A stretch of DNA of 64,000 nt from Christiangramia sabulilitoris (GTDB lineage Bacteria; Bacteroidota; Bacteroidia; Flavobacteriales; Flavobacteriaceae). This document shows, in pieces, positions 1 to 64,000 of this stretch (the first letter of the stretch is position 1; every line of letters starts with the position of its first letter). A program made the position numbers and the translations under genes. The stretch spans positions 531,500 to 595,499 of the forward strand of contig NZ_VHSF01000003.1 of NCBI RefSeq assembly GCF_007050985.1, read 5' to 3'. The notes under the pieces were generated by a model, which was not told the DNA's origin, did not search any database, and saw only the letters and a program-made list of their open reading frames with translations.

Positions 1-438
1 CTCGCGGTTTATAATGATATCTCCAAGTTCTACTGCCATTGAGACGGTGTCTTCTTCCCGGTAGCGCCTTAATAGTGCCTTAACCTTGCTCAGCAACACC
101 TTGGGCTTTATAGGTTTGGTAATATAATCGTCTGCACCGGCATCAAATCCAGCCATTTGAGAATAGTCCTCTCCCCTGGCGGTTAAAAAGGTTATGATCG
201 TCCCTTCGAGGTCTGGTATCTTTCTTATTTGTTCACAGGCTTCGATCCCATCCATTTCAGGCATCATAACATCCAGTATAATAAGGTGGGGAGTATGTTT
301 TTTAGCAAGCTTTACTCCTTCTGCTCCATTATTTGCAGTAATTACCTTATAACCTTCAGAAGACAGATTATAACCTACGATTTCAAGGATATCGGGCTCA
401 TCGTCTACCAGTAAAATCTGAATGTCTTTTTTCTTCAT
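1..438 (-). CDS. Response regulator, OmpR/PhoB type (partial, 3' end outside window)
   Basis: The reading frame runs leftwards off the window edge; 146 codons are visible. They form a complete CheY-like receiver domain: the acidic pocket in LLVDDEPD near the start, the phospho-acceptor aspartate in LIILDVMMPEMDG, the switch threonine in FLTARGED and the lysine in DDYITKPIKP. The sequence then passes through a linker into VELGDIIIN, typical of the start of an OmpR/PhoB winged-helix DNA-binding domain. It should act as the cytoplasmic output half of a two-component system; the sensor kinase is probably the next gene to the left. An in-frame ATG ten codons upstream (468) is an alternative start. 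Regulated genes cannot be deduced. Confidence 0.9.
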   Translation of the reverse strand, partial: MKKKDIQILLVDDEPDILEIVGYNLSSEGYKVITANNGAEGVKLAKKHTPHLIILDVMMPEMDGIEACEQIRKIPDLEGTIITFLTARGEDYSQMAGFDAGADDYITKPIKPKVLLSKVKALLRRYREEDTVSMAVELGDIIINRE

Positions 439-613
439 CTTGATTGCTTGAGTTGGTTTTGAGACCATAAAATTAACCAATAATTTAAACTATAGACCGG
501 TTAACCTATTAGTAACATTAAACTAACTCTTTGTTCAACAAAGATTAATTCTGAGGTAACACGCTTGAAGACGCTTCATTGTTTATTTGCACCGAGATAT
601 TACAGCAAAAGAA

Positions 614-3415
614 ATGAAACGAATCTTATTAGCATCCCTACTATTATTAGCAACCATAATGCAGGCTCAGGAAAATAAATCTGGAGCCATTGGCGGTAAA
701 CTTTCTGATAAGGAGATGAATGGCGAGCCCCTTCCTTTCGCCAACGTGTTATTAAAAAACTCTTCTAAAGGAACAACCTCAGATTATGACGGTATATACC
801 TACTGGATAAACTGGAACCGGGAACCTACACAGTAGTTTTCAGTTTCGTGGGTTACGAGACCCTGGAAATACCAGATGTGGTTGTACAGGCAGGAAAAGT
901 AACCGAAGTAAATACAGAGCTTGGCTCCAGTGCAGCCTCTCTGGATGAGGTTTTGATCACTACTGTTTCCAGAAGAGATTCTGAAGTAGCTCTTCTTATA
1001 GAACAAAAGAATTCAGTAAATATCAAGGAAAGCATCGGGGCCCAGGAATTAGCCAAATTGGGAGTTTCTGATGCAGCCACAGCAACCACAAAAATTTCAG
1101 GGGTTACCAGCAGTGAAGCTTCAGGCGATATTTTTGTGAGAGGACTTGGTGACAGATATTTGTATACCACCATGAATGGTCTTCCTATCCCTTCAGACGA
1201 TGTGGAGCGCAAGAACATTGATCTTGGGCTATTCCCTACCAGAGTTATCCAGAATATTTCTATTAGTAAGAACTATTCCGCAGAGAATTCTGCAGACCAG
1301 GCTTCAGGTAGTATCGACATTACTTCCAGAGAACTTAGAGGCAACAGTGAACTGGACCTGGGAGTAAGATTTGGAGTAAACACAAATGCAGTGGGACAAT
1401 TCAGTGATTTCAAAGTTTCTCCTAATCAACAGGATGTATATTTTGGATTCTACGATCAAAGCATACCTACCGAGTTTTCTTTAAACAACCAGAGCTGGGA
1501 TCCACAGAACGCGGTTCTTCCAATTAACAGAAGATATGCTCTAACCGCAGGAAAGGAATTTGGAGATCTGGAAGTGCTTTTTACAGCATCCAATTCAGTT
1601 GATTCTGAATATAACACGGGAACCTTCGCTAATTACCGAAATAATGACTTTGAGGACGGTTTCACAGATGCAACCAATTATAAAAAGACAGATAACAATA
1701 CTGCCCTTTTAGATCTTGGTTACCAGATCAACGACAACAACAGGATCAAAGCTACCAGTTTATTCATCAATAAAGTAAGCGATGAAGTATTTGAAGGTGG
1801 TAGAAATGGTGAAGGTGTTGTTTTTGAAGAGAGCGACCAGGGAGATGGTTTCAATCAATTTGTACGCGACCAGAACACCAAACAAACAAGACTTTGGGTA
1901 AACCAATTGCACGGTTTTCATGAAATGTTGGATGGCAAAAACGAGATTGAATGGGCTGCAGGTTACAATATGGTAGATGCAGATGAACCAAACCGAATTA
2001 GAAACGAGGTTAACATTCACCCAACTGAACCAATTCTACTTGGTGAGACAGGAGCTTTTCAACAAAGAAAATCTACCCAAAGGATCGACGATCGCGAGTT
2101 CAACGCATTCATCCAGGACCGGTACAACTTTATTCAGGATGAAGAAAATGGAAAGATGGCATTCGTGAAATTTGGAGGTAATTACAGAAATAAGGACAGG
2201 GATTTCTATTCCAGGTTCTTTGGAGCTGAAGAAAGAAATTTCAATACCGTAAATCCATCTTCTATAGACAATCTTACGGACATCTTTACCACAGAGAATT
2301 TTAATAACAGAAGACTTAAACTTAATATTCTGGATCCGGATATTTATTTTGGAAGCCTGGAATCCTTATCTGGTTTCGCATTCTTCAACTACGGAAACGA
2401 AAAATGGAACCTTAATGCAGGTGCGAGATTTCAGAAAGATGATCTCAATGTCATCTTCGACGTGAATAACTACCCTACAAACCTGCCAAACTTTGTAAAC
2501 AAATCATACGACAATATTTACCCGAGCATCAATTTCAGGTTTTCTCCAAACGAAGACTCGAATATTAGACTGGCAGCGAGTAGAACTATTACTTTACCGG
2601 AATTCAAGGAGATCGCTCCATTTGAATATGTATCACAAACTGGTTTGATCACCAGAGGTAATCCAGAGCTGGAAGCTTCTACCAACACCAATTTTGACCT
2701 TAAATATGAGATCTTCCCAAGCTCCGGAGAACTTATCTCCCTAACCGGATTTTATAAGAATATCAACGATCCTATCAACAAAGCGAGAGAAAGAGGTTCT
2801 GCCCCGGTTTTCTCTTACTTCAACGCCGGTCACGAAGCAAATATCTATGGATTGGAACTTGAAGCCAGAATGGATATCATCGAGAATGAGAACCAAGCCG
2901 GATTAGATGTGGCCGTAACCGGTAACGTTACCAGAATGTGGCATAAACAGGATCTTAAAGATGTATACAACGAGAATGGTGATTTTATCAGAACCTTCCG
3001 TTATAACGGAAAAGATGAGATAGGACTCCAGGGAGCATCAGACTGGATCTTCAACGCATCTTTAAATGTATCCACCGAAACTGAAAATCCTTTTACAGCA
3101 ACACTGGTTGGGGCCTACGCTTCAGATAAGATCTTTGCATTAGGTAACCCTGAAAGCCAGAGACTAGACCAGATAGACATTCAGTTTAATGATGAGATCA
3201 TCGAAAAAGGATTCGTCACCCTGGATCTTATAATGTCTAAGGAAATAAATGATCACTGGGAGCTTGAATTCAGAGGACAGAATTTACTAAATCCGGAGAT
3301 CGAAAGAATCCAGGCGATCAGACCAATTTCAGGAAATGCAGGCGAAACGAACCAAACAGTGAGATCTTACGATCGTGGAGCTGTGTTAAGCTTAGGAGTA
3401 AGCTATTCTTTTTAA
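614..3415 (+). CDS. TonB-dependent outer-membrane receptor with carboxypeptidase-like N-terminal domain
   Basis: This 933-residue protein starts with a clear signal peptide ending at MQAQ. The reading frame opens nine codons earlier, but 614 is preferred because the signal peptide begins there. Residues about 25-110 form a carboxypeptidase-regulatory-like (CNA-B type) domain (GTTSDYDGIYLLDKLEPG, VVFSFVGYE), followed by a plug domain (VRGLGDRYLYTTMNGLPIP) and a 22-strand barrel ending in an aromatic residue (LSLGVSYSF). Such receptors import large substrates through the outer membrane using TonB/ExbB/ExbD energy. No SusD partner follows; instead the next gene is a duplicated lipoprotein, which probably works with it at the cell surface. 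The substrate is not deducible. Confidence 0.93.
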   Translation: MKRILLASLLLLATIMQAQENKSGAIGGKLSDKEMNGEPLPFANVLLKNSSKGTTSDYDGIYLLDKLEPGTYTVVFSFVGYETLEIPDVVVQAGKVTEVNTELGSSAASLDEVLITTVSRRDSEVALLIEQKNSVNIKESIGAQELAKLGVSDAATATTKISGVTSSEASGDIFVRGLGDRYLYTTMNGLPIPSDDVERKNIDLGLFPTRVIQNISISKNYSAENSADQASGSIDITSRELRGNSELDLGVRFGVNTNAVGQFSDFKVSPNQQDVYFGFYDQSIPTEFSLNNQSWDPQNAVLPINRRYALTAGKEFGDLEVLFTASNSVDSEYNTGTFANYRNNDFEDGFTDATNYKKTDNNTALLDLGYQINDNNRIKATSLFINKVSDEVFEGGRNGEGVVFEESDQGDGFNQFVRDQNTKQTRLWVNQLHGFHEMLDGKNEIEWAAGYNMVDADEPNRIRNEVNIHPTEPILLGETGAFQQRKSTQRIDDREFNAFIQDRYNFIQDEENGKMAFVKFGGNYRNKDRDFYSRFFGAEERNFNTVNPSSIDNLTDIFTTENFNNRRLKLNILDPDIYFGSLESLSGFAFFNYGNEKWNLNAGARFQKDDLNVIFDVNNYPTNLPNFVNKSYDNIYPSINFRFSPNEDSNIRLAASRTITLPEFKEIAPFEYVSQTGLITRGNPELEASTNTNFDLKYEIFPSSGELISLTGFYKNINDPINKARERGSAPVFSYFNAGHEANIYGLELEARMDIIENENQAGLDVAVTGNVTRMWHKQDLKDVYNENGDFIRTFRYNGKDEIGLQGASDWIFNASLNVSTETENPFTATLVGAYASDKIFALGNPESQRLDQIDIQFNDEIIEKGFVTLDLIMSKEINDHWELEFRGQNLLNPEIERIQAIRPISGNAGETNQTVRSYDRGAVLSLGVSYSF

Positions 3416-3468
3416 CCAATTAGAATTAAATATAACCACAACCATTTTTGAAAATTAGTATCAAGATT

Positions 3469-5448
3469 ATGAAAAACGCAAAACAAATCATGTCAATGGC
3501 TGCCATCTCTATAGCATTACTAGCGACCTCCTGTAGTAATGATAATATCATTGAGCAAATTGACCCAATTGATGACGCCCCAACCAGCGGGATCGACCTG
3601 GAACTTAACGGGTCTGTAAATGAAGATATGACACTGGACGGCTCTGAAATATATAGCCTCACCGGAGTACTTTCTATAGAAAGCGGAGCGACACTAACCA
3701 TACCTGCAGGTACCGAGATCATCGCCGATACAGACAGAGATGAAAGTTCAGCAACCAATGTATATATCGTTGTGCAAAAAGGAGCGCAGATTAACATACA
3801 GGGAACTGCAGGATCTCCGGTAATCATGCGTTCTGCCAGTGGAGAATCAGGAACCTGGGGTGGATTGATCATCGCCGGTAATGCACCCACTGCAGCCGGT
3901 GCGAATGCAACTGCCGAAGTAGGCGGAATTAGATATGGAGGTCAGGATTCATCAGACGATTCCGGGTCTATCAATTACCTGCTACTTTCAGATGCCGGGG
4001 CAGCTATCAACTCAGAGTCTCAGTTCAATGGATTATCTCTTTATGGGGTAGGTTCTGAAACCTCTATACGAAATGTTGCTTTAGTGAATGGAGCAGATGA
4101 CGGAGTGGAATTCTTCGGAGGTTCTGTTTCTATCACTAACCTGTACCTCGAAAATAACGAGGACGACGCGGTAGACTGGACAGAAGAATGGACCGGATCT
4201 TTAGAGAATGTTTATGTGCTTCATACCATAGAAAACTTCTCCACGGCTATTGAGGCAGATAAGGAGAATGGAAACCCACAGATCACAAATTTCACCGCGG
4301 TATCTACTACCGGCGGAACGGCGCTTCAGTTCAAGTCTGTTTCCGGAGCAACGATCACAGGACTTTCACTTTCTGGATATGACACTGCCGTAGAGATTAC
4401 AGATGAATCGAGAACAGATCTTTCGGGAATCATCCTTAATGGTGCAGTTGCAGATCTAAATGCAGATTACTCCGGTGACCCTACGGTAGATGCATCCCTG
4501 TTCGACTGGATTAGCAACAGAGGCCAGGTGAGCGTTTTACCCACAATCATTGACAGCAACCTTACCCTGGATGCAAGCAATGAATATGTACTAAGCAGTA
4601 CCGTTTCTATCGCAGACGGTGCGAAACTAACTATTCCAGCAGGAACAGAGATCACTGCCAGAAGTGATGGTGAAACCGATGCAACAAACATTTATATCGT
4701 GGTTCAGCAGGGAGGAAAGATCGAAGTGAACGGGACCGAGTCTAAGCCTGTAGTGATGTCTTCAACTTCTGGTGAAGCCGGAAGCTGGGGTGGTCTGGTG
4801 ATCGCGGGTAAAGCTTCTACAGATGCCGGCACGAATGCTACTGCTGAAGTTGGTGGTATCCTATATGGTGGGACTACAGATGACGACAATTCAGGTTCTA
4901 TAAATTACCTTATCCTGAAAGATGCAGGAGCCGCAATTAATTCTGAATCTCAGTACAATGGTTTATCCCTTTACGCGGTTGGATCTGGAACAACCATCCA
5001 GAACATTGCCATTATAAACGGTGCAGATGATGGGGTTGAGTTCTTTGGAGGAACGGTTTCTGTAAAGAATCTTTACCTGGAAAATAACGAGGATGATGCC
5101 GTAGACTGGACTGAAGGATGGAGCGGAACCATCGAAAATACTTATGTGAGTCACACCATAGAAAACTTTTCTACAGCAATAGAGGCAGATAAAAGAGATG
5201 CATCTCCCAGGATCATAAATTTCACTGCTGTATCTACCACCGGCGGAACCGCATTACAGTTCAAAGCCACTTCTGGAGCAGTGATTGAAGGTTTATCCCT
5301 GAGTGGATATGAAAACATCATAGATATCACAGATGAAAACAGAACTGACTTATCAGGCATAATCATAGAGGGTAATATTGCCGATCTATCGGCGGCATAT
5401 GATACAGAAGCGACGGTAGATATCAACATGTTCAACTGGGTAATGTAA
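3469..5448 (+). CDS. Surface lipoprotein with two tandem ~310-residue repeats (beta-helix-like)
   Basis: The product (659 residues) has a lipoprotein signal ending at LLATSC, with the lipidated cysteine at residue 22. An earlier in-frame start at 3448 would put seven extra residues before the signal. The mature protein consists of two homologous halves of about 310 residues, each with LTIPAGTEI, a GxWGGL(I/V)IAG segment, AEVGGI(R/L)YGG, GADDGVEFFGG and NNEDDAVDWTE. The repetitive beta-rich, Asp/Gly-rich pattern is typical of right-handed beta-helix proteins. It follows the TonB receptor by about 50 bp, has no promoter of its own that I can see, and ends at a strong terminator, so both are likely one operon. 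It could be a surface substrate-binding partner of the receptor; this is inferred from context only. Confidence 0.85.
   Translation: MKNAKQIMSMAAISIALLATSCSNDNIIEQIDPIDDAPTSGIDLELNGSVNEDMTLDGSEIYSLTGVLSIESGATLTIPAGTEIIADTDRDESSATNVYIVVQKGAQINIQGTAGSPVIMRSASGESGTWGGLIIAGNAPTAAGANATAEVGGIRYGGQDSSDDSGSINYLLLSDAGAAINSESQFNGLSLYGVGSETSIRNVALVNGADDGVEFFGGSVSITNLYLENNEDDAVDWTEEWTGSLENVYVLHTIENFSTAIEADKENGNPQITNFTAVSTTGGTALQFKSVSGATITGLSLSGYDTAVEITDESRTDLSGIILNGAVADLNADYSGDPTVDASLFDWISNRGQVSVLPTIIDSNLTLDASNEYVLSSTVSIADGAKLTIPAGTEITARSDGETDATNIYIVVQQGGKIEVNGTESKPVVMSSTSGEAGSWGGLVIAGKASTDAGTNATAEVGGILYGGTTDDDNSGSINYLILKDAGAAINSESQYNGLSLYAVGSGTTIQNIAIINGADDGVEFFGGTVSVKNLYLENNEDDAVDWTEGWSGTIENTYVSHTIENFSTAIEADKRDASPRIINFTAVSTTGGTALQFKATSGAVIEGLSLSGYENIIDITDENRTDLSGIIIEGNIADLSAAYDTEATVDINMFNWVM
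3625..5445 (+). repeat. Internal tandem duplication inside the lipoprotein gene
   Basis: Two in-frame units, roughly 3625-4515 and 4555-5445, align with an offset of 930-933 bp (for example GCAGATGA at 4093 and 5023). Similarity is strong at protein level and weaker at synonymous sites, so the duplication is not recent. Confidence 0.85.
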
Positions 5449-5498
5449 ATAAAATACCGTTTCATAACAATTTGAATATCAATAATTAGCCAATTTAA

Positions 5499-5528
5499 AA
5501 GGGTTGCAACGTGCAACCCTTTTTTTTA
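5499..5528 (+). terminator. Rho-independent terminator of the receptor/lipoprotein operon
   Basis: Perfect ten-base-pair stem AAGGGTTGCA / TGCAACCCTT with a three-base loop, followed by a run of eight or more T. Confidence 0.92.
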
Positions 5529-5584
5529 TTTTATTTTTTTATATTTAGATGATTTTAATGGCAAGATTTTTGAATTTTTATTTG

Positions 5585-5592
5585 TAAGTTTG
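5585..5592 (+). promoter_or_regulatory. Bacteroidota -7 box (TAAGTTTG) before the T9SS-tail gene
   Basis: An exact TAnnTTTG match 21 bp before the ATG at 5614. No convincing -33 TTTG lies at the normal spacing, so this is a moderate call. Confidence 0.5.
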
Positions 5593-5613
5593 TTTAAACC
5601 TCCACTATAAAGA

Positions 5614-5952
5614 ATGAAGCAAAAGTACCTATTTACCTTTTTTCTTTTCTGTTTCCTGATGATTGCCTTACCGGCTAATGCTCAGGAATCTGCTCGTGTT
5701 CCTACGCGAACAGAAGTCCCAATTGAAGGTTTATCAATCTATCCTAACCCGGTTACCGGTGGTAAAGTTTATATTTCTTCAAATAAGAATCAGGATAAAG
5801 TGATCGAGATCTACAATGTGCTAGGCAAACCGGTTCATAAAACTAGATTAAGAGGGAGAGAGATGGATGTTTCTGGTTTGACTCCCGGGATCTATATTTT
5901 AAAGATCCAGGAAGGCAGAGCGAAGGCTACCAGAAAGTTAGTTGTGAAATAA
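5614..5952 (+). CDS. Small secreted protein consisting almost only of a T9SS type A sorting domain
   Basis: The 112-residue product has a signal peptide (cleavage after ANAQ, about residue 24), a 15-residue linker and then a complete type IX secretion C-terminal sorting domain: LSIYPNPVTGGKVYIS, IEIYNVLGKPVHK, MDVSGLTPGIYILKI and a final TRKLVVK. In the family this domain directs large cargo proteins through the outer membrane and is then usually cleaved. Here there is almost no cargo. It is flanked by two terminators, so it is a monocistronic unit. It may be a remnant of a larger gene, or a real small surface protein of the kind found repeatedly in Flavobacteriaceae. Confidence 0.88.
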   Translation: MKQKYLFTFFLFCFLMIALPANAQESARVPTRTEVPIEGLSIYPNPVTGGKVYISSNKNQDKVIEIYNVLGKPVHKTRLRGREMDVSGLTPGIYILKIQEGRAKATRKLVVK

Positions 5953-5972
5953 CATACATACGATATAGATTT

Positions 5973-6001
5973 AAAAAGCTTCTGTTTCAGAGGCTTTTTT
6001 T
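5973..6001 (+). terminator. Rho-independent terminator
   Basis: Twelve-base-pair stem AAAAAGCTTCTG / CAGAGGCTTTTT with one wobble pair and a TTT loop, followed by more T. It lies between the T9SS-tail gene and the LuxE-like gene. Confidence 0.85.
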
Positions 6002-6036
6002 ATTGCTTAATTTTGAGAAAATTCTGAATTGGCCCA

Positions 6037-7011
6037 ATGCTGGAAAATGACATTTTTAATATCTCCAATGAAGATGAGTTTGAAACTCTGGCTTTAGAAG
6101 TATTCAATCATCAGTTTAAAAATAACCGGGTTTATAATCAGTATTGCAGTTTGTTGAAGAAAAGACCATCTGCCGTAAATTCCATTCGGGATATTCCATT
6201 TTTACCTATAGAGTTCTTCAAGAGCAAAAAACTAATCACGGGCAATGCATCTCCAGAAATCACTTTTACGTCCAGCGGAACCACCGGGGGAAATACCAGT
6301 AAACACTATGTCACCAGCCTAAAGCTATACGAAAAAAGCTTCCTGAAAGCATTTGAAAAATTCTACGGTAACCCTGAAAAATTTGTATTCCTGGCGCTGT
6401 TACCATCTTACCTGGAACGCACTGGCTCCTCACTTATTTATATGGCAGATGCGCTTATTAAACTTTCCAGCCATAAGGAAAGCGGCTTTTATCTTAATGA
6501 TATTGGAGCACTGTCTGAAAAATTAGAAGCGCTGGATAAAAGTGGTGAAAAAGTTTTTCTTATTGGAGTCTCTTTTGCCTTGTTAGACCTGGTGGAAAGC
6601 TACCAATTTAATTTAAAAAATACTATTGTCATGGAAACCGGTGGAATGAAAGGCAGACGTAAGGAAATGATCAGAGAGGAATTGCATTCTGTTTTGAAGA
6701 AGGGTTTTAATGTAGATCGTATTCATAGCGAATACGGGATGACCGAGCTGCTTTCTCAGGCTTACTCCAATGGAAATGGTATATTCGATTGTCCTCCCTG
6801 GATGAAAATACTTATTCGTGATCCTGAAGATGCCTTAAGCTTAATTCCAGGCGGAAAGACCGGGGGAATAAATGTTATTGACCTGGCCAACATAAATTCC
6901 TGTTCATTTATTGCCACTCAGGATCTTGGAAGAATAAAAAATAGCGGGATTGAAATTCTGGGAAGATTTGATAATAGCGACATTAGAGGCTGCAACCTAT
7001 TATTATTATAA
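6037..7011 (+). CDS. LuxE-like acyl-protein synthetase / acyl-activating protein
   Basis: This 324-residue protein belongs to the LuxE acyl-protein synthetase family (ANL adenylate-forming relatives). Visible motifs are the phosphate-binding SSGTTGG at residues 79-85, HSEYGMTELLSQAY from about residue 230 (equivalent of the A5 motif) and a C-terminal GRFDNSDIRGCNLL. The family activates a carboxylic acid with ATP. In luminous bacteria LuxE feeds acyl groups to the LuxC reductase, but no luxC is nearby. In Bacteroidota such proteins occur singly, often near cell-surface or lipid genes, and the substrate is unknown. The gene is monocistronic and is followed by a long structured region and a terminator. 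Confidence 0.85.
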   Translation: MLENDIFNISNEDEFETLALEVFNHQFKNNRVYNQYCSLLKKRPSAVNSIRDIPFLPIEFFKSKKLITGNASPEITFTSSGTTGGNTSKHYVTSLKLYEKSFLKAFEKFYGNPEKFVFLALLPSYLERTGSSLIYMADALIKLSSHKESGFYLNDIGALSEKLEALDKSGEKVFLIGVSFALLDLVESYQFNLKNTIVMETGGMKGRRKEMIREELHSVLKKGFNVDRIHSEYGMTELLSQAYSNGNGIFDCPPWMKILIRDPEDALSLIPGGKTGGINVIDLANINSCSFIATQDLGRIKNSGIEILGRFDNSDIRGCNLLLL

Positions 7012-7141
7012 AATTATCACTTGGGTTTGTAAAGTAAAAGAAAGTTTTTCGACCTATTCAGTGCAGGATAAGATGGCACCCAAACATCTTTATTCTGTGG
7101 CTAAGTGAAAATTTTTCATATTAGATTGGTTAGTTAGTTGC
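7012..7141 (+). other. Structured non-coding stretch, candidate small RNA or long 3' UTR
   Basis: No convincing protein frame is present. The segment holds complementary blocks TTGGGT (7021-7026) and ACCCAA (7078-7083), and a second hairpin around TGAAAATTTTTCA (7106-7118) flanked by CTAA/TTAG. It leads directly into a strong terminator. It could be a 3'-UTR-derived RNA of the LuxE-like gene or an independent small RNA; no consensus promoter was found. Confidence 0.35.
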
Positions 7142-7180
7142 AAAGCCTTCAGGATCTCTCCTGAAGGCTTTTGTATTTTT
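7142..7180 (+). terminator. Rho-independent terminator
   Basis: Perfect twelve-base-pair stem AAAGCCTTCAGG / CCTGAAGGCTTT with a six-base loop and a T-rich tail. Confidence 0.9.
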
Positions 7181-7373
7181 TTCTAACTGTTAAAATTTTC
7201 GGTAAGAATTCAGGTTCGGGAGAAAAAAGCGATATATACAATAAGACAAATCGCAACCACGATTATTACATAGCTAATGGTATTCTCTGCTTTAGACTGA
7301 CTCATAAAATAGGATCTGGTTTCTTAATTTACGTAATTTTTATAAACCCGGTTCTCTAAATTTTGAAGAGTAC

Positions 7374-8669
7374 TCAAACTACCCGAATAATGTAGGTATT
7401 TTTCTTGCCTTTATTCAGAATAACATATTTCCCGTTTATAAGATCCTTTTCAGTAATGGTATAATCTTCTTTTACCTTTTCTTTATTCACAGATACAGAA
7501 TTCTCTTTCAAAGCTCTACGGGCCTCTCCGTTAGAATTTAGAAATCCTGTTTTAGCCGCTAGTGCGCCAATCATGTCCAGTCCTGTATCTATATCACCCA
7601 TGGAAACCTCTGCCTGGGGCACACCATCGAATACATCCAGGAAGGTTGACTCGTTCAGTTTTCTGAAATCATCTGCCGTACTCTTACCAAAAAGAACTTC
7701 AGAAGCAGTTACGGCATTTTCATATTCTTCTTCGTTATGCACAGTAATGGTTACTTCTTTCGCCAGCCTTTTCTGCAGCGCTCTTTGATGAGGCGCTTCC
7801 TTATGTTCGGCAATGATCGAATCTATTTCGGCCTTATCCAGGAAGGTAAAGATCTTGATATACTTTTCTGCATCCTCATCACTCGTATTCAACCAGTACT
7901 GATAGAATTTGTAAGGCGAAGTCCTTTTTGCATCCAGCCAGATATTTCCACCTTCACTTTTTCCAAATTTACTTCCGTCACTTTTAGTGATCAAAGGACA
8001 GGTTAGGGCATAAGCTTTACCCCCGGCTTTTCTTCTTACCAATTCTGTACCGGTGGTAATATTTCCCCACTGGTCGCTCCCCCCCATTTGCAGTGTACAC
8101 TGCATCTCTTCATATAAATGGTAGAAATCATATCCCTGCACCAACTGGTAAGTGAACTCTGTAAAAGACATTCCTTCTGTTCCCTCACCCGATATTCTGT
8201 TTTTTACAGAATCTTTAGCCATCATATAATTTACGGTGATATGTTTACCCACGTCCCTGATGAAATCAAGAAAACTAATCTCCTTCATCCAGTCATAGTT
8301 GTTAACCAGTACCGCGTCATTCTCTTTACCGCTTTTAAAATCCAGAAATTGCGACAACTGGGACTTTACACATTCCTGGTTGTGTCTCAGGGTTTCTTCA
8401 TCTAACAGATTTCTCTCACTTGATTTTCCGCTGGGATCTCCAATCATTCCGGTTGCTCCACCCACCAACGCAACAGGTCTGTGACCGCTTCGCTGCAAAT
8501 GAGCCAGTAGCATGATGGGTACTAAATTACCTATGTGTAATGAATCGGCGGTGGGATCAAAACCAACATAGGCCGATCTCATTTTTTCAATTAAATGTTC
8601 TTCGGTTCCCGGCATGCTGTCATGCATCATTCCCCGCCAACGTAGTTCTTCTACCAGATTCTTTATCAT
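7374..8669 (-). CDS. tyrS: Tyrosyl-tRNA synthetase
   Basis: Class Ic aminoacyl-tRNA synthetase (431 residues) that charges tRNA-Tyr. The HIGH signature appears as HIGN at residues 45-48 and the KMSKS loop as KFGKS at 234-238. [15 protein letters not shown] and [11 protein letters not shown] are characteristic of bacterial TyrRS. The C-terminal about 65 residues ([20 protein letters not shown]) form an S4-like RNA-binding domain. Length is normal. The start at 8669 is the first ATG of the conserved N-terminus. The gene is monocistronic with a leader of about 100 nt holding two hairpins. Confidence 0.98.
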
Positions 8670-8683
8670 TTTCTTTCGGTTTT

Positions 8684-8742
8684 AGATCACTTTAAGTTGT
8701 GATCTGCAAGAACTGAATCTTTTCCAAAGATCAAATTCAGTT
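8684..8742 (-). promoter_or_regulatory. Two consecutive hairpins in the tyrS leader
   Basis: Stem 1 pairs AGATCAC (8684-8690) with GTGATCT (8699-8705). Stem 2 pairs AACTGAAT (8711-8718) with ATTCAGTT (8735-8742), extended inside by CTTT/AAAG. A near-consensus -7 box (TATCTTTA on the minus strand, 8777-8784) lies just upstream. The hairpins could act in attenuation or mRNA stability; there is no direct evidence and no T-box motif. Confidence 0.35.
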
Positions 8743-8829
8743 TGTATTAATTAATTACTCTTCTTAAAAACAGGCGTAAAGATACCATAAAGCTTTATTT
8801 TTCCTAAGTGGTTTAGCTATATTTACCCC

Positions 8830-9840
8830 ATGATTCTGGTAACCGGAGGTACAGGTTTAGTTGGCGCACATCTACTATTTGAACTGGCGCATAAACACGA
8901 AAAGCTTAGAGCTATTGCGAGATCCACCAGCAATACCCAGGCTGTTAGGAAAGTTTTCGGCTATTACAGAAATACTGCTGAAGCTGACCGTTTGTTTAAA
9001 AAGATAGAATGGATAAGAGCAGATATTAACGATATTCCCTCTTTGGAAAAGGCCTTCGAAAATGTGGAATATGTTTATCACAGTGCCGCGTTGATTTCCT
9101 TTGACCCCTCTGATGAAAAAAAACTGCGCAAAATCAATATTGAGGGTACGGCCAATATTGTAAATCAATGCATCCATAACAAAATTAAAAAGCTTTGTTA
9201 TGTGAGCAGTGTGGCGGCAATAGGTAATCCTCTGAATAAAGCTGTAGTAGATGAAACCGCTAAATGGATTCCTGAAGAAGATCACAGCAATTACGCCATT
9301 TCGAAATACGGAGCTGAGATCGAAGCCTGGAGGGGCACTCAGGAAGGTATAGATACTGTGATTGTCAACCCCGGGATCATTCTGGGCCCAGGATTCTGGA
9401 ATTCGGGCAGTGGCAGGATCTTTTCAAAAATAGATCAGGGGTTAAACTATCATTTCCCGAAAATTTCCGGGTTTGTGGGAGTTCATGATGTGGTGAAGTC
9501 TATGATCCAACTAATGGAATCTCCCATTGTTAATAAAAATTATATCGTGGTAGCCGAAAATATCAGCTTTGAAGAGGTATTCAAAATGACCGCGAAGCAC
9601 CTGAACAAACCGGCACCTGCGAAAAAATTAAAAAAATGGATGATCGCTCTGGGCTGGTTCTTTCAAAAAATAGGAAGCTGGTTTGGTTTAAAGAGAGAGA
9701 TCACTTACGAATCCATCAACGGATTGTATGCTGAAACTCAATACAGCAACAAAAAGCTTACAGAGGAATTAAATTTCAGTTTTGAACCCATTGAAAAGAT
9801 GATAGGGGACACAGCCGAGATTTACCGAAAAGAGCATTAA
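8830..9840 (+). CDS. NAD(P)-dependent epimerase/dehydratase family protein (extended SDR)
   Basis: The 336-residue product is an extended short-chain dehydrogenase. It has the Rossmann nucleotide motif VTGGTGLVGAHL (residues 4-15), a VYHSAALISF segment, VSSVAAIG with the catalytic serine, and YAISK with Tyr155 and Lys159. PGIILGPG after this is typical of the NAD-dependent epimerase/dehydratase and dihydroflavonol-reductase-like branch. The C-terminal third binds the substrate and gives no specificity clue. Its last four bases overlap the convergent DUF4296 gene. The reaction is probably oxidation/reduction or epimerisation of a sugar nucleotide or similar compound, but the substrate is unknown. 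Confidence 0.88.
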   Translation: MILVTGGTGLVGAHLLFELAHKHEKLRAIARSTSNTQAVRKVFGYYRNTAEADRLFKKIEWIRADINDIPSLEKAFENVEYVYHSAALISFDPSDEKKLRKINIEGTANIVNQCIHNKIKKLCYVSSVAAIGNPLNKAVVDETAKWIPEEDHSNYAISKYGAEIEAWRGTQEGIDTVIVNPGIILGPGFWNSGSGRIFSKIDQGLNYHFPKISGFVGVHDVVKSMIQLMESPIVNKNYIVVAENISFEEVFKMTAKHLNKPAPAKKLKKWMIALGWFFQKIGSWFGLKREITYESINGLYAETQYSNKKLTEELNFSFEPIEKMIGDTAEIYRKEH

Positions 9841-10394
9841 CCCTGCCGGTTCATACTAGCATCAAATTTTACGGCAGGCACAATAAGACTATCTTTCTTC
9901 TGCCTTATGCTGTCTTTATTGATAGCTTTTAAAGTCTTTACCGGTACAGAATCAATAATTCTAAGCCCCAGGGAATCCACTCGTCTCAAAGAATCTTTCC
10001 TGGCCAGCTTAATACTATCTTCAATTTTTACCTCGATAGCCCTTAACGAATCCATCCTGGTCTTAATAACCTGTAACCGGACTTTTACACTGTCATATAT
10101 ACGCTCGTAATCTGAATATTGCTCTGCGTAATAATCGTTACTTCTTTCAAATTGAAGGCTATCTATATTATACTTTGCAAAAACATAACCGGTAGGGTCT
10201 ATCCCGGTGCTTTCGAGTTTTTGCTTATTATAATTTCGCGCAGCATTAAGCAGCGCAATTTCGGTCAAAACATCTATCATTTGATCTTCAGGAATAAGGT
10301 CTTCTGGTCTTTCTGTTTTTTCCAGGTTCTGGCAGGATACAGAAAACAACAGCAGAAGTACGAACAAGATCTTAATGTTCAGGTTATCGATCAA
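9837..10394 (-). CDS. DUF4296 lipoprotein
   Basis: A 185-residue predicted lipoprotein with lipobox LFSVSC (Cys21). The body begins RPEDLIPEDQMIDVLTEIALLNAA, characteristic of DUF4296, a helical family found in Bacteroidota. The C-terminal half is a charged, probably coiled-coil stretch rich in Asp, Lys and Ser (many DSL/DSI triplets). Its start overlaps the end of pyrC by 11 bp, so it is translated from the pyrC/glycosyltransferase operon. The function is not known; location is the inner face of the outer membrane or the periplasm. Confidence 0.85.
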   Translation of the reverse strand: MIDNLNIKILFVLLLLFSVSCQNLEKTERPEDLIPEDQMIDVLTEIALLNAARNYNKQKLESTGIDPTGYVFAKYNIDSLQFERSNDYYAEQYSDYERIYDSVKVRLQVIKTRMDSLRAIEVKIEDSIKLARKDSLRRVDSLGLRIIDSVPVKTLKAINKDSIRQKKDSLIVPAVKFDASMNRQG

Positions 10395-11727
10395 AGCTTA
10401 ATCTTTCGGCGTTTTTAGTAAAAGGTGCATGTTTGAAGTTCTTGTAAACCAGCTTTCCATTTACGAATGTATGGGTAATTCTGGATTTAAAGGTTGTTCC
10501 TTCAAACGGGGACCACTGGCATTTTGAATAGATGTTATCTGGCTGCACCGCCCATGGAGAATTAAGGTCTACTAAAACAAGATCTGCTTTATACCCTTCC
10601 CTGATAAATCCTCTTTTATCCACATCAAAAAGAATGGCTGGATTATGACAGGCTTTTTCCACAATCTTTTCCAGGGTGATCTTTCCCTGGTGGTGCATTT
10701 GTAACAATGCCGGGAGGGCATGTTGCACTAAAGGACCACCACTTGGCGCCTTGGTATATACATTTTTCTTTTCTTCCTTGGTATGAGGCGCATGGTCTGT
10801 GGCCAGCACATCAAGCCTGTTATCATTAAGAGCATCCAGAAGGGCTTCCTGGTCTGCCTTAGTTTTAACTGCAGGATTCCATTTTATTAAAGTTCCCTTT
10901 TTCTGATAATCTGAATCATTGAACCAAAGATGATGTATACAGACCTCTGCAGTGATCTTTTTATCCTTTAAAGGTTTTTTATTACTGAAAAGGCTTAATT
11001 CCTTGGCGGTAGAAACATGAAAAACATGTAATCTCGCGCCGGTCTTTTTAGCCAGGGCAACAGCTCTGGAAGAAGATTTATAACAGGCCTCTTCGCTTCT
11101 TATTTTTGGGTGCAATTCAATAGGGATATCTTCCCCGTATCTTTCAATACATTCCTGAAGATTTTTCCTGATGGTTTCTTCATCTTCGCAATGAACAGCG
11201 ATCAATACCGGAGATTTTTTAAAGATCTGCTCCAGAACTTTTTCATCGTCAACCAGCATATTTCCCGTAGAAGAGCCCAAAAATAATTTTAAGGCCGCGA
11301 CATTCTTAGGATCTATTTTTTCGATCTCACTCAGGTTGTCGTTAGTACCGCCAAACATAAATGAGTAATTGGCATAAGAAGTTTCAGAAGCAATCCTGAA
11401 TTTCTCCTCCAGCTCCTCTATAGTTGTAGTTTGCGGAAGGGTATTTGGCATCTCAATAAATGAGGTAATACCTCCTGCGACAGCAGCCCTGGAGCCGGTC
11501 TCTATAGATTCCTTGTGGGTGAGGCCAGGTTCCCTGAAATGTACCTGGTCATCTATAAGACCAGGCAACAGATAAGTTCCTTCGGCATCAAAAATATTTA
11601 CATCTGGAGATTTTGCACTGATACTTTCAGCAATTTCGACGATAATGCCTTCTTCAATAAATACATCCCCATCTACGATCTTTCCTTCGTTAACTATCTT
11701 AGCGTTCTTTATTAAAACCTTTTTCAT
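10384..11727 (-). CDS. pyrC: Dihydroorotase (multifunctional-complex type)
   Basis: Amidohydrolase of 447 residues that interconverts N-carbamoyl-aspartate and dihydroorotate in pyrimidine synthesis. Visible landmarks are PGLIDDQVHFREPGLTHK (residues 55-72), RLHVFHVSTAKE with metal-binding histidines, and VLATDHAPHTKEEK with the catalytic Asp. In most class I enzymes the first motif is HxH; here the first position is Gln (QVH). I recall this substitution as common in Bacteroidota dihydroorotases, so the enzyme is probably active. It shares one base with the upstream glycosyltransferase stop and overlaps DUF4296 downstream, giving a tight three-gene operon. Confidence 0.95.
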   Translation of the reverse strand: MKKVLIKNAKIVNEGKIVDGDVFIEEGIIVEIAESISAKSPDVNIFDAEGTYLLPGLIDDQVHFREPGLTHKESIETGSRAAVAGGITSFIEMPNTLPQTTTIEELEEKFRIASETSYANYSFMFGGTNDNLSEIEKIDPKNVAALKLFLGSSTGNMLVDDEKVLEQIFKKSPVLIAVHCEDEETIRKNLQECIERYGEDIPIELHPKIRSEEACYKSSSRAVALAKKTGARLHVFHVSTAKELSLFSNKKPLKDKKITAEVCIHHLWFNDSDYQKKGTLIKWNPAVKTKADQEALLDALNDNRLDVLATDHAPHTKEEKKNVYTKAPSGGPLVQHALPALLQMHHQGKITLEKIVEKACHNPAILFDVDKRGFIREGYKADLVLVDLNSPWAVQPDNIYSKCQWSPFEGTTFKSRITHTFVNGKLVYKNFKHAPFTKNAERLSFDR

Positions 11728-12464
11728 TAGATCCTTTTCCTGTTAAACAGACTTTTAAGCTTCATTTTAATTACCCCAAAAACGGCTTCCGAAATAATGG
11801 AACCGCTCATTTTAGAAGTACCCCTGGTCCTATCTGTAAAGATAACCGGGACCTCCACAATTTTATAATTAAGGAGATAAGCTTTGAACTTCATCTCTAT
11901 CTGGAATGCATATCCAATAAACTGAATTCTATCGAGGTCTATTGCTTGCAGCACTTCCTTTTTATAACAAACAAATCCGGCAGTGGTATCCTGTATATCC
12001 ATGCCGGTCACAAACCTGACATATCTTGAGGCCAGCCAGGACATTAAAACCCTGTTCATTGGCCAGTTAATCACATTCACTCCGGTGATATAGCGGGATC
12101 CTATAGCCACGTCTGCTCCGTCCCTCTTGCAGGTATTATATAACCTGATAAGATCATTGGGATTATGCGAAAAATCAGCATCCATTTCAAAAATGTAATC
12201 ATACTGCTTTTTTAGCGCCCAGCGAAAACCATGAATATAGGCGGTACCCAGTCCCTGTTTACCGTGTCTTTCTTCAAGGAACAGCCTTTCAGGAAATTCT
12301 GCCTGCAGGGTCCTAACCCTGGTTGCAGTGCCGTCGGGAGAATTATCATCTACTACCAGTATATGAAACTTGCGTCTTTGAGAGAACACATTTCTAATTA
12401 TGCGCTCAATATTTTCAATTTCATTAAAGGTGGGTATAATAATTAGCCCATTTACCATTCCCAA
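11727..12464 (-). CDS. Family 2 glycosyltransferase, polyprenol-phosphate mannosyltransferase (DPM1) type
   Basis: The 245-residue protein has the GT-A fold signature of dolichol/polyprenol-phosphate mannose synthases: IIPTFNEIENI at the N-terminus, VVDDNSPDGT, EMDADFSHNP (the DxD equivalent), IGSRYITG and FTDRTRGTSKMS. No transmembrane segment is present, as in the soluble DPM1-like branch. It should transfer a sugar from a nucleotide donor to a lipid phosphate at the inner membrane, supplying glycan synthesis or protein glycosylation. First gene of an operon with pyrC and DUF4296. Met3 (12458) is an alternative start. Confidence 0.9.
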   Translation of the reverse strand: MGMVNGLIIIPTFNEIENIERIIRNVFSQRRKFHILVVDDNSPDGTATRVRTLQAEFPERLFLEERHGKQGLGTAYIHGFRWALKKQYDYIFEMDADFSHNPNDLIRLYNTCKRDGADVAIGSRYITGVNVINWPMNRVLMSWLASRYVRFVTGMDIQDTTAGFVCYKKEVLQAIDLDRIQFIGYAFQIEMKFKAYLLNYKIVEVPVIFTDRTRGTSKMSGSIISEAVFGVIKMKLKSLFNRKRI

Positions 12465-12538
12465 AAGTTTTGCACAAATGTATGCAAATTAAAACTTCAA
12501 ATCTTTATGTTAGGCCTCCGGAATAAAGGTCAAAATTT

Positions 12539-12546
12539 TACATTTG
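12539..12546 (+). promoter_or_regulatory. Bacteroidota -7 box (TACATTTG)
   Basis: Exact TAnnTTTG match 14 bp before the ATG at 12561. It lies inside the longer reading frame that begins at 12507, which supports the later start for the downstream gene. Confidence 0.55.
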
Positions 12547-12560
12547 TAAAAATTTTTTAC

Positions 12561-13214
12561 ATGCAGGCAATAGAAAGAATTTACGAATACCAGGATTGGA
12601 TGACCATCCTTTTTCTGGCCTGTTTTATTCTTTTAGTGGCGGCAAAAATTTTATTCCCCCAACGTTTTGAGGAATTTACATCCCTTTTAAACTCCGGCAA
12701 ATTTATAGCCTTTAAAGGAAAAGAGAATAAAGCTTTTCATGCTTTTAACATTTTATTGTTAACTCTGCAGGCGATTTCTGTTTCTATATTTTTATTTATA
12801 GCCTACCGTTTTTTCAGGGGGGCAGAGCCCGGACCATTTATACTCTTTATCAGGATTTTTACCGCCTATTTTTGTCTTATTTTAATCAAAGCCGGAGTAG
12901 AGAAAATCATTGGAAATATTTTCGATATAGACGAAAAAATAGACTACTATATCTTTCAGAAGTTTAGTTATAGAAATTTCATCTCCATATTTCTGTTATT
13001 TGCTTCTTTATTATTAATTTACGGGTTCTACCCTACAGGCCTTATATTAGGATTTATCGCCGGTTCAGCAATTCTCGCGAATTCTCTGGGCATGATTATA
13101 ATATACAGGAGAAATCAAAGCCTTTTAAGCGCCAATTGGTTTTATTTTATTTTGTACCTTTGCGCACTTGAAATAGCACCTTATATAATTTTATATAAGC
13201 TAATTACAATCTAA
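12561..13214 (+). CDS. DUF4271 integral membrane protein
   Basis: A 217-residue polytopic membrane protein with about six hydrophobic segments. The N-terminus MQAIERIYEYQDWMTILFLACF and the region around FDIDEKIDYYIFQKFSYRN fit DUF4271, a Bacteroidota family always found next to hemD, as here (24 bp upstream). The frame is open back to 12507, but I chose 12561 because the conserved N-terminus and the -7 box at 12539 point to it. The function is unknown. Confidence 0.85.
   Translation: MQAIERIYEYQDWMTILFLACFILLVAAKILFPQRFEEFTSLLNSGKFIAFKGKENKAFHAFNILLLTLQAISVSIFLFIAYRFFRGAEPGPFILFIRIFTAYFCLILIKAGVEKIIGNIFDIDEKIDYYIFQKFSYRNFISIFLLFASLLLIYGFYPTGLILGFIAGSAILANSLGMIIIYRRNQSLLSANWFYFILYLCALEIAPYIILYKLITI
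13155..13162 (+). promoter_or_regulatory. Possible -7 box (TACCTTTG) for hemD within the end of the upstream gene
   Basis: Exact TAnnTTTG match with a TTG at 13136-13138, sixteen bases upstream, which is somewhat short of the usual spacing. It would allow hemD expression independent of the DUF4271 gene. Confidence 0.4.
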
Positions 13215-13238
13215 AGAGGACCTAATAAAGTTTAATAT

Positions 13239-13985
13239 ATGAAAGTGAAAACAATTTTGGTTTCTCAACCTGAGCCTAAGGTGGAAAACTCACCTTATTT
13301 TGAGTTAGAGGAAAAGCAAAAAGTTAAAATTGATTTCATCCCTTTTATTCATGTTGAAGGAGTTCCATCGAAAGAAGTAAGACAGCAAAAGGTTGATCTT
13401 ACCAAGTACACCGCAATCATTCTTACCAGTCGTAATGCAGTGGACCATTTCTTTAGAATTGCTGAAGAAATGAGGTTTAAGGTACCAGATAGTTTGAAAT
13501 ATTTTTGTTTAAGTGAGGCGGTTGCCTATTATTTACAGAAGTATGTCGTCTACCGTAAAAGGAAGATCTATGTAGGTAAAAGAACATTTACTGAACTTGC
13601 TCCGCTTATTAAGAAATATAAGAACGAAAAATTTCTTCTGCCGTCTTCAGATATGCTGAAGCCTGATGTACCTAAAACTTTGAACAAATTAGGGGTAGAC
13701 TGGACCAAGGCAGTTTTTTACAGAACTGTTGTTAGTGATCTTTCGCATCTAAAGGACGTAACTTATGATATTCTGGTTTTCTTTAGCCCTAGCGGAATCA
13801 AATCTCTATTTGAGAATTTCCCGGATTTCAAGCAAAACGAAACCAGGATCGCTGTTTTTGGAAACACCACTATTAAAGCAGCAAAGGAACATGGACTTAC
13901 TGTGAATATTAAGGCTCCAACGCCCGAAACTCCAAGCATGACCATGGCTATAAATAAATATATTAGCGAGGTTAATAAGAAGTAA
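13239..13985 (+). CDS. hemD: Uroporphyrinogen-III synthase
   Basis: The 248-residue protein has the two-lobed HemD pattern: KTILVSQPEP at the N-terminus, IILTSRNAVDHFF in lobe one, then VDWTKAVFYRTVV and DILVFFSPSGIKSLFENF. It cyclises hydroxymethylbilane to uroporphyrinogen III in tetrapyrrole synthesis. HemD sequences are very divergent, but the TSRNAV and FSPSG signatures plus the DUF4271 neighbour support the call. It ends at a strong bidirectional terminator shared with pckA. Confidence 0.9.
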   Translation: MKVKTILVSQPEPKVENSPYFELEEKQKVKIDFIPFIHVEGVPSKEVRQQKVDLTKYTAIILTSRNAVDHFFRIAEEMRFKVPDSLKYFCLSEAVAYYLQKYVVYRKRKIYVGKRTFTELAPLIKKYKNEKFLLPSSDMLKPDVPKTLNKLGVDWTKAVFYRTVVSDLSHLKDVTYDILVFFSPSGIKSLFENFPDFKQNETRIAVFGNTTIKAAKEHGLTVNIKAPTPETPSMTMAINKYISEVNKK

Positions 13986-14017
13986 TTATTTTATTCTCCT
14001 TCACTTTCAAATAAAAA

Positions 14018-14047
14018 AAATCCGGTCACAGACCGGATTTTTTTTTC
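14018..14047. terminator. Bidirectional terminator between hemD and pckA
   Basis: Perfect ten-base-pair stem AAATCCGGTC / GACCGGATTT with an ACA loop. A T-run follows on the plus strand and an A-run precedes it, so it can serve both convergent genes. Confidence 0.93.
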
Positions 14048-14063
14048 AACTAACAATTTAAAA

Positions 14064-15662
14064 CTATTCGATTGGACCACCATTCATGATTTCCTCATTG
14101 GCATACTCTTCGAATTTACTAAAGTTCTTTCTGAAAAATCTTGATAACTCTTTCGCTTTACGATCATAGGCATCTTTATCTTTCCAGGTATTCTTTGGAT
14201 TTAGTACTTCTGAAGGTACATTTTCACAGGTCTTTGGCATTTCCAGGCCAAAGATCTCGTGCTTTTCATATTCCACATCATCAAGCTTTCCTTCTAGAGC
14301 CGAGCTAATCATTTCGCGGGTATATTTTAACTTCATTCTGTTTCCTACCCCGTAAGGCCCGCCAGTCCAACCGGTATTTACCAGCCATACGTTCACTTCA
14401 GCAGCTTTCATTTTCTTGCTTAGCATTTCAGCATATTCTGTTGGATGCAATGGCATAAACGGTGCACCAAAACATGCAGAAAAACTAGGTACCGGTTCAT
14501 CTACACCTGCTTCAGTTCCAGCTACTTTAGCAGTATAACCGCTAATAAAATGATAGGCAGCCTGTCCCGGAGTTAGTTTGCTGATTGGAGGCAATACCCC
14601 AAAAGCATCGGCCGTTAGGAAAAATATATTCTTTGGATTCTTACCCGAGGAAGGCTCCTGTATATTATCTATATGGTGAATAGGATAGCTCACCCTTGTG
14701 TTCTGAGTAATACTGGTATCCTGGAAATCTACATTGCCGTCTTTATCCAGAACAACATTTTCCAGGATAGCTCCCGGCTTGATCGCACGGTAAATGTCTG
14801 GTTCGTTTTTTTCAGTAAGATTGATCACTTTGGCATAACAACCTCCTTCAAAATTGAAAATCGTATTTTCTGAAGTCCAGCCATGTTCATCATCTCCAAT
14901 TAATTTCCTTTCTGGATCTGCAGAAAGGGTAGTCTTACCTGTCCCGGATAATCCGAAAAAGATCGCGGTATCTCCATCTTCACCCACGTTAGCAGAACAG
15001 TGCATAGGCAGGGTATTCTTGTATACCGGAAGTATAAAGTTTAGAGCAGAAAAAATACCTTTTTTAATTTCTCCGGTATAACCGGTACCACCTATAAGGG
15101 CAATTTTCTTACTAAAATTTAGGATTGCAAAATTTTCCTGTCTCGTACCATCAGTCTCGGGATCTGCTTTAAACCCAGGAGCGTTTACAATTAACCAGTC
15201 TTCTTTAAAATCTGCCAGTTCATCCTCTTCTGGTCGCAGAAACATATTATAGGCAAACATATTAGACCAGGGATATTCATTAACCACCCTGATATTTAAA
15301 CGGTATGCATCCTGTGCGCAGGCATAAGCATCACGGGCATAGACTTCTTTCCCGTTCAGATAATTTACTACCTTCTTATATAATTTATCGAACTTCTCCG
15401 GATCAAAAGGAATATTGATATCCCCCCACCATACTTTATCTGCGGTTACCTCATCTTTCACTATGAACCTGTCTTTGGGAGACCTACCGGTAAATTCGCC
15501 GGTATTCACTGCCAAAGCTCCAAAAGAGCTTTCCACACCCTGCCCAAGTCGCAATGTTTCACGGTGAAGTTGTTCTGGAGATAGCTGATAATGTACTGTG
15601 GCATTTTTGATGCCGTAATCCTCTAACGAAATCGTTTTCGTAATTTGGGTGTTATCGACCAT
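14064..15662 (-). CDS. pckA: Phosphoenolpyruvate carboxykinase (ATP)
   Basis: ATP-dependent PEP carboxykinase (532 residues) that converts oxaloacetate to PEP in gluconeogenesis. The kinase-1a loop GLSGTGKTT lies at residues 237-245, followed by LIGDDEHGW (metal-binding) and FNFEGGCYAK. The substrate loop FTGRSPKDRF sits at residues 57-66. Length and motif order are normal for the family. Monocistronic, with a -7 box about 33 bp upstream of the ATG. Confidence 0.98.
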   Translation of the reverse strand: MVDNTQITKTISLEDYGIKNATVHYQLSPEQLHRETLRLGQGVESSFGALAVNTGEFTGRSPKDRFIVKDEVTADKVWWGDINIPFDPEKFDKLYKKVVNYLNGKEVYARDAYACAQDAYRLNIRVVNEYPWSNMFAYNMFLRPEEDELADFKEDWLIVNAPGFKADPETDGTRQENFAILNFSKKIALIGGTGYTGEIKKGIFSALNFILPVYKNTLPMHCSANVGEDGDTAIFFGLSGTGKTTLSADPERKLIGDDEHGWTSENTIFNFEGGCYAKVINLTEKNEPDIYRAIKPGAILENVVLDKDGNVDFQDTSITQNTRVSYPIHHIDNIQEPSSGKNPKNIFFLTADAFGVLPPISKLTPGQAAYHFISGYTAKVAGTEAGVDEPVPSFSACFGAPFMPLHPTEYAEMLSKKMKAAEVNVWLVNTGWTGGPYGVGNRMKLKYTREMISSALEGKLDDVEYEKHEIFGLEMPKTCENVPSEVLNPKNTWKDKDAYDRKAKELSRFFRKNFSKFEEYANEEIMNGGPIE

Positions 15663-15694
15663 AAAAAATCAATTCTGTTGTTTGTTTAGGCATA

Positions 15695-15702
15695 CAAAAG
15701 TA
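15695..15702 (-). promoter_or_regulatory. Bacteroidota -7 box (TACTTTTG) for pckA
   Basis: Exact TAnnTTTG on the minus strand, 33 bp before the pckA ATG. No -33 element at ideal spacing. Confidence 0.5.
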
Positions 15703-15739
15703 AAAATCTTATGTAGATAAAACGTTAAACAAAATCAAT

Positions 15740-16129
15740 TTATTTAGTTTTTAACTTTATGAATTTCAGTAATAATAAGAACCAGCCCAGTATTAACAGG
15801 GTGCCACCTAAGGGTGTTAATATGGCTATCGCTCTAAAATTCATCCCCAATATAGTTCCTGCAGATAATAAGTAAATTGAAACCGAGAATAAAATGACTC
15901 CTGTAAATAGTAAATAATAGATTGTATTTAGCTTCTCAAAGGATAGCACTTTTAATCCTCCAATTATTAAAAAAAGAAATGCATGATAAATCTGGAAGCG
16001 AACCCCGGTTTCGAAAGATTTAAGAGATTCTGCAGAAATCACCTCCTTGAGTCCATGAGCAGCAAAAGCACCTAAAATTACCGCCGTTAGCCCAAAAACA
16101 GCTCCACTGATTAAAAATTTTCTATGCAT
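15740..16129 (-). CDS. DUF423 (YgdD-like) small inner-membrane protein
   Basis: A 129-residue protein with four hydrophobic segments. The N-terminus has GAVFGLTAVILGAFAAHGLK, followed by FETGVRFQIYHAFLFL, both diagnostic of DUF423. The function in the inner membrane is unknown. It is divergently transcribed from the saccharopine-dehydrogenase-like gene across a 68-bp gap. Confidence 0.9.
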   Translation of the reverse strand: MHRKFLISGAVFGLTAVILGAFAAHGLKEVISAESLKSFETGVRFQIYHAFLFLIIGGLKVLSFEKLNTIYYLLFTGVILFSVSIYLLSAGTILGMNFRAIAILTPLGGTLLILGWFLLLLKFIKLKTK

Positions 16130-16197
16130 TATTTCAATTTTTTATAACTCAAAGTTTTAATACATTCGTCAGCCACTACACAAAACTAACTTAATTT

Positions 16198-17571
16198 ATG
16201 CGAGAAATTTTAATTATAGGAGCAGGAAAATCCACTTCCGTTCTTATAGATTACCTACTGAAACAGGCCGAAACTGAGGATCTTTTTCTAAGAATAGGAG
16301 ATCTGGATATTGATAATGCCCGCAAAGCCTGCCGGGATCACCAAAGATGTGAAGCTTTTGAGCTGGATGTCTTTAAATCTGAAAGCCGCGAACCCGCCAT
16401 TAAAAAAGCCGATATAATCATTTCCATGCTTCCGGCGCGATTCCATATCGAGGTAGCCAGAGATTGTTTGAAGTATAGTAAGAATATGGTAACCGCATCT
16501 TACATCAGCGACGAAATGAAGGCCCTGGATGCTGAAGTTAAAGCTAAAGGCCTGGTATTTATGAATGAAATTGGCGTGGATCCCGGAATTGACCATATGA
16601 GCGCCATGCAGGTCATAGACAGGATTAGGGATAAAGGCGGTAAGATGCTTCTTTTCGAATCTTTTACCGGTGGGCTGGTCGCCCCGGAAAGCGACAATAA
16701 CCTTTGGAATTATAAATTCACCTGGAATCCCAGGAATGTTGTGGTTGCGGGCCAGGGCGGTGTTGCTGAATTTATTCAGGAAGGAAAATATAAATATATT
16801 CCCTACCAAAGATTGTTCAGAAGAACCGAATTTTTGAAAATTGAGGGACACGGTAAATTTGAAGCTTACGCTAACAGAAACTCCCTAAAGTACCAGAGTA
16901 TTTACGGGCTGGAAGATGTTTTGACCCTTTACCGTGGTACCATTCGTAAAGTTGGGTTCAGCCGTGCGTGGAATATGTTTGTACAATTAGGTATGACAGA
17001 TGATAGTTTTGCCATGAAGAATTCAGAAGAGATGAGCTATCGCGATTTCATTAATGCATTCCTTCCATATTCACCCAGCGATTCTGTAGAACTAAAGGTG
17101 AGGCATAATCTGAAAATAGATCAGGATGATATCATGTGGGATAAGCTAATAGAGCTGGACCTTTTCAACCCTGATAAAAAGATAGGAATCAAAAACGCTA
17201 CCCCGGCTCAGGCGCTGCAAAAGATATTGATGGATAAATGGACCCTGTCTGAAGATGATAAGGATATGATCGTGATGTACCACAAATTTGGGTACGAGCT
17301 AAATGGCGAAAGAAAGCAAATTGACTCAACTATGGTCAATATTGGAGAAGACCAGACCAAGACAGCAATGGCCAGGACCGTTGGTCTACCCGTGGCGATC
17401 GCCGCGATAATGATCTTAAATGGAAAAATTAAGACTCCCGGAGTTCAGCTTCCTATTAAAAAAGAGGTGTATCAGCCCATTCTGAAAAAACTGGAAGACC
17501 AGGGTATTAAATTTAAAGAGGAAGAGACGGAATACCTGGGATATAATCCATTTGGAGAGGTAGGAAATTAA
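16198..17571 (+). CDS. Saccharopine dehydrogenase-like oxidoreductase (NADP/glutamate-forming type)
   Basis: The 457-residue protein has an N-terminal Rossmann domain (LIIGAGKSTS, residues 5-14), the conserved IISMLPARFH, VTASYISDEM and NEIGVDPGIDHMSAMQVID segments, and a saccharopine-dehydrogenase C-terminal domain (ESFTGGLVAPES, NLWNYKFTWNPRNVV). The family reversibly cleaves or forms saccharopine in lysine metabolism. With an Lrp/AsnC regulator immediately downstream, a role in lysine breakdown is likely. A paralogous role such as carboxynorspermidine-type synthesis is less likely because of the full C-terminal domain. Confidence 0.87.
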   Translation: MREILIIGAGKSTSVLIDYLLKQAETEDLFLRIGDLDIDNARKACRDHQRCEAFELDVFKSESREPAIKKADIIISMLPARFHIEVARDCLKYSKNMVTASYISDEMKALDAEVKAKGLVFMNEIGVDPGIDHMSAMQVIDRIRDKGGKMLLFESFTGGLVAPESDNNLWNYKFTWNPRNVVVAGQGGVAEFIQEGKYKYIPYQRLFRRTEFLKIEGHGKFEAYANRNSLKYQSIYGLEDVLTLYRGTIRKVGFSRAWNMFVQLGMTDDSFAMKNSEEMSYRDFINAFLPYSPSDSVELKVRHNLKIDQDDIMWDKLIELDLFNPDKKIGIKNATPAQALQKILMDKWTLSEDDKDMIVMYHKFGYELNGERKQIDSTMVNIGEDQTKTAMARTVGLPVAIAAIMILNGKIKTPGVQLPIKKEVYQPILKKLEDQGIKFKEEETEYLGYNPFGEVGN

Positions 17572-17622
17572 ATTTGAGAAGCATTTTTGTATTTTAGCTT
17601 TAAAATCAAAATAAATTGCTGA

Positions 17623-18093
17623 ATGAAAATTGTCAATGATAGTGTAAAGCTTGATGGAATTGATAAAACGATTCTGAACTTCCTGATGAAAGATGCTAAA
17701 AAGCCTATTCTGGAGATCGCTAAAAATATTGGAATAACCGGTGCTGCGGTACATCAAAGACTTAGAAAGCTTGAAAAGTCGGGACTCATCGAAGGGTCTA
17801 AAATGAAGCTTGATGCGAGATTGCTGGGGTATAAAACCATGGCTTTCGTGGGAGTTTATTTAGACAAGGCGGTAAGTAACCCACAGGCCGTAAAGCAGCT
17901 GAGCCAAATCCCGGAAGTTATAGAATGCCACTACACCACAGGAAACTGGTCAATTTTTCTAAAGATCCTTTGCCGAGATAATGAGCATTTAATGAATGTA
18001 CTAAACAAAAATATCCAGGCCATTGACGGAGTTTCGAGAACCGAAACATTTATCTCCCTGAACCAACAAATAGACAGGCAGATCAAAATTTAA
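17623..18093 (+). CDS. Lrp/AsnC family transcriptional regulator
   Basis: The 156-residue protein has an N-terminal AsnC-type helix-turn-helix (LDGIDKTILNFLMKDAKK, then GITGAAVHQRLRKLEKSGLIEG) and a C-terminal RAM/ligand domain (MAFVGVYLDKA, VIECHYTTGNWSIFLKI). Lrp-type regulators sense amino acids and often control the adjacent gene. It lies 51 bp after the saccharopine-dehydrogenase-like gene, so it may respond to lysine or a breakdown product; this is inferred. It ends at a bidirectional terminator. Confidence 0.93.
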   Translation: MKIVNDSVKLDGIDKTILNFLMKDAKKPILEIAKNIGITGAAVHQRLRKLEKSGLIEGSKMKLDARLLGYKTMAFVGVYLDKAVSNPQAVKQLSQIPEVIECHYTTGNWSIFLKILCRDNEHLMNVLNKNIQAIDGVSRTETFISLNQQIDRQIKI

Positions 18094-18096
18094 ACT

Positions 18097-18129
18097 AAAA
18101 AAGCTGTCTCTTAACAAGACAGCTTTTTT
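18097..18129. terminator. Bidirectional terminator
   Basis: Thirteen-base-pair stem AAAAAAGCTGTCT / AGACAGCTTTTTT, serving the Lrp gene and the convergent metallopeptidase gene. Confidence 0.92.
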
Positions 18130-18148
18130 AGTTCAATATCATTTTCGA

Positions 18149-18841
18149 TTAATCTCTACCCATATAAAGGCTAACAAAATACAGTAAGGTAGCCAGCGAT
18201 CCCACCGCAGCAACCACATAGGTTCTTGCCGCCCATTTAAGGGAATCTTCAGCTGCATCATGTTCAGCTCCTGTCAGCATATTTTCATTTTCCAGCCACA
18301 CAAGTGCTCTTTTACTGGCATCATACTCTACCGGCAAGGTTATAAAACTAAACAGCGTTCCCGCAGCATACATTATAATACCAAGTAGTAAAACGGTTTG
18401 CCCTACTCCTGCTCCTACCATGGTCATAAGGATCAAACCTCCAAAGATCGCCCATTGGGATAATTTAGAAGCAACGCTTACCACCGGCACCAGTTTACTT
18501 CTCATTTGTAACCAGCTATAAGCCGTTGCGTGCTGTACAGCATGACCACATTCGTGGGCAGCAACCGCCGCCGCCGCAGCATTTCTCTGAGAATACACTC
18601 CCTCGCTCAAATTAATCGTTTTCTTCGCGGGGTTATAATGATCTGAAAGCATTCCCGGGGTGGAAATAACCTTAACATCGTGAATACCATTATCCCGCAA
18701 CATCTTTTCTGCGATTTCCTTACCGCTCATTCCATTTTGCAGGTGAACTTTAGAGTATTTCTTGAATTTACTTTTGAGCTTATTACTCACATACATACTT
18801 ACTATAAAAATAAGTCCCGCTATTATATAATATCCCATCAT
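18149..18841 (-). CDS. Zinc metallopeptidase, YugP family, membrane-anchored
   Basis: A 230-residue membrane protein with an N-terminal transmembrane helix (residues 3-19), a cytoplasmic or peripheral domain bearing the zinc-site motif HECGH (residues 96-100) within AVAAHECGHAVQHA, and two or three further helices near 125-165 and 205-225. This matches the neutral zinc metallopeptidase family of B. subtilis YugP. Substrates are unknown; a role in membrane-protein quality control is plausible. Confidence 0.9.
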   Translation of the reverse strand: MMGYYIIAGLIFIVSMYVSNKLKSKFKKYSKVHLQNGMSGKEIAEKMLRDNGIHDVKVISTPGMLSDHYNPAKKTINLSEGVYSQRNAAAAAVAAHECGHAVQHATAYSWLQMRSKLVPVVSVASKLSQWAIFGGLILMTMVGAGVGQTVLLLGIIMYAAGTLFSFITLPVEYDASKRALVWLENENMLTGAEHDAAEDSLKWAARTYVVAAVGSLATLLYFVSLYMGRD

Positions 18842-18871
18842 AGGTGTAAATTTTATTTAATTTTTTCAAAT

Positions 18872-18879
18872 CAAATATA
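18872..18879 (-). promoter_or_regulatory. Bacteroidota -7 box (TATATTTG) for the metallopeptidase gene
   Basis: Exact TAnnTTTG on the minus strand, about 30 bp before the ATG. The -33 element is not recognisable. Confidence 0.5.
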
Positions 18880-19007
18880 TCAAAAATCCGGCCATAGCTA
18901 CTTAACTGGTAGCGTGACAAATTACCTGTCACAAGTTAATTTCTATTAAAAGCATCCTAATGGTTTTCAAAAAGCTGCCATTATATTTCACAAATTCAGA
19001 TATTAGC

Positions 19008-19015
19008 TATATTTG
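19008..19015 (+). promoter_or_regulatory. Bacteroidota -7 box (TATATTTG) for pyrH-frr
   Basis: Exact TAnnTTTG match, 22 bp before the pyrH ATG. Confidence 0.6.
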
Positions 19016-19037
19016 CAACGATTAATAAAAATCAGCT

Positions 19038-19745
19038 ATGCAATACAAGAGAATACTTTTAAAACTATCTGGAGAGGCTTTGATGGGAAACCGCCAATAT
19101 GGCATTGATCCGGAGCGGTTGGCAGAATATGCAGAGGAAATTAAAACGGTAGTTGACAAAGGTGTTGAGCTGGCGATTGTAATTGGTGGAGGAAACATTT
19201 TTCGTGGAGTTGCAGGAGCCAGCCGCGGAATGGACAGAGTCCAGGGAGATCATATGGGAATGCTTGCCACGGTAATTAACGGTCTTGCTTTACAGAGTGC
19301 CCTGGAAGATGCAGATATCCAAACCAGGCTACAATCTGCAATAAAAATCAACGAAGTGGCAGAGCCTTTTATTCGTCGTAAAGCTATCAGGCATCTGGAG
19401 AAGGGCAGGGTAGTAATTTTTGGAGGTGGAACCGGAAACCCATATTTCACCACAGACTCGGCTGCAGTTCTAAGGGCCATTGAGATCAAAGCAGATGTTA
19501 TCCTTAAAGGAACCCGTGTAGATGGTATTTACACTGCCGACCCTGAAAAAGATAAAGAAGCGACTAAATTCGATTTCATTACATTTGAGGATGTAATCAA
19601 GAAAGGGCTGAAAGTGATGGACACCACTGCCTTCACCTTAAGCCAGGAAAACGAATTACCAATTATTGTATTCGACATGAACAAACCGGGTAACCTTTTA
19701 AAGGTTGCAACTGGAGAGCGTGTAGGAACAAAAGTGAACCTATAA
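19038..19745 (+). CDS. pyrH: Uridylate kinase
   Basis: Hexameric bacterial UMP kinase of the amino-acid-kinase fold (235 residues), phosphorylating UMP to UDP. Motifs are [14 protein letters not shown] at the N-terminus, [40 protein letters not shown] and [16 protein letters not shown]. It is followed 28 bp later by frr, the usual pyrH-frr pair linking nucleotide supply with ribosome recycling. Confidence 0.98.
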
Positions 19746-19773
19746 ATCTGAACTTGTAAATAATTTTTAAAAA

Positions 19774-20325
19774 ATGGATGAAGTTGAATTTATTATAGAA
19801 GCAGCAAAAGAAGGAATGGAAGGCGCCATTTCGCATCTTAAAAAACAACTTTCAAATATACGTGCAGGGAAAGCCAGTCCAAATATGCTAGGTAGTGTCA
19901 TGGTGGAATATTACGGTGCAAAGACTCCATTGCAACAGGTGGCGAATGTAAATACACCCGATGCCAGAACCCTTTCTATTCAGCCTTTTGAAAAAAGTTT
20001 GATCCAGGAGATCGAAAAAGGAATTATGATGGCGAATCTTGGTTTTAACCCAATGAACAATGGGGAGAGTGTGATCATAAATGTTCCGCCATTAACAGAA
20101 GAAAGAAGAAAGCAATTGACCAAACAGGCGAAAGCTGAAGCTGAAGACGCTAAAGTTGGGGTAAGAAACGACCGCAAGCAGGCGATGCAGGAATTAAAGA
20201 AACTTGATATTTCTGAAGATCTTTTGAAAAGTTCAGAAGATGATGTTCAGGAATTGACCAATACCTATATAGAGAGAATAGACAGTATACTGGCTGTGAA
20301 AGAAAAAGAGATCATGACCGTTTAA
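19774..20325 (+). CDS. frr: Ribosome recycling factor
   Basis: The 183-residue protein has the typical RRF sequence: GAISHLKKQLSNIRAGKASPN, YYGAKTPLQQVANV, IQPFEKSLIQEIEKGI and VPPLTEERRKQLTKQAK. It releases ribosomes from mRNA after termination, together with EF-G. Second gene of the pyrH operon, ending at an extended hairpin terminator. Confidence 0.98.
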   Translation: MDEVEFIIEAAKEGMEGAISHLKKQLSNIRAGKASPNMLGSVMVEYYGAKTPLQQVANVNTPDARTLSIQPFEKSLIQEIEKGIMMANLGFNPMNNGESVIINVPPLTEERRKQLTKQAKAEAEDAKVGVRNDRKQAMQELKKLDISEDLLKSSEDDVQELTNTYIERIDSILAVKEKEIMTV

Positions 20326-20347
20326 TGTTCTCTGAACTACAGAAATT

Positions 20348-20394
20348 TGCCGGCTTGGATCTGAATTATCTTCAGATTTGACCCGGCATTTTTA
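20348..20394 (+). terminator. Terminator of pyrH-frr
   Basis: Outer stem TGCCGG / CCGGCA with an inner stem ATCTGAA / TTCAGAT, followed by TTTTTATTTT. Confidence 0.8.
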
Positions 20395-20424
20395 TTTTAA
20401 TCCTGCTATTAATTAAAATCTTAA

Positions 20425-22881
20425 ATGCGCTCTACCTTAATTGTTTTTTTATTCTTTTTAAGTGCAGGTTTATTCGGGCAGACGATCCCCGGCAGGGTAA
20501 TTAATAAACAAACAAAAGAACCACTTGCTTACGCAAAAATAGAATGGAATGAGGGCAGGCAGATATTAACCAATATCGACGGCAGCTTTGAGTTACCATT
20601 GGAAAAAGACAGGGACAGTATCAGTTTTTCCTATGTTGGTTATAAAACCATAAAAGTACAGATAAGTAAAGACACCAGGTATTTGCAGGTTGGAATGACG
20701 CCGGCTTACGAACAACTTGAAACGGTTATGATCTCCAACGAAAGAGACCCTGCGGAAGTCCTCATAGAAAAAGCCATTCGAAACCGCGAAAAAAACGATC
20801 CGGAGAAAGTATTGAGTGGCTTTAAATATCGCTCATATTCGAAATTTATCATTGATAATGAATCCGGAGGCATGAGTATGCAGGCAGACTCTACTTCTGC
20901 AGCCATTCGAACTATAATAAATGAAGGGAGAGCCTATCTTTCTGAGAAGGTTTCTGAGCATTACTTTTCTGCAAACAATATCCACAAAGAAGAGGTCTTG
21001 GGCATTCAAACAGCAGGATTTAAGAAACCGGTTTATAAAATACTGGGGATGGAGCTGCATCCATTATCACTGTATAAGCACAATTACAAATTGTATAAAA
21101 CAGAATATGCTGGTCCTTTGGCAACGAATGCCTTTAAGAATTATCAATACAAAATCCTCGACACAACTTCTGGCGAAAGACCCGCTTATGTGGTTTATTT
21201 TAATCCCAGACGTGAAGAAGTCGTAGCCGGCCTGGAAGGAATTCTATATCTTGACACCATAAGCCTGGGCATACAGAAGGCAAAGGCGCAACTACTTGGA
21301 GAGATCAGGCTGGAAGTGGAGCATGATTATAAGTACTATCCGGCAAAAGATGTTTGGTTTCCTTCAGAGCAATCAACGAAAATAAGACCTGGCTCCGGCG
21401 GCAAGGAGATCGCAGTTTTTGGCGGAACCATAACTTTAGGCACCGTCCAGCAGAAAAAAGGCGTTTTAGATTTGATTTTCGGATCTGAAGAGGTTTCAAA
21501 AAATTTATTTTTAAACTCCTTAACAACAAATTACGAAGTTGACCTGGATTATGACGGTGAAATTAAAAATCCCGGTGCCGCGATAGACGTGTATGCAAAG
21601 GCTACTTCCAGGGATAGCCTCTACTGGGTTGAGAATCGTAAAATTGATTTTACAGAAAGGGATAAAGCCACCAGGGAAAAGGTAGATAGTATCATACAAG
21701 CCGGAAATGTTGAGCGCAAGATCCAGGTAAAACAAGCCATCGCATCGGGCTATTATCCCGTAGGTTTCTGGGATGTGGACTTAAGCCGTATCTTTAAATT
21801 CAACAATTATGAGGGAATCAGGCTTGGTTTTGGCGGAAAAACAAACGATAAATTTTCTGATGATTTTAATCTTAACGGCTATACTACTTATGGCTTTAAA
21901 GACGAAGTTTTAAAATATGGAGCAGGCACAGAGCTCTACCTCAATAAAAAGACCGGTACAAGCCTGAATTTTTCCTTCGAAAGGGACATCCGGGAAACGG
22001 CTTCCTTTCATTACCTGAAAGGTCAGCGCACCTTTGCCATTCTGCAGCCGCGTTTTGTAAATATCAACTTCTATTACAATTATAGAAAATATGCCAGCAG
22101 CGTGGAGCACAGGATCACTCCAAAGCTAGATATGGAATTACAGGTGGCCCGCGAGGAAATCTGGCAGATTAGGCAGTATAGCTTTCTACACAATGGCACA
22201 GAATACAGGGATTATGACCTCTCTTCCCTTAGCCTTTCATTTTTATGGAGACCTTTTTCAAAATTCCTCAATACCCCGGAAAGTAATATCATACTCGAAA
22301 AAAACTTCCCCCAGTTTACAGGACATATAGAACAATCATTTTCTTCATTTGACGGTACCTTTAATTTTACAAGGATAGGTTTAAAGGCAGAGCACGAAAT
22401 TCGCCGGCTGGACAGATCCAGAACCGAATTTATTCTTGAGGGCAACTACGGCTTTGGCGACCTGCCCCTGACGCATACCTTCCATGCAAACCCCAATAAC
22501 CCTGGCAGAGAAGGCGTCTTCCGGCGATTTTCTATTGCGGGAAGGAATGGTTTTGAAACAATGTTCTTTAATGAATTTTTTAGTGAAAGACAGGCGAGTC
22601 TGCACGTTAGACATCAACTAAGACCTTTTTTGATCTCTGACCATTTTCAACCCGAACTGGTATTTATTTCCAGGCATGCCATCGGTGATTTTGATAATAT
22701 GGCTAAGCATCAGAACATAACTTTCAATACTTTAAACCATGGATATTCAGAAGCCGGAATCGAACTGAATAAAATCCTGGCCGGTCTTGGTCTTGGCGCA
22801 GCCTATAGATATGGTGCTTACCACCGGGAAACATTCAAAGATAACTTTGCTTTAAAATTTACATTACAGCTTCAGCTTTAA
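20425..22881 (+). CDS. DUF5686 outer-membrane protein with carboxypeptidase-like regulatory domain
   Basis: This 818-residue protein has a signal peptide (ending about LFGQ), a carboxypeptidase-regulatory-like domain (PGRVINKQTKEPLAYAKIEW, FSYVGYKTIKVQI; residues 18-95), a DUF5686 middle region, and a long C-terminal beta-barrel with repeated aromatic/basic strand pairs. It ends LKFTLQLQL, typical of an outer-membrane insertion signal. DUF5686 proteins are common Bacteroidota outer-membrane proteins of unknown function, related in architecture to TonB receptors but lacking a TonB box. Its own start lies just after the frr terminator. Confidence 0.87.
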   Translation: MRSTLIVFLFFLSAGLFGQTIPGRVINKQTKEPLAYAKIEWNEGRQILTNIDGSFELPLEKDRDSISFSYVGYKTIKVQISKDTRYLQVGMTPAYEQLETVMISNERDPAEVLIEKAIRNREKNDPEKVLSGFKYRSYSKFIIDNESGGMSMQADSTSAAIRTIINEGRAYLSEKVSEHYFSANNIHKEEVLGIQTAGFKKPVYKILGMELHPLSLYKHNYKLYKTEYAGPLATNAFKNYQYKILDTTSGERPAYVVYFNPRREEVVAGLEGILYLDTISLGIQKAKAQLLGEIRLEVEHDYKYYPAKDVWFPSEQSTKIRPGSGGKEIAVFGGTITLGTVQQKKGVLDLIFGSEEVSKNLFLNSLTTNYEVDLDYDGEIKNPGAAIDVYAKATSRDSLYWVENRKIDFTERDKATREKVDSIIQAGNVERKIQVKQAIASGYYPVGFWDVDLSRIFKFNNYEGIRLGFGGKTNDKFSDDFNLNGYTTYGFKDEVLKYGAGTELYLNKKTGTSLNFSFERDIRETASFHYLKGQRTFAILQPRFVNINFYYNYRKYASSVEHRITPKLDMELQVAREEIWQIRQYSFLHNGTEYRDYDLSSLSLSFLWRPFSKFLNTPESNIILEKNFPQFTGHIEQSFSSFDGTFNFTRIGLKAEHEIRRLDRSRTEFILEGNYGFGDLPLTHTFHANPNNPGREGVFRRFSIAGRNGFETMFFNEFFSERQASLHVRHQLRPFLISDHFQPELVFISRHAIGDFDNMAKHQNITFNTLNHGYSEAGIELNKILAGLGLGAAYRYGAYHRETFKDNFALKFTLQLQL

Positions 22882-22930
22882 AAAGCACAAGATAAATCCT
22901 CTTATCTGAACTATTTAAGGTAGCTTTTTC

Positions 22931-22938
22931 TAACTTTG
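22931..22938 (+). promoter_or_regulatory. Bacteroidota -7 box (TAACTTTG) for the MMPL gene
   Basis: Exact TAnnTTTG match, only 12 bp before the ATG at 22951, implying a very short leader or a later start at 22957 (Met3). Confidence 0.45.
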
Positions 22939-22950
22939 CGCCGCTAAAAC

Positions 22951-25371
22951 ATGGCCATGCATAAGATATTCAGCTTTGGATTTTGGAATTCCATCGCCCG
23001 CCTTATTCTAAGAAACAGGATCATTATTATTATTCTGATCTCGGTTGCTACTTTCCTGCTTTCCACGCAATGGAAAAATATGCGTTTTTCCTATACGGAA
23101 GCAAACCTGATGCCCGATGATCACCCCGTGAATATTAACTATAATGATTTTCTTAATAAGTTTGGGGAAGAGGGGAACCTAATCCTATTGGGAGTGCAGG
23201 ATTCTACTATTTTCACTCCGGAAAAATTCAGGGCCTGGAATGAACTCACCAATAAATTATCTACCTATCCGGAGGTGGATCATATCATTTCTCCGGCCAG
23301 CCTGCAGGAACTCAAAAAGTTCGAAGATCCAAAAAGATTCGAAATGGTACCGGTGCTTGACACCGCCTCACCTGATAGTATTCAGCTAAAGCAATTTGAA
23401 AATAAGCTCTTTACTGAACTGCCATTTTATGAAAACCTGGTTTTCAGTTCAAATTCCAATACCATACAATCTGCTTTATATTTAAATAAGGACCTCGTTA
23501 ATACAAAAGCCAGGAAGATATTTGTGCTGGAAGAACTGGACCCACTTATCCAGGAATTTGAAGATAAATATGGAATTGATGTTCGCGTCTCCGGGATGCC
23601 ATATATCAGGACTTTAAATGCACAGAATATTGTAGATGAAATAGGTCTCTTTATCCTGGCCGCCCTTTTTGTTACGTCCCTGATCTTCTTTTTCTTTTTC
23701 AGATCTTTAAGAGCAACCCTTATTTCCATGTTTACGGTTTGTATTGGGGTAATGTGGGCGTTTGGCGTAATTGGGCTTCTCCACTACGAGATCACAATAC
23801 TTACGGCATTGATCCCGCCCCTAATTATCGTGATAGGAATCCCTAACTGTATCTTCCTGATAAATAAATACCAACAGGAAATCAAAAAACATGGCAACCA
23901 GGCAAAATCACTACAGCGCGTGATTACTAAAGTGGGGAATGCCACTTTATTGACCAATCTTACCACTGCCTCAGGTTTCGCAACATTCATATTGACCGAC
24001 AGTAAATTACTTGCAGAATTCGGGGTGGTGGCATCCATCAATATCATTGCCATTTTCGTGCTTAGCCTGTTGATCATCCCGATCATTTACAGTTATCTTA
24101 ATCCTCCTAAGGACCGGCATTTAAAGCATCTTAATAAAAAATGGATTGGTGGATTTGTGAACTGGATGGAGAATATGGTACGAAATCATCGTATCGCGAT
24201 ATATATCTCTTCCCTAGTCCTGCTTGTAGCAAGCATTATAGGGATCTATACGATTAAAATATCCGGAAGTATCCTAGAGGATATGCCACAGAATACCACA
24301 TTTTTTAAGGATGTAAAATTCTTTGAAAATGAATTTGACGGGGTGATGCCATTAGAGATCTTAATAGATACCAAAAGACCTAAAGGCGTCATGAAGCTTT
24401 CCACTCTTAAAAAGATGGACCAGCTTGAGTCCTTTATACAGGACATCCCGGAGCTCTCCAAACCACTGTCTGTAAACAGACTGGTAAAATATTCCAAACA
24501 AGCCTATTATAATGGTAATCCTAAATATTACCAGTTACCATCCTCACAGGAACGTAATTTCATAATGCCATACGCAAGAAATCTTTCTTCCAGTGAAGGG
24601 CTTATGCAATCTTATGTAGATTCTACAGGTCAGTACGCCAGGATCACTACTTTTATGAAGGATGTGGGCACAGAGCAGATGGAAGAGATCGAAAACGATC
24701 TTTTGCCACAGATCCAAAAAATATTCCCGGAAGATCGATATAATGTTTCGCTAACCGGTAAAGCCCTTCTTTTTCAAAAAGGAACCAATTACCTGGTGAG
24801 GAATCTTATTATTTCTTTGGGACTCGCCATCTTCCTTATCGCCATTCTTATGGCCTGGATGTTTCGAAGCTTTAGAATGATCATCATTTCTCTGGTGCCC
24901 AACCTGCTGCCATTGATTGTCACAGCAGGTGTTATGGGATTCATAGGGGTTCCTATAAAACCATCTACAATTCTTGTCTTTAGTATTGCGTTTGGGATCT
25001 CTGTAGATGATACCATTCATTTCCTGGCAAAATACCGGCAGGAGTTAAAAGCGAACAACTGGAAGATCAAGCGATCGGTCTATGCAGCACTGAGAGAAAC
25101 CGGGGTTAGTATGTTCTACACATCAATTGTTCTGTTTTTTGGATTTTCAGTATTCATGATCAGTAGTTTTGGGGGTACCGTAGCTTTAGGCGGACTGGTA
25201 TCAGCAACTTTACTTTTCGCCATGCTGGCCAATCTTCTACTTTTACCGTCTCTGCTGCTATCCTTGGAAAGAAGTATCGCCAACAAAAAGGTTCTAAAAG
25301 AACCGGCGATGAGGATCATTGAGACTGAAGAGGATGATAAGGACTTCAATACAGAGGACAATAAGAATTAA
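22951..25371 (+). CDS. RND/MMPL-family transporter
   Basis: The 806-residue inner-membrane protein has the MMPL layout: one helix (residues 20-40), a large periplasmic loop, five helices (about 230-385), another helix near 410, a second periplasmic loop and five C-terminal helices (about 615-770). The sequences LIIVIGIPNCIFLINKY and FGISVDDTIHFLAKYRQE are the paired helix-4/helix-10 signatures of the superfamily. Members export lipids, hopanoids or other hydrophobic compounds. No membrane-fusion protein or outer-membrane factor gene adjoins it, so it resembles the stand-alone lipid-exporter branch; cargo is unknown. Confidence 0.88.
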   Translation: MAMHKIFSFGFWNSIARLILRNRIIIIILISVATFLLSTQWKNMRFSYTEANLMPDDHPVNINYNDFLNKFGEEGNLILLGVQDSTIFTPEKFRAWNELTNKLSTYPEVDHIISPASLQELKKFEDPKRFEMVPVLDTASPDSIQLKQFENKLFTELPFYENLVFSSNSNTIQSALYLNKDLVNTKARKIFVLEELDPLIQEFEDKYGIDVRVSGMPYIRTLNAQNIVDEIGLFILAALFVTSLIFFFFFRSLRATLISMFTVCIGVMWAFGVIGLLHYEITILTALIPPLIIVIGIPNCIFLINKYQQEIKKHGNQAKSLQRVITKVGNATLLTNLTTASGFATFILTDSKLLAEFGVVASINIIAIFVLSLLIIPIIYSYLNPPKDRHLKHLNKKWIGGFVNWMENMVRNHRIAIYISSLVLLVASIIGIYTIKISGSILEDMPQNTTFFKDVKFFENEFDGVMPLEILIDTKRPKGVMKLSTLKKMDQLESFIQDIPELSKPLSVNRLVKYSKQAYYNGNPKYYQLPSSQERNFIMPYARNLSSSEGLMQSYVDSTGQYARITTFMKDVGTEQMEEIENDLLPQIQKIFPEDRYNVSLTGKALLFQKGTNYLVRNLIISLGLAIFLIAILMAWMFRSFRMIIISLVPNLLPLIVTAGVMGFIGVPIKPSTILVFSIAFGISVDDTIHFLAKYRQELKANNWKIKRSVYAALRETGVSMFYTSIVLFFGFSVFMISSFGGTVALGGLVSATLLFAMLANLLLLPSLLLSLERSIANKKVLKEPAMRIIETEEDDKDFNTEDNKN

Positions 25372-25392
25372 TATTATTAATAAAATAGCCTG

Positions 25393-25424
25393 CTTGCTAA
25401 GCTTCAGGCGAAAAACTATCTTTG
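25393..25424 (+). promoter_or_regulatory. asnS promoter
   Basis: CTTG at 25393-25396 and TATCTTTG at 25417-25424, separated by 20 bp, fit the Bacteroidota -33/-7 consensus. The ATG follows 21 bp later. Confidence 0.7.
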
Positions 25425-25445
25425 TTTTTCTAAAATTTCAACTAA

Positions 25446-26888
25446 ATGATACAAGCAAAAGTCGCTGATATACTGGAAAGCGACCAGTTTTTACAGGAAC
25501 ACCATGTTAAAGGTTGGGTACGCTCTTTCAGGAGCAATAGATTTATTGCCCTTAATGATGGTTCAACCCTAAAAAACCTTCAGTGTGTTATAGATTTTGA
25601 AAATACCGATGAAGATCTTATCAAAAGGATCAATGTAGGTGCTGCCATCTCTGTAAAGGGAGTCTTAAAGGAAAGTCTGGGTAGCCAGCAGCGGGTTGAG
25701 ATCGAAGTGACCGAGCTTGAAATTCTGGGGGATGCAAACCCTGAAGAGGTAAAGCTTACGATACTATCTCCAAAGAAACACAGTATGGAGAAGCTTCGGG
25801 AGCAGGCGCATCTAAGAGTAAGAACAAATACCTTTGGTGCTGTTATGCGTGTTCGTAGCAGGTTGTCTTTTGCGGTTCACAAATACTTCCAGGACAGGAA
25901 CTTCTTTTATGTAAATACTCCTATTATCACAGGAAGTGATGCTGAAGGAGCGGGCGAAATGTTCCGGGTTACAAGTATGGATATCGCCAATACTCCCAAA
26001 AACGAAGACGGCAGTATTAATTATAAAGAAGATTTCTTCGGGAAAGAAACCAATCTGACGGTTTCCGGACAGCTGGAAGCAGAAACATTTGCTTTAGGAT
26101 TGGGGCAGGTTTATACCTTCGGACCCACTTTCAGAGCTGAAAATTCGAATACTTCCCGTCACCTGGCAGAATTCTGGATGATAGAGCCAGAAGTTGCTTT
26201 TTGCGACCTTGACGGCAATATGGACCTGGCAGAAGATTTCATCAAATATGTTCTTAAATATATATTGAAACATTGCAAGGAAGATCTCGAATTCCTGGCT
26301 GAAAGACAGGATAATGAAGATAAGCTTAAACCAAAAGCCGAGAGAAGTGAAATGGGACTTCTTGAGAAGCTCAATTTTGTCTTGGAGAACAACTTTAAAA
26401 GAGTTAGCTATACCGAGGCGATCGAGATCCTGAAGAACAGCAAACCTAACAAGAAGAAGAAATTTAATTATATAATAGAAGAATGGGGCGCAGATCTACA
26501 AAGTGAGCATGAAAGATACCTTGTAGAAAAGCACTTTAAATGCCCGGTAATATTATTTGATTATCCTGCCAATATTAAAGCCTTCTACATGAGGTTAAAT
26601 GAGGATGGTAAAACCGTGCGAGCCATGGATATATTATTCCCGGGAATAGGCGAAATCGTGGGAGGAAGTCAGCGTGAGGAAAGACTGGATGTTTTGAAAG
26701 AAAAAATGGCCGAGCTCAATATTCCTGAAGAAGAACTCTGGTGGTACCTGGATACCCGAAAGTTTGGAACCTGTGTACATAGCGGATTTGGTCTTGGATT
26801 TGAAAGACTGGTACAGTTTGCTACCGGGATGGGTAACATTAGGGACGTGATTCCATTTCCGCGAACCCCGCAAAACGCAGAATTTTAA
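25446..26888 (+). CDS. asnS: Asparaginyl-tRNA synthetase
   Basis: Class IIb synthetase of 480 residues. An N-terminal OB-fold binds the tRNA anticodon ([20 protein letters not shown]). The catalytic domain has motif 1 ([19 protein letters not shown]), motif 2 ([24 protein letters not shown]) and motif 3 ([11 protein letters not shown]). The NTSRHLAEF sequence separates AsnRS from AspRS. It charges tRNA-Asn directly. A pseudouridine synthase gene follows after a 4-bp gap. Confidence 0.98.
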
Positions 26889-26892
26889 TAAT

Positions 26893-27762
26893 TTGAAAAT
26901 ACTAGAAACGCATATAGCTCCTGCAATCACAGAACCCATACGATTGCAGGAATATGCGGTTTCTATCTTCAGTCCTATTCAATCCAGAAGCGGTTTAAAA
27001 AAAGCTATTAAGAAGAATTTACTTTTAATAGATGGTAAAGAAGCCAAAACCGGCGACTGGATAACGGAAGGTCAGGCCATTTCACTCCTTCAGGAAGAAT
27101 TATCAGAAAAAAAAATCTTCAACCTGGATCTTGAAGTTCTATTCGAGGACGAGCATATTGCAGCAATTTTAAAGCCTGCGGGTTATCCCACCAGCGGCAA
27201 TTTCTTTAAGACCATAGAAAATGCCTTGCCACATAATCTTGGACCTTCAAAAGAACCCGATGCATTAGCTTACCCCCTGCCCGTGCACAGATTAGACAGT
27301 CCTACCGCTGGCATTTTACTTTGCGCCAAAACAACCCGGGCCCTACTCAAGCTTCAACAGGCATTCGCAGAAAAGACAATCCAGAAAAAATATTATGCCC
27401 TGGTTTATGGTAAGATCTCAAAGGAGCGGGAAATAGATTCAGCGATAGAAGATAAACCGGCTAACACTCTGGTAAAGCCTCTAAATTTTTATCAAATAAA
27501 AGGATCTCTGTATACGCTGGTAGAAGCAAAACCGTTAACAGGGAGGACCCACCAAATAAGAGTACATTTAAATAATATTGGCTATCCTATCGTGGGAGAT
27601 AAAATTTATGGAGATAAGGAAAGTGACTATTTCAGGAATAAAAACCTTTTCCTCTTTTCAGGTGGAATAAAGTTGCAACACCCTGTTAACCATAGGCCGC
27701 TGGAAATAGAAACTAAACTTCCCAAGAGATTTCGCAACCTGAATAATTATAAGATGCCTTAA
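26893..27762 (+). CDS. RluA-family RNA pseudouridine synthase
   Basis: The protein (289 residues) has an N-terminal S4-like domain (SGLKKAIKKNLLLIDGKEAKTGDWI) and a catalytic domain with HRLDSPTAGILLCAKT, containing the nucleophilic aspartate, and TGRTHQIRVHL. It isomerises uridine in rRNA or tRNA; the precise site is not deducible. No ATG exists in the first 60 codons of the frame before the S4 domain is entered, so a TTG at 26893, right after the asnS stop, is the likely start. Translational coupling with asnS is likely. Confidence 0.88.
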   Translation: MKILETHIAPAITEPIRLQEYAVSIFSPIQSRSGLKKAIKKNLLLIDGKEAKTGDWITEGQAISLLQEELSEKKIFNLDLEVLFEDEHIAAILKPAGYPTSGNFFKTIENALPHNLGPSKEPDALAYPLPVHRLDSPTAGILLCAKTTRALLKLQQAFAEKTIQKKYYALVYGKISKEREIDSAIEDKPANTLVKPLNFYQIKGSLYTLVEAKPLTGRTHQIRVHLNNIGYPIVGDKIYGDKESDYFRNKNLFLFSGGIKLQHPVNHRPLEIETKLPKRFRNLNNYKMP

Positions 27763-27844
27763 CAAAAATTTATTACAATCATGTTATATGCCAAAGGTGG
27801 TATGGCCTGTATTTTCCTTATTTTTGTTAGAGACCCTAAAATTT

Positions 27845-29302
27845 ATGCTTAAGCAACAATTAAATTTCAAATTATCACAGAAGCTATCTCCGCAGCAGAT
27901 CCAGCTTATGAAACTCATTCAATTACCTACACAGGCATTTGAACAGAGGATCAAGCAGGAACTGGAGGAAAACCCTGCTTTGGAAGATGGTAAGGAGGAA
28001 CGCATTGATGAGTATGATGACATTGGAAATGAAAATACCGAGGATGATTATGATTCTGAAACTATTGAAACCGATATAGACGTTGATGAATATCTTAGTG
28101 ATGATGAAATACCAAGTTACAGGCTAAATGCCAACAATTATAGTGCAGATGATGAGGACAGGCAGGTACCATATGCTGCAGGAACTTCCTTTACACAATA
28201 TTTAAAAACCCAGCTAAGCACAATTCGCCTGGATGAGATTGAAGAGGAGATCGCAGAATTCCTTGTAGGTAGTGTTGATGAAAGCGGTTATATAAGAAGA
28301 AGCGTTCAGGATATTGTGGATGATCTTGCTTTCACCCAGAATATTTATACAGATGAGGAAACCGTGGAAAAAGTACTGCAGAAAGTACAGAAACTGGATC
28401 CGGCGGGTGTAGGAGCAAGAAGCCTGGAAGAATGCCTTATTATACAACTCAACCGCAAGGAACCAACCAAACAGGTGGAACTGGCAAAGGATATAATGGA
28501 AAGGTCTTTTGATCATTTCAGCAAAAAACATTATACCAAATTACTGGCCCGTCATGACATTACCGAAGATGAACTTAGAGATGCTATTGAAGTCATAGAA
28601 CACCTGAATCCCAAACCGGGAGGAGCATATTCAGGGAACACAAGAATGGTAGAGCATGTGATCCCCGATTTTACTATAAAAATTGAAGACGGGGAATTGC
28701 AATTAACCCTGAATGGTAGAAATGCACCCGAAATGCATATTTCCAGGGATTACAATAACATGCTTAAAGGCTATAAGGAATCAAAAGAGAAGACAAAAGC
28801 ACAGAAAGATGCGGTAATGTTCATTAAACAGAAGCTGGATGCCGCCAAATGGTTTATCGAGGCAATTAAACAAAGGCAACAGACTCTAATGGTTACAATG
28901 AGCTCCATAATGAACTATCAAAAAGAGTATTTCCTTACCGGAGATGAACGAAATTTGAGACCTATGATCCTTAAAGATATCGCCGATGAAATTGAAATGG
29001 ATGTCTCAACGGTATCAAGGGTGGCAAATTCTAAATATGTAGATACACCTTATGGTACAAAACTTATCAAGGAATTCTTTTCAGAATCGATGACCAATGA
29101 CCAGGGTGAAGAAGTATCCACCAGAGAGATCAAAAAGATCCTGGAGATGTCCATAGAAGAAGAGGATAAAAGGAGGCCACTTACAGATGAGAAACTGGCA
29201 AAAGTTTTAAAAGATAAGGGTTATCCAATTGCCCGGAGAACCGTGGCCAAGTACAGGGAACAGTTAGATATTCCGGTGGCCAGACTACGCAAAGAAATTT
29301 AA
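27845..29302 (+). CDS. rpoN: RNA polymerase sigma-54 factor
   Basis: The protein (485 residues from Met at 27845; 19 codons of open frame precede it) begins MLKQQLNFKLSQKLSPQQIQLMKLIQLP, the conserved region I that interacts with enhancer-binding proteins. Region II is very acidic (residues 45-95). Region III has the core-binding domain, and the C-terminus carries DMDVSTVSRVANSKYV-like HTH sequence and the RpoN box ARRTVAKYRE. It directs polymerase to -24/-12 promoters. The following membrane-protein gene overlaps the stop by one base. Confidence 0.97.
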   Translation: MLKQQLNFKLSQKLSPQQIQLMKLIQLPTQAFEQRIKQELEENPALEDGKEERIDEYDDIGNENTEDDYDSETIETDIDVDEYLSDDEIPSYRLNANNYSADDEDRQVPYAAGTSFTQYLKTQLSTIRLDEIEEEIAEFLVGSVDESGYIRRSVQDIVDDLAFTQNIYTDEETVEKVLQKVQKLDPAGVGARSLEECLIIQLNRKEPTKQVELAKDIMERSFDHFSKKHYTKLLARHDITEDELRDAIEVIEHLNPKPGGAYSGNTRMVEHVIPDFTIKIEDGELQLTLNGRNAPEMHISRDYNNMLKGYKESKEKTKAQKDAVMFIKQKLDAAKWFIEAIKQRQQTLMVTMSSIMNYQKEYFLTGDERNLRPMILKDIADEIEMDVSTVSRVANSKYVDTPYGTKLIKEFFSESMTNDQGEEVSTREIKKILEMSIEEEDKRRPLTDEKLAKVLKDKGYPIARRTVAKYREQLDIPVARLRKEI

Positions 29303-29940
29303 TGAGAATATTACTTAAGCTTGTCTCCTACCTGTTTCACCCTCTCTGGATGCCCTTTGCCGGCAGTTTGTTCTATTTTACATTCACCCCCAGGTTTTTT
29401 CCACGAGAGATCATAGAAGCAAAATTACTGGCGATCTCCATCATCACTATATTTATACCAGTTGTCTTTTATTTTCTTCTGAAAAATTTAGGAAAAGCTG
29501 AATCGATTTTTCTAGAGAATGTAAAGGAACGGCAATGGCCTTTATTCTTTTTCATTCTTTTAAATATCATGGTGCTCAACCAGGTGCTGAATATTTATAA
29601 TTATCCCGGCCTGTTCTATTACTTTACCGGTATACTCCTTACCACCATAATCACCTATTTGTTCACGTGGCTTAGAATGAAAATAAGCTTGCATATGGCA
29701 GGTATTGGGGGCCTTTTAATGTTCATTATTGGATTCTGTACTTATTTTCACCTTTATTTTATCTACACTATAAGTTTTCTGATCGTGGCATCAGGTCTAA
29801 GTGCTTCTTCAAGACTTTATTACAAGGCACATACAAAATGGGAGCTTTTCCTGGGATTCCTTGCCGGTTTGATACCACAACTGGCCTTATTCAGTTTCTG
29901 GTTTACAGAATATAGAATGTCAGACCTATTTTCAAGGTAG
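29302..29940 (+). CDS. Integral membrane protein, possibly PAP2-like
   Basis: The 212-residue protein has about six transmembrane helices. Histidine/basic motifs at KISLHMAGIGGLL and SSRLYYKAHTKWELFLGFLAG resemble the phosphatase triad regions of PAP2 phosphatases, but the match is weak and key residues cannot be confirmed by eye. Translation is probably coupled to rpoN (ATG shares its A with the rpoN stop). It overlaps the convergent PorT-like gene by 38 bp. Confidence 0.6.
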   Translation: MRILLKLVSYLFHPLWMPFAGSLFYFTFTPRFFPREIIEAKLLAISIITIFIPVVFYFLLKNLGKAESIFLENVKERQWPLFFFILLNIMVLNQVLNIYNYPGLFYYFTGILLTTIITYLFTWLRMKISLHMAGIGGLLMFIIGFCTYFHLYFIYTISFLIVASGLSASSRLYYKAHTKWELFLGFLAGLIPQLALFSFWFTEYRMSDLFSR

Positions 29941-30622
29941 AAAGATCAATGGGAGCATCGTTGACCGTGGCATTTTTGAAGAAAGGGTTCAGTGCGTAGT
30001 AGAACTGAAAATTAAAGGTATTATATCCAAAGGTGAAGGTGGCACCTAATCTTAGGCGTTCAAGCTCTTCAAGATCATTCACTATGACTTCCCGGTTATC
30101 ATCGCGGAAACGGCTTCTGAAATGATACACGTAACCTAAACGCATCCCGGTATAGATCCGCCAGAATTTATAACTTTCAGGCGTGGAAGTACGCCATCTG
30201 AATTCTATTGGCGCTTCTATTAACTGGGTGGTAAACCGGTTAGTACTGTAAGTTTCATTATTACCAAGGCTTCGGAAAATTGTCGCTCCATCATTTCCCT
30301 TTCCTATGAAGAGGTTCTGACCATAGGTATTTATAGACCAGCCCAAACCTAAGCCCAAGGCAACATTACGCCTCTCATTTAAAGGGAAATCCCGAATAAA
30401 ACCAAGATTAAGTCCTCCTGAAAAGCTTTCCTGCGAAACACCCGGAGGCTGATTAGTGACAAGATTAAAATGAAAACCGGCATAGAATTGATCCTCGCGA
30501 TACAGGCTATCTATAGTAAAGGGAATTGTATCTGGAATCTCATATTGATCCTCTTCCTCCTGCGCAAACGCCAGGAAAGGCAATGAGAATAAAATGATTA
30601 ATAAAATGTCTTTATAGCTCAT
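29903..30622 (-). CDS. Outer-membrane beta-barrel protein, PorT-like
   Basis: The 239-residue protein has a signal peptide (ending AFAQ, residue 21), an acidic linker and an eight-stranded-barrel pattern of alternating aromatic residues (FYAGFHFNLVTNQPPG, GGLNLGFIRDFPL, WRIYTGMRLGYVYHF), ending LKIGLTFYIL. This fits the PorT/outer-membrane beta-barrel group of Bacteroidota, whose prototype takes part in type IX secretion. Whether this copy is PorT itself is uncertain, because the gene lies by exbD and not by its usual partners. Confidence 0.7.
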   Translation of the reverse strand: MSYKDILLIILFSLPFLAFAQEEEDQYEIPDTIPFTIDSLYREDQFYAGFHFNLVTNQPPGVSQESFSGGLNLGFIRDFPLNERRNVALGLGLGWSINTYGQNLFIGKGNDGATIFRSLGNNETYSTNRFTTQLIEAPIEFRWRTSTPESYKFWRIYTGMRLGYVYHFRSRFRDDNREVIVNDLEELERLRLGATFTFGYNTFNFQFYYALNPFFKNATVNDAPIDLSTLKIGLTFYIL

Positions 30623-30648
30623 GACAACCGGGATCTGAGGATTAAATA

Positions 30649-30684
30649 TAAAAAAACATCCTGTCTGAATTAACAGACAGGATG
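30649..30684 (-). terminator. Terminator of the exb operon
   Basis: Perfect eleven-base-pair stem CATCCTGTCTG / CAGACAGGATG with a six-base loop. On the minus strand it is followed by a T-run. Confidence 0.9.
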
Positions 30685-30708
30685 CTTAATATAATTAAAT
30701 CGAAAAGA

Positions 30709-31191
30709 TTATTCAACGTTCTGCTGAGCATCACCAACCACAGTAGTGTAGTTGATCTTGAGCGCTTCAGCTTTTCTCAATTCCTGTTTAATATCAGAAA
30801 CTAGACCCATATTCGTCTCTTCATCTACTTTAAGAGCAGTAGTGAGGTAAGGAATTAATTCCTCTCTCTTAGACTCTCTTTCAGCATAGATAAATTGCTG
30901 TACTTCTTCAACACTGGCGAATTTATCATTTAATTGAATTCGGGCTTCTGTTCCATATTGAGCCTGGTATCTTTTGCTAGGTTTCCCGGCATAGATATAC
31001 ATGATCAAATCTTTCTTATCAAGTTTTTCAACCTGATCTGCAAATGGTAATTTATTTTGAACCATCAGAGTGTTCTGACGCATTACCGTTGCCACCATAA
31101 AGAAAAATAAGAGCATGAAAACGATATCAGGTAAAGATGCCGTACTAATGGCAGGCAAATCTCCAGACTTCTTCTTTTTAAATTTAGACAT
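30709..31191 (-). CDS. exbD: ExbD/TolR-family biopolymer transport protein (second copy)
   Basis: The 160-residue protein has a short basic cytoplasmic N-terminus, one transmembrane helix (residues 20-38) with the conserved proton-path aspartate Asp22 (ASLPDIVFMLLFFFMV), and a periplasmic domain. It forms the proton-driven ExbB-ExbD motor that energises TonB or a gliding/envelope complex. It lies 30 bp after another exbD; the two may form heteromeric assemblies. Last gene of the operon. Confidence 0.92.
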   Translation of the reverse strand: MSKFKKKKSGDLPAISTASLPDIVFMLLFFFMVATVMRQNTLMVQNKLPFADQVEKLDKKDLIMYIYAGKPSKRYQAQYGTEARIQLNDKFASVEEVQQFIYAERESKREELIPYLTTALKVDEETNMGLVSDIKQELRKAEALKINYTTVVGDAQQNVE

Positions 31192-31221
31192 AATTAAAGT
31201 CGTTTTCGTTTGTTAAAAGCT

Positions 31222-31830
31222 CTAGCTTGTTGGTTCGGCTTCAGATAACTTCTGTGGGATCATATTGGTAATTACATCGATCTTTTCTTTCAACACGTCT
31301 TTATTGCCATTGTAATTAGGATCGTTGTAATTTTTCTCCATTTGAGTAAATGTCATCCCGTACATTCTCTGAGCTTCACGATCTCTAAGCTGGTTATAAG
31401 CAGCCACAAGTTCATTCTGCACAGCAATGTAAGTTCCATATTCTGTTCCACGGTTATTCACCAGGGAAATAATAGCCTTTTGAGGATTTACTGAAGAATT
31501 TGGATCTTTAGCACCCTGACAGAAGCTACATGCCTCATCACCAGTACCAGCACCATTATCTAAAAACTCAACGGCTGCTTCCTTTAATTCAGAAAGTTCC
31601 ATCTCCTCATCTTCCACCAGCAACTGATTGTTACTATTTACCAGTACGGTAAAGATGTTTCGTTGTTTAATAACCGGAGGCTCCACTTCTTCAGGTTGCC
31701 ATGGCGGTAATTTCCTGCTTATCCCGCTATCTGTCTCAATGGTAGTAGTTACCAGGAAGAAGATAAGAAGCAAGAAGGCGATATCTGCCATGGACCCGGC
31801 GTTAACTTCCGGTGCTGATCTCTTTGCCAT
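31222..31830 (-). CDS. exbD: ExbD/TolR-family protein with an extended periplasmic domain and CxxC
   Basis: The 202-residue protein has its transmembrane helix at residues 15-32 with Asp16 (GSMADIAFLLLIFFLVTTT). The periplasmic part is about 40 residues longer than in the neighbouring copy and contains Cys101 and Cys104 (ACSFCQG), a possible disulfide, plus a charged C-terminal helix. Its stop and the next gene's start are separated by a few bases within the exbB-X-exbD-exbD operon. Confidence 0.92.
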   Translation of the reverse strand: MAKRSAPEVNAGSMADIAFLLLIFFLVTTTIETDSGISRKLPPWQPEEVEPPVIKQRNIFTVLVNSNNQLLVEDEEMELSELKEAAVEFLDNGAGTGDEACSFCQGAKDPNSSVNPQKAIISLVNNRGTEYGTYIAVQNELVAAYNQLRDREAQRMYGMTFTQMEKNYNDPNYNGNKDVLKEKIDVITNMIPQKLSEAEPTS

Positions 31831-31831
31831 A

Positions 31832-32269
31832 TTATTTAGCCAATTTTTTAATTCCAGAGAATACCATCGAAGCGATAGCTATTCCGGCAAGGATATAGAA
31901 AGTAATTAAACCTGCTCCTACCCAATGATCGCCAGATGCTGAAAGCATGCTACCGTCTTTAAGTTCCTTTGCTGTACCGTCACTTAATACATAAGCTACG
32001 ACTACGATCACTAAAAATGATCCTATAGCAATTATCGTGTTCTTAATATTGCCTCTGAATAAACCTACGATCACAAATATTGCAACTAGTACAACGACTG
32101 CAGCTAGTACCAAATAAGCAATCCACATATAAGGGTCTAAATGACTCCCCTGAAGGTCTGCCGAGGCTTTAATGGCATCGTCTCCGGTGGCGATAATCCT
32201 TCCCAGAAGGATCATACCTATAACACCAAGAGCGAGTGCCAGATATTTTAATATTTTATGTAAGGTCAT
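31832..32269 (-). CDS. Small four-helix membrane protein of the exb operon
   Basis: The 145-residue protein has four predicted transmembrane helices (residues about 6-25, 45-70, 78-96, 118-138). I do not recognise a named domain. It sits between exbB (13 bp upstream) and the first exbD (1 bp downstream), so it is probably an accessory subunit or assembly factor of the motor; this rests on gene order only. Confidence 0.8.
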   Translation of the reverse strand: MTLHKILKYLALALGVIGMILLGRIIATGDDAIKASADLQGSHLDPYMWIAYLVLAAVVVLVAIFVIVGLFRGNIKNTIIAIGSFLVIVVVAYVLSDGTAKELKDGSMLSASGDHWVGAGLITFYILAGIAIASMVFSGIKKLAK

Positions 32270-32282
32270 AATTTACTTTGTC

Positions 32283-33086
32283 TTAGATTCTTTTTTTATT
32301 CTTGTAAGCTACCAACATATCAATAAGTAAGATAGAAGCGTCTTCCATATCGTTAACGATACTGTCTATCTTAGCGATGATATAGTTGTAGAATATCTGA
32401 AGAATAATCGCTACGATCAAACCAAATACTGTAGTAAGAAGTGCTACTTTAATACCTCCTGCCACAAGTGATGGCTGCATATCTCCAGCTGCCTCAATAC
32501 GGTCAAAAGCCTGAATCATCCCGATTACAGTACCCATGAAACCAAGCATTGGAGCCAGTGCGATAAATAAAGAAACCCAAGATACGTTCTTTTCAAGTTG
32601 TCCCATTTGAACACCACCGTAAGCAACTACTGCCTTCTCTGCAGCTTCGATGCTTTCGTCTGCTCTGTCAAGACCCTGATAGTATATAGATGCAACAGGT
32701 CCTTTTGTATTTCTACAAACTTCCTTAGCTGCCTCAACACCACCACTATTAAGAGCGTCCTCAACATCCTGAGCAAGTTTCTTAGTGTTAGTTGTAGATA
32801 GGTTTAAAAAGATAATTCTCTCAATGGCAATGGCCAGACCAAGAATTAAACACAACAGAACGATCCCCATAAAGGCAGGACCACCTTCGATGAAACGTTT
32901 TTTAAGCTCCTGGTGAAAACCAAGTTCTTCTTCTTCCAATTCATCACCGGCCATTGCTTCCTCGTCATCCTGTACAAAGGTCACAATCGTTCCTGGCAAA
33001 GTATTCACACTGTTAGCCGCCTGTAGATTGTAGGCCCCAAGAACCGTAATCGCGGCGATTACCAAAATAGAAAATAATCTTTTCAT
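32283..33086 (-). CDS. exbB: MotA/TolQ/ExbB proton channel family protein
   Basis: The 267-residue protein begins with a signal-like helix (residues 3-22), then an acidic stretch, a transmembrane helix (about 75-95) and the paired helices of the TolQ/ExbB fold (APMLGFMGTVIGMIQAFDRIE and KVALLTTVFGLIVAIILQIFYN). The GFMGTVIGM segment is the family signature. It forms the pentameric proton channel around ExbD in the inner membrane. First gene of the four-gene operon; a near-consensus -7 box (TATCTTTA, minus strand, 33120-33127) precedes it. Confidence 0.94.
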   Translation of the reverse strand: MKRLFSILVIAAITVLGAYNLQAANSVNTLPGTIVTFVQDDEEAMAGDELEEEELGFHQELKKRFIEGGPAFMGIVLLCLILGLAIAIERIIFLNLSTTNTKKLAQDVEDALNSGGVEAAKEVCRNTKGPVASIYYQGLDRADESIEAAEKAVVAYGGVQMGQLEKNVSWVSLFIALAPMLGFMGTVIGMIQAFDRIEAAGDMQPSLVAGGIKVALLTTVFGLIVAIILQIFYNYIIAKIDSIVNDMEDASILLIDMLVAYKNKKRI

Positions 33087-33153
33087 TACTGTTTGTCTTA
33101 ATTTAATTAGTTAAAGGGTTAAAGATATAAATTATTTTTAATAAAACACTTAG

Positions 33154-33241
33154 CAGAGAGGAAGGGATTCGAACCCTCGATACGCTTGTGACGTATACAC
33201 ACTTTCCAGGCGTGCGCCTTCGACCACTCGGCCACCTCTCT
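33154..33241 (-). tRNA. tRNA-Ser (anticodon GGA)
   Basis: On the minus strand an 88-nt cloverleaf can be folded. The acceptor stem AGAGAGG pairs with CCTCTCT, the D-arm begins TGGCCGAGTGG, the anticodon loop reads CTGGAAA, a long variable arm is present, and the T-arm is GGGTTCGAATCCC. The variable arm and GGA anticodon identify tRNA-Ser. CCA is not encoded. Confidence 0.95.
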
Positions 33242-33303
33242 GTTTTGTTAGGGCCGGCAAATAACAAAAAAAAAACGTCCCCGTCAAGTACCAACCGTTA
33301 ATT

Positions 33304-34332
33304 TTAGGACATTTCCCCTCTTAATGAGGTTTCATAGATCGTCCTGAATACTTTAGGCGATAAATCTTTACCTAAAAGATACATCAATTTTGAGACCGCA
33401 GCTTCTGTAGTGATGTCTTTTCCGGAAACCACCCCTATCTTTTTTAAACCAACACTGGTTTCATACTGGCCCATCGTAACACTTCCGCCAATACACTGAG
33501 TAACATTCACGATCCTGAGACCGTTTTTTATTTTTTCCTTAAGTATGTCCAGAAACCAGGGAGCATTGGGAGCATTTCCGCTGCCATATGTTTCAAGGAT
33601 CACCCCTTTCAGGTTTTCTTTGGATAATATATGCTCTACAGTACTTTTAGTTATTCCTGGGAACATTTTTAATACAAGAACTTCCTTCTCAAAACCTGTA
33701 TGCAGCTTGGTTTTTTGCTTGCGGTTTGGCTTCCATAATGAGTTGTAATTAACCGAAAGGTAGACCCCAGATTCTGCCAGAGCCTCATGATTCATGGAGG
33801 CAAAGGCCTGAAAATGCTCAGCATTCACCTTGGTTGTGCGGTTGGCCCGGTACAATTTATATTCAAAATACAATCCAACTTCTGAAATGACGGGCCTGCC
33901 ATTTTTCTGAAGTCCGGCTATCTGAATGCTCGTTATAAGATTTTCCTTGGCATCGGTCCTAAGATCTCCTATGGGCAACTGAGATCCAGTAAATATAATG
34001 GGCTTGGTAAGATTCTCGAACATAAAGCTCAATGCCGATGCGGTATACGACATAGTATCACTCCCGTGCAAAACCACAAAACCATCATATTCACTATAAT
34101 GTTCATCTATCGTGCTGGCTATCCTTTCCCAGTACTCCGGGTTCATATTAGAAGAATCTATAGGATCATCGAAGCTAAGTGTTTCTATCTCATGCTCCAG
34201 GATCTTTAGCTCGGGTATATTCTGTAAAAGCTCATCAAAATTGAAAGCCTTAAGGGCTCCAGTATCATAGTCTTTAATCATACCAATGGTTCCACCGGTA
34301 TAAATCAGTAAAATCCTGGATCTATTCTTCAT
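33304..34332 (-). CDS. ansA: Type I L-asparaginase (cytoplasmic)
   Basis: The 342-residue protein lacks a signal peptide. It has the first catalytic threonine motif TGGTIG (residues 12-17) and the second motif HGSDTM (89-94), together with FTGSQLPIGDLRTDAKENL and LETYGSGNAP. This is the pattern of cytosolic type I asparaginases that hydrolyse L-asparagine to aspartate and ammonia. Its start overlaps the acyltransferase gene end by 11 bp, so the two are co-transcribed. Confidence 0.94.
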   Translation of the reverse strand: MKNRSRILLIYTGGTIGMIKDYDTGALKAFNFDELLQNIPELKILEHEIETLSFDDPIDSSNMNPEYWERIASTIDEHYSEYDGFVVLHGSDTMSYTASALSFMFENLTKPIIFTGSQLPIGDLRTDAKENLITSIQIAGLQKNGRPVISEVGLYFEYKLYRANRTTKVNAEHFQAFASMNHEALAESGVYLSVNYNSLWKPNRKQKTKLHTGFEKEVLVLKMFPGITKSTVEHILSKENLKGVILETYGSGNAPNAPWFLDILKEKIKNGLRIVNVTQCIGGSVTMGQYETSVGLKKIGVVSGKDITTEAAVSKLMYLLGKDLSPKVFRTIYETSLRGEMS

Positions 34333-35458
34333 TTAAAGACATTTTATTGACCACGGGATTAGCATACATCAATAAATAACTGTTTAGTGCAAGCGGATTT
34401 TTTACATCTACCCTTCTGCTTACGCGTCTGTCGAATTGTCTTTTTTCCTTTTCAGTATAACGATCTTCAAACCTGGTTTCATTCTTCAGCAGATCGTAGG
34501 CGATATAGTTGGCTGGCCACAATTTGTAATTGCGGTAGATAGCATTATCTATTAATGAGGAAACTTCTTTTAACTGATCATTAATAGACAGACCTTTTTC
34601 CCTGATCGCATCAAAATCCTCTGATGTTAATACCGGGCCTGCATTGATCTCTATACGACCTTTCTGCCCCATGGCCCCCTGCATGATACTATTAAAGTCT
34701 TCATTGGCAGATTTCTTATATTCTTCCTGCTTTCTTTTAGCCAGAACTTCCGGCATTTTAAGCATATCTGTTGGATCGAATTCATAGGAGATAGCTACCG
34801 GAACGATCTTTAGCCTGGCGAAATAATCAAGAATATCCATATCTCCCTTAGCCATTCCCAGCATCTTTAAAACTCCCTGCTGGGTGAAATCATTCCCATC
34901 CTTGGTTCTTCCTTCTCTTTGCGCCATCCAGACAGATCTCTTATCTTCCACCAATAACTTTTTTATGTATTCTGAAAGCTTAAGAGAACTCTTCAGCATT
35001 TCCCGCGGACTTTGATTACGCAATACAAGAAAGTTCCGATTTAACCTGGAGAGAGCCATAAGGAATGGCTTTTGTACAAGATTATCTCCAATTGCCGAGG
35101 CAGTCATCACCATATCGTGGTCATGAAGCGTATAATTTATTAAAGATGTATCCAGGATTATATCACGGTGATTCGAAATATAAAAATAGGACTCTTTTGG
35201 ATCCAGTTCTTCAAACCCTATATCACTTAAGCCTTCGCTGGTCTTCTCGAGGACCTTTTCCACACTAAGGTAAATTACCTTGCTTTGAAAGTCTGAAATT
35301 GAGTGGCATTCATTCACTATAGCCTGAATATCGCTAAAGGCCATATCTGGAAATGTAAATTGTAATAAAGCCTTTACCATAGGATGTTTCACGTATTCAC
35401 GCAGAGCATCATTTACCTCTTCATCCTTATAGAATCTTATATCATCAAAATTTTGCAC
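34322..35458 (-). CDS. 1-acyl-sn-glycerol-3-phosphate acyltransferase-like protein
   Basis: The 378-residue protein has the PlsC-type motif in YISNHRDIILDTSL (His97), then the block MAQREGRTKDGND (equivalent of the glycerol-phosphate-binding motif) and KIVPVAISYEFDP. The canonical NHxSxxD spacing is altered: aspartates occur two and six residues after His97 and none at +5. I recall NHRDI(V/I)LD as a common form in Bacteroidota. It probably acylates a glycerophospholipid precursor at the inner membrane. Coupled to the asparaginase gene by overlap. Confidence 0.85.
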   Translation of the reverse strand: MQNFDDIRFYKDEEVNDALREYVKHPMVKALLQFTFPDMAFSDIQAIVNECHSISDFQSKVIYLSVEKVLEKTSEGLSDIGFEELDPKESYFYISNHRDIILDTSLINYTLHDHDMVMTASAIGDNLVQKPFLMALSRLNRNFLVLRNQSPREMLKSSLKLSEYIKKLLVEDKRSVWMAQREGRTKDGNDFTQQGVLKMLGMAKGDMDILDYFARLKIVPVAISYEFDPTDMLKMPEVLAKRKQEEYKKSANEDFNSIMQGAMGQKGRIEINAGPVLTSEDFDAIREKGLSINDQLKEVSSLIDNAIYRNYKLWPANYIAYDLLKNETRFEDRYTEKEKRQFDRRVSRRVDVKNPLALNSYLLMYANPVVNKMSLNEE

Positions 35459-35507
35459 CTATATTCAAATTTGTTTGACAAATGAACAAAAATTCTGTTT
35501 AACAGCT

Positions 35508-36275
35508 TTAAATTCCGAATATTTCCTTGGAGTTTTTTGTAGTCACTTCTGCTACCTTTTCGATTGGTAAATTGTAAAGATCTGCTAACTTTTCTGCTAC
35601 CTTTAATATATAGACAGGGTCATTTCTTTTTCCACGGTAAGGTTTTGGTGCCAGGTAGGGAGCATCTGTTTCCAGGACAATATCCTCTAAAGGGATTTGA
35701 GTTATAAATTTATCTATACCTCCATTTTTAAAGGTAACTACCCCACCAATCCCCAGTTTCATATTAAAGGACAATGCCTTTTGCGCCTGTTCTAAATTTC
35801 CGGTAAAGCAATGAAATATCCCAAAAAGCTTATCATCTTTCACTTCTTCAAGGACTTCAAAGATTTCCTCAAATGCATCACGACAATGGATCACTATAGG
35901 TAAATTCCTGTCTTTCGCCATCTGGATCTGTCTTTTAAAAGCTTCTTTCTGTATATCCAGGGTAGATTTATCCCAATACAGGTCAATCCCTATTTCACCA
36001 ACAGCATAGAACTTTCGCCTATCCAGCTCTTCTTCTACATGCTTTAATTCCTGCTCGAAGTTCGCCTTAACATGAGTGGGGTGAAGCCCCATCATTAAAA
36101 ATATATTCTCCGGAAATTCTTTCTCCAGATCATACATACTTTGGGTGGTTTCAGAGTCTATGGCGGGAATAAAGAATCTTTTTACCCCATTATCTACAGC
36201 TTTTTGGATCGCATCCTGGCGGTCGCCATCAAAAGCGTCACTATATAAATGAGTGTGAGTATCTGTAATTATCAT
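35508..36275 (-). CDS. TatD-family metal-dependent DNase/hydrolase
   Basis: The 255-residue protein has the TatD pattern: DTHTHLYSDAF at the N-terminus (HxH metal site), VGEIGIDLYWD, PIVIHCRDAFEE, GIFHCFTG and LETDAPYLAPKPYRGKRNDP. The frame is open upstream to 36302, but MIITDTHTH at 36275 is the conserved start and a -7 box lies just upstream. Family members are metal-dependent 3'-5' exonucleases or hydrolases acting in the cytoplasm. Confidence 0.94.
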   Translation of the reverse strand: MIITDTHTHLYSDAFDGDRQDAIQKAVDNGVKRFFIPAIDSETTQSMYDLEKEFPENIFLMMGLHPTHVKANFEQELKHVEEELDRRKFYAVGEIGIDLYWDKSTLDIQKEAFKRQIQMAKDRNLPIVIHCRDAFEEIFEVLEEVKDDKLFGIFHCFTGNLEQAQKALSFNMKLGIGGVVTFKNGGIDKFITQIPLEDIVLETDAPYLAPKPYRGKRNDPVYILKVAEKLADLYNLPIEKVAEVTTKNSKEIFGI

Positions 36276-36280
36276 AACTG

Positions 36281-36288
36281 CAAAAGTA
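36281..36288 (-). promoter_or_regulatory. Possible -7 box (TACTTTTG) just before tatD-like gene
   Basis: Exact TAnnTTTG on the minus strand ending 6 bp before the ATG at 36275. If used, the transcript would be almost leaderless; it excludes the longer frame opening at 36302. Confidence 0.4.
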
Positions 36289-36384
36289 AGAGAAGAAAGC
36301 AAAAGGATAAAACAGAATTAATTAATCGCACAGGAATTACCCCCGGAAATATTCCGGGAAATGCATTAACAAGGAAATTTTATT

Positions 36385-36828
36385 TTAACCTATAGTAGCA
36401 GTAATGGTATTGCCACTAATACTGGTAGAGTAAACACGAAGATCCCTGGTATTACCTGAAACACCCTGGGGACCTCTTATTACATCACCATCATCCTCAT
36501 ACCTGGCAAAATGCAGTTGACACTCAATATACCCCTGGTCTTCCTGCCAAACCAACTGGCCTCCCTGATGCGGACAAACCGACTCGGTGGCCACAAAATC
36601 TGCAGAAGTATTACCCTCTCCAATCCTGAAGAATAATACCCCGTTGCTACTTATTTGATCACCCACCTCGACTAAATTCGAAAGACTAACGGCAACCGTG
36701 GCAGGACCTCCGTTCCCTGGAGGGTTGGGGGCAGGACTGCTGTCATCGCCGGAACTACAGGCAGACATTACACATGCTCCCGAACAAGCCAGCAAAACTC
36801 CCTTAACTATAAATTCACCTCTTTTCAT
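36385..36828 (-). CDS. Rieske-type [2Fe-2S] lipoprotein
   Basis: The 147-residue protein has a signal peptide with lipobox-like VMSAC (Cys24), a Gly/Pro-rich linker, and a Rieske fold with Cys85-Pro-His87 and Cys103-x-x-His106 as the four cluster ligands (ESVCPHQGG, ECQLHFARY). It would be a periplasmic or envelope-anchored electron carrier. It lies just downstream of a DUF5777 barrel protein and a YceI protein on the same strand, which suggests an electron-transfer or quinone/lipid-linked pathway; the exact partner is not known. Confidence 0.9.
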   Translation of the reverse strand: MKRGEFIVKGVLLACSGACVMSACSSGDDSSPAPNPPGNGGPATVAVSLSNLVEVGDQISSNGVLFFRIGEGNTSADFVATESVCPHQGGQLVWQEDQGYIECQLHFARYEDDGDVIRGPQGVSGNTRDLRVYSTSISGNTITATIG

Positions 36829-36854
36829 AATTCTGGATTTAATAAGTTCAACAA

Positions 36855-37763
36855 TTAGTTAATAGTTCTTTTAGGCCCTAGATTAAAATTTCTTGAAATC
36901 ATGAAGCCAAATCTAACTCCACCATCTGTCCAGGATTTAGTCGTATTAGGGATAAAATTATTAGCAATAATCGCCTGCGAATTTTGGAAATTTAATGCAA
37001 ATACGTGACCTCCCGTTTCTATCTCAACGCCAACACCAAAAGGATTATAGTAATCGATACCCAGGTCGTCTGGCCTGCTTAGACCATTAACAATGGTATA
37101 ATCGGCAATAATTGATATTCTCTTAAGTATCTTTACCCTTGCCCCGAATCCAAGCGAAAAAAGATTATCTGAATCTTCAAAATCCTGAACCTGTGCTTCT
37201 GGCCTAATCAGGTATCCGGGATTAATCATAACAGATACACCGGGACTGAATTTTCTGGCTATGATCACCTGCAGGAAATGGGAAATTCGGTCTAATTCTT
37301 TATCGAATTCGTTGCTTGAAAAAGGCTCCCTGGTTATCCAGCTGCTTTGTCCAAAGAGTGTGACAGACAAAGGCATACCTTCCTCTTCCTGCCAGAGTAG
37401 CCTGTATTTTACCAGACCACTATAGGATTCATTAAATTTGCTTCTACCAATCCCCACGGTTAAGGCATCTGTTATCCCATAGTCAAAACCGAGGTACAGA
37501 TCTGTTGCAACATCAAGACCGAATAGGGTATTTGAGCCTCCAAATTCACCACCGATATCTCCAAACCTGTGACCTACCCAAAAAGCTAGGTTTCTGGCTT
37601 TCTGGGTTTCGTTGGTTTGCAGCAATACCAGCCTTGGACTCTTAAAGGTAGCTATGGTCCTGAAGTCTTTTTCTTCATTAAGAGTAGCCATCAAACTATC
37701 CACATCCTGGGCATACAAACCAGAACAGGATAAAAGGAATACCAGCAAATAAATTTTTTTCAT
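36855..37763 (-). CDS. DUF5777 family outer-membrane beta-barrel protein
   Basis: The 302-residue protein has a signal peptide MKKIYLLVFLLSCSGLYAQ. Upstream frame to 37826 is open, but 37763 is where the signal begins. The body shows barrel-like alternation and family segments FKSPRLVLLQTNET, FWVGHRFGDIGGEFGG, GFDYGITDALTVGIGRSKF and WTDGGVRFGFMISRNF. DUF5777 proteins occur with YceI and Rieske genes in Bacteroidota; function is unknown. The start overlaps the YceI stop (ATGA), so translation is coupled. Confidence 0.85.
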   Translation of the reverse strand: MKKIYLLVFLLSCSGLYAQDVDSLMATLNEEKDFRTIATFKSPRLVLLQTNETQKARNLAFWVGHRFGDIGGEFGGSNTLFGLDVATDLYLGFDYGITDALTVGIGRSKFNESYSGLVKYRLLWQEEEGMPLSVTLFGQSSWITREPFSSNEFDKELDRISHFLQVIIARKFSPGVSVMINPGYLIRPEAQVQDFEDSDNLFSLGFGARVKILKRISIIADYTIVNGLSRPDDLGIDYYNPFGVGVEIETGGHVFALNFQNSQAIIANNFIPNTTKSWTDGGVRFGFMISRNFNLGPKRTIN

Positions 37764-38317
37764 GGTTTGATAATTTGATAATTGGCATTTACGGTGACCT
37801 CTATCACCTCTGCTATATTCTCCCAAAGTAATTTTGGGATCCTGATCTTATGATCCTTACAAGCGACTTCAAATTTTGAATTAAGTCTCAACTGTTCTCC
37901 ATCTTTAGAAATCTGAATTACCACGGGTATCTCTCTTTCCCGAGTTACCCCGTGAATTGTAAGATCTCCTTTAATGATCAATTCCTGAGAATTTGACGAG
38001 CGGGAATCAAAACCTCCTGAGATCTGCCCCTTAAAGATCGCGTCTGGAAATTTTTCACTTTCCATATAGTTTTCATTGAAATGCTCCTGCATAAGAGCTT
38101 TTTCGAATTTGAATGACCTTAGCTTAACCTTGAAGGAAATGGCCCCGTTATCTATATTTAACACCGAAACTCCATCGTTGGAAACAGCTTCAATATCTTC
38201 TACTGGTGCTGAAGAAAAAAAAGTTATTTCGGCATTGGTTGTTTGATAGAATTGAGCTTTTGCCGGAGCAAAACTCCCGATGAGGATGGACAATATTAGA
38301 AGTGGCAAGAGACGCAT
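37760..38317 (-). CDS. YceI-family periplasmic lipid-binding protein
   Basis: The 185-residue protein has a signal peptide (APAKAQ) and a lipocalin-like YceI domain with VSVLNIDNGAISFKVKLRSF, MQEHFNENYMESEKFPDA and GDLTIHGVTREREIPV. YceI proteins bind polyisoprenoid or amide lipids. First gene of the YceI-DUF5777-Rieske operon; it could deliver an isoprenoid/quinone-like ligand. Confidence 0.93.
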   Translation of the reverse strand: MRLLPLLILSILIGSFAPAKAQFYQTTNAEITFFSSAPVEDIEAVSNDGVSVLNIDNGAISFKVKLRSFKFEKALMQEHFNENYMESEKFPDAIFKGQISGGFDSRSSNSQELIIKGDLTIHGVTREREIPVVIQISKDGEQLRLNSKFEVACKDHKIRIPKLLWENIAEVIEVTVNANYQIIKP

Positions 38318-38332
38318 TTCAAATATTTACGA

Positions 38333-38365
38333 AATAAAAAAGGGTATAGTTTTGCACTATACCCT
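38333..38365 (-). terminator. Terminator after the flavin monooxygenase gene
   Basis: Perfect ten-base-pair stem AGGGTATAGT / ACTATACCCT with a five-base loop. The T-run is on the minus strand, so it ends the gene at 38419. Confidence 0.85.
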
Positions 38366-38418
38366 AATAAATTTATGTATTATTTGTTAATAAACGAATT
38401 ATTCCTCGGCTAAATCAT

Positions 38419-39465
38419 TTATCCGCCTGCATTGTCCTGAATATAATCTGACAAATATTTAGCATCTTTCTTTATTCCTCCTAAGGTTGCAGATCCTCTG
38501 GTATGTAACCACGGCAAGCCAATAAAATAAAGCCCTTCAATATTACTAACACCACGGTAATGCTCGGGATAACCATTCTTGGCCAGCTCCAGGCCTTCAA
38601 TCCAGCTGAAATTTGGCCGGTAACCGGTAGCCCAGATAATATTCTTCAGATCCTTTATTTTTTTCTTTTCGGTTTGGATCAACTCCCCTTCAGCATCTTT
38701 GGTTTTGCCAACCGGCTCCACATTATCTCTCTCGAGAATTTCTTTTACCGGCGTTCCAATAACCGGCTGCCTGGATTTGGAAATTTTTTTCCCCAGCCAG
38801 GTATCCCGGCTAAAACTTAAGAATCCAGATTTAGTGAACCACCACCATAAGGTCTTTCCCAGTATCTCCTGCGGAAGAACTTTTACATCTGTAGTCCCGG
38901 AGAAATAAACGCCCCGATCATCCTGGGAAACCTCATCCAGGATCTGGAATCCGCTGTCTCCTGCTCCCACTACCATGGCTTTACCTTCTTGCAGCTGCTC
39001 TGGATTTTTATAATAGTTACTGTGTATCTGAAAAATATCCTCGTCTATCTTTTTGGAAAAGGGCGGCGTATAGGGAATATGGAAAGGCCCGGTTGCAATC
39101 ACCACGTTCCTGGCTTCAAGATCTCCCTGCGGACATTTGAGAATAAAATGTCCTGACTCCTTTGATATATTTTCTATAAAAGTGTTGAGCTTGATTGGAA
39201 AATCGAATTCTTCAACGTAGTCTTTAAAATATTTCGCCACCTCGGTTTTTGAAGGATAGTGTCCTTTTTCTGCCGGAAATTCCATCCCTGGCATATTATT
39301 AAATTCCGAAGGAGTGAATAAAGTAAGAGAATCCCATCGATTTAGCCAGGATGCACCAATTTCAGACTCTTTATCTACGACCAGGAAATTCTTTCCCTGT
39401 TCTTTAAGATAGTAAGCCATGGCCAAACCGGCCTGGGCAGCACCAACTACAATAAAATCCAACAT
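38419..39465 (-). CDS. Flavin-containing monooxygenase-like FAD/NAD(P) oxidoreductase
   Basis: The 348-residue protein has an FAD-binding Rossmann motif VVGAAQAGLAMAYYL (a GxAxxG variant), GASWLNRWDSLTLFTPSEFN, a second nucleotide-binding motif VVGAGDSGFQILDE and the ATGYRPN motif near the C-terminus, as in YhhF/flavin-containing monooxygenases and thioredoxin-reductase relatives. The open frame starts at 39483, but the -7 box at 39481-39488 overlaps that position, so Met at 39465 is the likely start. Substrate is unknown. Confidence 0.9.
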   Translation of the reverse strand: MLDFIVVGAAQAGLAMAYYLKEQGKNFLVVDKESEIGASWLNRWDSLTLFTPSEFNNMPGMEFPAEKGHYPSKTEVAKYFKDYVEEFDFPIKLNTFIENISKESGHFILKCPQGDLEARNVVIATGPFHIPYTPPFSKKIDEDIFQIHSNYYKNPEQLQEGKAMVVGAGDSGFQILDEVSQDDRGVYFSGTTDVKVLPQEILGKTLWWWFTKSGFLSFSRDTWLGKKISKSRQPVIGTPVKEILERDNVEPVGKTKDAEGELIQTEKKKIKDLKNIIWATGYRPNFSWIEGLELAKNGYPEHYRGVSNIEGLYFIGLPWLHTRGSATLGGIKKDAKYLSDYIQDNAGG

Positions 39466-39480
39466 TCCTTTTCTTTTTTG

Positions 39481-39488
39481 CAAAAGTA
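39481..39488 (-). promoter_or_regulatory. Bacteroidota -7 box (TACTTTTG) for the monooxygenase gene
   Basis: Exact TAnnTTTG on the minus strand, about 15 bp before the ATG at 39465. It decides between the two possible starts. Confidence 0.55.
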
Positions 39489-39518
39489 AGGCTATTTAAA
39501 GGTTTCTGAAAATGGCTG

Positions 39519-40016
39519 CTAAAAGAAGAAATCTTTATAAATCCAGAATTTATATATGAAGAGCAAAAGAAATGCAAAGGCCACTAAGAACTCCATAAAA
39601 CTGGAAGCCAGTAAGCCTACAAATGAACCAAAGGCAGCTTTGCCGGCTGTTTTAGAATCACTTTTATTCAGGATCTCTCCTATGAATGCTCCAATGAAAG
39701 GAAAGATTAGAATAGCAAACGGAATTGGTGCAAAAATCCCAATGATCAAACCAATGGTAGCGCCAATCATTCCTTTTCTGCTACCTCCAAATTTTTTGGT
39801 CCCCATAGCCGGGATTACCAGGTTCAGAATATAGATCAATAGAGCCACAGCCAGGGTTATACCCAGAAACCAGTAATCTATCTCAATTCCCGGGATTAAG
39901 TAAAGAATCAACAAACCCACCCAGCTTAATGGAACTCCCGGCAACACCGGCAGGAAACTTCCCAGCAGTCCCAGGATCATAAATATGCCCGCAATTATTA
40001 ATAATATTAATTCCAT
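39519..40016 (-). CDS. DUF456 membrane protein
   Basis: The 165-residue protein has about five helices and the DUF456 signatures GLLGSFLPVLPGVPLSWVGL and GTKKFGGSRKGMIGATIGLI, followed by glycine-zipper-like segments (GAFIGEIL, GKAAFGSFVGLLAS). The function in the inner membrane is unknown. Confidence 0.9.
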   Translation of the reverse strand: MELILLIIAGIFMILGLLGSFLPVLPGVPLSWVGLLILYLIPGIEIDYWFLGITLAVALLIYILNLVIPAMGTKKFGGSRKGMIGATIGLIIGIFAPIPFAILIFPFIGAFIGEILNKSDSKTAGKAAFGSFVGLLASSFMEFLVAFAFLLLFIYKFWIYKDFFF

Positions 40017-40124
40017 TTTTTGATTTTGAATGGACGAATATAATCAACTTCAGAAAATTTTTGAACTAAAGAATTAGTTAAAACTAAATTATTAGTTTAT
40101 ATTAGCAGAACCAAATTCATACAA

Positions 40125-40490
40125 ATGAAACAACTCACCAAAGCAGAAGAAGAGATCATGCAGATCTTATGGGAGCTTAAAGAAGCTAATGTTGCCGGAA
40201 TTATAGAGAATATGCCTGAGCCAAAACCTGCTTACAACACGGTTTCTACCATTGTGAGGATCCTGGAGAGCAAGGGTTTTGTAGATCATCGCCAGAAGGG
40301 AAAGGGATATATCTATTTTCCTAAACTTGAAAAAGAGACTTACAGCAACCAAAGCATCAATCAGCTTATGAATAACTATTTCAATGGATCTTTTAAAAGC
40401 ATGGTAAGTTTTTTCATGAAGAAAAATGACCTCAGCACAAGTGAGCTGGAAAGCATTATGAAAGAAATTAACAAAAACGAAAAGTCATGA
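40125..40490 (+). CDS. BlaI/MecI/CopY-family transcriptional repressor
   Basis: The 121-residue winged-helix protein has LTKAEEEIMQILWELKEAN and AYNTVSTIVRILESKGFVDHRQ, the BlaI DNA-binding signature. In beta-lactamase systems this repressor is cleaved by a BlaR1-type membrane metallopeptidase. The next gene, overlapping by 4 bp, encodes exactly such a protein (M56). The pair probably regulates its own operon, perhaps in response to cell-envelope signals. No beta-lactamase gene is nearby. Confidence 0.95.
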   Translation: MKQLTKAEEEIMQILWELKEANVAGIIENMPEPKPAYNTVSTIVRILESKGFVDHRQKGKGYIYFPKLEKETYSNQSINQLMNNYFNGSFKSMVSFFMKKNDLSTSELESIMKEINKNEKS

Positions 40491-41830
40491 TCCATTATAT
40501 ACTGCAGGTTTTGTTTTTCCAGCTTTTGTTCTTGCTGGTTTACGATCTCTTTCTGAAAAAAGAAACATATTTTAATTACAACCGGCTTTACTTACTGGCT
40601 ACTCCAGTTCTGGCATTATTCATCCCTTTCCTGAAAATGGAATTTCTGGCAGAAGCCATACCCCAGAACACCGGTATCTTGTTACCTGAAGTATTTTTAG
40701 GAAAAAAACCTTCTTCTGAAATTGGCACTCAGGCAGCTATGCAAATAAACTCCGGATTGGAGATAAACTGGTGGTATCTTAGCTACTTCGCTGGATTTGC
40801 CGTGAATTGTTTCCTTTTTCTGAAAAAATATCAAAGCCTTAACCGGCTATTCCGATTCAGAAAAATTACCGAAGAGAAGGATTTTAAGATCATCGAAGTA
40901 CCAAATTCGAATATAGCCTGTACTTTTTTAAATACTATTTTCCTGGGAGATCAGCTATCAGAAATTGAAAGATCCCAGATTCTTTCTCATGAAGTGGTAC
41001 ATGTAAAACAAAAACACAGCCTGGATCTGCTATTCTTTGAGATGATGAGAATTGTTTTCTGGTTTAATCCACTTATCTACATCTACCAGGCGCGCATTGC
41101 CGGACTACATGAATTCATTGCAGATGATGAAGTAATAAAGACCACCGACAGGCAATCATATTATCAACAGTTGCTTAATACCGCCTTCAACACTCAGAAT
41201 ATTTCATTTACAAATCAATTTTATAGCCATTCATTAATCAAAAAACGAATACTTATGTCACAGAAAAATAAATCATCCCAGTTATCAAAATTCAAATTTT
41301 TATTGCTTGTTCCTGCCATACTGGTTATGCTGACTTATGTTGCATGCTCAGATTCCCAGCAAGCAGATTCTGAAGAAGAAACTATTCACGAAACCACAAA
41401 TGAAAACAGTGAAGACCTGGATCAAACCTTGAACGAGTTGAAAAAAATAAATGAAGAACAGGAAAAAAGTCAACAATATGCGTATGCAGAAATAGATAAA
41501 GCTCCTGCTTTTACAGGATGTGAAAATTTAAATGGAGATGCCAGGAGAAATTGTACAACGAGAAAGATTTCTGCCTACGTAGGCGAAAATTTCGATTCTT
41601 CTTTAGGAAAAAAAGCTGGTTTAACGGGTACCAACCGAGTGATCGTAGAATTTAAAATCGATGAGAAAGGTAATATTGTGGATGTAACTTCAAAGGCTGC
41701 CCATACAAGCCTGGAGGAAGAAGCAAAAAGAGTAATTTCAAGTTTACCGCAAATGCAACCCGGAATTCACAATGGCAATCCGGTTAGTGTGAAGTATGCA
41801 CTGCCCATAGTTTTTAAAATAGATGAATAA
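40487..41830 (+). CDS. M56 family (BlaR1-like) membrane metallopeptidase with TonB C-terminal domain
   Basis: The 447-residue protein has three N-terminal helices (residues 5-22, 37-55, 95-112), the zinc motif HEVVH (168-172) in ILSHEVVHVKQKHSLD, the conserved NPLIYIYQARIAGLHEFIAD block, a fourth helix (about 275-293) and a periplasmic region with a TonB-C-like domain (residues about 325-447). In BlaR1 the equivalent C-terminus is a penicillin sensor; here it is TonB-like, a typical Bacteroidota variant. It may cleave the overlapping BlaI repressor when an envelope signal is sensed. Confidence 0.92.
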   Translation: MIHYILQVLFFQLLFLLVYDLFLKKETYFNYNRLYLLATPVLALFIPFLKMEFLAEAIPQNTGILLPEVFLGKKPSSEIGTQAAMQINSGLEINWWYLSYFAGFAVNCFLFLKKYQSLNRLFRFRKITEEKDFKIIEVPNSNIACTFLNTIFLGDQLSEIERSQILSHEVVHVKQKHSLDLLFFEMMRIVFWFNPLIYIYQARIAGLHEFIADDEVIKTTDRQSYYQQLLNTAFNTQNISFTNQFYSHSLIKKRILMSQKNKSSQLSKFKFLLLVPAILVMLTYVACSDSQQADSEEETIHETTNENSEDLDQTLNELKKINEEQEKSQQYAYAEIDKAPAFTGCENLNGDARRNCTTRKISAYVGENFDSSLGKKAGLTGTNRVIVEFKIDEKGNIVDVTSKAAHTSLEEEAKRVISSLPQMQPGIHNGNPVSVKYALPIVFKIDE

Positions 41831-42067
41831 ATTTCACCTGCGTATAGAAAATAAAAACGGATTCATGACTAAGACATAGTAATGAGATCTATTGAAGCGT
41901 ATTATTCGGTAAGTCTATTCTAATGACCAAACTGGAAATTATGATTACCAAAAACAAAATTTGAGAAATTTCAAAACCAAATAAAGATCACCTCCAACTC
42001 GTGGTTCTGAAAATAAATAATAAAGCCCCTAAGGATTCTTTATCCAGACAGGATTAATCAAAAGTTT

Positions 42068-43234
42068 ATGCTACGACCTAAGAAAAAAGTCATGCCTGGC
42101 TACCTACTATTTATAATACTATTGCAGGTAACCATCTCAAAAGCTCAGCCAGAAAGTACTAAAATTGCCGATAGCCTCGCGGCCGTAGGAAGACACAATA
42201 CAGCAATCGAAATGTTACAACAGGAAAATCCTAAATCTGTCTCTATCCTGCTCAAATTGGCTAAATTTCAACAGGCTGCAGGCAAGACAGAAGATGCCCT
42301 ACTAAATTACCGCAAGGTGCTGGTCGAAAATCCCGATCGTATTCTAACTGTCCTTGATTATGGCGAATTACTTCTTGAGTCTGGAAAACTTGAACAGGCA
42401 GATAGTATTTTCAACAATCTAACCAAAGAATATCCAACTAATGCTGGTTTTACTTACAGATTAGGCCTTACCAGAGAAAAAAGAAAAGACAGCACTGCCA
42501 TGGAGCTATTCTTTAAAACCATACAATTGGATTCTACCCATCAGGGAGCGTTATATAAAACAGCAAAACATCAGTTGAAAACGGGAAAATCCAACAATGC
42601 TATTTCTTTATGTAAAACAGGTTTAAATGTACGTCCCAACAACGTCTCTTTACTTTCAATTCTGGGACAGGCCTATTTTTCTAACTTACAATTTGGGAAA
42701 GCAATTAAACCTTTCAGGCAACTCATAGATATGGGGGAAAGTTCAGAATTCATTCTGGAAAAACTAGCGATTTCTTATCGCCAGACTTCCCAAGTTGATA
42801 AAGCTATTAAAACTTATAAGATGATTTTGGATATCAATGATGCAAATAGTGCAGTTCATTCCAACCTTGGCGTAATCTATTTAAACAAAAATGAAATCAG
42901 AAAAGCACAGCAACATTTTACCATGGCACTTCTTATTAAAAAGCAACCTGTAGATCGCGAATATCTTAATCTTGGTCTTACCTATAAAAGACAGGAGGAT
43001 TATAGAAGCGCATACCTTAGCTTTACCAGGGCCCTGGAAGAGAATCCGGAAAACGAACGGGCGCTATTGGAACAGGCCATTGCCGCTGATGCTCATTTTG
43101 AGGATAAAGAGGAGATTTTAAAGTTATATCAGAATTACCTGAATAATTACCATGAGGAAGGCAGAAAAGATATGCTTTCGCTTGCCGAATACAGAATTAG
43201 TGAATTGAAAAAGGAAATACATATGGCCGAATGA
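42068..43234 (+). CDS. Exported TPR-repeat protein
   Basis: The 388-residue protein has an N-terminal signal peptide (residues 9-27, ending SKAQ) and at least seven tetratricopeptide repeats, e.g. ALLNYRKVLVENPDRI, AIKTYKMILDINDANS and AYLSFTRALEENPENE. TPR domains mediate protein-protein contacts. It follows the BlaI/M56 pair by 237 bp and precedes a TonB-C-like lipoprotein by 60 bp. It may be a scaffold in the same envelope process, but this is only inferred. Met at 42092 is an alternative start. Confidence 0.85.
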   Translation: MLRPKKKVMPGYLLFIILLQVTISKAQPESTKIADSLAAVGRHNTAIEMLQQENPKSVSILLKLAKFQQAAGKTEDALLNYRKVLVENPDRILTVLDYGELLLESGKLEQADSIFNNLTKEYPTNAGFTYRLGLTREKRKDSTAMELFFKTIQLDSTHQGALYKTAKHQLKTGKSNNAISLCKTGLNVRPNNVSLLSILGQAYFSNLQFGKAIKPFRQLIDMGESSEFILEKLAISYRQTSQVDKAIKTYKMILDINDANSAVHSNLGVIYLNKNEIRKAQQHFTMALLIKKQPVDREYLNLGLTYKRQEDYRSAYLSFTRALEENPENERALLEQAIAADAHFEDKEEILKLYQNYLNNYHEEGRKDMLSLAEYRISELKKEIHMAE

Positions 43235-43294
43235 CATATTTTTTTCCTAAGCTCCTATATTTCACTATTTTTGAAATCCGAAAGCGGATTGCCA

Positions 43295-43768
43295 ATGAAA
43301 AAAGTTCTACTTTTTGTATTTACTTTAATACTTACCTCCTGCAATTTTGAAACTAAAAAGATCTCTGCAGAAGATGTTTTTAAGGAGGAATCGCGGTCTT
43401 TGAATTGGAAAGAAGTTGATGAATATCCTGCGTTCGAAGACTGCCAGCAAAAATCGGGGCTCAAGGCTGCTAAAATTTGTTTTGAACGCCAGGTAGCCAC
43501 AACAATTTATTCCTTTCTGGCTAGTCAGCAACCCGTCGTTACCGAAAGCATTAATGATACTATCATTCTATACCTCGAGATCACAAAAGAAGGGAAACCT
43601 CAGATAGATTCAGTTTTAATAGATTCCACCGTAACCAGGCAGCTTCCAGACATAGAACTATGGTTAAGACAAAGCATAGATTCACTTCCAAAGATCTATC
43701 CTGCAAGTAAACGCGGCATCCCGGTTTCAACCATGTTTAAAATGCCCGTAGTAGTAAAGGCTGAATAA
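43295..43768 (+). CDS. Small lipoprotein with TonB-C-like domain
   Basis: The 157-residue product has a lipobox ending LTSC (Cys16); the frame opens eight codons earlier, but the signal starts at 43295. The mature part reads DEYPAFEDC, ARQ/CFERQVATTIYSFL, ILYLEITKEGKPQIDSV and FKMPVVVKAE. The same order is seen in the C-terminal domain of the M56 protein 2 kb upstream (APAFTGCEN, CTTRKISAYVGENF, VEFKIDEKGNIVDV, ALPIVFKIDE). It therefore looks like a stand-alone, diverged paralogue of that sensor domain. Confidence 0.8.
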   Translation: MKKVLLFVFTLILTSCNFETKKISAEDVFKEESRSLNWKEVDEYPAFEDCQQKSGLKAAKICFERQVATTIYSFLASQQPVVTESINDTIILYLEITKEGKPQIDSVLIDSTVTRQLPDIELWLRQSIDSLPKIYPASKRGIPVSTMFKMPVVVKAE

Positions 43769-43820
43769 ACCGAAGTTCGAATTTAGAAGGAAGAAGTTGG
43801 AATATAAAGAGATTTGGAAA

Positions 43821-43890
43821 CGTCACCCTGAACTTGTTTCAGGGTCTCAAAAAGATGCTGAAACTTCCGAAGCATCGGGATAGCATGACG
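43821..43890 (+). repeat. Palindromic repeat, complete ORF-less copy (70 bp)
   Basis: Starts CGTCACCCTGAACTTG, ends AGCATGACG. Left hairpin CCCTGAA-CTTGT-TTCAGGG, right hairpin GATGCTG...AGCAT with an inner CCGAAGCATCGG palindrome. Reference copy of the family. Confidence 0.88.
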
Positions 43891-43911
43891 AAGTCCCAAC
43901 TATTGGATTTT

Positions 43912-43946
43912 TTCATTTCGAACAAAGAGAAATCTCATTCTCAATT
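43912..43946 (+). repeat. Tail module following the repeat, first copy
   Basis: Matches the segment at 44366-44402 (TCATTTC...AATCTCATTCTCAATT). It covers the stop codon of the YciI-like gene. Confidence 0.7.
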
Positions 43947-44231
43947 CTGAATGTTACTACCTACCACGGCGTTCCATTTTCTAACGGTCCATTCCTTGAT
44001 CAAACCGTTTTTCACATAAGGATCATTCTTTGCAAAAGCAGTTGCCGCATCCTCATTTTCGCTGCGAAAGATCAGGTATGCCTCATCTGCCGGTTCATCA
44101 AGTGCTCCACCCAGAACAAGCTCACCTTTCCCGGCAGCTTCTTGGGCCATCTCCAGATGTTCAGCTCTATACTGACCTCGGTCTTGAAGATAATTATCGG
44201 CTAGTTTGTAATTAAGTATGTAGTAATTCAT
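43941..44231 (-). CDS. YciI-like (YCII-related domain) protein
   Basis: The 96-residue protein has the dimeric ferredoxin-like YCII pattern: YYILNYKLADNYL, RAEHLEMAQEAAGKGELVLGGAL and AYLIFRSENEDAATAFAKNDPYVKNGL, the last with the conserved DPY. The His25 and the Asp of NDP are the usual active-site candidates, but enzymatic function is unknown. The gene is flanked on both sides by copies of the palindromic repeat and its stop lies within the repeat tail. Confidence 0.92.
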   Translation of the reverse strand: MNYYILNYKLADNYLQDRGQYRAEHLEMAQEAAGKGELVLGGALDEPADEAYLIFRSENEDAATAFAKNDPYVKNGLIKEWTVRKWNAVVGSNIQN

Positions 44232-44265
44232 AATTAAAATTTTTAAGTTTCTTCTATTAAGCTGA

Positions 44266-44348
44266 CGTCACATAGTCCTGATTCCTCGGGAGTTTAATTG
44301 TTTTTGGTTGAGATGCTGAAACTCCCGAAGCATCGGGACAGCATGACG
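44266..44348 (+). repeat. Palindromic repeat, degenerate left arm, intact right arm
   Basis: CGTCA at 44266 and TGACG at 44344-44348. The right arm GATGCTGAAACTCCCGAAG...CAGCATGACG is intact; the left arm has decayed (CTCGGGAGTTT remains). Confidence 0.75.
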
Positions 44349-44365
44349 AAGTAATATTAATTTTA

Positions 44366-44402
44366 TCATTTCTAACGAAGTAAAGGAATCTCATTCTCAA
44401 TT
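44366..44402 (+). repeat. Tail module following the repeat, second copy
   Basis: Second copy of the module at 43912-43946; it overlaps the stop codon of the glycosyltransferase gene. Confidence 0.7.
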
Positions 44403-45546
44403 ACTTTTTAAACCTTCTCCCCTTCCAATCATAACCTCCAGATAGCGAAGCGACAGCCACATACACTGTAAAAAAAGGATAAACGATGCTGCACCAGAAA
44501 TAATGACGCATTAAGCTCTCCCGGTTCATGAATTTTGCGGCCTTGAAAATCAGGATAAAATCCACATTAAATTTGAGAAGAAACACCAACATTAAGTACC
44601 GGTAAGAGAATAGATCCAGAAAGGTTAAAACCATAAAAAAGATTAGAGAAAAATTCATTAGGAAAACAATAACACCGGTAAACTTTGCCAGTATACTGGT
44701 ATAGGAAGAAGTTTTTGCAGCCCAGCGTATCCGCTGGCTGATCAGGCTTCCAAGGCTCTCCTGATAATTGGTCAAAACACCGGCTTTCCTCGATTTTATA
44801 AAGAATAGCTTCTTACCCTGCCTACGGAATGTCTGCAATAAAAAAACGTCGTCTCCACTAGCAATCTCACTATTTTCAGTAAATCCGGCTTTCTGTAGGA
44901 AAGTTTCTTTTCTATAACAAAGATTAGCAGCATTACACATAAAGGCTTTATCGATCCCAAAAGCTCCAATAGTAGATGCCTGCAAACTCATAAAATCCAT
45001 CTCCTCAAAATTTTGAAAATATGGTCTTTTTTGAACGGTTCCGGAAGAAGCAAAACCAACCGGTGCTGCAATTAATTCAGGTTTTTCCAGCTGAATGACC
45101 TCATCAAAATAATGCAGCCAGTCTGCAGGTAATATACAATCAGCATCGGTGGTTGCGATGTAATCAAATCTGGAAACTTCAATAGCTGTAAGTATCGCGT
45201 CCTTTTTTGGGGAAGCACTTCTCCTTTTATTCTCCAGCAATTGAATATTAAGCTCCCGAAAGTCATGTTGAAAAATTTCTGCTAACTGTGAAGAATGGTC
45301 GGTCGACTTATCATTAACCAGTATGATCTCAAATTTTCTACCCGGATAATTCAGGCTGGTCAGAGAGTTAAAAAGCCGTGGCAGGTTATGGGCTTCATTG
45401 CGGTAAGGGATTATAATGGAAAATGTATTTTCCGCAGGCAGGCCTTTTAAATCAAAATCTGGCAAACGCTTCCACCCGTAAAGGAATGAAATAACAAGCC
45501 CCAGGTAGGCAGCTGTAATAAGTCCGAAAAAGATCAGTAAAAGCAT
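44401..45546 (-). CDS. Membrane-bound family 2 glycosyltransferase
   Basis: The 381-residue protein has an N-terminal helix, a GT-A catalytic domain (FSIIIPYRNEAHNLP, LVNDKSTDHSS, ATTDADCILP with the DxD motif, QRIRWAAK as the QxxRW motif) and three C-terminal helices (about 285-375). This is the architecture of processive or polyprenyl-linked GT2 enzymes acting at the cytoplasmic face of the inner membrane. Sugar and acceptor are not deducible. It is divergent from ruvC. Confidence 0.9.
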   Translation of the reverse strand: MLLLIFFGLITAAYLGLVISFLYGWKRLPDFDLKGLPAENTFSIIIPYRNEAHNLPRLFNSLTSLNYPGRKFEIILVNDKSTDHSSQLAEIFQHDFRELNIQLLENKRRSASPKKDAILTAIEVSRFDYIATTDADCILPADWLHYFDEVIQLEKPELIAAPVGFASSGTVQKRPYFQNFEEMDFMSLQASTIGAFGIDKAFMCNAANLCYRKETFLQKAGFTENSEIASGDDVFLLQTFRRQGKKLFFIKSRKAGVLTNYQESLGSLISQRIRWAAKTSSYTSILAKFTGVIVFLMNFSLIFFMVLTFLDLFSYRYLMLVFLLKFNVDFILIFKAAKFMNRESLMRHYFWCSIVYPFFTVYVAVASLSGGYDWKGRRFKK

Positions 45547-45556
45547 AACCGATTAG

Positions 45557-45590
45557 TTTGATGCTGCCAAAGCAGAATTGTTTAGCTTTG
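45557..45590 (+). promoter_or_regulatory. ruvC promoter
   Basis: TTTG at 45557-45560 and TAGCTTTG at 45583-45590 (exact TAnnTTTG), spaced 22 bp. The GTG start follows 27 bp later. Confidence 0.65.
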
Positions 45591-45616
45591 TGAATGTCCC
45601 AAATTAGGTAATTTTA

Positions 45617-46198
45617 GTGAGCAAATCTTCGGAAAAATCAGTTTTGAAAGGCGAAAGGATCATTCTCGGCATCGACCCGGGAACTACTATTATGGGTTTC
45701 GGACTCATAAAAGTGGAGAACAAAAAGATGAGTTTTATCCAGATGAATGAACTTCAATTGAGCAAATACAGTGATCACTATAAAAAGCTGAAACTGATCT
45801 TTGAACGCACTATTGAACTTATAGATAATTATCATCCTGATGAGATCGCAATCGAAGCTCCTTTCTTCGGAAAGAATGTACAATCCATGCTGAAACTGGG
45901 ACGGGCGCAGGGAGTAGCCATGGCCGCCGGGCTATCGAGGGAAATTCCTATCACAGAATATCTTCCCAAAAAGATCAAAATGGCCATTACCGGTAATGGA
46001 AATGCCAGTAAGGAACAGGTGGCAAAAATGCTGCAAAGTCAGCTTAATATTGGAAAGCTTCCCAAAAACCTGGATGCTACAGATGGTCTCGCTGCCGCGG
46101 TTTGTCATTTCTATAATTCCGGCAAGACCGAAATAGGAAAAAGCTATACGGGCTGGGATGCGTTTGTAAAGCAAAATGAAAAAAGAATAATAAAGTAA
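45617..46198 (+). CDS. ruvC: Holliday junction resolvase RuvC
   Basis: The 193-residue RNase-H-fold endonuclease shows the acidic catalytic residues Asp20 (LGIDPGTT), Glu80 (IAIEAPFF) and Asp153/Asp156 (NLDATDGLAAAVCH). It cleaves four-way junctions together with RuvAB. The start is a GTG; no ATG is available before the conserved LGIDPGT. The stop overlaps the ATG of the DUF3667 gene. Confidence 0.97.
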   Translation: MSKSSEKSVLKGERIILGIDPGTTIMGFGLIKVENKKMSFIQMNELQLSKYSDHYKKLKLIFERTIELIDNYHPDEIAIEAPFFGKNVQSMLKLGRAQGVAMAAGLSREIPITEYLPKKIKMAITGNGNASKEQVAKMLQSQLNIGKLPKNLDATDGLAAAVCHFYNSGKTEIGKSYTGWDAFVKQNEKRIIK

Positions 46199-46926
46199 TG
46201 AGTGGCATCTGTAATAATTGTGGCGCCAGACTGTCTGGGAATTATTGCTCAACTTGCGGCCAGCGTGCTAAAATTGGACCCATTACGTTTTCAGAACTAC
46301 GGGAGGATTTTTCTCAAAGTTTATTTTCTGTAGAATCTCCTATAGCAATTACTCTCAAAACTTTATTTCTAAAGCCTGAAAAACTATTTTCTGAATATTT
46401 GAATGGTAGTAGAAAAAAATATTACCGCCCGGTTGCATTTTTCATTTTAATGACGGCATTATACCTCCTGGTTAGATCACTAATAGGTTTTGAAACAAAT
46501 ATGGACACCATTGCCACGGTAGATGAGAATACAGCCGATGTACAAAAGGAGGCGACGGTATTTATGATCTTAAATATCAATAAGTTTTTATTTCTACTGG
46601 TATTTGGGCTAGGCATCTCATTAAAGCTCTTTTTTTATAATCGCTTGCGTATTATTGAGTATTGGGTGATAGCCTTTTATATCGCAGGGATTTATACTTT
46701 GCTTACCATTTTTGGAACGGTCATTACAGTTTATGGCAGCAAGCAAATCCAGCCTGTAATCATCCTTTTAGCATTAGTTTATTTTATCTACTGCTGCATT
46801 AGATTTTTTGAGGGTAATAGATTTGTGATAGGAGTTAAATCATTTCTGGCGTTTCTCATCGCCATGTTGATCTATGTAGCAGGAAGTTTCGAATTATCCT
46901 ATCTTATCGTCTCCTATATAATATGA
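46198..46926 (+). CDS. DUF3667 membrane protein with N-terminal zinc ribbon
   Basis: The 242-residue protein has a zinc ribbon with Cys5, Cys8, Cys17 and Cys20 (CNNC...CSTC), then ITLKTLFLKPEKLFSEYLNG, typical of DUF3667, and about five helices. Function is unknown. It overlaps ruvC at the start and hemW at the end by 4 bp, so the three genes are one translationally coupled operon. Confidence 0.9.
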   Translation: MSGICNNCGARLSGNYCSTCGQRAKIGPITFSELREDFSQSLFSVESPIAITLKTLFLKPEKLFSEYLNGSRKKYYRPVAFFILMTALYLLVRSLIGFETNMDTIATVDENTADVQKEATVFMILNINKFLFLLVFGLGISLKLFFYNRLRIIEYWVIAFYIAGIYTLLTIFGTVITVYGSKQIQPVIILLALVYFIYCCIRFFEGNRFVIGVKSFLAFLIAMLIYVAGSFELSYLIVSYII

Positions 46927-48047
46927 GCGGAATTTACATACATATTCCTTTTTGCAAGCAGGCCTGCCATTACTGTGATTTTCATTTTTCCACTTCCACG
47001 AAGAAGAAAACAGAGTTGGTAGAAATGCTCTGTAGGGAACTGGAAATTAGGAAGGACGAAATAGGACAGAACATTCAAACCATCTATTTTGGTGGAGGAA
47101 CTCCTTCCCTACTGAATTTTGAAGAATTAAATTCCATCTTCAATGCAATCTATAAGAACTTTAATGTTTCTGAAAACGCCGAGATCACTCTGGAGGCAAA
47201 TCCCGATGATCTTTCAGAAGAAGTGATCAAAATGCTTGATGCTTCTCCGGTAAATCGATTAAGTATTGGAGTTCAGTCATTTTTTGAAGAGGACCTTAAA
47301 TTGATGAACCGGGCTCATAATTCTGAGGAAGCATTGAGCTCTCTTCAGCTAGCAAAGCAATATTTTGATAATATCAGTATCGATCTTATCTACGGGATTC
47401 CCGGGCAATCCAATGAACAATGGATAGAAAATTTAAACAAAGCCGTTGAGCTTGGTATTCCACATATTTCAAGTTACGCGCTCACCGTAGAACCAAAAAC
47501 CGCCCTTGAAAAATTCATAGAAAAAGGGAAAGTCAAGCCTGTTGAAGATGAAACTTATCGGGAACAATTCGATATTCTGGTAAACAAGCTCAGCGAAAAC
47601 GGATTTGAGCATTATGAATTTTCGAATTACGGAAAACCGGGTTTTCATTCTCAGAACAATATGGCTTACTGGCTGGGAAACCCTTACCTGGGAATTGGTC
47701 CATCAGCCCATTCCTACGATGGTACTTACAGAAAATGGAATATCAGTAATAATACGCTGTATATAAAAGCCATTGAGGCCGGAAATCTACCTCAGCAAAC
47801 CGAAGAACTTTCCACCACCGATTCTTATAACGAATATGTAATGACCCGGCTGCGAACCAAATTCGGTGTTTCCACAGATGATATTCAGCAAAAATTTGGA
47901 GAAAAATACCGTGATCACTTTTTTAAGGAAACCGGTAAATTCCTGGATGACGGACTCATGGAAAAAATTGGAAACACTTTTCATATTACCACAAAAGGAA
48001 AATTCCTTAGTGACGGGATCGCAGCAGATCTTTTTTATATTGATTAA
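46923..48047 (+). CDS. hemW: HemW-type radical SAM heme chaperone
   Basis: The 374-residue protein has the radical SAM cluster motif Cys11-x3-Cys15-x2-Cys18 (PFCKQACHYCDF), IYFGGGTPSLL, LEANPDD, RLSIGVQSF and IDLIYGIPGQ. Lacking the extra sequence features of coproporphyrinogen dehydrogenase HemN, it fits HemW, which binds heme and delivers it to respiratory enzymes. Last gene of the ruvC operon, followed by repeats. Confidence 0.93.
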   Translation: MSGIYIHIPFCKQACHYCDFHFSTSTKKKTELVEMLCRELEIRKDEIGQNIQTIYFGGGTPSLLNFEELNSIFNAIYKNFNVSENAEITLEANPDDLSEEVIKMLDASPVNRLSIGVQSFFEEDLKLMNRAHNSEEALSSLQLAKQYFDNISIDLIYGIPGQSNEQWIENLNKAVELGIPHISSYALTVEPKTALEKFIEKGKVKPVEDETYREQFDILVNKLSENGFEHYEFSNYGKPGFHSQNNMAYWLGNPYLGIGPSAHSYDGTYRKWNISNNTLYIKAIEAGNLPQQTEELSTTDSYNEYVMTRLRTKFGVSTDDIQQKFGEKYRDHFFKETGKFLDDGLMEKIGNTFHITTKGKFLSDGIAADLFYID

Positions 48048-48069
48048 AACCTCACTTACTTAATACTTT

Positions 48070-48160
48070 CGTCACCCTGTCCCGAAGCTTCGGGAGTTTC
48101 AGGGTCTCCTGAGATGCTGTAATCAAAGATTCAACGAAGTTAAACAAGTTCAGCATGACG
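48070..48160 (+). repeat. Palindromic repeat, 91 bp copy
   Basis: CGTCACCCTG...CAGCATGACG. The left arm contains CCCGAAGCTTCGGG inside CCCTG...CAGGG; the right arm ends ACAAGTTCAGCATGACG. Confidence 0.85.
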
Positions 48161-48189
48161 CACTGCTTTATACCAGTCATTACTATCAA

Positions 48190-48255
48190 AATTGATCAGG
48201 AGTCTCAGGGCCTCATAAGATGTTGAAAATCCCGAAGCTTCAGGAAAACATGACG
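48190..48255 (+). repeat. Palindromic repeat, degenerate copy
   Basis: Decayed left arm (AGTCTCAGGGCCTCA) and right arm GATGTTGAAAATCCCGAAGC...CATGACG. Confidence 0.65.
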
Positions 48256-48290
48256 ATTTTATCAAAATCGAGATAAATCTCAATTGTCCA

Positions 48291-48322
48291 TTGTCAATTA
48301 TCAACTAACAATACTACATTTG
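48291..48322 (+). promoter_or_regulatory. Promoter of the cyclase-family gene
   Basis: TTG at 48291-48293 and TACATTTG (exact TAnnTTTG) at 48315-48322, spaced 21 bp; the ATG lies 19 bp downstream. Confidence 0.6.
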
Positions 48323-48341
48323 TTAGGACCAATCAAACAAC

Positions 48342-49091
48342 ATGTTAGCGAACATAAGCCATCACGGTAATTCATATAAAATAGATTTCTCTCATCCACT
48401 CGATATTTCCATCAGTCTACGCGGGGATAATAAGAATCCAATGGCCTGGTATTTAAAGCATCCGGAGATCGAACCTGTAATTGATGGTGATTTTATTGGT
48501 AAGGTGAGCAAGGGATCTTCGGTGAATTTCAATAATATCTGGTTTAATCCGCATGCTCATGCCACGCATACCGAATGTGTGGGCCACATTAGCAGCGAAA
48601 CACATACTATTCAGCAACATTTGAAAACCTTCTTTTTTAAGGCGGAACTTATTTCTATTGAACCTCAGAAAAAAGGAACTGATCTCGTTTTCACTAAAGA
48701 GCAGTTACAAAAGAAACTAAAAGATTTCAAGGCTGAAGCGCTTGTGCTGCGAACACTTCCGAATTATATCGGGAAGATCTCTAAAAATCATTCGCATACC
48801 AACTGGCCATATATTGAGGAAAATGCCATGATCTATATTCGTGAATTAGGCATTAAACATTTGTTGACCGACCAGCCTTCAGTCGACAGGGAAAAAGATG
48901 AAGGGAAGCTACTTGCTCATCGGGCCTTCTGGGATTATCCTAAGAACACCAGGTTTGATGCGACAATTACAGAATTGATCTATGTTCCGAATAAGATCGA
49001 AGATGGAGATTACTTCTTAAATCTTCAACCCGCTTCGTTTGAAAATGACGCCGCTCCCTGCAAGCCGGTATTGTATAAAATTATTGAGTGA
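48342..49091 (+). CDS. Cyclase / kynurenine formamidase-like metal-dependent hydrolase
   Basis: The 249-residue protein belongs to the cyclase family. Metal-binding residues lie in PHAHATHTECVGH (His71, His73, His76, Glu78, His82), a variant of the usual HxGTHxDxPxH in which Thr-Glu replaces the Asp-containing part. LVLRTLPNY and LLTDQPSVD are further family blocks. The family hydrolyses N-formylkynurenine or similar amides/lactones. No tryptophan-degradation genes adjoin it, so the substrate is open. Confidence 0.85.
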   Translation: MLANISHHGNSYKIDFSHPLDISISLRGDNKNPMAWYLKHPEIEPVIDGDFIGKVSKGSSVNFNNIWFNPHAHATHTECVGHISSETHTIQQHLKTFFFKAELISIEPQKKGTDLVFTKEQLQKKLKDFKAEALVLRTLPNYIGKISKNHSHTNWPYIEENAMIYIRELGIKHLLTDQPSVDREKDEGKLLAHRAFWDYPKNTRFDATITELIYVPNKIEDGDYFLNLQPASFENDAAPCKPVLYKIIE

Positions 49092-49441
49092 TGAAAACTA
49101 CCATAAAACTAGAAGAACTTGCCATGCTCCTTCTGGCAACCTGGGCATTTAGCCTTCAGGACCTCAGCTGGTGGTGGTTCATTGGTTTGTTCTTCGTACC
49201 AGATGTTGGAATGCTGGGCTACCTTATTAATAATAAATGGGGCGCTTTATTCTATAATTTCTTTCACCTTAAAGGCCTGGCGATTGTCATTGGCTTAACT
49301 GGATATTATCTTAAATTGCAGGAACTGGAAGTTGCCGGCATTATTTTGTTCGCGCATTCCAGCTTTGACCGCTTGCTTGGATACGGATTGAAGTTCGAAA
49401 AAGGCTTTAAATTTACACATCTGGGAGAAATAGGAAATTAA
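49088..49441 (+). CDS. DUF4260 small membrane protein
   Basis: The 117-residue protein has about three helices and LEELAMLLLATWAFSLQDLS, FFVPDVGMLGYL and LFAHSSFDRLLGYGLKF, which are DUF4260 signatures. Overlaps the cyclase-family gene by 4 bp, so it is co-translated. Function is unknown. Confidence 0.9.
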   Translation: MMKTTIKLEELAMLLLATWAFSLQDLSWWWFIGLFFVPDVGMLGYLINNKWGALFYNFFHLKGLAIVIGLTGYYLKLQELEVAGIILFAHSSFDRLLGYGLKFEKGFKFTHLGEIGN

Positions 49442-49442
49442 T

Positions 49443-50057
49443 ATGGAATTACTCTTTATAGGTTTGGCCATTGGCGCCGTGGCAGCATACTTCATTTTTG
49501 CAGCTTTTAATAAGGAACGCTCAAGATCAAAGACCAGCGAACAATCAGTTGTTTTAATGGATAAGATCAAAAGTGTTTGCAAATTCATTACCGTGGAAGG
49601 CGATTTTTCTGAGATCTATCATTATGAAAATCTGAAGGAGAAATATCTTAGCCTCATCCTCGGAAAGAAAAAAGCCATTGTCCTGGTAACTGCTAAAGCG
49701 CATGTAGGTTTCGACCTGAGTAAGATCAGGATGGATAGTGACAATGAGAATAAAAAGATCATCCTCACCAATTTTCCGCAGCCGGAATTGTTAACTATTG
49801 AAACAGATTTCAAATATTACGACAAACGTGAAGGATGGGCAAACCCGTTTACAACTTCAGATCTAACCGATATTAACCGTGACGCGAAAAAGACCATTGT
49901 AGATAAGATCCCTCAAAGCGGGCTGCTGGACAAAGCGAAAGCTGAAGCTTTGGATACTATTCTTCTCATGGAAAAGATCGTTGAAACCATTGGCTGGAAA
50001 CTGGATTACACGGCTCTGACGATTGAAAATACTGAAAACAAAAAGATTGAAAAGTGA
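49443..50057 (+). CDS. DUF4230 membrane-anchored protein
   Basis: The 204-residue protein has one N-terminal helix (residues 3-20) followed by a DUF4230 domain: VCKFITVEGDFSEIY, KAIVLVTAKAHVGFDLSKI and IILTNFPQPELLTIETDFKYYDK. It begins one base after the DUF4260 stop. Function is unknown; members are anchored in the membrane with the domain outside the cytoplasm. Confidence 0.9.
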   Translation: MELLFIGLAIGAVAAYFIFAAFNKERSRSKTSEQSVVLMDKIKSVCKFITVEGDFSEIYHYENLKEKYLSLILGKKKAIVLVTAKAHVGFDLSKIRMDSDNENKKIILTNFPQPELLTIETDFKYYDKREGWANPFTTSDLTDINRDAKKTIVDKIPQSGLLDKAKAEALDTILLMEKIVETIGWKLDYTALTIENTENKKIEK

Positions 50058-50116
50058 AATTAGGAGATGCTGTAAATAGTTAGGTATAACGCCTAATATT
50101 TTAATTTGTTTTACCA

Positions 50117-50466
50117 CGTCACCCTGAACTTGTTTCAGGGTCTTTCTTTTAAAAAATGAAAAACAGTTATACTTATATACTGGCAAATAAAACAAGAACT
50201 GTACTTTATATAGGCGTAACTTCTGAATTGAAATCAAGACAGATACAGCATAAAAATGGTGAAGGATCAATTTTCACAAGAAAATACAAAATTTACGACC
50301 TGATGTATTTCGAAGAATTTTCAGATATTAATCAGGCAATAGCAAGAGAAAAACAATTGAAAAACTGGCATAAGGATTGGAAATTGAATTTGATCAAAAC
50401 TGAAAATCCAGAGATGAGAGATTTATTCTCTGAACTATGAGATGCTGAAACAAGTTCAGCATGACG
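50117..50466 (+). mobile_element. Putative 350-bp mobile element: palindromic repeat arms flanking a GIY-YIG gene
   Basis: The left arm is the standard one (CGTCACCCTGAACTTG, hairpin CCCTGAA/TTCAGGG, 50117-50142). The right arm is GATGCTGAAACAAG...CAGCATGACG (50441-50466, hairpin GCTGAA/TTCAGC). In other copies these arms lie only a few bases apart. Here the space between is filled by a complete GIY-YIG nuclease gene. It looks like the autonomous form of the repeat family. Confidence 0.7.
50156..50440 (+). CDS. GIY-YIG family endonuclease (UvrC N-terminal-like), inside repeat element
   Basis: The 94-residue protein is a single GIY-YIG domain: YTYI near the N-terminus (GIY strand), LYIGVTSEL (YIG strand, residues 17-25), the catalytic arginine Arg28 followed by His32, and the metal-binding glutamate Glu65 in AIAREKQLKNW. 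All active-site positions are present, so the enzyme is probably active. It starts 14 bp after the left repeat arm and its TGA overlaps the first bases of the right arm. This precise fit suggests that it acts on the repeats themselves. Confidence 0.93.
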   Translation: MKNSYTYILANKTRTVLYIGVTSELKSRQIQHKNGEGSIFTRKYKIYDLMYFEEFSDINQAIAREKQLKNWHKDWKLNLIKTENPEMRDLFSEL

Positions 50467-50487
50467 ATTACCAAATACCATTTTGAA

Positions 50488-50514
50488 CGTCACCCTGAAC
50501 TCGTTACAGGGTCT
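50488..50514 (+). repeat. Solo left arm of the palindromic repeat
   Basis: CGTCACCCTGAACTCG with hairpin CCCTGAACTCGTTACAGGG, but no right arm; the MmcQ-like gene starts 13 bp after it. Confidence 0.75.
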
Positions 50515-50526
50515 AAGAATTAAAAC

Positions 50527-50886
50527 ATGAACATCGATACATTCAGAGATTATTGCCTGGCAAAAAAAGGAGTTACCGAAGGCCTTCCCTTTGGTCCGGA
50601 TAATCTCGTTTTAAAGGTAATGGGCAAGATGTTTTCTATCGTTTCTCTGGACGAGGTGCCGCTTAGGGCAAATTTAAAATGTGATCCAGAACGGGCCATA
50701 GAGCTTCGGGAAGAATATGAAGACAATATTCTGCCGGGTTATCATATGAATAAACAACACTGGAATACTCTGGTACTGGATGGTCGGCTGGATCCAAAAC
50801 TGGTTTTTGAATTGATTGACCATTCTTACGAACTTGTAGTTAACGGACTCACCGCAAAGCTGAAAAAGGAACTTGAAGATTTATAA
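50527..50886 (+). CDS. MmcQ/YjbR-family protein
   Basis: The 119-residue protein has the CyaY-like/MmcQ fold signature: RDYCLAKKGVTEGLPFG, VLKVMGKMFSIVSLDE, LKCDPERAIELREEY and YHMNKQHWNTLVLDG. The family is annotated as DNA-binding, but evidence is limited. It overlaps the MutS-like gene by one base, so the two are translated together; a link to DNA transactions is possible. Confidence 0.92.
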   Translation: MNIDTFRDYCLAKKGVTEGLPFGPDNLVLKVMGKMFSIVSLDEVPLRANLKCDPERAIELREEYEDNILPGYHMNKQHWNTLVLDGRLDPKLVFELIDHSYELVVNGLTAKLKKELEDL

Positions 50887-52664
50887 TGACAAAAGCTGAA
50901 GAATTTTACTCCTCGCGACAGGCGAAATACTCCGAATTAAAAAAACAGATCTCCAGGAAATTAGCTTTGTCAAGCACCTTAAGGTTAGTAGTCTTTCTGG
51001 CGATCTGCGCCTCAAATTATTTTTTCTTCGGAAATATTACTATCCAGTTACCCCTGGTAATTGCGCTTATAGCTGTTTTCATATTCTTAATTTCAAGGCA
51101 TACCGATCTGAAAAAAGAACGGGATAAGCTTGCTGCTTTGATCGATATCAACAGACTGGAACTTAGGATCCTTAAAACAAGGGATTTCTCAGATCTGCCA
51201 GACGGAAAAAAGTTTGAACCTGAGGATCACGAGTATGCCCGGGACATCGACCTTTTTGGCAGAAAATCATTCTTCCAGTTTCTCAACAGAACCGCTTTAA
51301 AAGAAGGAAAGGCCAGGCTCGCTAAAATTCTACTCGCGAATAAAACCGAAGACATTCTAAAGAAACAGGAAGCGGTAAAAGAACTGGCTTTAAAAGCCGA
51401 CTGGAGACAGAATTATTCTGCCACGGCCACCCTGGTAAAGACCGAAACCGATTCCAAATTCATCCTTAACTGGATACAGAATTACAAAAGTTTTGTGCCG
51501 AAATACATGAAATGGTTTCCGGCGGTATTTTCAATATTATCGATTGCCGTATTGGCGCTATTCTATTTCGATATCATTGGCGGCTCCCAGGTGCTGCTAT
51601 GGTTTATAATTGGCGTACTTATAACCGGAGTTTTTCTGAAAAAAGTCAATGACCTGTCTGGAACTGTAAGCAAGGTGCAGGATACATTTCAGCAATATCA
51701 CCAGTTACTGGATTTCCTTGAACAAGAAGAATTCGAATCGGCATTAATGCAAGAAGTAAAGAATTCCATTACTTCAGAATCTAAAAAAGCTTCCGTCATT
51801 TTAAAGGAATTTTCCCGGGCCATAGATGCGCTGGATCAACGAAACAATTTCCTTTTCGGGATATTCGCTAACGGATTCTTTCTCTGGGATCTTAGGCAAT
51901 GCTATCGACTGGAAAAATGGATTCAGCATCATCATACAGCAGTGGAACATTGGTTTGAAGCTGTAGAAAGGACAGATGCTTATAACAGCCTGGGGAATTT
52001 CAGCTTTAACCACGAGTCCTATCATTTCCCTGAAATTCTGAAAACAGGAGAAGGTATTACCGCCAAAAATTTAGGCCATCCATTATTGCATCCACAAAAG
52101 CGCGTGAACAATGATTTCAGGATCGATGGGGAACAGTTCTTTATTATTACCGGTGCGAATATGGCCGGAAAAAGTACATTCCTGCGAACGGTCGCGCTGC
52201 AGATCGTGATGGCAAATATCGGACTTCCGGTTTGTGCTGAATCTTGCAGCTATGCTCCTACCAAACTCATTACCAGTATGCGTACCAGCGATTCCCTGGG
52301 CGATGATGAATCTTATTTCTTTTCAGAATTAAAAAGGTTGAAGTTTATTGTTGATAAGATACAGACTGAAGATTATTTCATCATTCTGGATGAGATCCTG
52401 AAGGGAACCAACAGTACCGATAAAGCAATAGGGTCAAGGAAATTTGTGCAGCGCCTGGTAGGTACTAATTCCACCGGAATCATTGCGACGCATGATCTGA
52501 GCTTATGTGAGATAAGTCAGGAATTAGAGCAGGTGGAGAACTTCTATTTTGATGCTGAAATCGTGAACAATGAACTTCACTTTGATTATCATTTAAAAGA
52601 TGGCGTGTGTCAGAATATGAATGCTTCCTTTTTACTGAGGAAGATGAAGATCGTGGAAGATTGA
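50886..52664 (+). CDS. Membrane-anchored MutS-like ATPase
   Basis: The 592-residue protein has two helices near residues 30-65 and another pair around 205-250, then a MutS ATPase domain with Walker A GANMAGKST (residues 423-431), TSMRTSDSLGDDESYFFSEL and Walker B FIILDEILKGTNSTDKA. The MutS mismatch-recognition and connector domains are missing, so it is not a classical mismatch-repair MutS. It resembles the Bacteroidota MutS-related proteins of unknown role. The ATPase site appears intact. Confidence 0.88.
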   Translation: MTKAEEFYSSRQAKYSELKKQISRKLALSSTLRLVVFLAICASNYFFFGNITIQLPLVIALIAVFIFLISRHTDLKKERDKLAALIDINRLELRILKTRDFSDLPDGKKFEPEDHEYARDIDLFGRKSFFQFLNRTALKEGKARLAKILLANKTEDILKKQEAVKELALKADWRQNYSATATLVKTETDSKFILNWIQNYKSFVPKYMKWFPAVFSILSIAVLALFYFDIIGGSQVLLWFIIGVLITGVFLKKVNDLSGTVSKVQDTFQQYHQLLDFLEQEEFESALMQEVKNSITSESKKASVILKEFSRAIDALDQRNNFLFGIFANGFFLWDLRQCYRLEKWIQHHHTAVEHWFEAVERTDAYNSLGNFSFNHESYHFPEILKTGEGITAKNLGHPLLHPQKRVNNDFRIDGEQFFIITGANMAGKSTFLRTVALQIVMANIGLPVCAESCSYAPTKLITSMRTSDSLGDDESYFFSELKRLKFIVDKIQTEDYFIILDEILKGTNSTDKAIGSRKFVQRLVGTNSTGIIATHDLSLCEISQELEQVENFYFDAEIVNNELHFDYHLKDGVCQNMNASFLLRKMKIVED

Positions 52665-52772
52665 GTTGATTAGACTTCACAGGTTTTTAATACCTGTAAG
52701 ATCTGTTCGAAGAAGTAAGGCGGTTGGCGCAATTTTAGCCTGAGATCGCTTCATTACATTCGCGATGACTTA

Positions 52773-52837
52773 TGTCACATTGAGCGCAGTCGAAATGTGA
52801 TATCATGATTAATGCTTCGACTCCGCTCAGCATGACA
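52773..52837 (+). repeat. Second palindromic repeat family, TGTCA...TGACA copy
   Basis: TGTCACATTGAGCGCAGTCG at the left and TTCGACTCCGCTCAGCATGACA at the right are complementary in their arms (GAGCG/CGCTC, TCGAA/TTCGA). Confidence 0.8.
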
Positions 52838-52849
52838 ATTAGTTAAAAA

Positions 52850-52886
52850 TCACCCTGTCCCGAAGTCTCGGGAGTTTCAGGATCTT
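52850..52886 (+). repeat. Left arm of the main repeat family
   Basis: TCACCCTGTCCCGAAG...TTTCAGGATC without a right arm, immediately upstream of the YdjM-like gene. Confidence 0.7.
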
Positions 52887-52914
52887 TTGTAAAGTAAAAC
52901 TATCTTTACCAAAT

Positions 52915-53919
52915 ATGGATTCAGTAACCCAGATCGTTTTAGGAGCAGCTGTTGGAGAAGCTGTTCTTGGTAAGAAAGTCGGTAAAAAAGCAATACTCTA
53001 CGGAGCAATTGCCGGGACCATTCCAGATCTCGATACGCTGGTCGGCAACTTTTTTGATACCATCACGGCTATTGAAATTCACCGTGGTTTTTCCCATTCC
53101 ATAGTTTTCGCGGTCCTCTTTGCCCCCATATTTGGCTGGATCATTTCAAAGATCGAATCGAATTCTGAAGCTACCTGGAAGAACTGGTCATGGTTAATGT
53201 TCTGGGGCTTGTTCACACATCCCTTACTCGATGCACATACTACCTGGGGAACCCAGCTTTTCTGGCCTTTCGATCTGAGACTTGCCTACAAGAATATCTT
53301 TGTAATAGATCCGCTTTACACCCTGCCGTTTCTGTTCTTTCTAATCATGGCCATGAGATTTAACCGGACAGATCCAAAAAGAAGGAAATACAACCGGCTT
53401 GGGCTCATTGTGAGTAGTATTTATTTGTTAGTGATCACTCCGGCATTAAAATTCTATACTTTCCAAAAATTTGAAGCTGCCCTGGAAGAGCAAAATATCA
53501 CTTATGAAAGAATGGACACCAGGCCAACGCCTCTAAATTCGATTTTATGGACTGCCAATATCGAAACAGATGAATCCTTTCTTATCGGGAATTATTCTGT
53601 TTTTGATACTCAGCCAATAGATTTTTATACCGTCCCCAAAAACTATGATCTGGCCGCCGATCTGGCTGATGATCCCAACCTGAACAGGTTGATCCAGATA
53701 AGTGATGGCTGGTATACATTTTCAGAAAAGAACGGCGATCTCTATTTCAATGACCTCAGGTTTGGTAATATGGATATCGAAGATCCTGATTCCGAATTTA
53801 TTTTCAGCTACAAATTAGCCGAAGAACACGGTGAACTAACCGCAACTGAAACTGAAAAGGAAATGACCGATGCCAAGAATTTTCTGCCGAGACTTTGGGC
53901 ACGTATTCTCGGTAATTAA
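52915..53919 (+). CDS. YdjM-like membrane-bound metal-dependent hydrolase
   Basis: The 334-residue protein begins MDSVTQIVLGAAVGEAVLGK, then GTIPDLDTLVG and IEIHRGFSHSIVFA, the signatures of the LexA-binding, inner-membrane-associated hydrolase family (YdjM). About four helices lie in the first 190 residues, and a soluble domain follows. A possible -7 box (TATCTTTA, 52901-52908) ends seven bases before the ATG. Natural substrate is unknown. Confidence 0.9.
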   Translation: MDSVTQIVLGAAVGEAVLGKKVGKKAILYGAIAGTIPDLDTLVGNFFDTITAIEIHRGFSHSIVFAVLFAPIFGWIISKIESNSEATWKNWSWLMFWGLFTHPLLDAHTTWGTQLFWPFDLRLAYKNIFVIDPLYTLPFLFFLIMAMRFNRTDPKRRKYNRLGLIVSSIYLLVITPALKFYTFQKFEAALEEQNITYERMDTRPTPLNSILWTANIETDESFLIGNYSVFDTQPIDFYTVPKNYDLAADLADDPNLNRLIQISDGWYTFSEKNGDLYFNDLRFGNMDIEDPDSEFIFSYKLAEEHGELTATETEKEMTDAKNFLPRLWARILGN

Positions 53920-53990
53920 TCCTAATTCATTAAAATTGCCACTAATGCACTAATAATCTTTGAATTCAATCTATTTCTTTCACCTTTTAA

Positions 53991-54030
53991 GAGTCTTTGC
54001 GAGCGGAGTGTAACGGAGCGAAACAATCTC
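53991..54030 (+). repeat. Degenerate palindromic repeat (GCGAGCGGAGTG type)
   Basis: GAGTCTTTGCGAGCGGAGTG and ACGGAGCGAAACAATCTC resemble a widespread intergenic repeat type. Only one copy is in the window. Confidence 0.5.
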
Positions 54031-54171
54031 ATTTTTGGAACTTTGAATAATAAAACTGCTCAAGTTATTTCGTTCCTGCGCAGAGACAGTGATTTTAAAT
54101 CTCAACTTCACTTTTTTTTCTTTGATCTTCTAGAATTTACAAATCAGTATATTTAGGAAAAAATTCTATTT

Positions 54172-55881
54172 ATGCGATTTCTCCCGGCACTTCTGGCCAT
54201 TTTCATGTTTTTTTCCGCTTCGGTTTACGCTCAAAAGGATTCTATAGCCCTCGAAAAGATCATTACGAAATTTCAGAAACACGAGCCTTTTAAACGCTCA
54301 GAATATCCGCTTGGGCTTTATACTGAAGAGCATTATAAAAAGGAAGCTGATTTTGCTGAAACATTGCTGAAAGAAATAAAGGATTTAGATTATTCTCAAC
54401 TTTCAGAATCTCAAAAAATATCTGCTGATCTTCTGAAATATGATCTGAAGAACACAGTGAAAACTTATGAATTCAAGGCTTATCTGAATCCGCTTTTATC
54501 TGATTCCGGCTTTCACCTAAGCCTTAATTATCAAATCCGTGACCTGAACAATTATGAACAGGTCAGGGCCTACCTGAATAAATTAAATGCGATTCCAGAA
54601 TATGTAGATCAGCATTTTAAGTTATTGCGTGAAGGTTTAAAAGAAGGGATCACCCAACCACTAATAATATTCGAAGGTTATGAGAATACGTATGATTCTC
54701 AGATCGTAGATAATTATAAGGACAGCTATTTCTATAAACCTTTTGAAAACCTGCCTGCAACTTTATCTAAAAAGCAAAAAGATTCGGTTTTAATTGCTGC
54801 TGAAAAAGCGATCTCAAAAAACGTGATTCCTGAATTCAAGCGCATCAAAAAATTCTTTGAAACTGAATATTATCCAAAAACTAAGACTGCTTTAGGAGTT
54901 TCAGAAATCCCCAATGGAGAAGAATATTACGATTACCTACTGGAATATTATACCACTTTAGACCTAAGTGCCGATCAAGTTCATAACATCGGACTGGACG
55001 AGGTGCAAAGAATCAATACCGAAATGAAAAAGGTGATGGCCGAAACCGGTTTTAAAGGTTCTTTTTCTGAATTCTTTGACTTCCTGAGAACAGATGAACA
55101 ATTCTATGCTGAAACCCCTGAGGAACTGCTCATGTTCGCCAGGGATATCGCTAAACGTATCGACGCGAAATTACCGGCATATTTCACCAAACTGCCAAGA
55201 AAGCCTTATGGTGTTGCAGAAGTTCCTGCGGCAATTGCTCCGAAGTATACCACCGGAAGGTATATTGGCGCTTCAGATGAAACTCAGCCGGGATATTACT
55301 GGGTAAACACTTACGACCTGCCGAGCAGGCCAAAATATGTTTTACCCTCATTAACGGCGCATGAAGCCGTGCCGGGACATCATTTACAGATCTCCTTAAA
55401 CAATGAACTTGGAGATGAAATTCCTGAATTCAGGAGAAGGTTTTATATCTCCGCTTTTGGTGAAGGCTGGGGATTATATTCGGAATTTCTGGCGGAAGAA
55501 ATGGGCATTTACCGTAATCCTTATGAGGTTTTCGGAAAACTTACTTACGAACAATGGCGTGCCTGCCGACTGGTTGTGGATACCGGAATTCATGCAAAGG
55601 GCTGGACAAGAGACCAGGCCGTAGATTTTATGAAAAAGAATACTGCACTTTCCATTCACGAGATCAATACCGAAGTAGACCGTTATATTTCCTGGCCGGG
55701 GCAGGCTGTTTCATACAAGATCGGGGAGCTAAAGATCCGTGAACTGCGAAAGAAAGCGGAAGAAGCTTTAGGAGCCGATTTCGATATCAGGAAATTTCAC
55801 GAAGTGATCCTGGAAGAAGGAGTATTGACCTTACCAATTCTCGAGAAAAGGGTGATGGAGTATATCAAATCTAATTCTTAG
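54172..55881 (+). CDS. DUF885 family putative metallopeptidase/carboxypeptidase
   Basis: The 569-residue protein has a signal peptide (ending VYAQ) and the DUF885 metallopeptidase-like motif HEAVPGHH (residues 397-404), flanked by YVLPSLTAHEA and FGEGWGLYSEFLAEEMG, the latter with the third-ligand glutamate. This gluzincin-like family is poorly studied. It is probably periplasmic. Monocistronic. Confidence 0.92.
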   Translation: MRFLPALLAIFMFFSASVYAQKDSIALEKIITKFQKHEPFKRSEYPLGLYTEEHYKKEADFAETLLKEIKDLDYSQLSESQKISADLLKYDLKNTVKTYEFKAYLNPLLSDSGFHLSLNYQIRDLNNYEQVRAYLNKLNAIPEYVDQHFKLLREGLKEGITQPLIIFEGYENTYDSQIVDNYKDSYFYKPFENLPATLSKKQKDSVLIAAEKAISKNVIPEFKRIKKFFETEYYPKTKTALGVSEIPNGEEYYDYLLEYYTTLDLSADQVHNIGLDEVQRINTEMKKVMAETGFKGSFSEFFDFLRTDEQFYAETPEELLMFARDIAKRIDAKLPAYFTKLPRKPYGVAEVPAAIAPKYTTGRYIGASDETQPGYYWVNTYDLPSRPKYVLPSLTAHEAVPGHHLQISLNNELGDEIPEFRRRFYISAFGEGWGLYSEFLAEEMGIYRNPYEVFGKLTYEQWRACRLVVDTGIHAKGWTRDQAVDFMKKNTALSIHEINTEVDRYISWPGQAVSYKIGELKIRELRKKAEEALGADFDIRKFHEVILEEGVLTLPILEKRVMEYIKSNS

Positions 55882-55913
55882 ATCTTTATAAGACTCATAG
55901 CCTGAGTTTAAAC

Positions 55914-55921
55914 TATCTTTG
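55914..55921 (+). promoter_or_regulatory. Bacteroidota -7 box (TATCTTTG) for the PhnA-domain gene
   Basis: Exact TAnnTTTG, 18 bp before the ATG at 55940; it overlaps the earlier in-frame codon at 55919 and so supports the later start. Confidence 0.6.
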
Positions 55922-55939
55922 CAGCGAAATTTAGAAAAA

Positions 55940-56518
55940 ATGACCTTAGAACAAAGCCTAAAACAGCGCAGTGATTCCTCCTGTGAACTCTGCGGAAACA
56001 AGGAAACCCTTAAAGTTTACGAGATACCAAATTCTCCTGAACAGGTACTTCTAAAGGAAATTCTTATTTGTGATATCTGCCACACCCAGTTAGAAGATCC
56101 GGAAAAAACCGAACCTAACCATTGGCGTTGTTTAAATGATTCTATGTGGAGCACTGTGCCCGCGGTGCAAGTGATGGCCTGGAGAATGCTCAATAGATTG
56201 AGATCTGAAGGATGGCCGCAAGACCTTCTGGATATGATGTATATGGAAGATGAGGTAAAAGAATGGGCGAAGGCCGGAATTCAGGAAAAAAAGGCTGAAA
56301 ATGTAATAGTTCATAAAGACAGTAACGGAGCGATCATTGAAGCTGGAGATACTGTGGTTTTAACTAAAGACCTCAACGTAAAAGGTTCTAGTTTAACCGC
56401 AAAAAGGGGAGCTGCTGTAAGAAGGGTATCACTGGTTCATGATAATGCCGAACAGATAGAAGGTAAGGTAGAAGGGCAGCAGATCGTGATCCTTACTAAA
56501 TTTGTCAAAAAAGTTTAG
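55940..56518 (+). CDS. PhnA (YjdM-like) zinc-ribbon protein
   Basis: The 192-residue protein has an N-terminal zinc ribbon (Cys15-x2-Cys18 and Cys44-x2-Cys47; SCELCGN, ICDICHT) and a C-terminal PhnA domain (KDSNGAIIEAGDTVVLTKDLNVKGSS, IVILTKFVKKV). The family was named from phosphonate-utilisation clusters, but the role of stand-alone members is uncertain. The middle region (residues 55-115) is an extension seen in the longer bacterial form. Confidence 0.92.
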   Translation: MTLEQSLKQRSDSSCELCGNKETLKVYEIPNSPEQVLLKEILICDICHTQLEDPEKTEPNHWRCLNDSMWSTVPAVQVMAWRMLNRLRSEGWPQDLLDMMYMEDEVKEWAKAGIQEKKAENVIVHKDSNGAIIEAGDTVVLTKDLNVKGSSLTAKRGAAVRRVSLVHDNAEQIEGKVEGQQIVILTKFVKKV

Positions 56519-56548
56519 TTTCGATTGAGAATTAGAGATTGTTCCAAG

Positions 56549-56586
56549 AGATCCTGAAACTCCCGATGCTTCGGGACAGGATGACG
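56549..56586 (+). repeat. Right arm of the main repeat family
   Basis: GATCCTGAAACTCCCGATGC...CAGGATGACG. The arm bases changed from ATGCTG/CAGCAT to ATCCTG/CAGGAT, so pairing is kept. Confidence 0.75.
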
Positions 56587-56614
56587 CTGGCAGAAAAAAC
56601 CAATTTTTAAAAAT

Positions 56615-56684
56615 CGTCAAGCTGAACTCGTTTCAGCTTCTCAAATGAGATTCCTACTCCCGATAAATGGGGATCGGAATGACA
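56615..56684 (+). repeat. Complete palindromic repeat with altered left stem (70 bp)
   Basis: CGTCAAGCTGAACTCG...TTCAGCTTCTC at the left (AAGCTGAA/TTCAGCTT, paired) and GGATCGGAATGACA at the right. Confidence 0.75.
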
Positions 56685-56697
56685 TAAAACAAAAAGT

Positions 56698-56931
56698 ATG
56701 AGCGAAAATATTAATAAGAACGAGCAACCAAACAATCCGCTGCACGGAGTAAAGCTGGCTACCATCATGGAAAAGCTACACGCTCATTACGGATGGGATG
56801 GCCTTGCAGATCGCATCAATATCAATTGCTTTAAAAGTAATCCGACCATTAAATCCAGTCTTAAATTCTTAAGAAGAACACCATGGGCAAGGGAAAAAGT
56901 GGAAAGACTTTATTTGAAAACAGATTTTTAA
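56698..56931 (+). CDS. VF530 family protein
   Basis: The 77-residue protein has [42 protein letters not shown] and EKVERLYL, diagnostic of the VF530 DNA-binding-like family (DUF2132). Function is unknown. It lies just after a palindromic repeat and is followed by two more. Confidence 0.93.
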
Positions 56932-56936
56932 AATAC

Positions 56937-57008
56937 TGTCATTTCGAAGAAGTGAAACGACTGAGAAATCTAACCTTGAAGAGATTTCTCCCTCTGGTCG
57001 AAATGACA
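56937..57008 (+). repeat. Second palindromic repeat family, TGTCATTTCGA copy
   Basis: TGTCATTTCGAAGAAG at the left pairs with GGTCGAAATGACA at the right; inner part AGAAATCT/AGATTTCT is also palindromic. Confidence 0.8.
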
Positions 57009-57015
57009 TTTAAAA

Positions 57016-57042
57016 TAGATCCTGAAACAAGTTCATGATGAC
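57016..57042 (+). repeat. Right arm of the main repeat family
   Basis: AGATCCTGAAACAAGTTCATGATGACA, with paired CTGAAACAAGTTCA. Confidence 0.65.
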
Positions 57043-57046
57043 AACA

Positions 57047-57072
57047 AAAAGCCCGGCAATTGCCGGGCTTTT
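57047..57072. terminator. Bidirectional terminator before the M49 peptidase gene
   Basis: Palindrome AAAAGCCCGGCAA / TTGCCGGGCTTTT, with flanking A and T runs, ends the minus-strand peptidase gene. Confidence 0.9.
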
Positions 57073-57093
57073 ATATTTCAGAAGAATGAAATA

Positions 57094-59172
57094 TTACATT
57101 TCAGCTGCCTCAACAGCTTCTTCTTTTTTCACTTCTTTCTTTTGATTTAAGAAGCTATGATTTTTAGAGTAATCCATCATCTGCTTTTCAAAAGATTCTG
57201 GCTGGGTCACTTTGATCGCAGTAATCTCACCGTTCTCATCCATTTCAGGAACCAATACCGGATTGATGAATCCGCTATATGGAGCCGACTTGAATTTCGC
57301 GTTTCTGTCAAGCACTTCTTTATGAAGGTCCTGATCTACTTTCACTCCGTAGTTCTCTACAAGATTTTTGGCAGCTTCGTAATCGCCTTCAGATTTAATT
57401 CTCTGAGTCTCTCTTAACAACTCTCCAAATAGCTCACGAAGTTTTGCGTAATCCTTGATGTCGTAATAAGTCTTTCCGTCTTTTTTAACTTTTTCGATCA
57501 CACCTTCTTCTTTACCCTTTTCGAAAACCCAGGCACTAACCCACTGGCGGTTTCTCATATGAGCCTCTTCAACATCGTCTCCAAGCTCAAGTCTCACCAA
57601 CTGAGTTGCCAGTCCGTTACGGATATAATCGTTATAAGCGGCTTTTCCAAGCTTTTCATAGTCATCTGTAAGTCCTAGCTCTTCAAGTTTTGGATCCATC
57701 AAATAATAAAGCCCAACAAGATCTGCACGACCTTCTTCTAAAGTAGAAGCATAACTCTTCAATGTTTCTTTAGTTTCCCCTACTCCAGGATTCATTTGTC
57801 CGGAAGCATGACCAACTACCTCATGAAGGGCTGTATGCAATTTATCTGCCTGGTTGCCATATTTTTCAGAAAGAGCGATCTCTTCTTCATCATAAGCAAA
57901 TTCCTTCAGCTTATCAGTTCCACCAGCACTTTCGTAAGCATGGATAATATTTCCAAGGGAAACAGACTTACTACCATGGTTTTTTCTAATCCAGCTTGAG
58001 TTTGGAAGATTTACCCCGATAGGTGTACTTGGAGAAGCATCTCCTGCCTCACCGGCAACGATCACGGTTTTGTAGGTTACCCCTACTACAGAATCCTTCT
58101 TATGTTCATCCATAATTGGTGAGTTATCCTCGAACCACTGAACGTTCTTTTCTACAACGCTCATTTTCTCAGACATATCGAAATCCTTGATCTGGATAAT
58201 GCTCTCGTAAGATCCTGTATATCCTTTTGGATCATTATAAACCTCGATAAATGAGTTTATATAATCGATATTCCCTTCAGTTGCTTCTACCCAGGCCACG
58301 TTATAATCGTCCCAAGTTTGAAGATCCCCGGTCTTATAATATTTGATCAACAGACCTAAAGCATTTGCCTGCTTTTCATTTTCAGCAACTCCTTTAGCTT
58401 TCTCCAGCCAGTTTACGATCTCATCGATAGCATCTCCGTAAAGTCCACCGCTTTTATATACCTTCTCAACCAGTTTCCCGTTTTCCTTAACCAGTTTTGT
58501 GTTGATGCCATAAGCAAGTGGTTTTTCAGGATTTGGAGATTTTTTGTTAGCATAAAATGCATCTACCTCAGCAGCAGTTATCCCTTCACCATACATATTC
58601 ACTGCAGAACCTTCAATAAGTCCATCAGCTTCATTAAGATTCACTTTTTTAGCATCCTTATCGTTGAAGATCACTTCATAAGCTTCTCCGGTAAGATCGG
58701 TATTGGTTTCTTTTAGCAAAGTATCGAAATACTCTTTGCTGAATCCAGGTTTCAACTTGGCATTCGAATAGTGATGGTGAATACCATTGCTGAACCAAAC
58801 TCTTTTCAGGTAAGTTTCGAAAGCTTTCCAATCTTCTGAAGATGTATCCCCTTCATAATTCGCATAAATATTCTCTAAAGCCTCACGGATTGTCAGGTTA
58901 TGACGATAGTTCTGATCCCAGATAATGTCACGACCGGCAAGTCCCGCCTGAGTTAAATAATAAACCAGTTTTTGTTCCTTAAGACTAAGGTTTTCCCATC
59001 CCGGGATCTGATAACGCAGGATCTTAAGATCTGCAAATTCATCGGCTTTAAAATTGAAATCTTCCTGTGAAGTTTTTTCTGTCTGAGCCAGGTCTGAATC
59101 CTTCTTATCCTCATTACAGGATACAAAGGTCAGCGCGGTTGCCAGCAGACAGGTACTTAATATTTTGTTCAT
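57094..59172 (-). CDS. Dipeptidyl-peptidase III (M49 family) lipoprotein
   Basis: The 692-residue protein has a lipobox TFVSC (Cys19) and the M49 zinc motif HEVVGH (residues 450-455). The downstream EEGRAD (479-484) supplies the zinc-binding glutamate. Length and spacing fit bacterial DPP III, which releases dipeptides from the N-terminus of oligopeptides. As a lipoprotein it would act in the periplasm or at the outer membrane, unlike cytosolic eukaryotic enzymes. Bordered by repeats on both sides. Confidence 0.93.
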   Translation of the reverse strand: MNKILSTCLLATALTFVSCNEDKKDSDLAQTEKTSQEDFNFKADEFADLKILRYQIPGWENLSLKEQKLVYYLTQAGLAGRDIIWDQNYRHNLTIREALENIYANYEGDTSSEDWKAFETYLKRVWFSNGIHHHYSNAKLKPGFSKEYFDTLLKETNTDLTGEAYEVIFNDKDAKKVNLNEADGLIEGSAVNMYGEGITAAEVDAFYANKKSPNPEKPLAYGINTKLVKENGKLVEKVYKSGGLYGDAIDEIVNWLEKAKGVAENEKQANALGLLIKYYKTGDLQTWDDYNVAWVEATEGNIDYINSFIEVYNDPKGYTGSYESIIQIKDFDMSEKMSVVEKNVQWFEDNSPIMDEHKKDSVVGVTYKTVIVAGEAGDASPSTPIGVNLPNSSWIRKNHGSKSVSLGNIIHAYESAGGTDKLKEFAYDEEEIALSEKYGNQADKLHTALHEVVGHASGQMNPGVGETKETLKSYASTLEEGRADLVGLYYLMDPKLEELGLTDDYEKLGKAAYNDYIRNGLATQLVRLELGDDVEEAHMRNRQWVSAWVFEKGKEEGVIEKVKKDGKTYYDIKDYAKLRELFGELLRETQRIKSEGDYEAAKNLVENYGVKVDQDLHKEVLDRNAKFKSAPYSGFINPVLVPEMDENGEITAIKVTQPESFEKQMMDYSKNHSFLNQKKEVKKEEAVEAAEM

Positions 59173-59266
59173 GTTGTTAAAAAATTTGAGGCGCTAAGAT
59201 AACAAAACGGGGAATCAAATCTTAAAAAATCTGATTCCCCGGTATTTATAAAAAAATCCTTTTAGT

Positions 59267-59304
59267 AGATCCTGAAACTCCCGAGGCTTAGGGACAGGGT
59301 GACG
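59267..59304 (+). repeat. Right arm of the main repeat family
   Basis: AGATCCTGAAACTCCCGAGGC...ACAGGGTGACG; stem bases mismatch slightly. Confidence 0.7.
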
Positions 59305-59323
59305 CGCTGCATTTTTAGTTTAT

Positions 59324-59385
59324 CGTCAAGCTGAACTAGTTTCAGCTTCTCAATTTAAAGACCCTGAAACAAGTTCAGGGTGACG
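59324..59385 (+). repeat. Complete palindromic repeat (62 bp)
   Basis: CGTCAAGCTGAACTAG with stem AAGCTGAA/TTCAGCTT, then ACCCTGAAACAAGTTCAGGGTGACG. Both hairpins are perfect and the outer CGTCA/TGACG is intact. Confidence 0.88.
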
Positions 59386-59400
59386 CCTCCACAGGTAAAA

Positions 59401-60792
59401 CTATTTTTTACTCATTTCAGTAAAATGCTTGTAAAACCATGGAATGGTTTCTATCCCCTTCAAATAGTTCCAGATCCCAAAATGTTCATTTGGTGAATGT
59501 ATCGCATCTGTATCCAAACCAAAGCCCATTAAAATGATCTTGCTTTTCAGCTCTTTTTCAAAAAGCGATACGATAGGGATACTACCACCACTTCTTTGTG
59601 GAATTGGTGTTTTACCAAATGTTTCCTCATAAGCAGCACTTGCCGCCTGGTAGCCCACAGTATCAATTGGAGTTACATAAGGGTACCCACCATGATGTGG
59701 CTTCACTTCTACCTTGACACTATCTGGAGCGATACTTTCAAAATGCTTTTTGAACAATTCGGTGATCTCTTTCCAATCCTGGTCTGGCACCAGTCGCATG
59801 GAGATCTTTGCATAAGCCTTAGATGGAAGCACAGTTTTGGCACCTTCACCAATATATCCACCCCACATACCATTCACATCCAGGGTTGGTCTAATGGAAC
59901 CTCTTTCCAGGGTAGAATAGCCTTTTTCCCCATGAACATCTTTAATGTCCAGCTTCTCTTTATACTCTTCTAAACTAAACGGTGCTTCTGCCATTTTTGA
60001 CCTTTCCTCCTCGCTCAGATTTTGAACTTTATCATAAAATCCAGGAATAGTGATGTGATTATTCTCATCGGTAAGGGAAGCGATCATCTGACTTAAAATA
60101 TTCAAAGGATTGGCCACCGCTCCACCATATAATCCTGAATGCAGATCACGGTTCGCCCCGGTAACCTCAACTTCAACATACGAAAGTCCGCGAAGACCTG
60201 TGGTAATTGAAGGAGTATCTTTAGAGATCATTCCCGTATCTGAAATAAGGATAACATCATTCTGAAGTTTATCTTTATTCTCCTTGATCCACCAGTCCAG
60301 GTGTTCACTACCAACTTCCTCCTCACCCTCGATCATGAACTTCACGTTACAAGGCAGTTCATTGTTCTGGGTCATATATTCCATAGCCTTCACATGCATA
60401 TACATCTGGCCCTTGTCATCACAGGATCCCCTGGCGAAAATAGCACCCTCAGGATGTATCCTGGTTTCCTTGATAACTGGCTCGAAAGGCGGCGAATCCC
60501 AAAGATCTAATGGATCTGGTGGCTGTACATCATAATGCCCATACACCAGCACCGTTGGTAAATTCTTATCGATAATTTTTTCAGCATATACTACAGGATG
60601 ACCCGGAGTGGGAGAAACCTCGGCATGATCACAACCGGCTTCCAAAAGTCTTGCTTTTACCGCATCGGCTGCTTTTAGCATATCCCCTTTATAAGCGGGA
60701 TCGGCTGAAATTGAAGGTATCTTTAAAAGCTCAACCAGCTCATTTAGAAACCTGTCTTTATTTTTCTCTAAATATTGTTTTATTGAATCCAT
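59401..60792 (-). CDS. M20-family dipeptidase
   Basis: The 463-residue protein has the di-zinc site residues His86 and Asp88 (GHYDVQPPDP), Asp125 (GSCDDKGQ) and Glu157-159 (MIEGEEEVGSEH), with the DLHSGLYGG dimerisation domain loop and FGLDTDAIHSPNEHF near the C-terminus. This is the CNDP/PepV-type pattern of cytosolic dipeptidases. It lies near the M49 peptidase, and both may take part in peptide use. Confidence 0.95.
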   Translation of the reverse strand: MDSIKQYLEKNKDRFLNELVELLKIPSISADPAYKGDMLKAADAVKARLLEAGCDHAEVSPTPGHPVVYAEKIIDKNLPTVLVYGHYDVQPPDPLDLWDSPPFEPVIKETRIHPEGAIFARGSCDDKGQMYMHVKAMEYMTQNNELPCNVKFMIEGEEEVGSEHLDWWIKENKDKLQNDVILISDTGMISKDTPSITTGLRGLSYVEVEVTGANRDLHSGLYGGAVANPLNILSQMIASLTDENNHITIPGFYDKVQNLSEEERSKMAEAPFSLEEYKEKLDIKDVHGEKGYSTLERGSIRPTLDVNGMWGGYIGEGAKTVLPSKAYAKISMRLVPDQDWKEITELFKKHFESIAPDSVKVEVKPHHGGYPYVTPIDTVGYQAASAAYEETFGKTPIPQRSGGSIPIVSLFEKELKSKIILMGFGLDTDAIHSPNEHFGIWNYLKGIETIPWFYKHFTEMSKK

Positions 60793-61003
60793 GAATTTAA
60801 TTTCAAGTTTGCGTAAAGTTAATAAGATAAGATTGGATACTGTAATCCAATCCTGCCCTCTTTTTATAAGCCTAAGCTAAATTTTAAAAAAATTCACTAA
60901 AAATTTCCTTTACAGGAATTACTGAATATCAGCACCTTGAAAACATAGTTTAAAATCGATTAAATTTTGAATCAAAATTTTTCAATATTTTCTGCTATCA
61001 CTA

Positions 61004-61033
61004 TTTGATATTTAAAAAGTATAATTATATTTG
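61004..61033 (+). promoter_or_regulatory. Promoter of tRNA-Leu
   Basis: TTTG at 61004-61007 and TATATTTG at 61026-61033, spaced 18 bp, is the best match to the Bacteroidota -33/-7 consensus in the window. The region 60793-61003 upstream has no gene. Confidence 0.8.
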
Positions 61034-61094
61034 CACCCGCTTAGGTAATTAAGCAGGGATCACAACGAGTCCTAAGTGTTGTGAAACTTTAAAT

Positions 61095-61176
61095 GCGGGC
61101 GTGGTGGAATTGGTAGACACGCTAGACTTAGGATCTAGTGCCGTGAGGTGTGGAGGTTCGAGTCCTCTCGCCCGCA
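61095..61176 (+). tRNA. tRNA-Leu (anticodon UAG)
   Basis: An 82-nt cloverleaf: acceptor GCGGGCG/CGCCCGC, D-arm GTGGTGGAATTGGTAGACAC, anticodon stem CTAGA/TCTAG with loop CTTAGGA, variable arm, and T-arm GGAGGTTCGAGTCCTCT. CCA is not encoded. Confidence 0.96.
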
Positions 61177-61426
61177 CAGAGAAAAAGCTTCAGAGAAATC
61201 TGGAGTTTTTTTTATTTGCACTATTCTCAAAATAATAATAAACAAGTGTGGAGGTCCCCCCGAAGCGTCGGGGCTATCGCCCGCACCGAGAAAAAGCTTC
61301 AGAGAAATCTGGAGCTTTTTTTATTTACACTATTCTCAAAATTAAAATTCAAACAGGTTTTGGAGGTTCCCCCGAAGCATCGGGGCTATCGCCCGAACAC
61401 AGAAAAAGCTTCAGAGAAGTTTGGAA
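61148..61426 (+). repeat. Tandem array of tRNA-Leu 3' end plus terminator (three units)
   Basis: Unit 1 is the real tRNA 3' end with its terminator (from 61148). Unit 2 starts at 61246 and unit 3 at 61357. In units 2 and 3 the T-arm is replaced by a CCCCGAAGC(A/G)TCGGGG palindrome, followed by GCTATCGCCCG. The terminator hairpin AGCTTCAGA/TCTGGAG(C/T)T recurs in units 1 and 2; unit 3 is truncated. Confidence 0.85.
61182..61214 (+). terminator. tRNA-Leu terminator
   Basis: Hairpin AGCTTCAGA / TCTGGAGTT with a GAAA loop and a run of eight T. A second, better-paired copy is at 61291-61325 (GAGCT restores a G-C pair). Confidence 0.8.
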
Positions 61427-61665
61427 GCATTGAGACTTATTTACTGAATATATAGATTTGAATTTCGGGGTGCGATTCGACCTTATTTCCATTCTACAAA
61501 TTCTACTAACATTCCTAAAAACAAGGGGAAATACCCAATAAATAACCGGACTTTAATTGCTAAATTCCTTTTGATACTTAATCTTCTGCTATCCTTGCTC
61601 AATCCGTCTTCTCAAGTTTACCATAAAGACTATTAACTGATTCTTTATTTTAAACTTTTTCAATA
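61427..61665. other. Non-coding gap after the tRNA tail array
   Basis: Nothing recognisable: no tRNA, hairpin terminator, consensus promoter or plausible coding frame was seen here. Confidence 0.5.
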
Positions 61666-63267
61666 ATGAAACATTCAAAATTTAGCACGATAGTTATATT
61701 CATAGCTACTCTGTTGTTTATTTCCTGTAGCAAAGACGAAAATGTCCACCCTCCATCAGACGAATTGGTCACATTATCCTTCAACATGATCATTCATGAT
61801 CTCACCAGGCAAAGTATTCAAAAACAGTCTATTAATGACATACCAGAATGTTCTGAGGACACCCCATTTTTCGTGGAGATTATTCTAATGCAGGATGATA
61901 TAGAAATTGTTGGCAGTAGCCAGGATCCTTTTAGAATAGACCTTGCCAGCGGACAACTTTTTACTAAATATTCTTCTGAACTCGAACTTCCGCCAGGTAA
62001 TTACAGCCTGGAGCATTTTTCTGTACACAATGAAGCTGGAGATCTCCTGTGGCTGGCGCCTAAAAATAATGGTGATATGGCATTATTTTCGAGTGATCCT
62101 CTTCCAATTGATATAGAGTTGCTGGCAGGAACCAAACCATATATAGACGTCCCGGTATTATGTTATGATAATCGCGATGTCAATGAGTACGGATATTTGT
62201 TTTTTGAGCTTGATGCCACCCCTCTTTTGCCATATTGCTTCTTCGCGAATTATTGTGATGATAGCGGCAGGCATTATCCTGCAAGGTATTCATTAGAAAT
62301 TTCCATTAATGACATTATAATTTATTCTGAAGTAAATACTACAGGTATTAATGAAGCGGGAAACTATTTTGCAGAGCCACTTTGCGCAGCAATTCCGGTT
62401 TTATCAGAATTTGAAGATGATGAGGAGTATATAGACTATGCTATTACCCTGCTGGACTGGGATGAAGTATACACTATTAATGAACCTCAGGAAATTAGCG
62501 GAAGTCTTAGTCTTGAGGATATTGAAGACCAATTTGATGGAGATGATAACGTGGAATATGAGCATATCTTTATCAATTGCGATGAACAGGTTGCAGATAT
62601 AGATTTACCAGATTTTGAATCAGCGGTTTTTTCAGACCCGACAAATATTACTAATCCATATTATGGTCCGGATGAAGGATACATCTACGAATACGAAGGA
62701 TACGAAATTGAAGACGGAGAATTTCCCGACGAACCTTCCGAAGTGATTATCGTAGAAAGAAGGGCAGAAAATAAAAATATTCTTGGTATTTCCACGGTAA
62801 TTCAAAGAGATTATGTGGCTGAAGATGGCGTAATAATTGAAGACACAGACGACTGGCTGGCGCAGGACGACGAAGGCAATCTCTGGTATATGGGTGAATT
62901 GTCTTTGAATTATGATGATGAGGGGAATTTCTTAGATACCGAAGGCTCATGGGAGACAGGTGTAGACGGAGCTCTACCTGGTTATTGGTTACCTGGAAAT
63001 CCGCAAGTAGGCCAGCGCTATTATCAGGAGTTTTATGAAGGTGAAGCAGAAGATTGGGCGGAAGTAATAGCCCTGAACGAAACAGTGATTCTCGATGTTG
63101 GAACTTTTGAAAATGTCCTGGTAACCAAGGATATAAACCCATTTGAAAGTGGTGTGTATGAATTAAAATATTATGCGCCTGGAACAGGGTTTATTAAAGA
63201 AGAAAAATTTGAGGATGATGAATTGGTTGAAATTGTAATTCTCACAGGAATAATCGTAATCGATTAA
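61666..63267 (+). CDS. Large acidic lipoprotein of unknown function
   Basis: The 533-residue protein has a lipobox LFISC (Cys21). The mature part is very acidic (runs of Asp, Glu and Tyr such as EPQEISGSLSLEDIEDQFDG). The first half is a beta-rich domain (residues about 33-150) with conserved Cys pairs; the second half (from about residue 315) contains YYGPDEGYIYEYEGYE and VGQRYYQEFYEGEAEDWAEV, resembling a domain found in secreted proteins that predict lipid or salt binding, but I do not recognise a named family. It is likely to be surface exposed. No obvious partner; ends at a terminator. Confidence 0.85.
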   Translation: MKHSKFSTIVIFIATLLFISCSKDENVHPPSDELVTLSFNMIIHDLTRQSIQKQSINDIPECSEDTPFFVEIILMQDDIEIVGSSQDPFRIDLASGQLFTKYSSELELPPGNYSLEHFSVHNEAGDLLWLAPKNNGDMALFSSDPLPIDIELLAGTKPYIDVPVLCYDNRDVNEYGYLFFELDATPLLPYCFFANYCDDSGRHYPARYSLEISINDIIIYSEVNTTGINEAGNYFAEPLCAAIPVLSEFEDDEEYIDYAITLLDWDEVYTINEPQEISGSLSLEDIEDQFDGDDNVEYEHIFINCDEQVADIDLPDFESAVFSDPTNITNPYYGPDEGYIYEYEGYEIEDGEFPDEPSEVIIVERRAENKNILGISTVIQRDYVAEDGVIIEDTDDWLAQDDEGNLWYMGELSLNYDDEGNFLDTEGSWETGVDGALPGYWLPGNPQVGQRYYQEFYEGEAEDWAEVIALNETVILDVGTFENVLVTKDINPFESGVYELKYYAPGTGFIKEEKFEDDELVEIVILTGIIVID

Positions 63268-63282
63268 TTATTCTCCTGAAGC

Positions 63283-63310
63283 AAAAAGCCGACATATTTG
63301 TCGGCTTTTT
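63283..63310 (+). terminator. Terminator of the acidic lipoprotein gene
   Basis: Perfect twelve-base-pair stem AAAAAGCCGACA / TGTCGGCTTTTT with a four-base loop. Confidence 0.92.
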
Positions 63311-63762
63311 AAATAATCCTAATTATTTTAACTAACCGGTATTATTACCAGGAGCTTGATATGAATTGTGGCTTTCCCAAAATTTAAATACCTGACATTA
63401 GCCTCAGCGTCCATTTTAAAAATTAAGGATCTTGTATATCCGATTTCCCTATTAGACCCGGGTTTACCTATGCCTTATTGGCAATCATGTAATTTAATTT
63501 ACTTTCCAATTATTGATAATGAATTCTGTACTTTACCTTCCCTCCAGGATAGGTTTCATGTATAAATAACACTTAATACAAGGCATATATATTGCTGACT
63601 ATCAATTATTTGATTTAATTTTCTATCTTTATTAGCCTCTGAGAAGGGTAAACCTCTATCAGTTCATTTATTAATTTAAACTAACCCCCGCAGCTACGCA
63701 TTCTGATTTTCTATATCAGCATCTTTTTCCTACTTACTAATAACTAACTAAAACCAACAATT
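63311..63762. other. Non-coding region upstream of the last gene
   Basis: About 450 bp without a convincing gene. A 65-codon frame at 63368 has no family features. A near-consensus TATCTTTA (63624-63631) is the only promoter-like sequence, about 130 bp before the next ATG, implying a long leader. Confidence 0.5.
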
Positions 63763-64000
63763 ATGAAAGCAAAGAATTTTATTCCATTGATCTTTAGTTT
63801 AATATTTCTTTCGGCATTTTCTTATGGCCAGAAAAAGATAGATCTAGTATTAATCGTGGAAACAGATATTATTACCCAGGATAATATTTCTGAGACCTGC
63901 AGGTTCGAAGATCAGGCTGAGGGAACAAGCATTATCGATTATACTACCCTTGTGGACCTCGGCGATGAGATTAAATGGAAGGCAGAGGAAGCAGCAGATA
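63763..64000 (+). CDS. Exported protein of unknown function (partial, 5' end)
   Basis: The visible 79 codons begin MKAKNFIPLIFSLIFLSAFSYGQ, a signal peptide, then KKIDLVLIVETDIITQDN and IKWKAEEAAD, where the window ends. No family is recognisable from this fragment. Confidence 0.75.
   Translation, partial: MKAKNFIPLIFSLIFLSAFSYGQKKIDLVLIVETDIITQDNISETCRFEDQAEGTSIIDYTTLVDLGDEIKWKAEEAAD

Follow-up and report, generated by a model that had tools for sequence, protein, structure and literature searches.

A GIY-YIG nuclease gene between YGTC-tagged REP hairpins: a candidate partner for CGTC-type repeats

The nuclease gene and its repeats in Christiangramia sabulilitoris

The stretch of DNA that we analysed (the window) spans 64,000 nucleotides of the flavobacterium Christiangramia sabulilitoris. 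At 50117-50466, it contains a small gene for a GIY-YIG nuclease between two arms of a dispersed REP-type hairpin repeat. Related repeats lie elsewhere in the window:

50117-50143, + strand: left REP arm, with a CGTC tag, an 8-bp stem, and a 5-nt CTTGT loop (hairpin search); sequence CGTCACCCTGAACTTGTTTCAGGGTCT
50156-50440, + strand: nuclease gene GIY1, 94 codons (94 aa), Pfam GIY-YIG (PF01541)
50440-50466, - strand: right REP arm, with its CGTC tag facing outward, an 8-bp stem, and a 5-nt CTTGT loop (hairpin search); sequence AGATGCTGAAACAAGTTCAGCATGACG
50065-50091, - strand: degenerate right-type REP, AGATGCTG...TATAACG, repeat family D2, 66% to the right arm
50467-50487, no strand: spacer S of the downstream REP dimer (sequence reading)
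50488-50514, + strand: further left-type REP, CGTCACCCTGAACTCGTTACAGGGTCT (hairpin and pattern search)
43821-43890, no strand: ORF-less, tag-outward REP pair, the reference copy of an earlier note on this DNA (hairpin search)
59324-59385, no strand: ORF-less, tag-outward REP pair, CGTCAAGCTG... / ...CAGGGTGACG (hairpin and repeat search)
56615-56641, + strand: single REP of the same family as the window arms (hairpin and pattern search)

The arm and ORF layout given in the earlier note is exact to the base, both in the sequence and in the repeat search (pair I15). The left arm is 27 nt long and the ATG lies 12 nt downstream of it; the 14 bp of that note holds if the arm is taken to end two bases earlier. 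The final A of the stop codon TGA is also base 1 of the right arm, an overlap of one base. Both stems are fully paired, with ACCC in the outer stem of the left arm and ATGC in that of the right arm. The degenerate REP at 50065-50091 is the outer partner of the left arm. Together with the REP at 50488-50514, it places the nuclease between two REP dimers, beyond the two arms.

Four places in the window (48070-48110, 52850-52885, 56545-56590, and 59264-59304) hold a REP variant with a second, nested hairpin (TGTCCCGAAGCTTCGGGAGT) in its loop, replacing CTTGT. The region at 59.26-59.39 kb has three REPs in C. sabulilitoris and in its congener G152 and one in G150 and G161, which fits gain and loss alike.

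By profile, fold, and conserved residues, the protein is a member of the GIY-YIG nuclease superfamily. PF01541 (E = 1.4e-15) is the sole Pfam family over its cut-off; a match to an NCBIfam model fell far under that model's cut-off. The columns that are invariant in 39 homologues include Y7, Y18, G20, R28, H32, E65, and N84, which we take to be the catalytic set of GIY-YIG enzymes. The AF2 model is a single domain (mean pLDDT 95.8). According to Foldseek, the nearest solved folds are 1zg2 (UPF0213, E = 6e-4), Slx1 (E = 0.017), and the N-terminal domain of UvrC (E = 0.12), and the only sequence matches in the PDB at E = 0.01 are 1zg2 and 1ywl, which are both UPF0213 proteins. All of these share the fold of the window nuclease; the literature read here records no REP association for them. 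Neither Pfam nor the predicted fold revealed an HUH tyrosine transposase in the window protein. Purifying selection acts on the nuclease: of 21 pairs, the 9 with computable dS give dN/dS values of 0.04-0.25, and the remaining pairs are saturated. PADLOC gave no match that would indicate a defence role for the unit.

The repeats belong to the CGTC REP superfamily, as defined by Di Nocera, De Gregorio, and Rocco (2013; PMC3733652). They share its CGTC or TGTC tag, its 8-9 bp stem, and its 4-5 nt loop, and they likewise are present in many copies and form tag-outside dimers and hetero-dimers. In that study, tag-outside (HH) dimers predominate, the carriers include Bacteroidetes (among them G. forsetii), and the CGTC-1 repeats of Neisseriae are dRS3. 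The usual place of the repeats is downstream of a gene, and transcription is plausible for many of them. The unpaired tail is CCA in most of them, but not all, whereas CT recurs in the arm tails of C. sabulilitoris; several of the proteobacterial arms that we examined finish in CCA. CGTC REPs "apparently lack a dedicated transposase", and their REPtrons were suggested to have disappeared. The authors looked at tyrosine transposases and at other transposase classes, and their text contains "GIY-YIG" 0 times. In the window, a GIY-YIG gene occupies the position of the transposase that those repeats were reported to lack.

We found no report of a link between a GIY-YIG gene and REPs in titles and starts of abstracts among the matches listed, a search with subscription papers and preprints outside it. 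In the parts that were available, "GIY" does not occur in the RepRanger paper of 2025 (PMC12306157) or in a review of MITEs (PMC10969869). "GIY-YIG" is mentioned in PMC7263005, PMC8439580, PMC548270, and PMC12220804, whose titles name other subjects: fungal mitogenomes, a restriction enzyme, and viruses of algae.

The C. sabulilitoris genome (3.2 Mb in 23 contigs; the window's contig is 780 kb) contains 70 matches to a 27-mer REP pattern with up to 3 mismatches, versus 0 for the reversed control.

Among 93 adjacent REP pairs, 46 face outward, 36 face inward, and 11 are on the same strand, so the lead of the outward arrangement is modest. YGTCAT is present in 164 arms, with its YGTC part a result of how arms were selected; beyond the tag, the consensus holds a weak T (51%) at -1 and nothing else. 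By eye, several tag-inward REP pairs of the C. sabulilitoris genome, such as the one at C12:402731-402953, couple a TTTAT-loop REP with a CTNGT-loop REP, which might reflect a hetero-dimer rule.

The C. sabulilitoris genome encodes five homologues of the nuclease at the search cut-off (GIY1-GIY5). On the 780-kb contig, the arms of GIY1 recur at a peak of 6 further copies for the upstream arm and 15 for the downstream arm. The flanks of GIY3 and GIY4 are also high-copy there (peaks of 12/13 and 10/10, upstream/downstream), and those of GIY2 and GIY5 are low-copy (1/1 and 3/0). Of 100 control ORFs on this contig, none had both flanks at 5 or more copies, and 8 had one. Reading the flanks by eye, we found the CGTCACCCTGAA family around the window gene and three others, namely TGTCATTCAGAG, CGTCACTTCGAG (around two of the genes), and TGTCA...GCTTCGACTGCGCTCAGC, which suggests that the five nucleases occupy different repeat families. 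In the automatic arm tests described below, GIY1 passes the strict test, GIY4 passes the looser test, and GIY2, GIY3, and GIY5 fail both, in part because hairpins with long or nested loops fall outside the tests. The genome has six other matches to the GIY-YIG domain, which by reading are UvrC, two exonuclease-type proteins, and three small proteins (one with an internal stop); none of these six has a tagged hairpin within 300 nt.

Association of the nuclease family with REP arms

To examine the flanks of homologues, we collected loci from a search of the window's family (29 further loci, plus 40 chosen stretches from the 118 matches listed), from plasmids (13 loci from 33 matching records), from phage (1 locus from 10), and from a scan of species genomes. 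From the scan, we kept the best 80, by similarity, of at least 566 confirmed loci. Arms were no criterion for selection, and several rows of the scan's query alignment were derived from REP-flanked genes. This gave 183 homologous ORFs, of which 177 had enough flanking sequence (6 were left out). As controls, we used 915 other ORFs of at least 130 aa from the same loci. The strict test required tag-outward hairpins within 250 nt on both sides; the looser test was passed by the strict test or by inverted similarity between the two flanks.

By the strict test, 82 of 177 nuclease ORFs (46%) are flanked by arms, versus 4 of 915 control ORFs. By the looser test, it is 127/177 versus 23/915. After removing duplicates, the looser count is 125/174 (Fisher p = 6e-98, with loci taken as independent). 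Homologues that usually lack arms, a pattern that the earlier note named as evidence against its proposal, are not what the looser test shows. A single outward arm is found at 34/177 nuclease ORFs and 100/915 controls, and tag-inward arms on both sides are found at 15/177 and 6/915. Where arms lie within 200 nt on both sides (87 loci), the nearest arms face outward at 68 loci, inward at 2, and the same way at 17. Fifty of the 177 homologues fail both tests, and 17 of these have one arm. The pairing of the nuclease with REPs is genuine and widespread, and for the most part it is specific.

In the species-genome scan, 57 of the 76 usable loci (of 80) pass the looser test and 38 pass the strict test, with passes in 14 named phyla. 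The looser test is passed in Pseudomonadota (26/30), Bacteroidota (13/18), Chloroflexota (2/2), Ignavibacteriota (1/2), and Fibrobacterota (1/2), and at single loci in Omnitrophota, Armatimonadota, Elusimicrobiota, Thermotogota, LCP-89, and four more candidate phyla. There were no passes in Bacillota (0/3) or in Acidobacteriota, Nitrospinota, Kerfeldiibacteriota, Buchananiibacteriota, and an unnamed bacterium (0/1 each). Arms are also absent at the one phage homologue fetched, in Photobacterium, and in R. tumorigenes. Five of the loci from Acidobacteriota, Nitrospinota, and Bacillota (L183, L186, L202, L232, and L243) fail both tests, with one arm at L202; possibly these nucleases have other partners or their repeats are degenerate. 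The nearest arms in Azospirillum face inward. By eye, and outside the counts, the homologue from Neisseria gonorrhoeae lies amid CGTCATTCCCGC...GCGGGAATCC repeats, and in Sinorhizobium K101 the gene is flanked on each side by a hairpin of similar kind, but the tag is altered and both hairpins point the same way.

Each nuclease clade tends to carry its own type of REP stem and loop. For the comparison of arm types, we used 76 loci with both strict arms (the 82 minus duplicates and short ones). Distances between proteins and between arms are correlated across these loci (Mantel r = 0.33), within the 28 loci of the window's family (r = 0.49), and within the other 48 (r = 0.24); 0 of 2,000 permutations reached these values in each case. 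The two main loop classes have 4 nt (GAAG, GAAA) or 5 nt (CTTGT, CTTGA). The left and right arms have the same loop class at 70 of the 76 loci (shuffled mean 34, maximum 48), and at 68 loci that class is the 4- or 5-nt one on both sides. On the protein tree (68 rows), loop class changes 10 times; in 200 shuffles, the minimum was 17 and the mean was 21.9. In six genomes with at least two arm-bearing nucleases, the arms of 12 of 13 nucleases are nearer to those of the closest foreign homologue than to those of their own paralogues, so sequence habits of the host are an unlikely cause.

We also asked if the nuclease predicts REP copy number, using 149 genomes, one per genus of the window's family (these are kin and hence non-independent), and two REP patterns. 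Clade A was defined as at least 95 bits (31 genomes) and clade B as at least 126 bits (13 genomes), with these limits set after the score gaps were known; clade B as defined has two arm types inside it. Each clade predicts its REP family. At least 3 copies of REP-A are present in 29/31 genomes with a clade-A nuclease versus 22/118 without (p = 8e-15), and for REP-B and clade B the counts are 11/13 versus 18/136 (p = 2e-7). The 22 genomes with clade A only have a median of 11 REP-A and 0 REP-B. The cross terms are weaker (p = 0.004 for clade A with REP-B and p = 0.01 for clade B with REP-A), and they are non-zero in part because 9 genomes carry both clades.

Overall, with a cut-off of E = 1e-15, a homologue is present in 67 of the 149 genomes. 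Of the 82 genomes without any homologue at this cut-off, 10 have at least 5 REPs of type A or B. Within the window's genus (24 genomes), the 8 genomes with a clade-A nuclease have 46-119 REP-A, versus 107, 22, 6, 148, 37, 35, 1, 31, 1, 2, 48, 0, 43, 0, 84, and 2 in the 16 genomes without (Mann-Whitney p = 0.003; one genome in each group is less than 75% complete). Nine of these 16 have 22-148 REP-A. One of the 16 (G162) has a 48%-identical homologue, and G149 and G159, which have no clade-A nuclease by our count, hold broken remnants at the site orthologous to the window's. REP-rich genomes that lack the nuclease imply that the repeats outlive it or that something else also maintains them.

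Presence, absence, and arrangement of the units

We read the orthologous intergenic site in 17 genomes of the genus (C. sabulilitoris and 16 others). C. sabulilitoris, G164, G159, G163, and G149 carry the unit there, whole or broken. G160 (locus L071) has a gene-less R-S-L dimer, that is, two REPs with their tags facing inward across a spacer S. Six genomes (L066, L067, L069, L072, L073, and L076) have a different TGTC repeat pair of the TGTCATTCCGATTCCGATGAAATCGGG type, and two (L068 and L077) have a G/C-rich hairpin of the CCTTCCC...GGGAAGG type. This hairpin is also found at one Sphingobium locus (L250) and is possibly another dispersed family. Three genomes have none of these at the site. 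As the TGTCATTCCGATTCCGATGAAATCGGG-type pair in sister species illustrates, this one intergenic spot draws several repeat families.

A second site, B, lies 2.4 kb away. It holds a unit in G152, G150, and G164 and, by positions, in G163, G160, and G183 as well. The homology of the window's unit to site B ends at the arms: 50116-50466 (G152), 50111-50467 (G150), and 50117-50466 (G164). The earlier note proposed that the 350-bp unit could be an autonomous mobile element. The homology supports discrete ends for the unit; no fresh insertion and no target duplication were seen. Recent transposition between the two sites is unsupported: the C. sabulilitoris unit is more similar to the unit at the same site in G164 (81.6%) than to the copies at site B (74.3-78.1%), and both G164 and G163 have units at both sites. 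These observations fit better with an ancestral duplication followed by differential loss.

Presence and absence are also polymorphic in other bacteria. Sphingobium MM7A and TYG46 have the arm-gene-arm arrangement, and TYG73 has it with a frameshift. At the same place, TYG64 and TYG74 have one palindrome, made of the outer half of the left arm and the outer half of the right arm, and TYG72 and TYG65 have neither unit nor palindrome. Judging from the sequence, the palindrome could be what a deletion between the 8-9 nt stem repeats leaves behind or an empty homing site; the two would look alike. In Azospirillum lipoferum, a unit lies between sufB and sufC (L160, 1986-2279). Three relatives (95-96% identical) lack it, and their flanking intergenic DNA differs, with no target duplication visible. 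Across the window, comparison within the genus yielded five candidate target duplications; each time, the hairpin-like stretch was present in both genomes, and none was a REP insertion. At sufB-sufC in Azospirillum, at fnrL-fixJ in Sphingobium, and in Shinella, where mostly one genome per species was compared, we found no clean target duplication either. The compared loci display presence/absence polymorphism but no target duplication. Empty sites, which the earlier note had proposed to look for together with target duplications, may have counterparts in the gene-less sites of G160, TYG64, and TYG74.

The earlier note also took ORF-less copies to be deletion derivatives of the unit. This may hold at the one Sphingobium site (TYG64 and TYG74). 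It cannot explain the roughly 70 REPs of the C. sabulilitoris genome, which have several stem types and accompany one nuclease gene of the window type. Most ORF-less REPs are better read as non-autonomous repeats that are served in trans.

At 11 of the 82 strict-arm loci, the gene lies between two complete direct R-S-L dimers. At the others, there is a dimer on one side (18), inner arms only (34), or a different arrangement (19). The spacers of the two dimers match well in 6 of the 11 loci (scores of 28-90; two of the six are one locus, L238) and are unlike in the other 5 (scores of 7-13; the between-locus mean is 9). For instance, 82 nt are identical at L238, 69 nt are nearly identical at L228, and the spacers in S. 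meliloti are similar over about 120 nt. We considered a mobile spacer. With an R-S-L query from S. meliloti, only arm-sized parts of 51-58 nt match other records among the 25 listed of 103, so the spacer looks like local duplicated DNA. Units are joined head to tail by R-S-L dimers in arrays at L238 (5797-7400, with a period of about 503 nt and 97% identity), in G160 (L309, 3188-4042), and, partially, at L099 (5707-6705). Through homologous recombination between such direct R-S-L repeats, the gene could be lost or multiplied, in much the way that solo LTRs arise. Internal stops are present in 11 of the 118 family matches listed.

Possible roles of the nuclease

We think that the unit is probably a GIY-YIG "REPtron": a nuclease gene that lies between YGTC-tagged REPs (C or T, then GTC) and that serves ORF-less REPs in trans. 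By analogy with the RAYT (TnpA-REP) REPtrons of GTAG REPs, GIY-YIG proteins are most likely the dedicated enzymes of YGTC REPs. Both systems have a REP-flanked nuclease gene of low copy number and dispersed ORF-less REPs. In both, enzyme clade and REP type go together; RAYTs are described as co-evolving with their REPs, and tnpA-REP genes as behaving like housekeeping genes (PMC8266576). The two systems differ in enzyme and tag: GTAG goes with an HUH tyrosine transposase in the RAYT systems, and YGTC with a GIY-YIG nuclease in the window. A parallel to REP/RAYT with a different nuclease, as the earlier note had put it, is strongly supported by the arms around its homologues.

In the mechanism that we propose, the nuclease would recognise the YGTC tag together with an extruded hairpin, be it single-stranded or a cruciform, and would nick beside this structure. 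Repair of the break with other REP copies as the template would then copy REPs and, occasionally, the gene-bearing unit, and the same repair could expand or collapse R-S-L dimers. REPs would multiply this way and the gene would remain at about one copy, a pattern that has been reported for RAYTs. DNA hydrolysis by GIY-YIG enzymes involves no covalent intermediate, so peel-and-paste transposition of the HUH kind is not expected and copying by repair is more likely.

The main alternative, which we consider unlikely, is a selfish homing gene. REPs that are spread by something else would be its homing sites, not its offspring: gene-less dimers would be cut, and the gene would be copied in by repair. 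GIY-YIG is a classic homing fold, as in the homing endonucleases I-TevI and I-BmoI, and the window gene is likewise small and possibly selfish, with gene-less sites. The Sphingobium palindrome and the gene-less dimer of G160 resemble empty sites. Two further features also fit a homing gene: some loci have direct R-S-L repeats on either side of the gene, one of them with 82-nt spacers that are identical, and broken copies occur (11/118 listed). But a gene that homes into REPs should become numerous where REPs abound, and clade-A genomes have 1-2 copies beside tens of REPs. Also, REP copy number follows the cognate nuclease, which is unexpected if REPs spread independently, and the nuclease is under purifying selection. 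The window protein departs from I-TevI and I-BmoI in that its 94 aa form one domain and a separate DNA-binding domain is lacking, and its gene is found between repeats instead of inside an intron or a conserved gene.

Less probable still is a host repair enzyme that trims REP cruciforms or stalled forks and that has co-evolved with repeats moved by another enzyme. Slx1 and UvrC, the closest folds after UPF0213, are structure-selective repair nucleases, and purifying selection suits such a role. A patchy distribution (67/149 genomes) and internal stops (11/118 matches listed) do not, and the gene would sit inside its own supposed substrate.

It is very improbable that the association acts at the RNA level, with the flanking hairpins as terminators or stabilisers that regulate the gene and the dispersed REPs as the same structures borrowed by many genes. 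The stop codon does overlap the right arm, and the mostly downstream position of CGTC REPs, with transcription plausible for many (PMC3733652), would suit this. But the left arm is upstream, with the same tag facing outward, and a terminator needs neither clade-specific matching of left and right arms nor a YGTC tag. We also considered a known RNA family, and Rfam matched only a tRNA in 42000-62000.

Chance, in the sense that REPs are common between genes and would flank any small intergenic ORF, is hardly credible: one outward arm does occur at 100/915 control ORFs, but control ORFs of the same loci rarely have both (4/915 versus 82/177), and the arms are clade-specific.

Returning to the GIY-YIG REPtron, a broader version of this reading, which we offer tentatively and rate somewhat below even odds, is that such units are ancient, phylum-wide mobile elements. 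A hairpin-specific, single-domain nuclease would spread YGTC REPs by nicking and repair-copying, without HUH, DDE, or recombinase chemistry, and these REPs would include the dRS3-type repeats of Neisseria and those of rhizobia and flavobacteria. If so, this would account for one of the two great super-families of REPs.

Our results suggest that the partner enzyme so far missing for a widespread class of bacterial repeats is a GIY-YIG nuclease. Several phyla carry CGTC REPs, for which the defining study (PMC3733652) reported an apparent lack of any dedicated transposase; the nuclease family is a candidate answer. A cognate nuclease would be a second, chemically unrelated solution to the problem that REP/RAYT solves. 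It would also give a possible role to hundreds of genes (at least 566 confirmed in one scan), which are annotated merely as "GIY-YIG nuclease family protein", "excinuclease ABC subunit C", or hypothetical protein. Should the enzyme prove to be hairpin-specific, it would also be a small nuclease (94 aa) with natural variants of differing specificity. What spreads CGTC REPs becomes directly testable by biochemistry.
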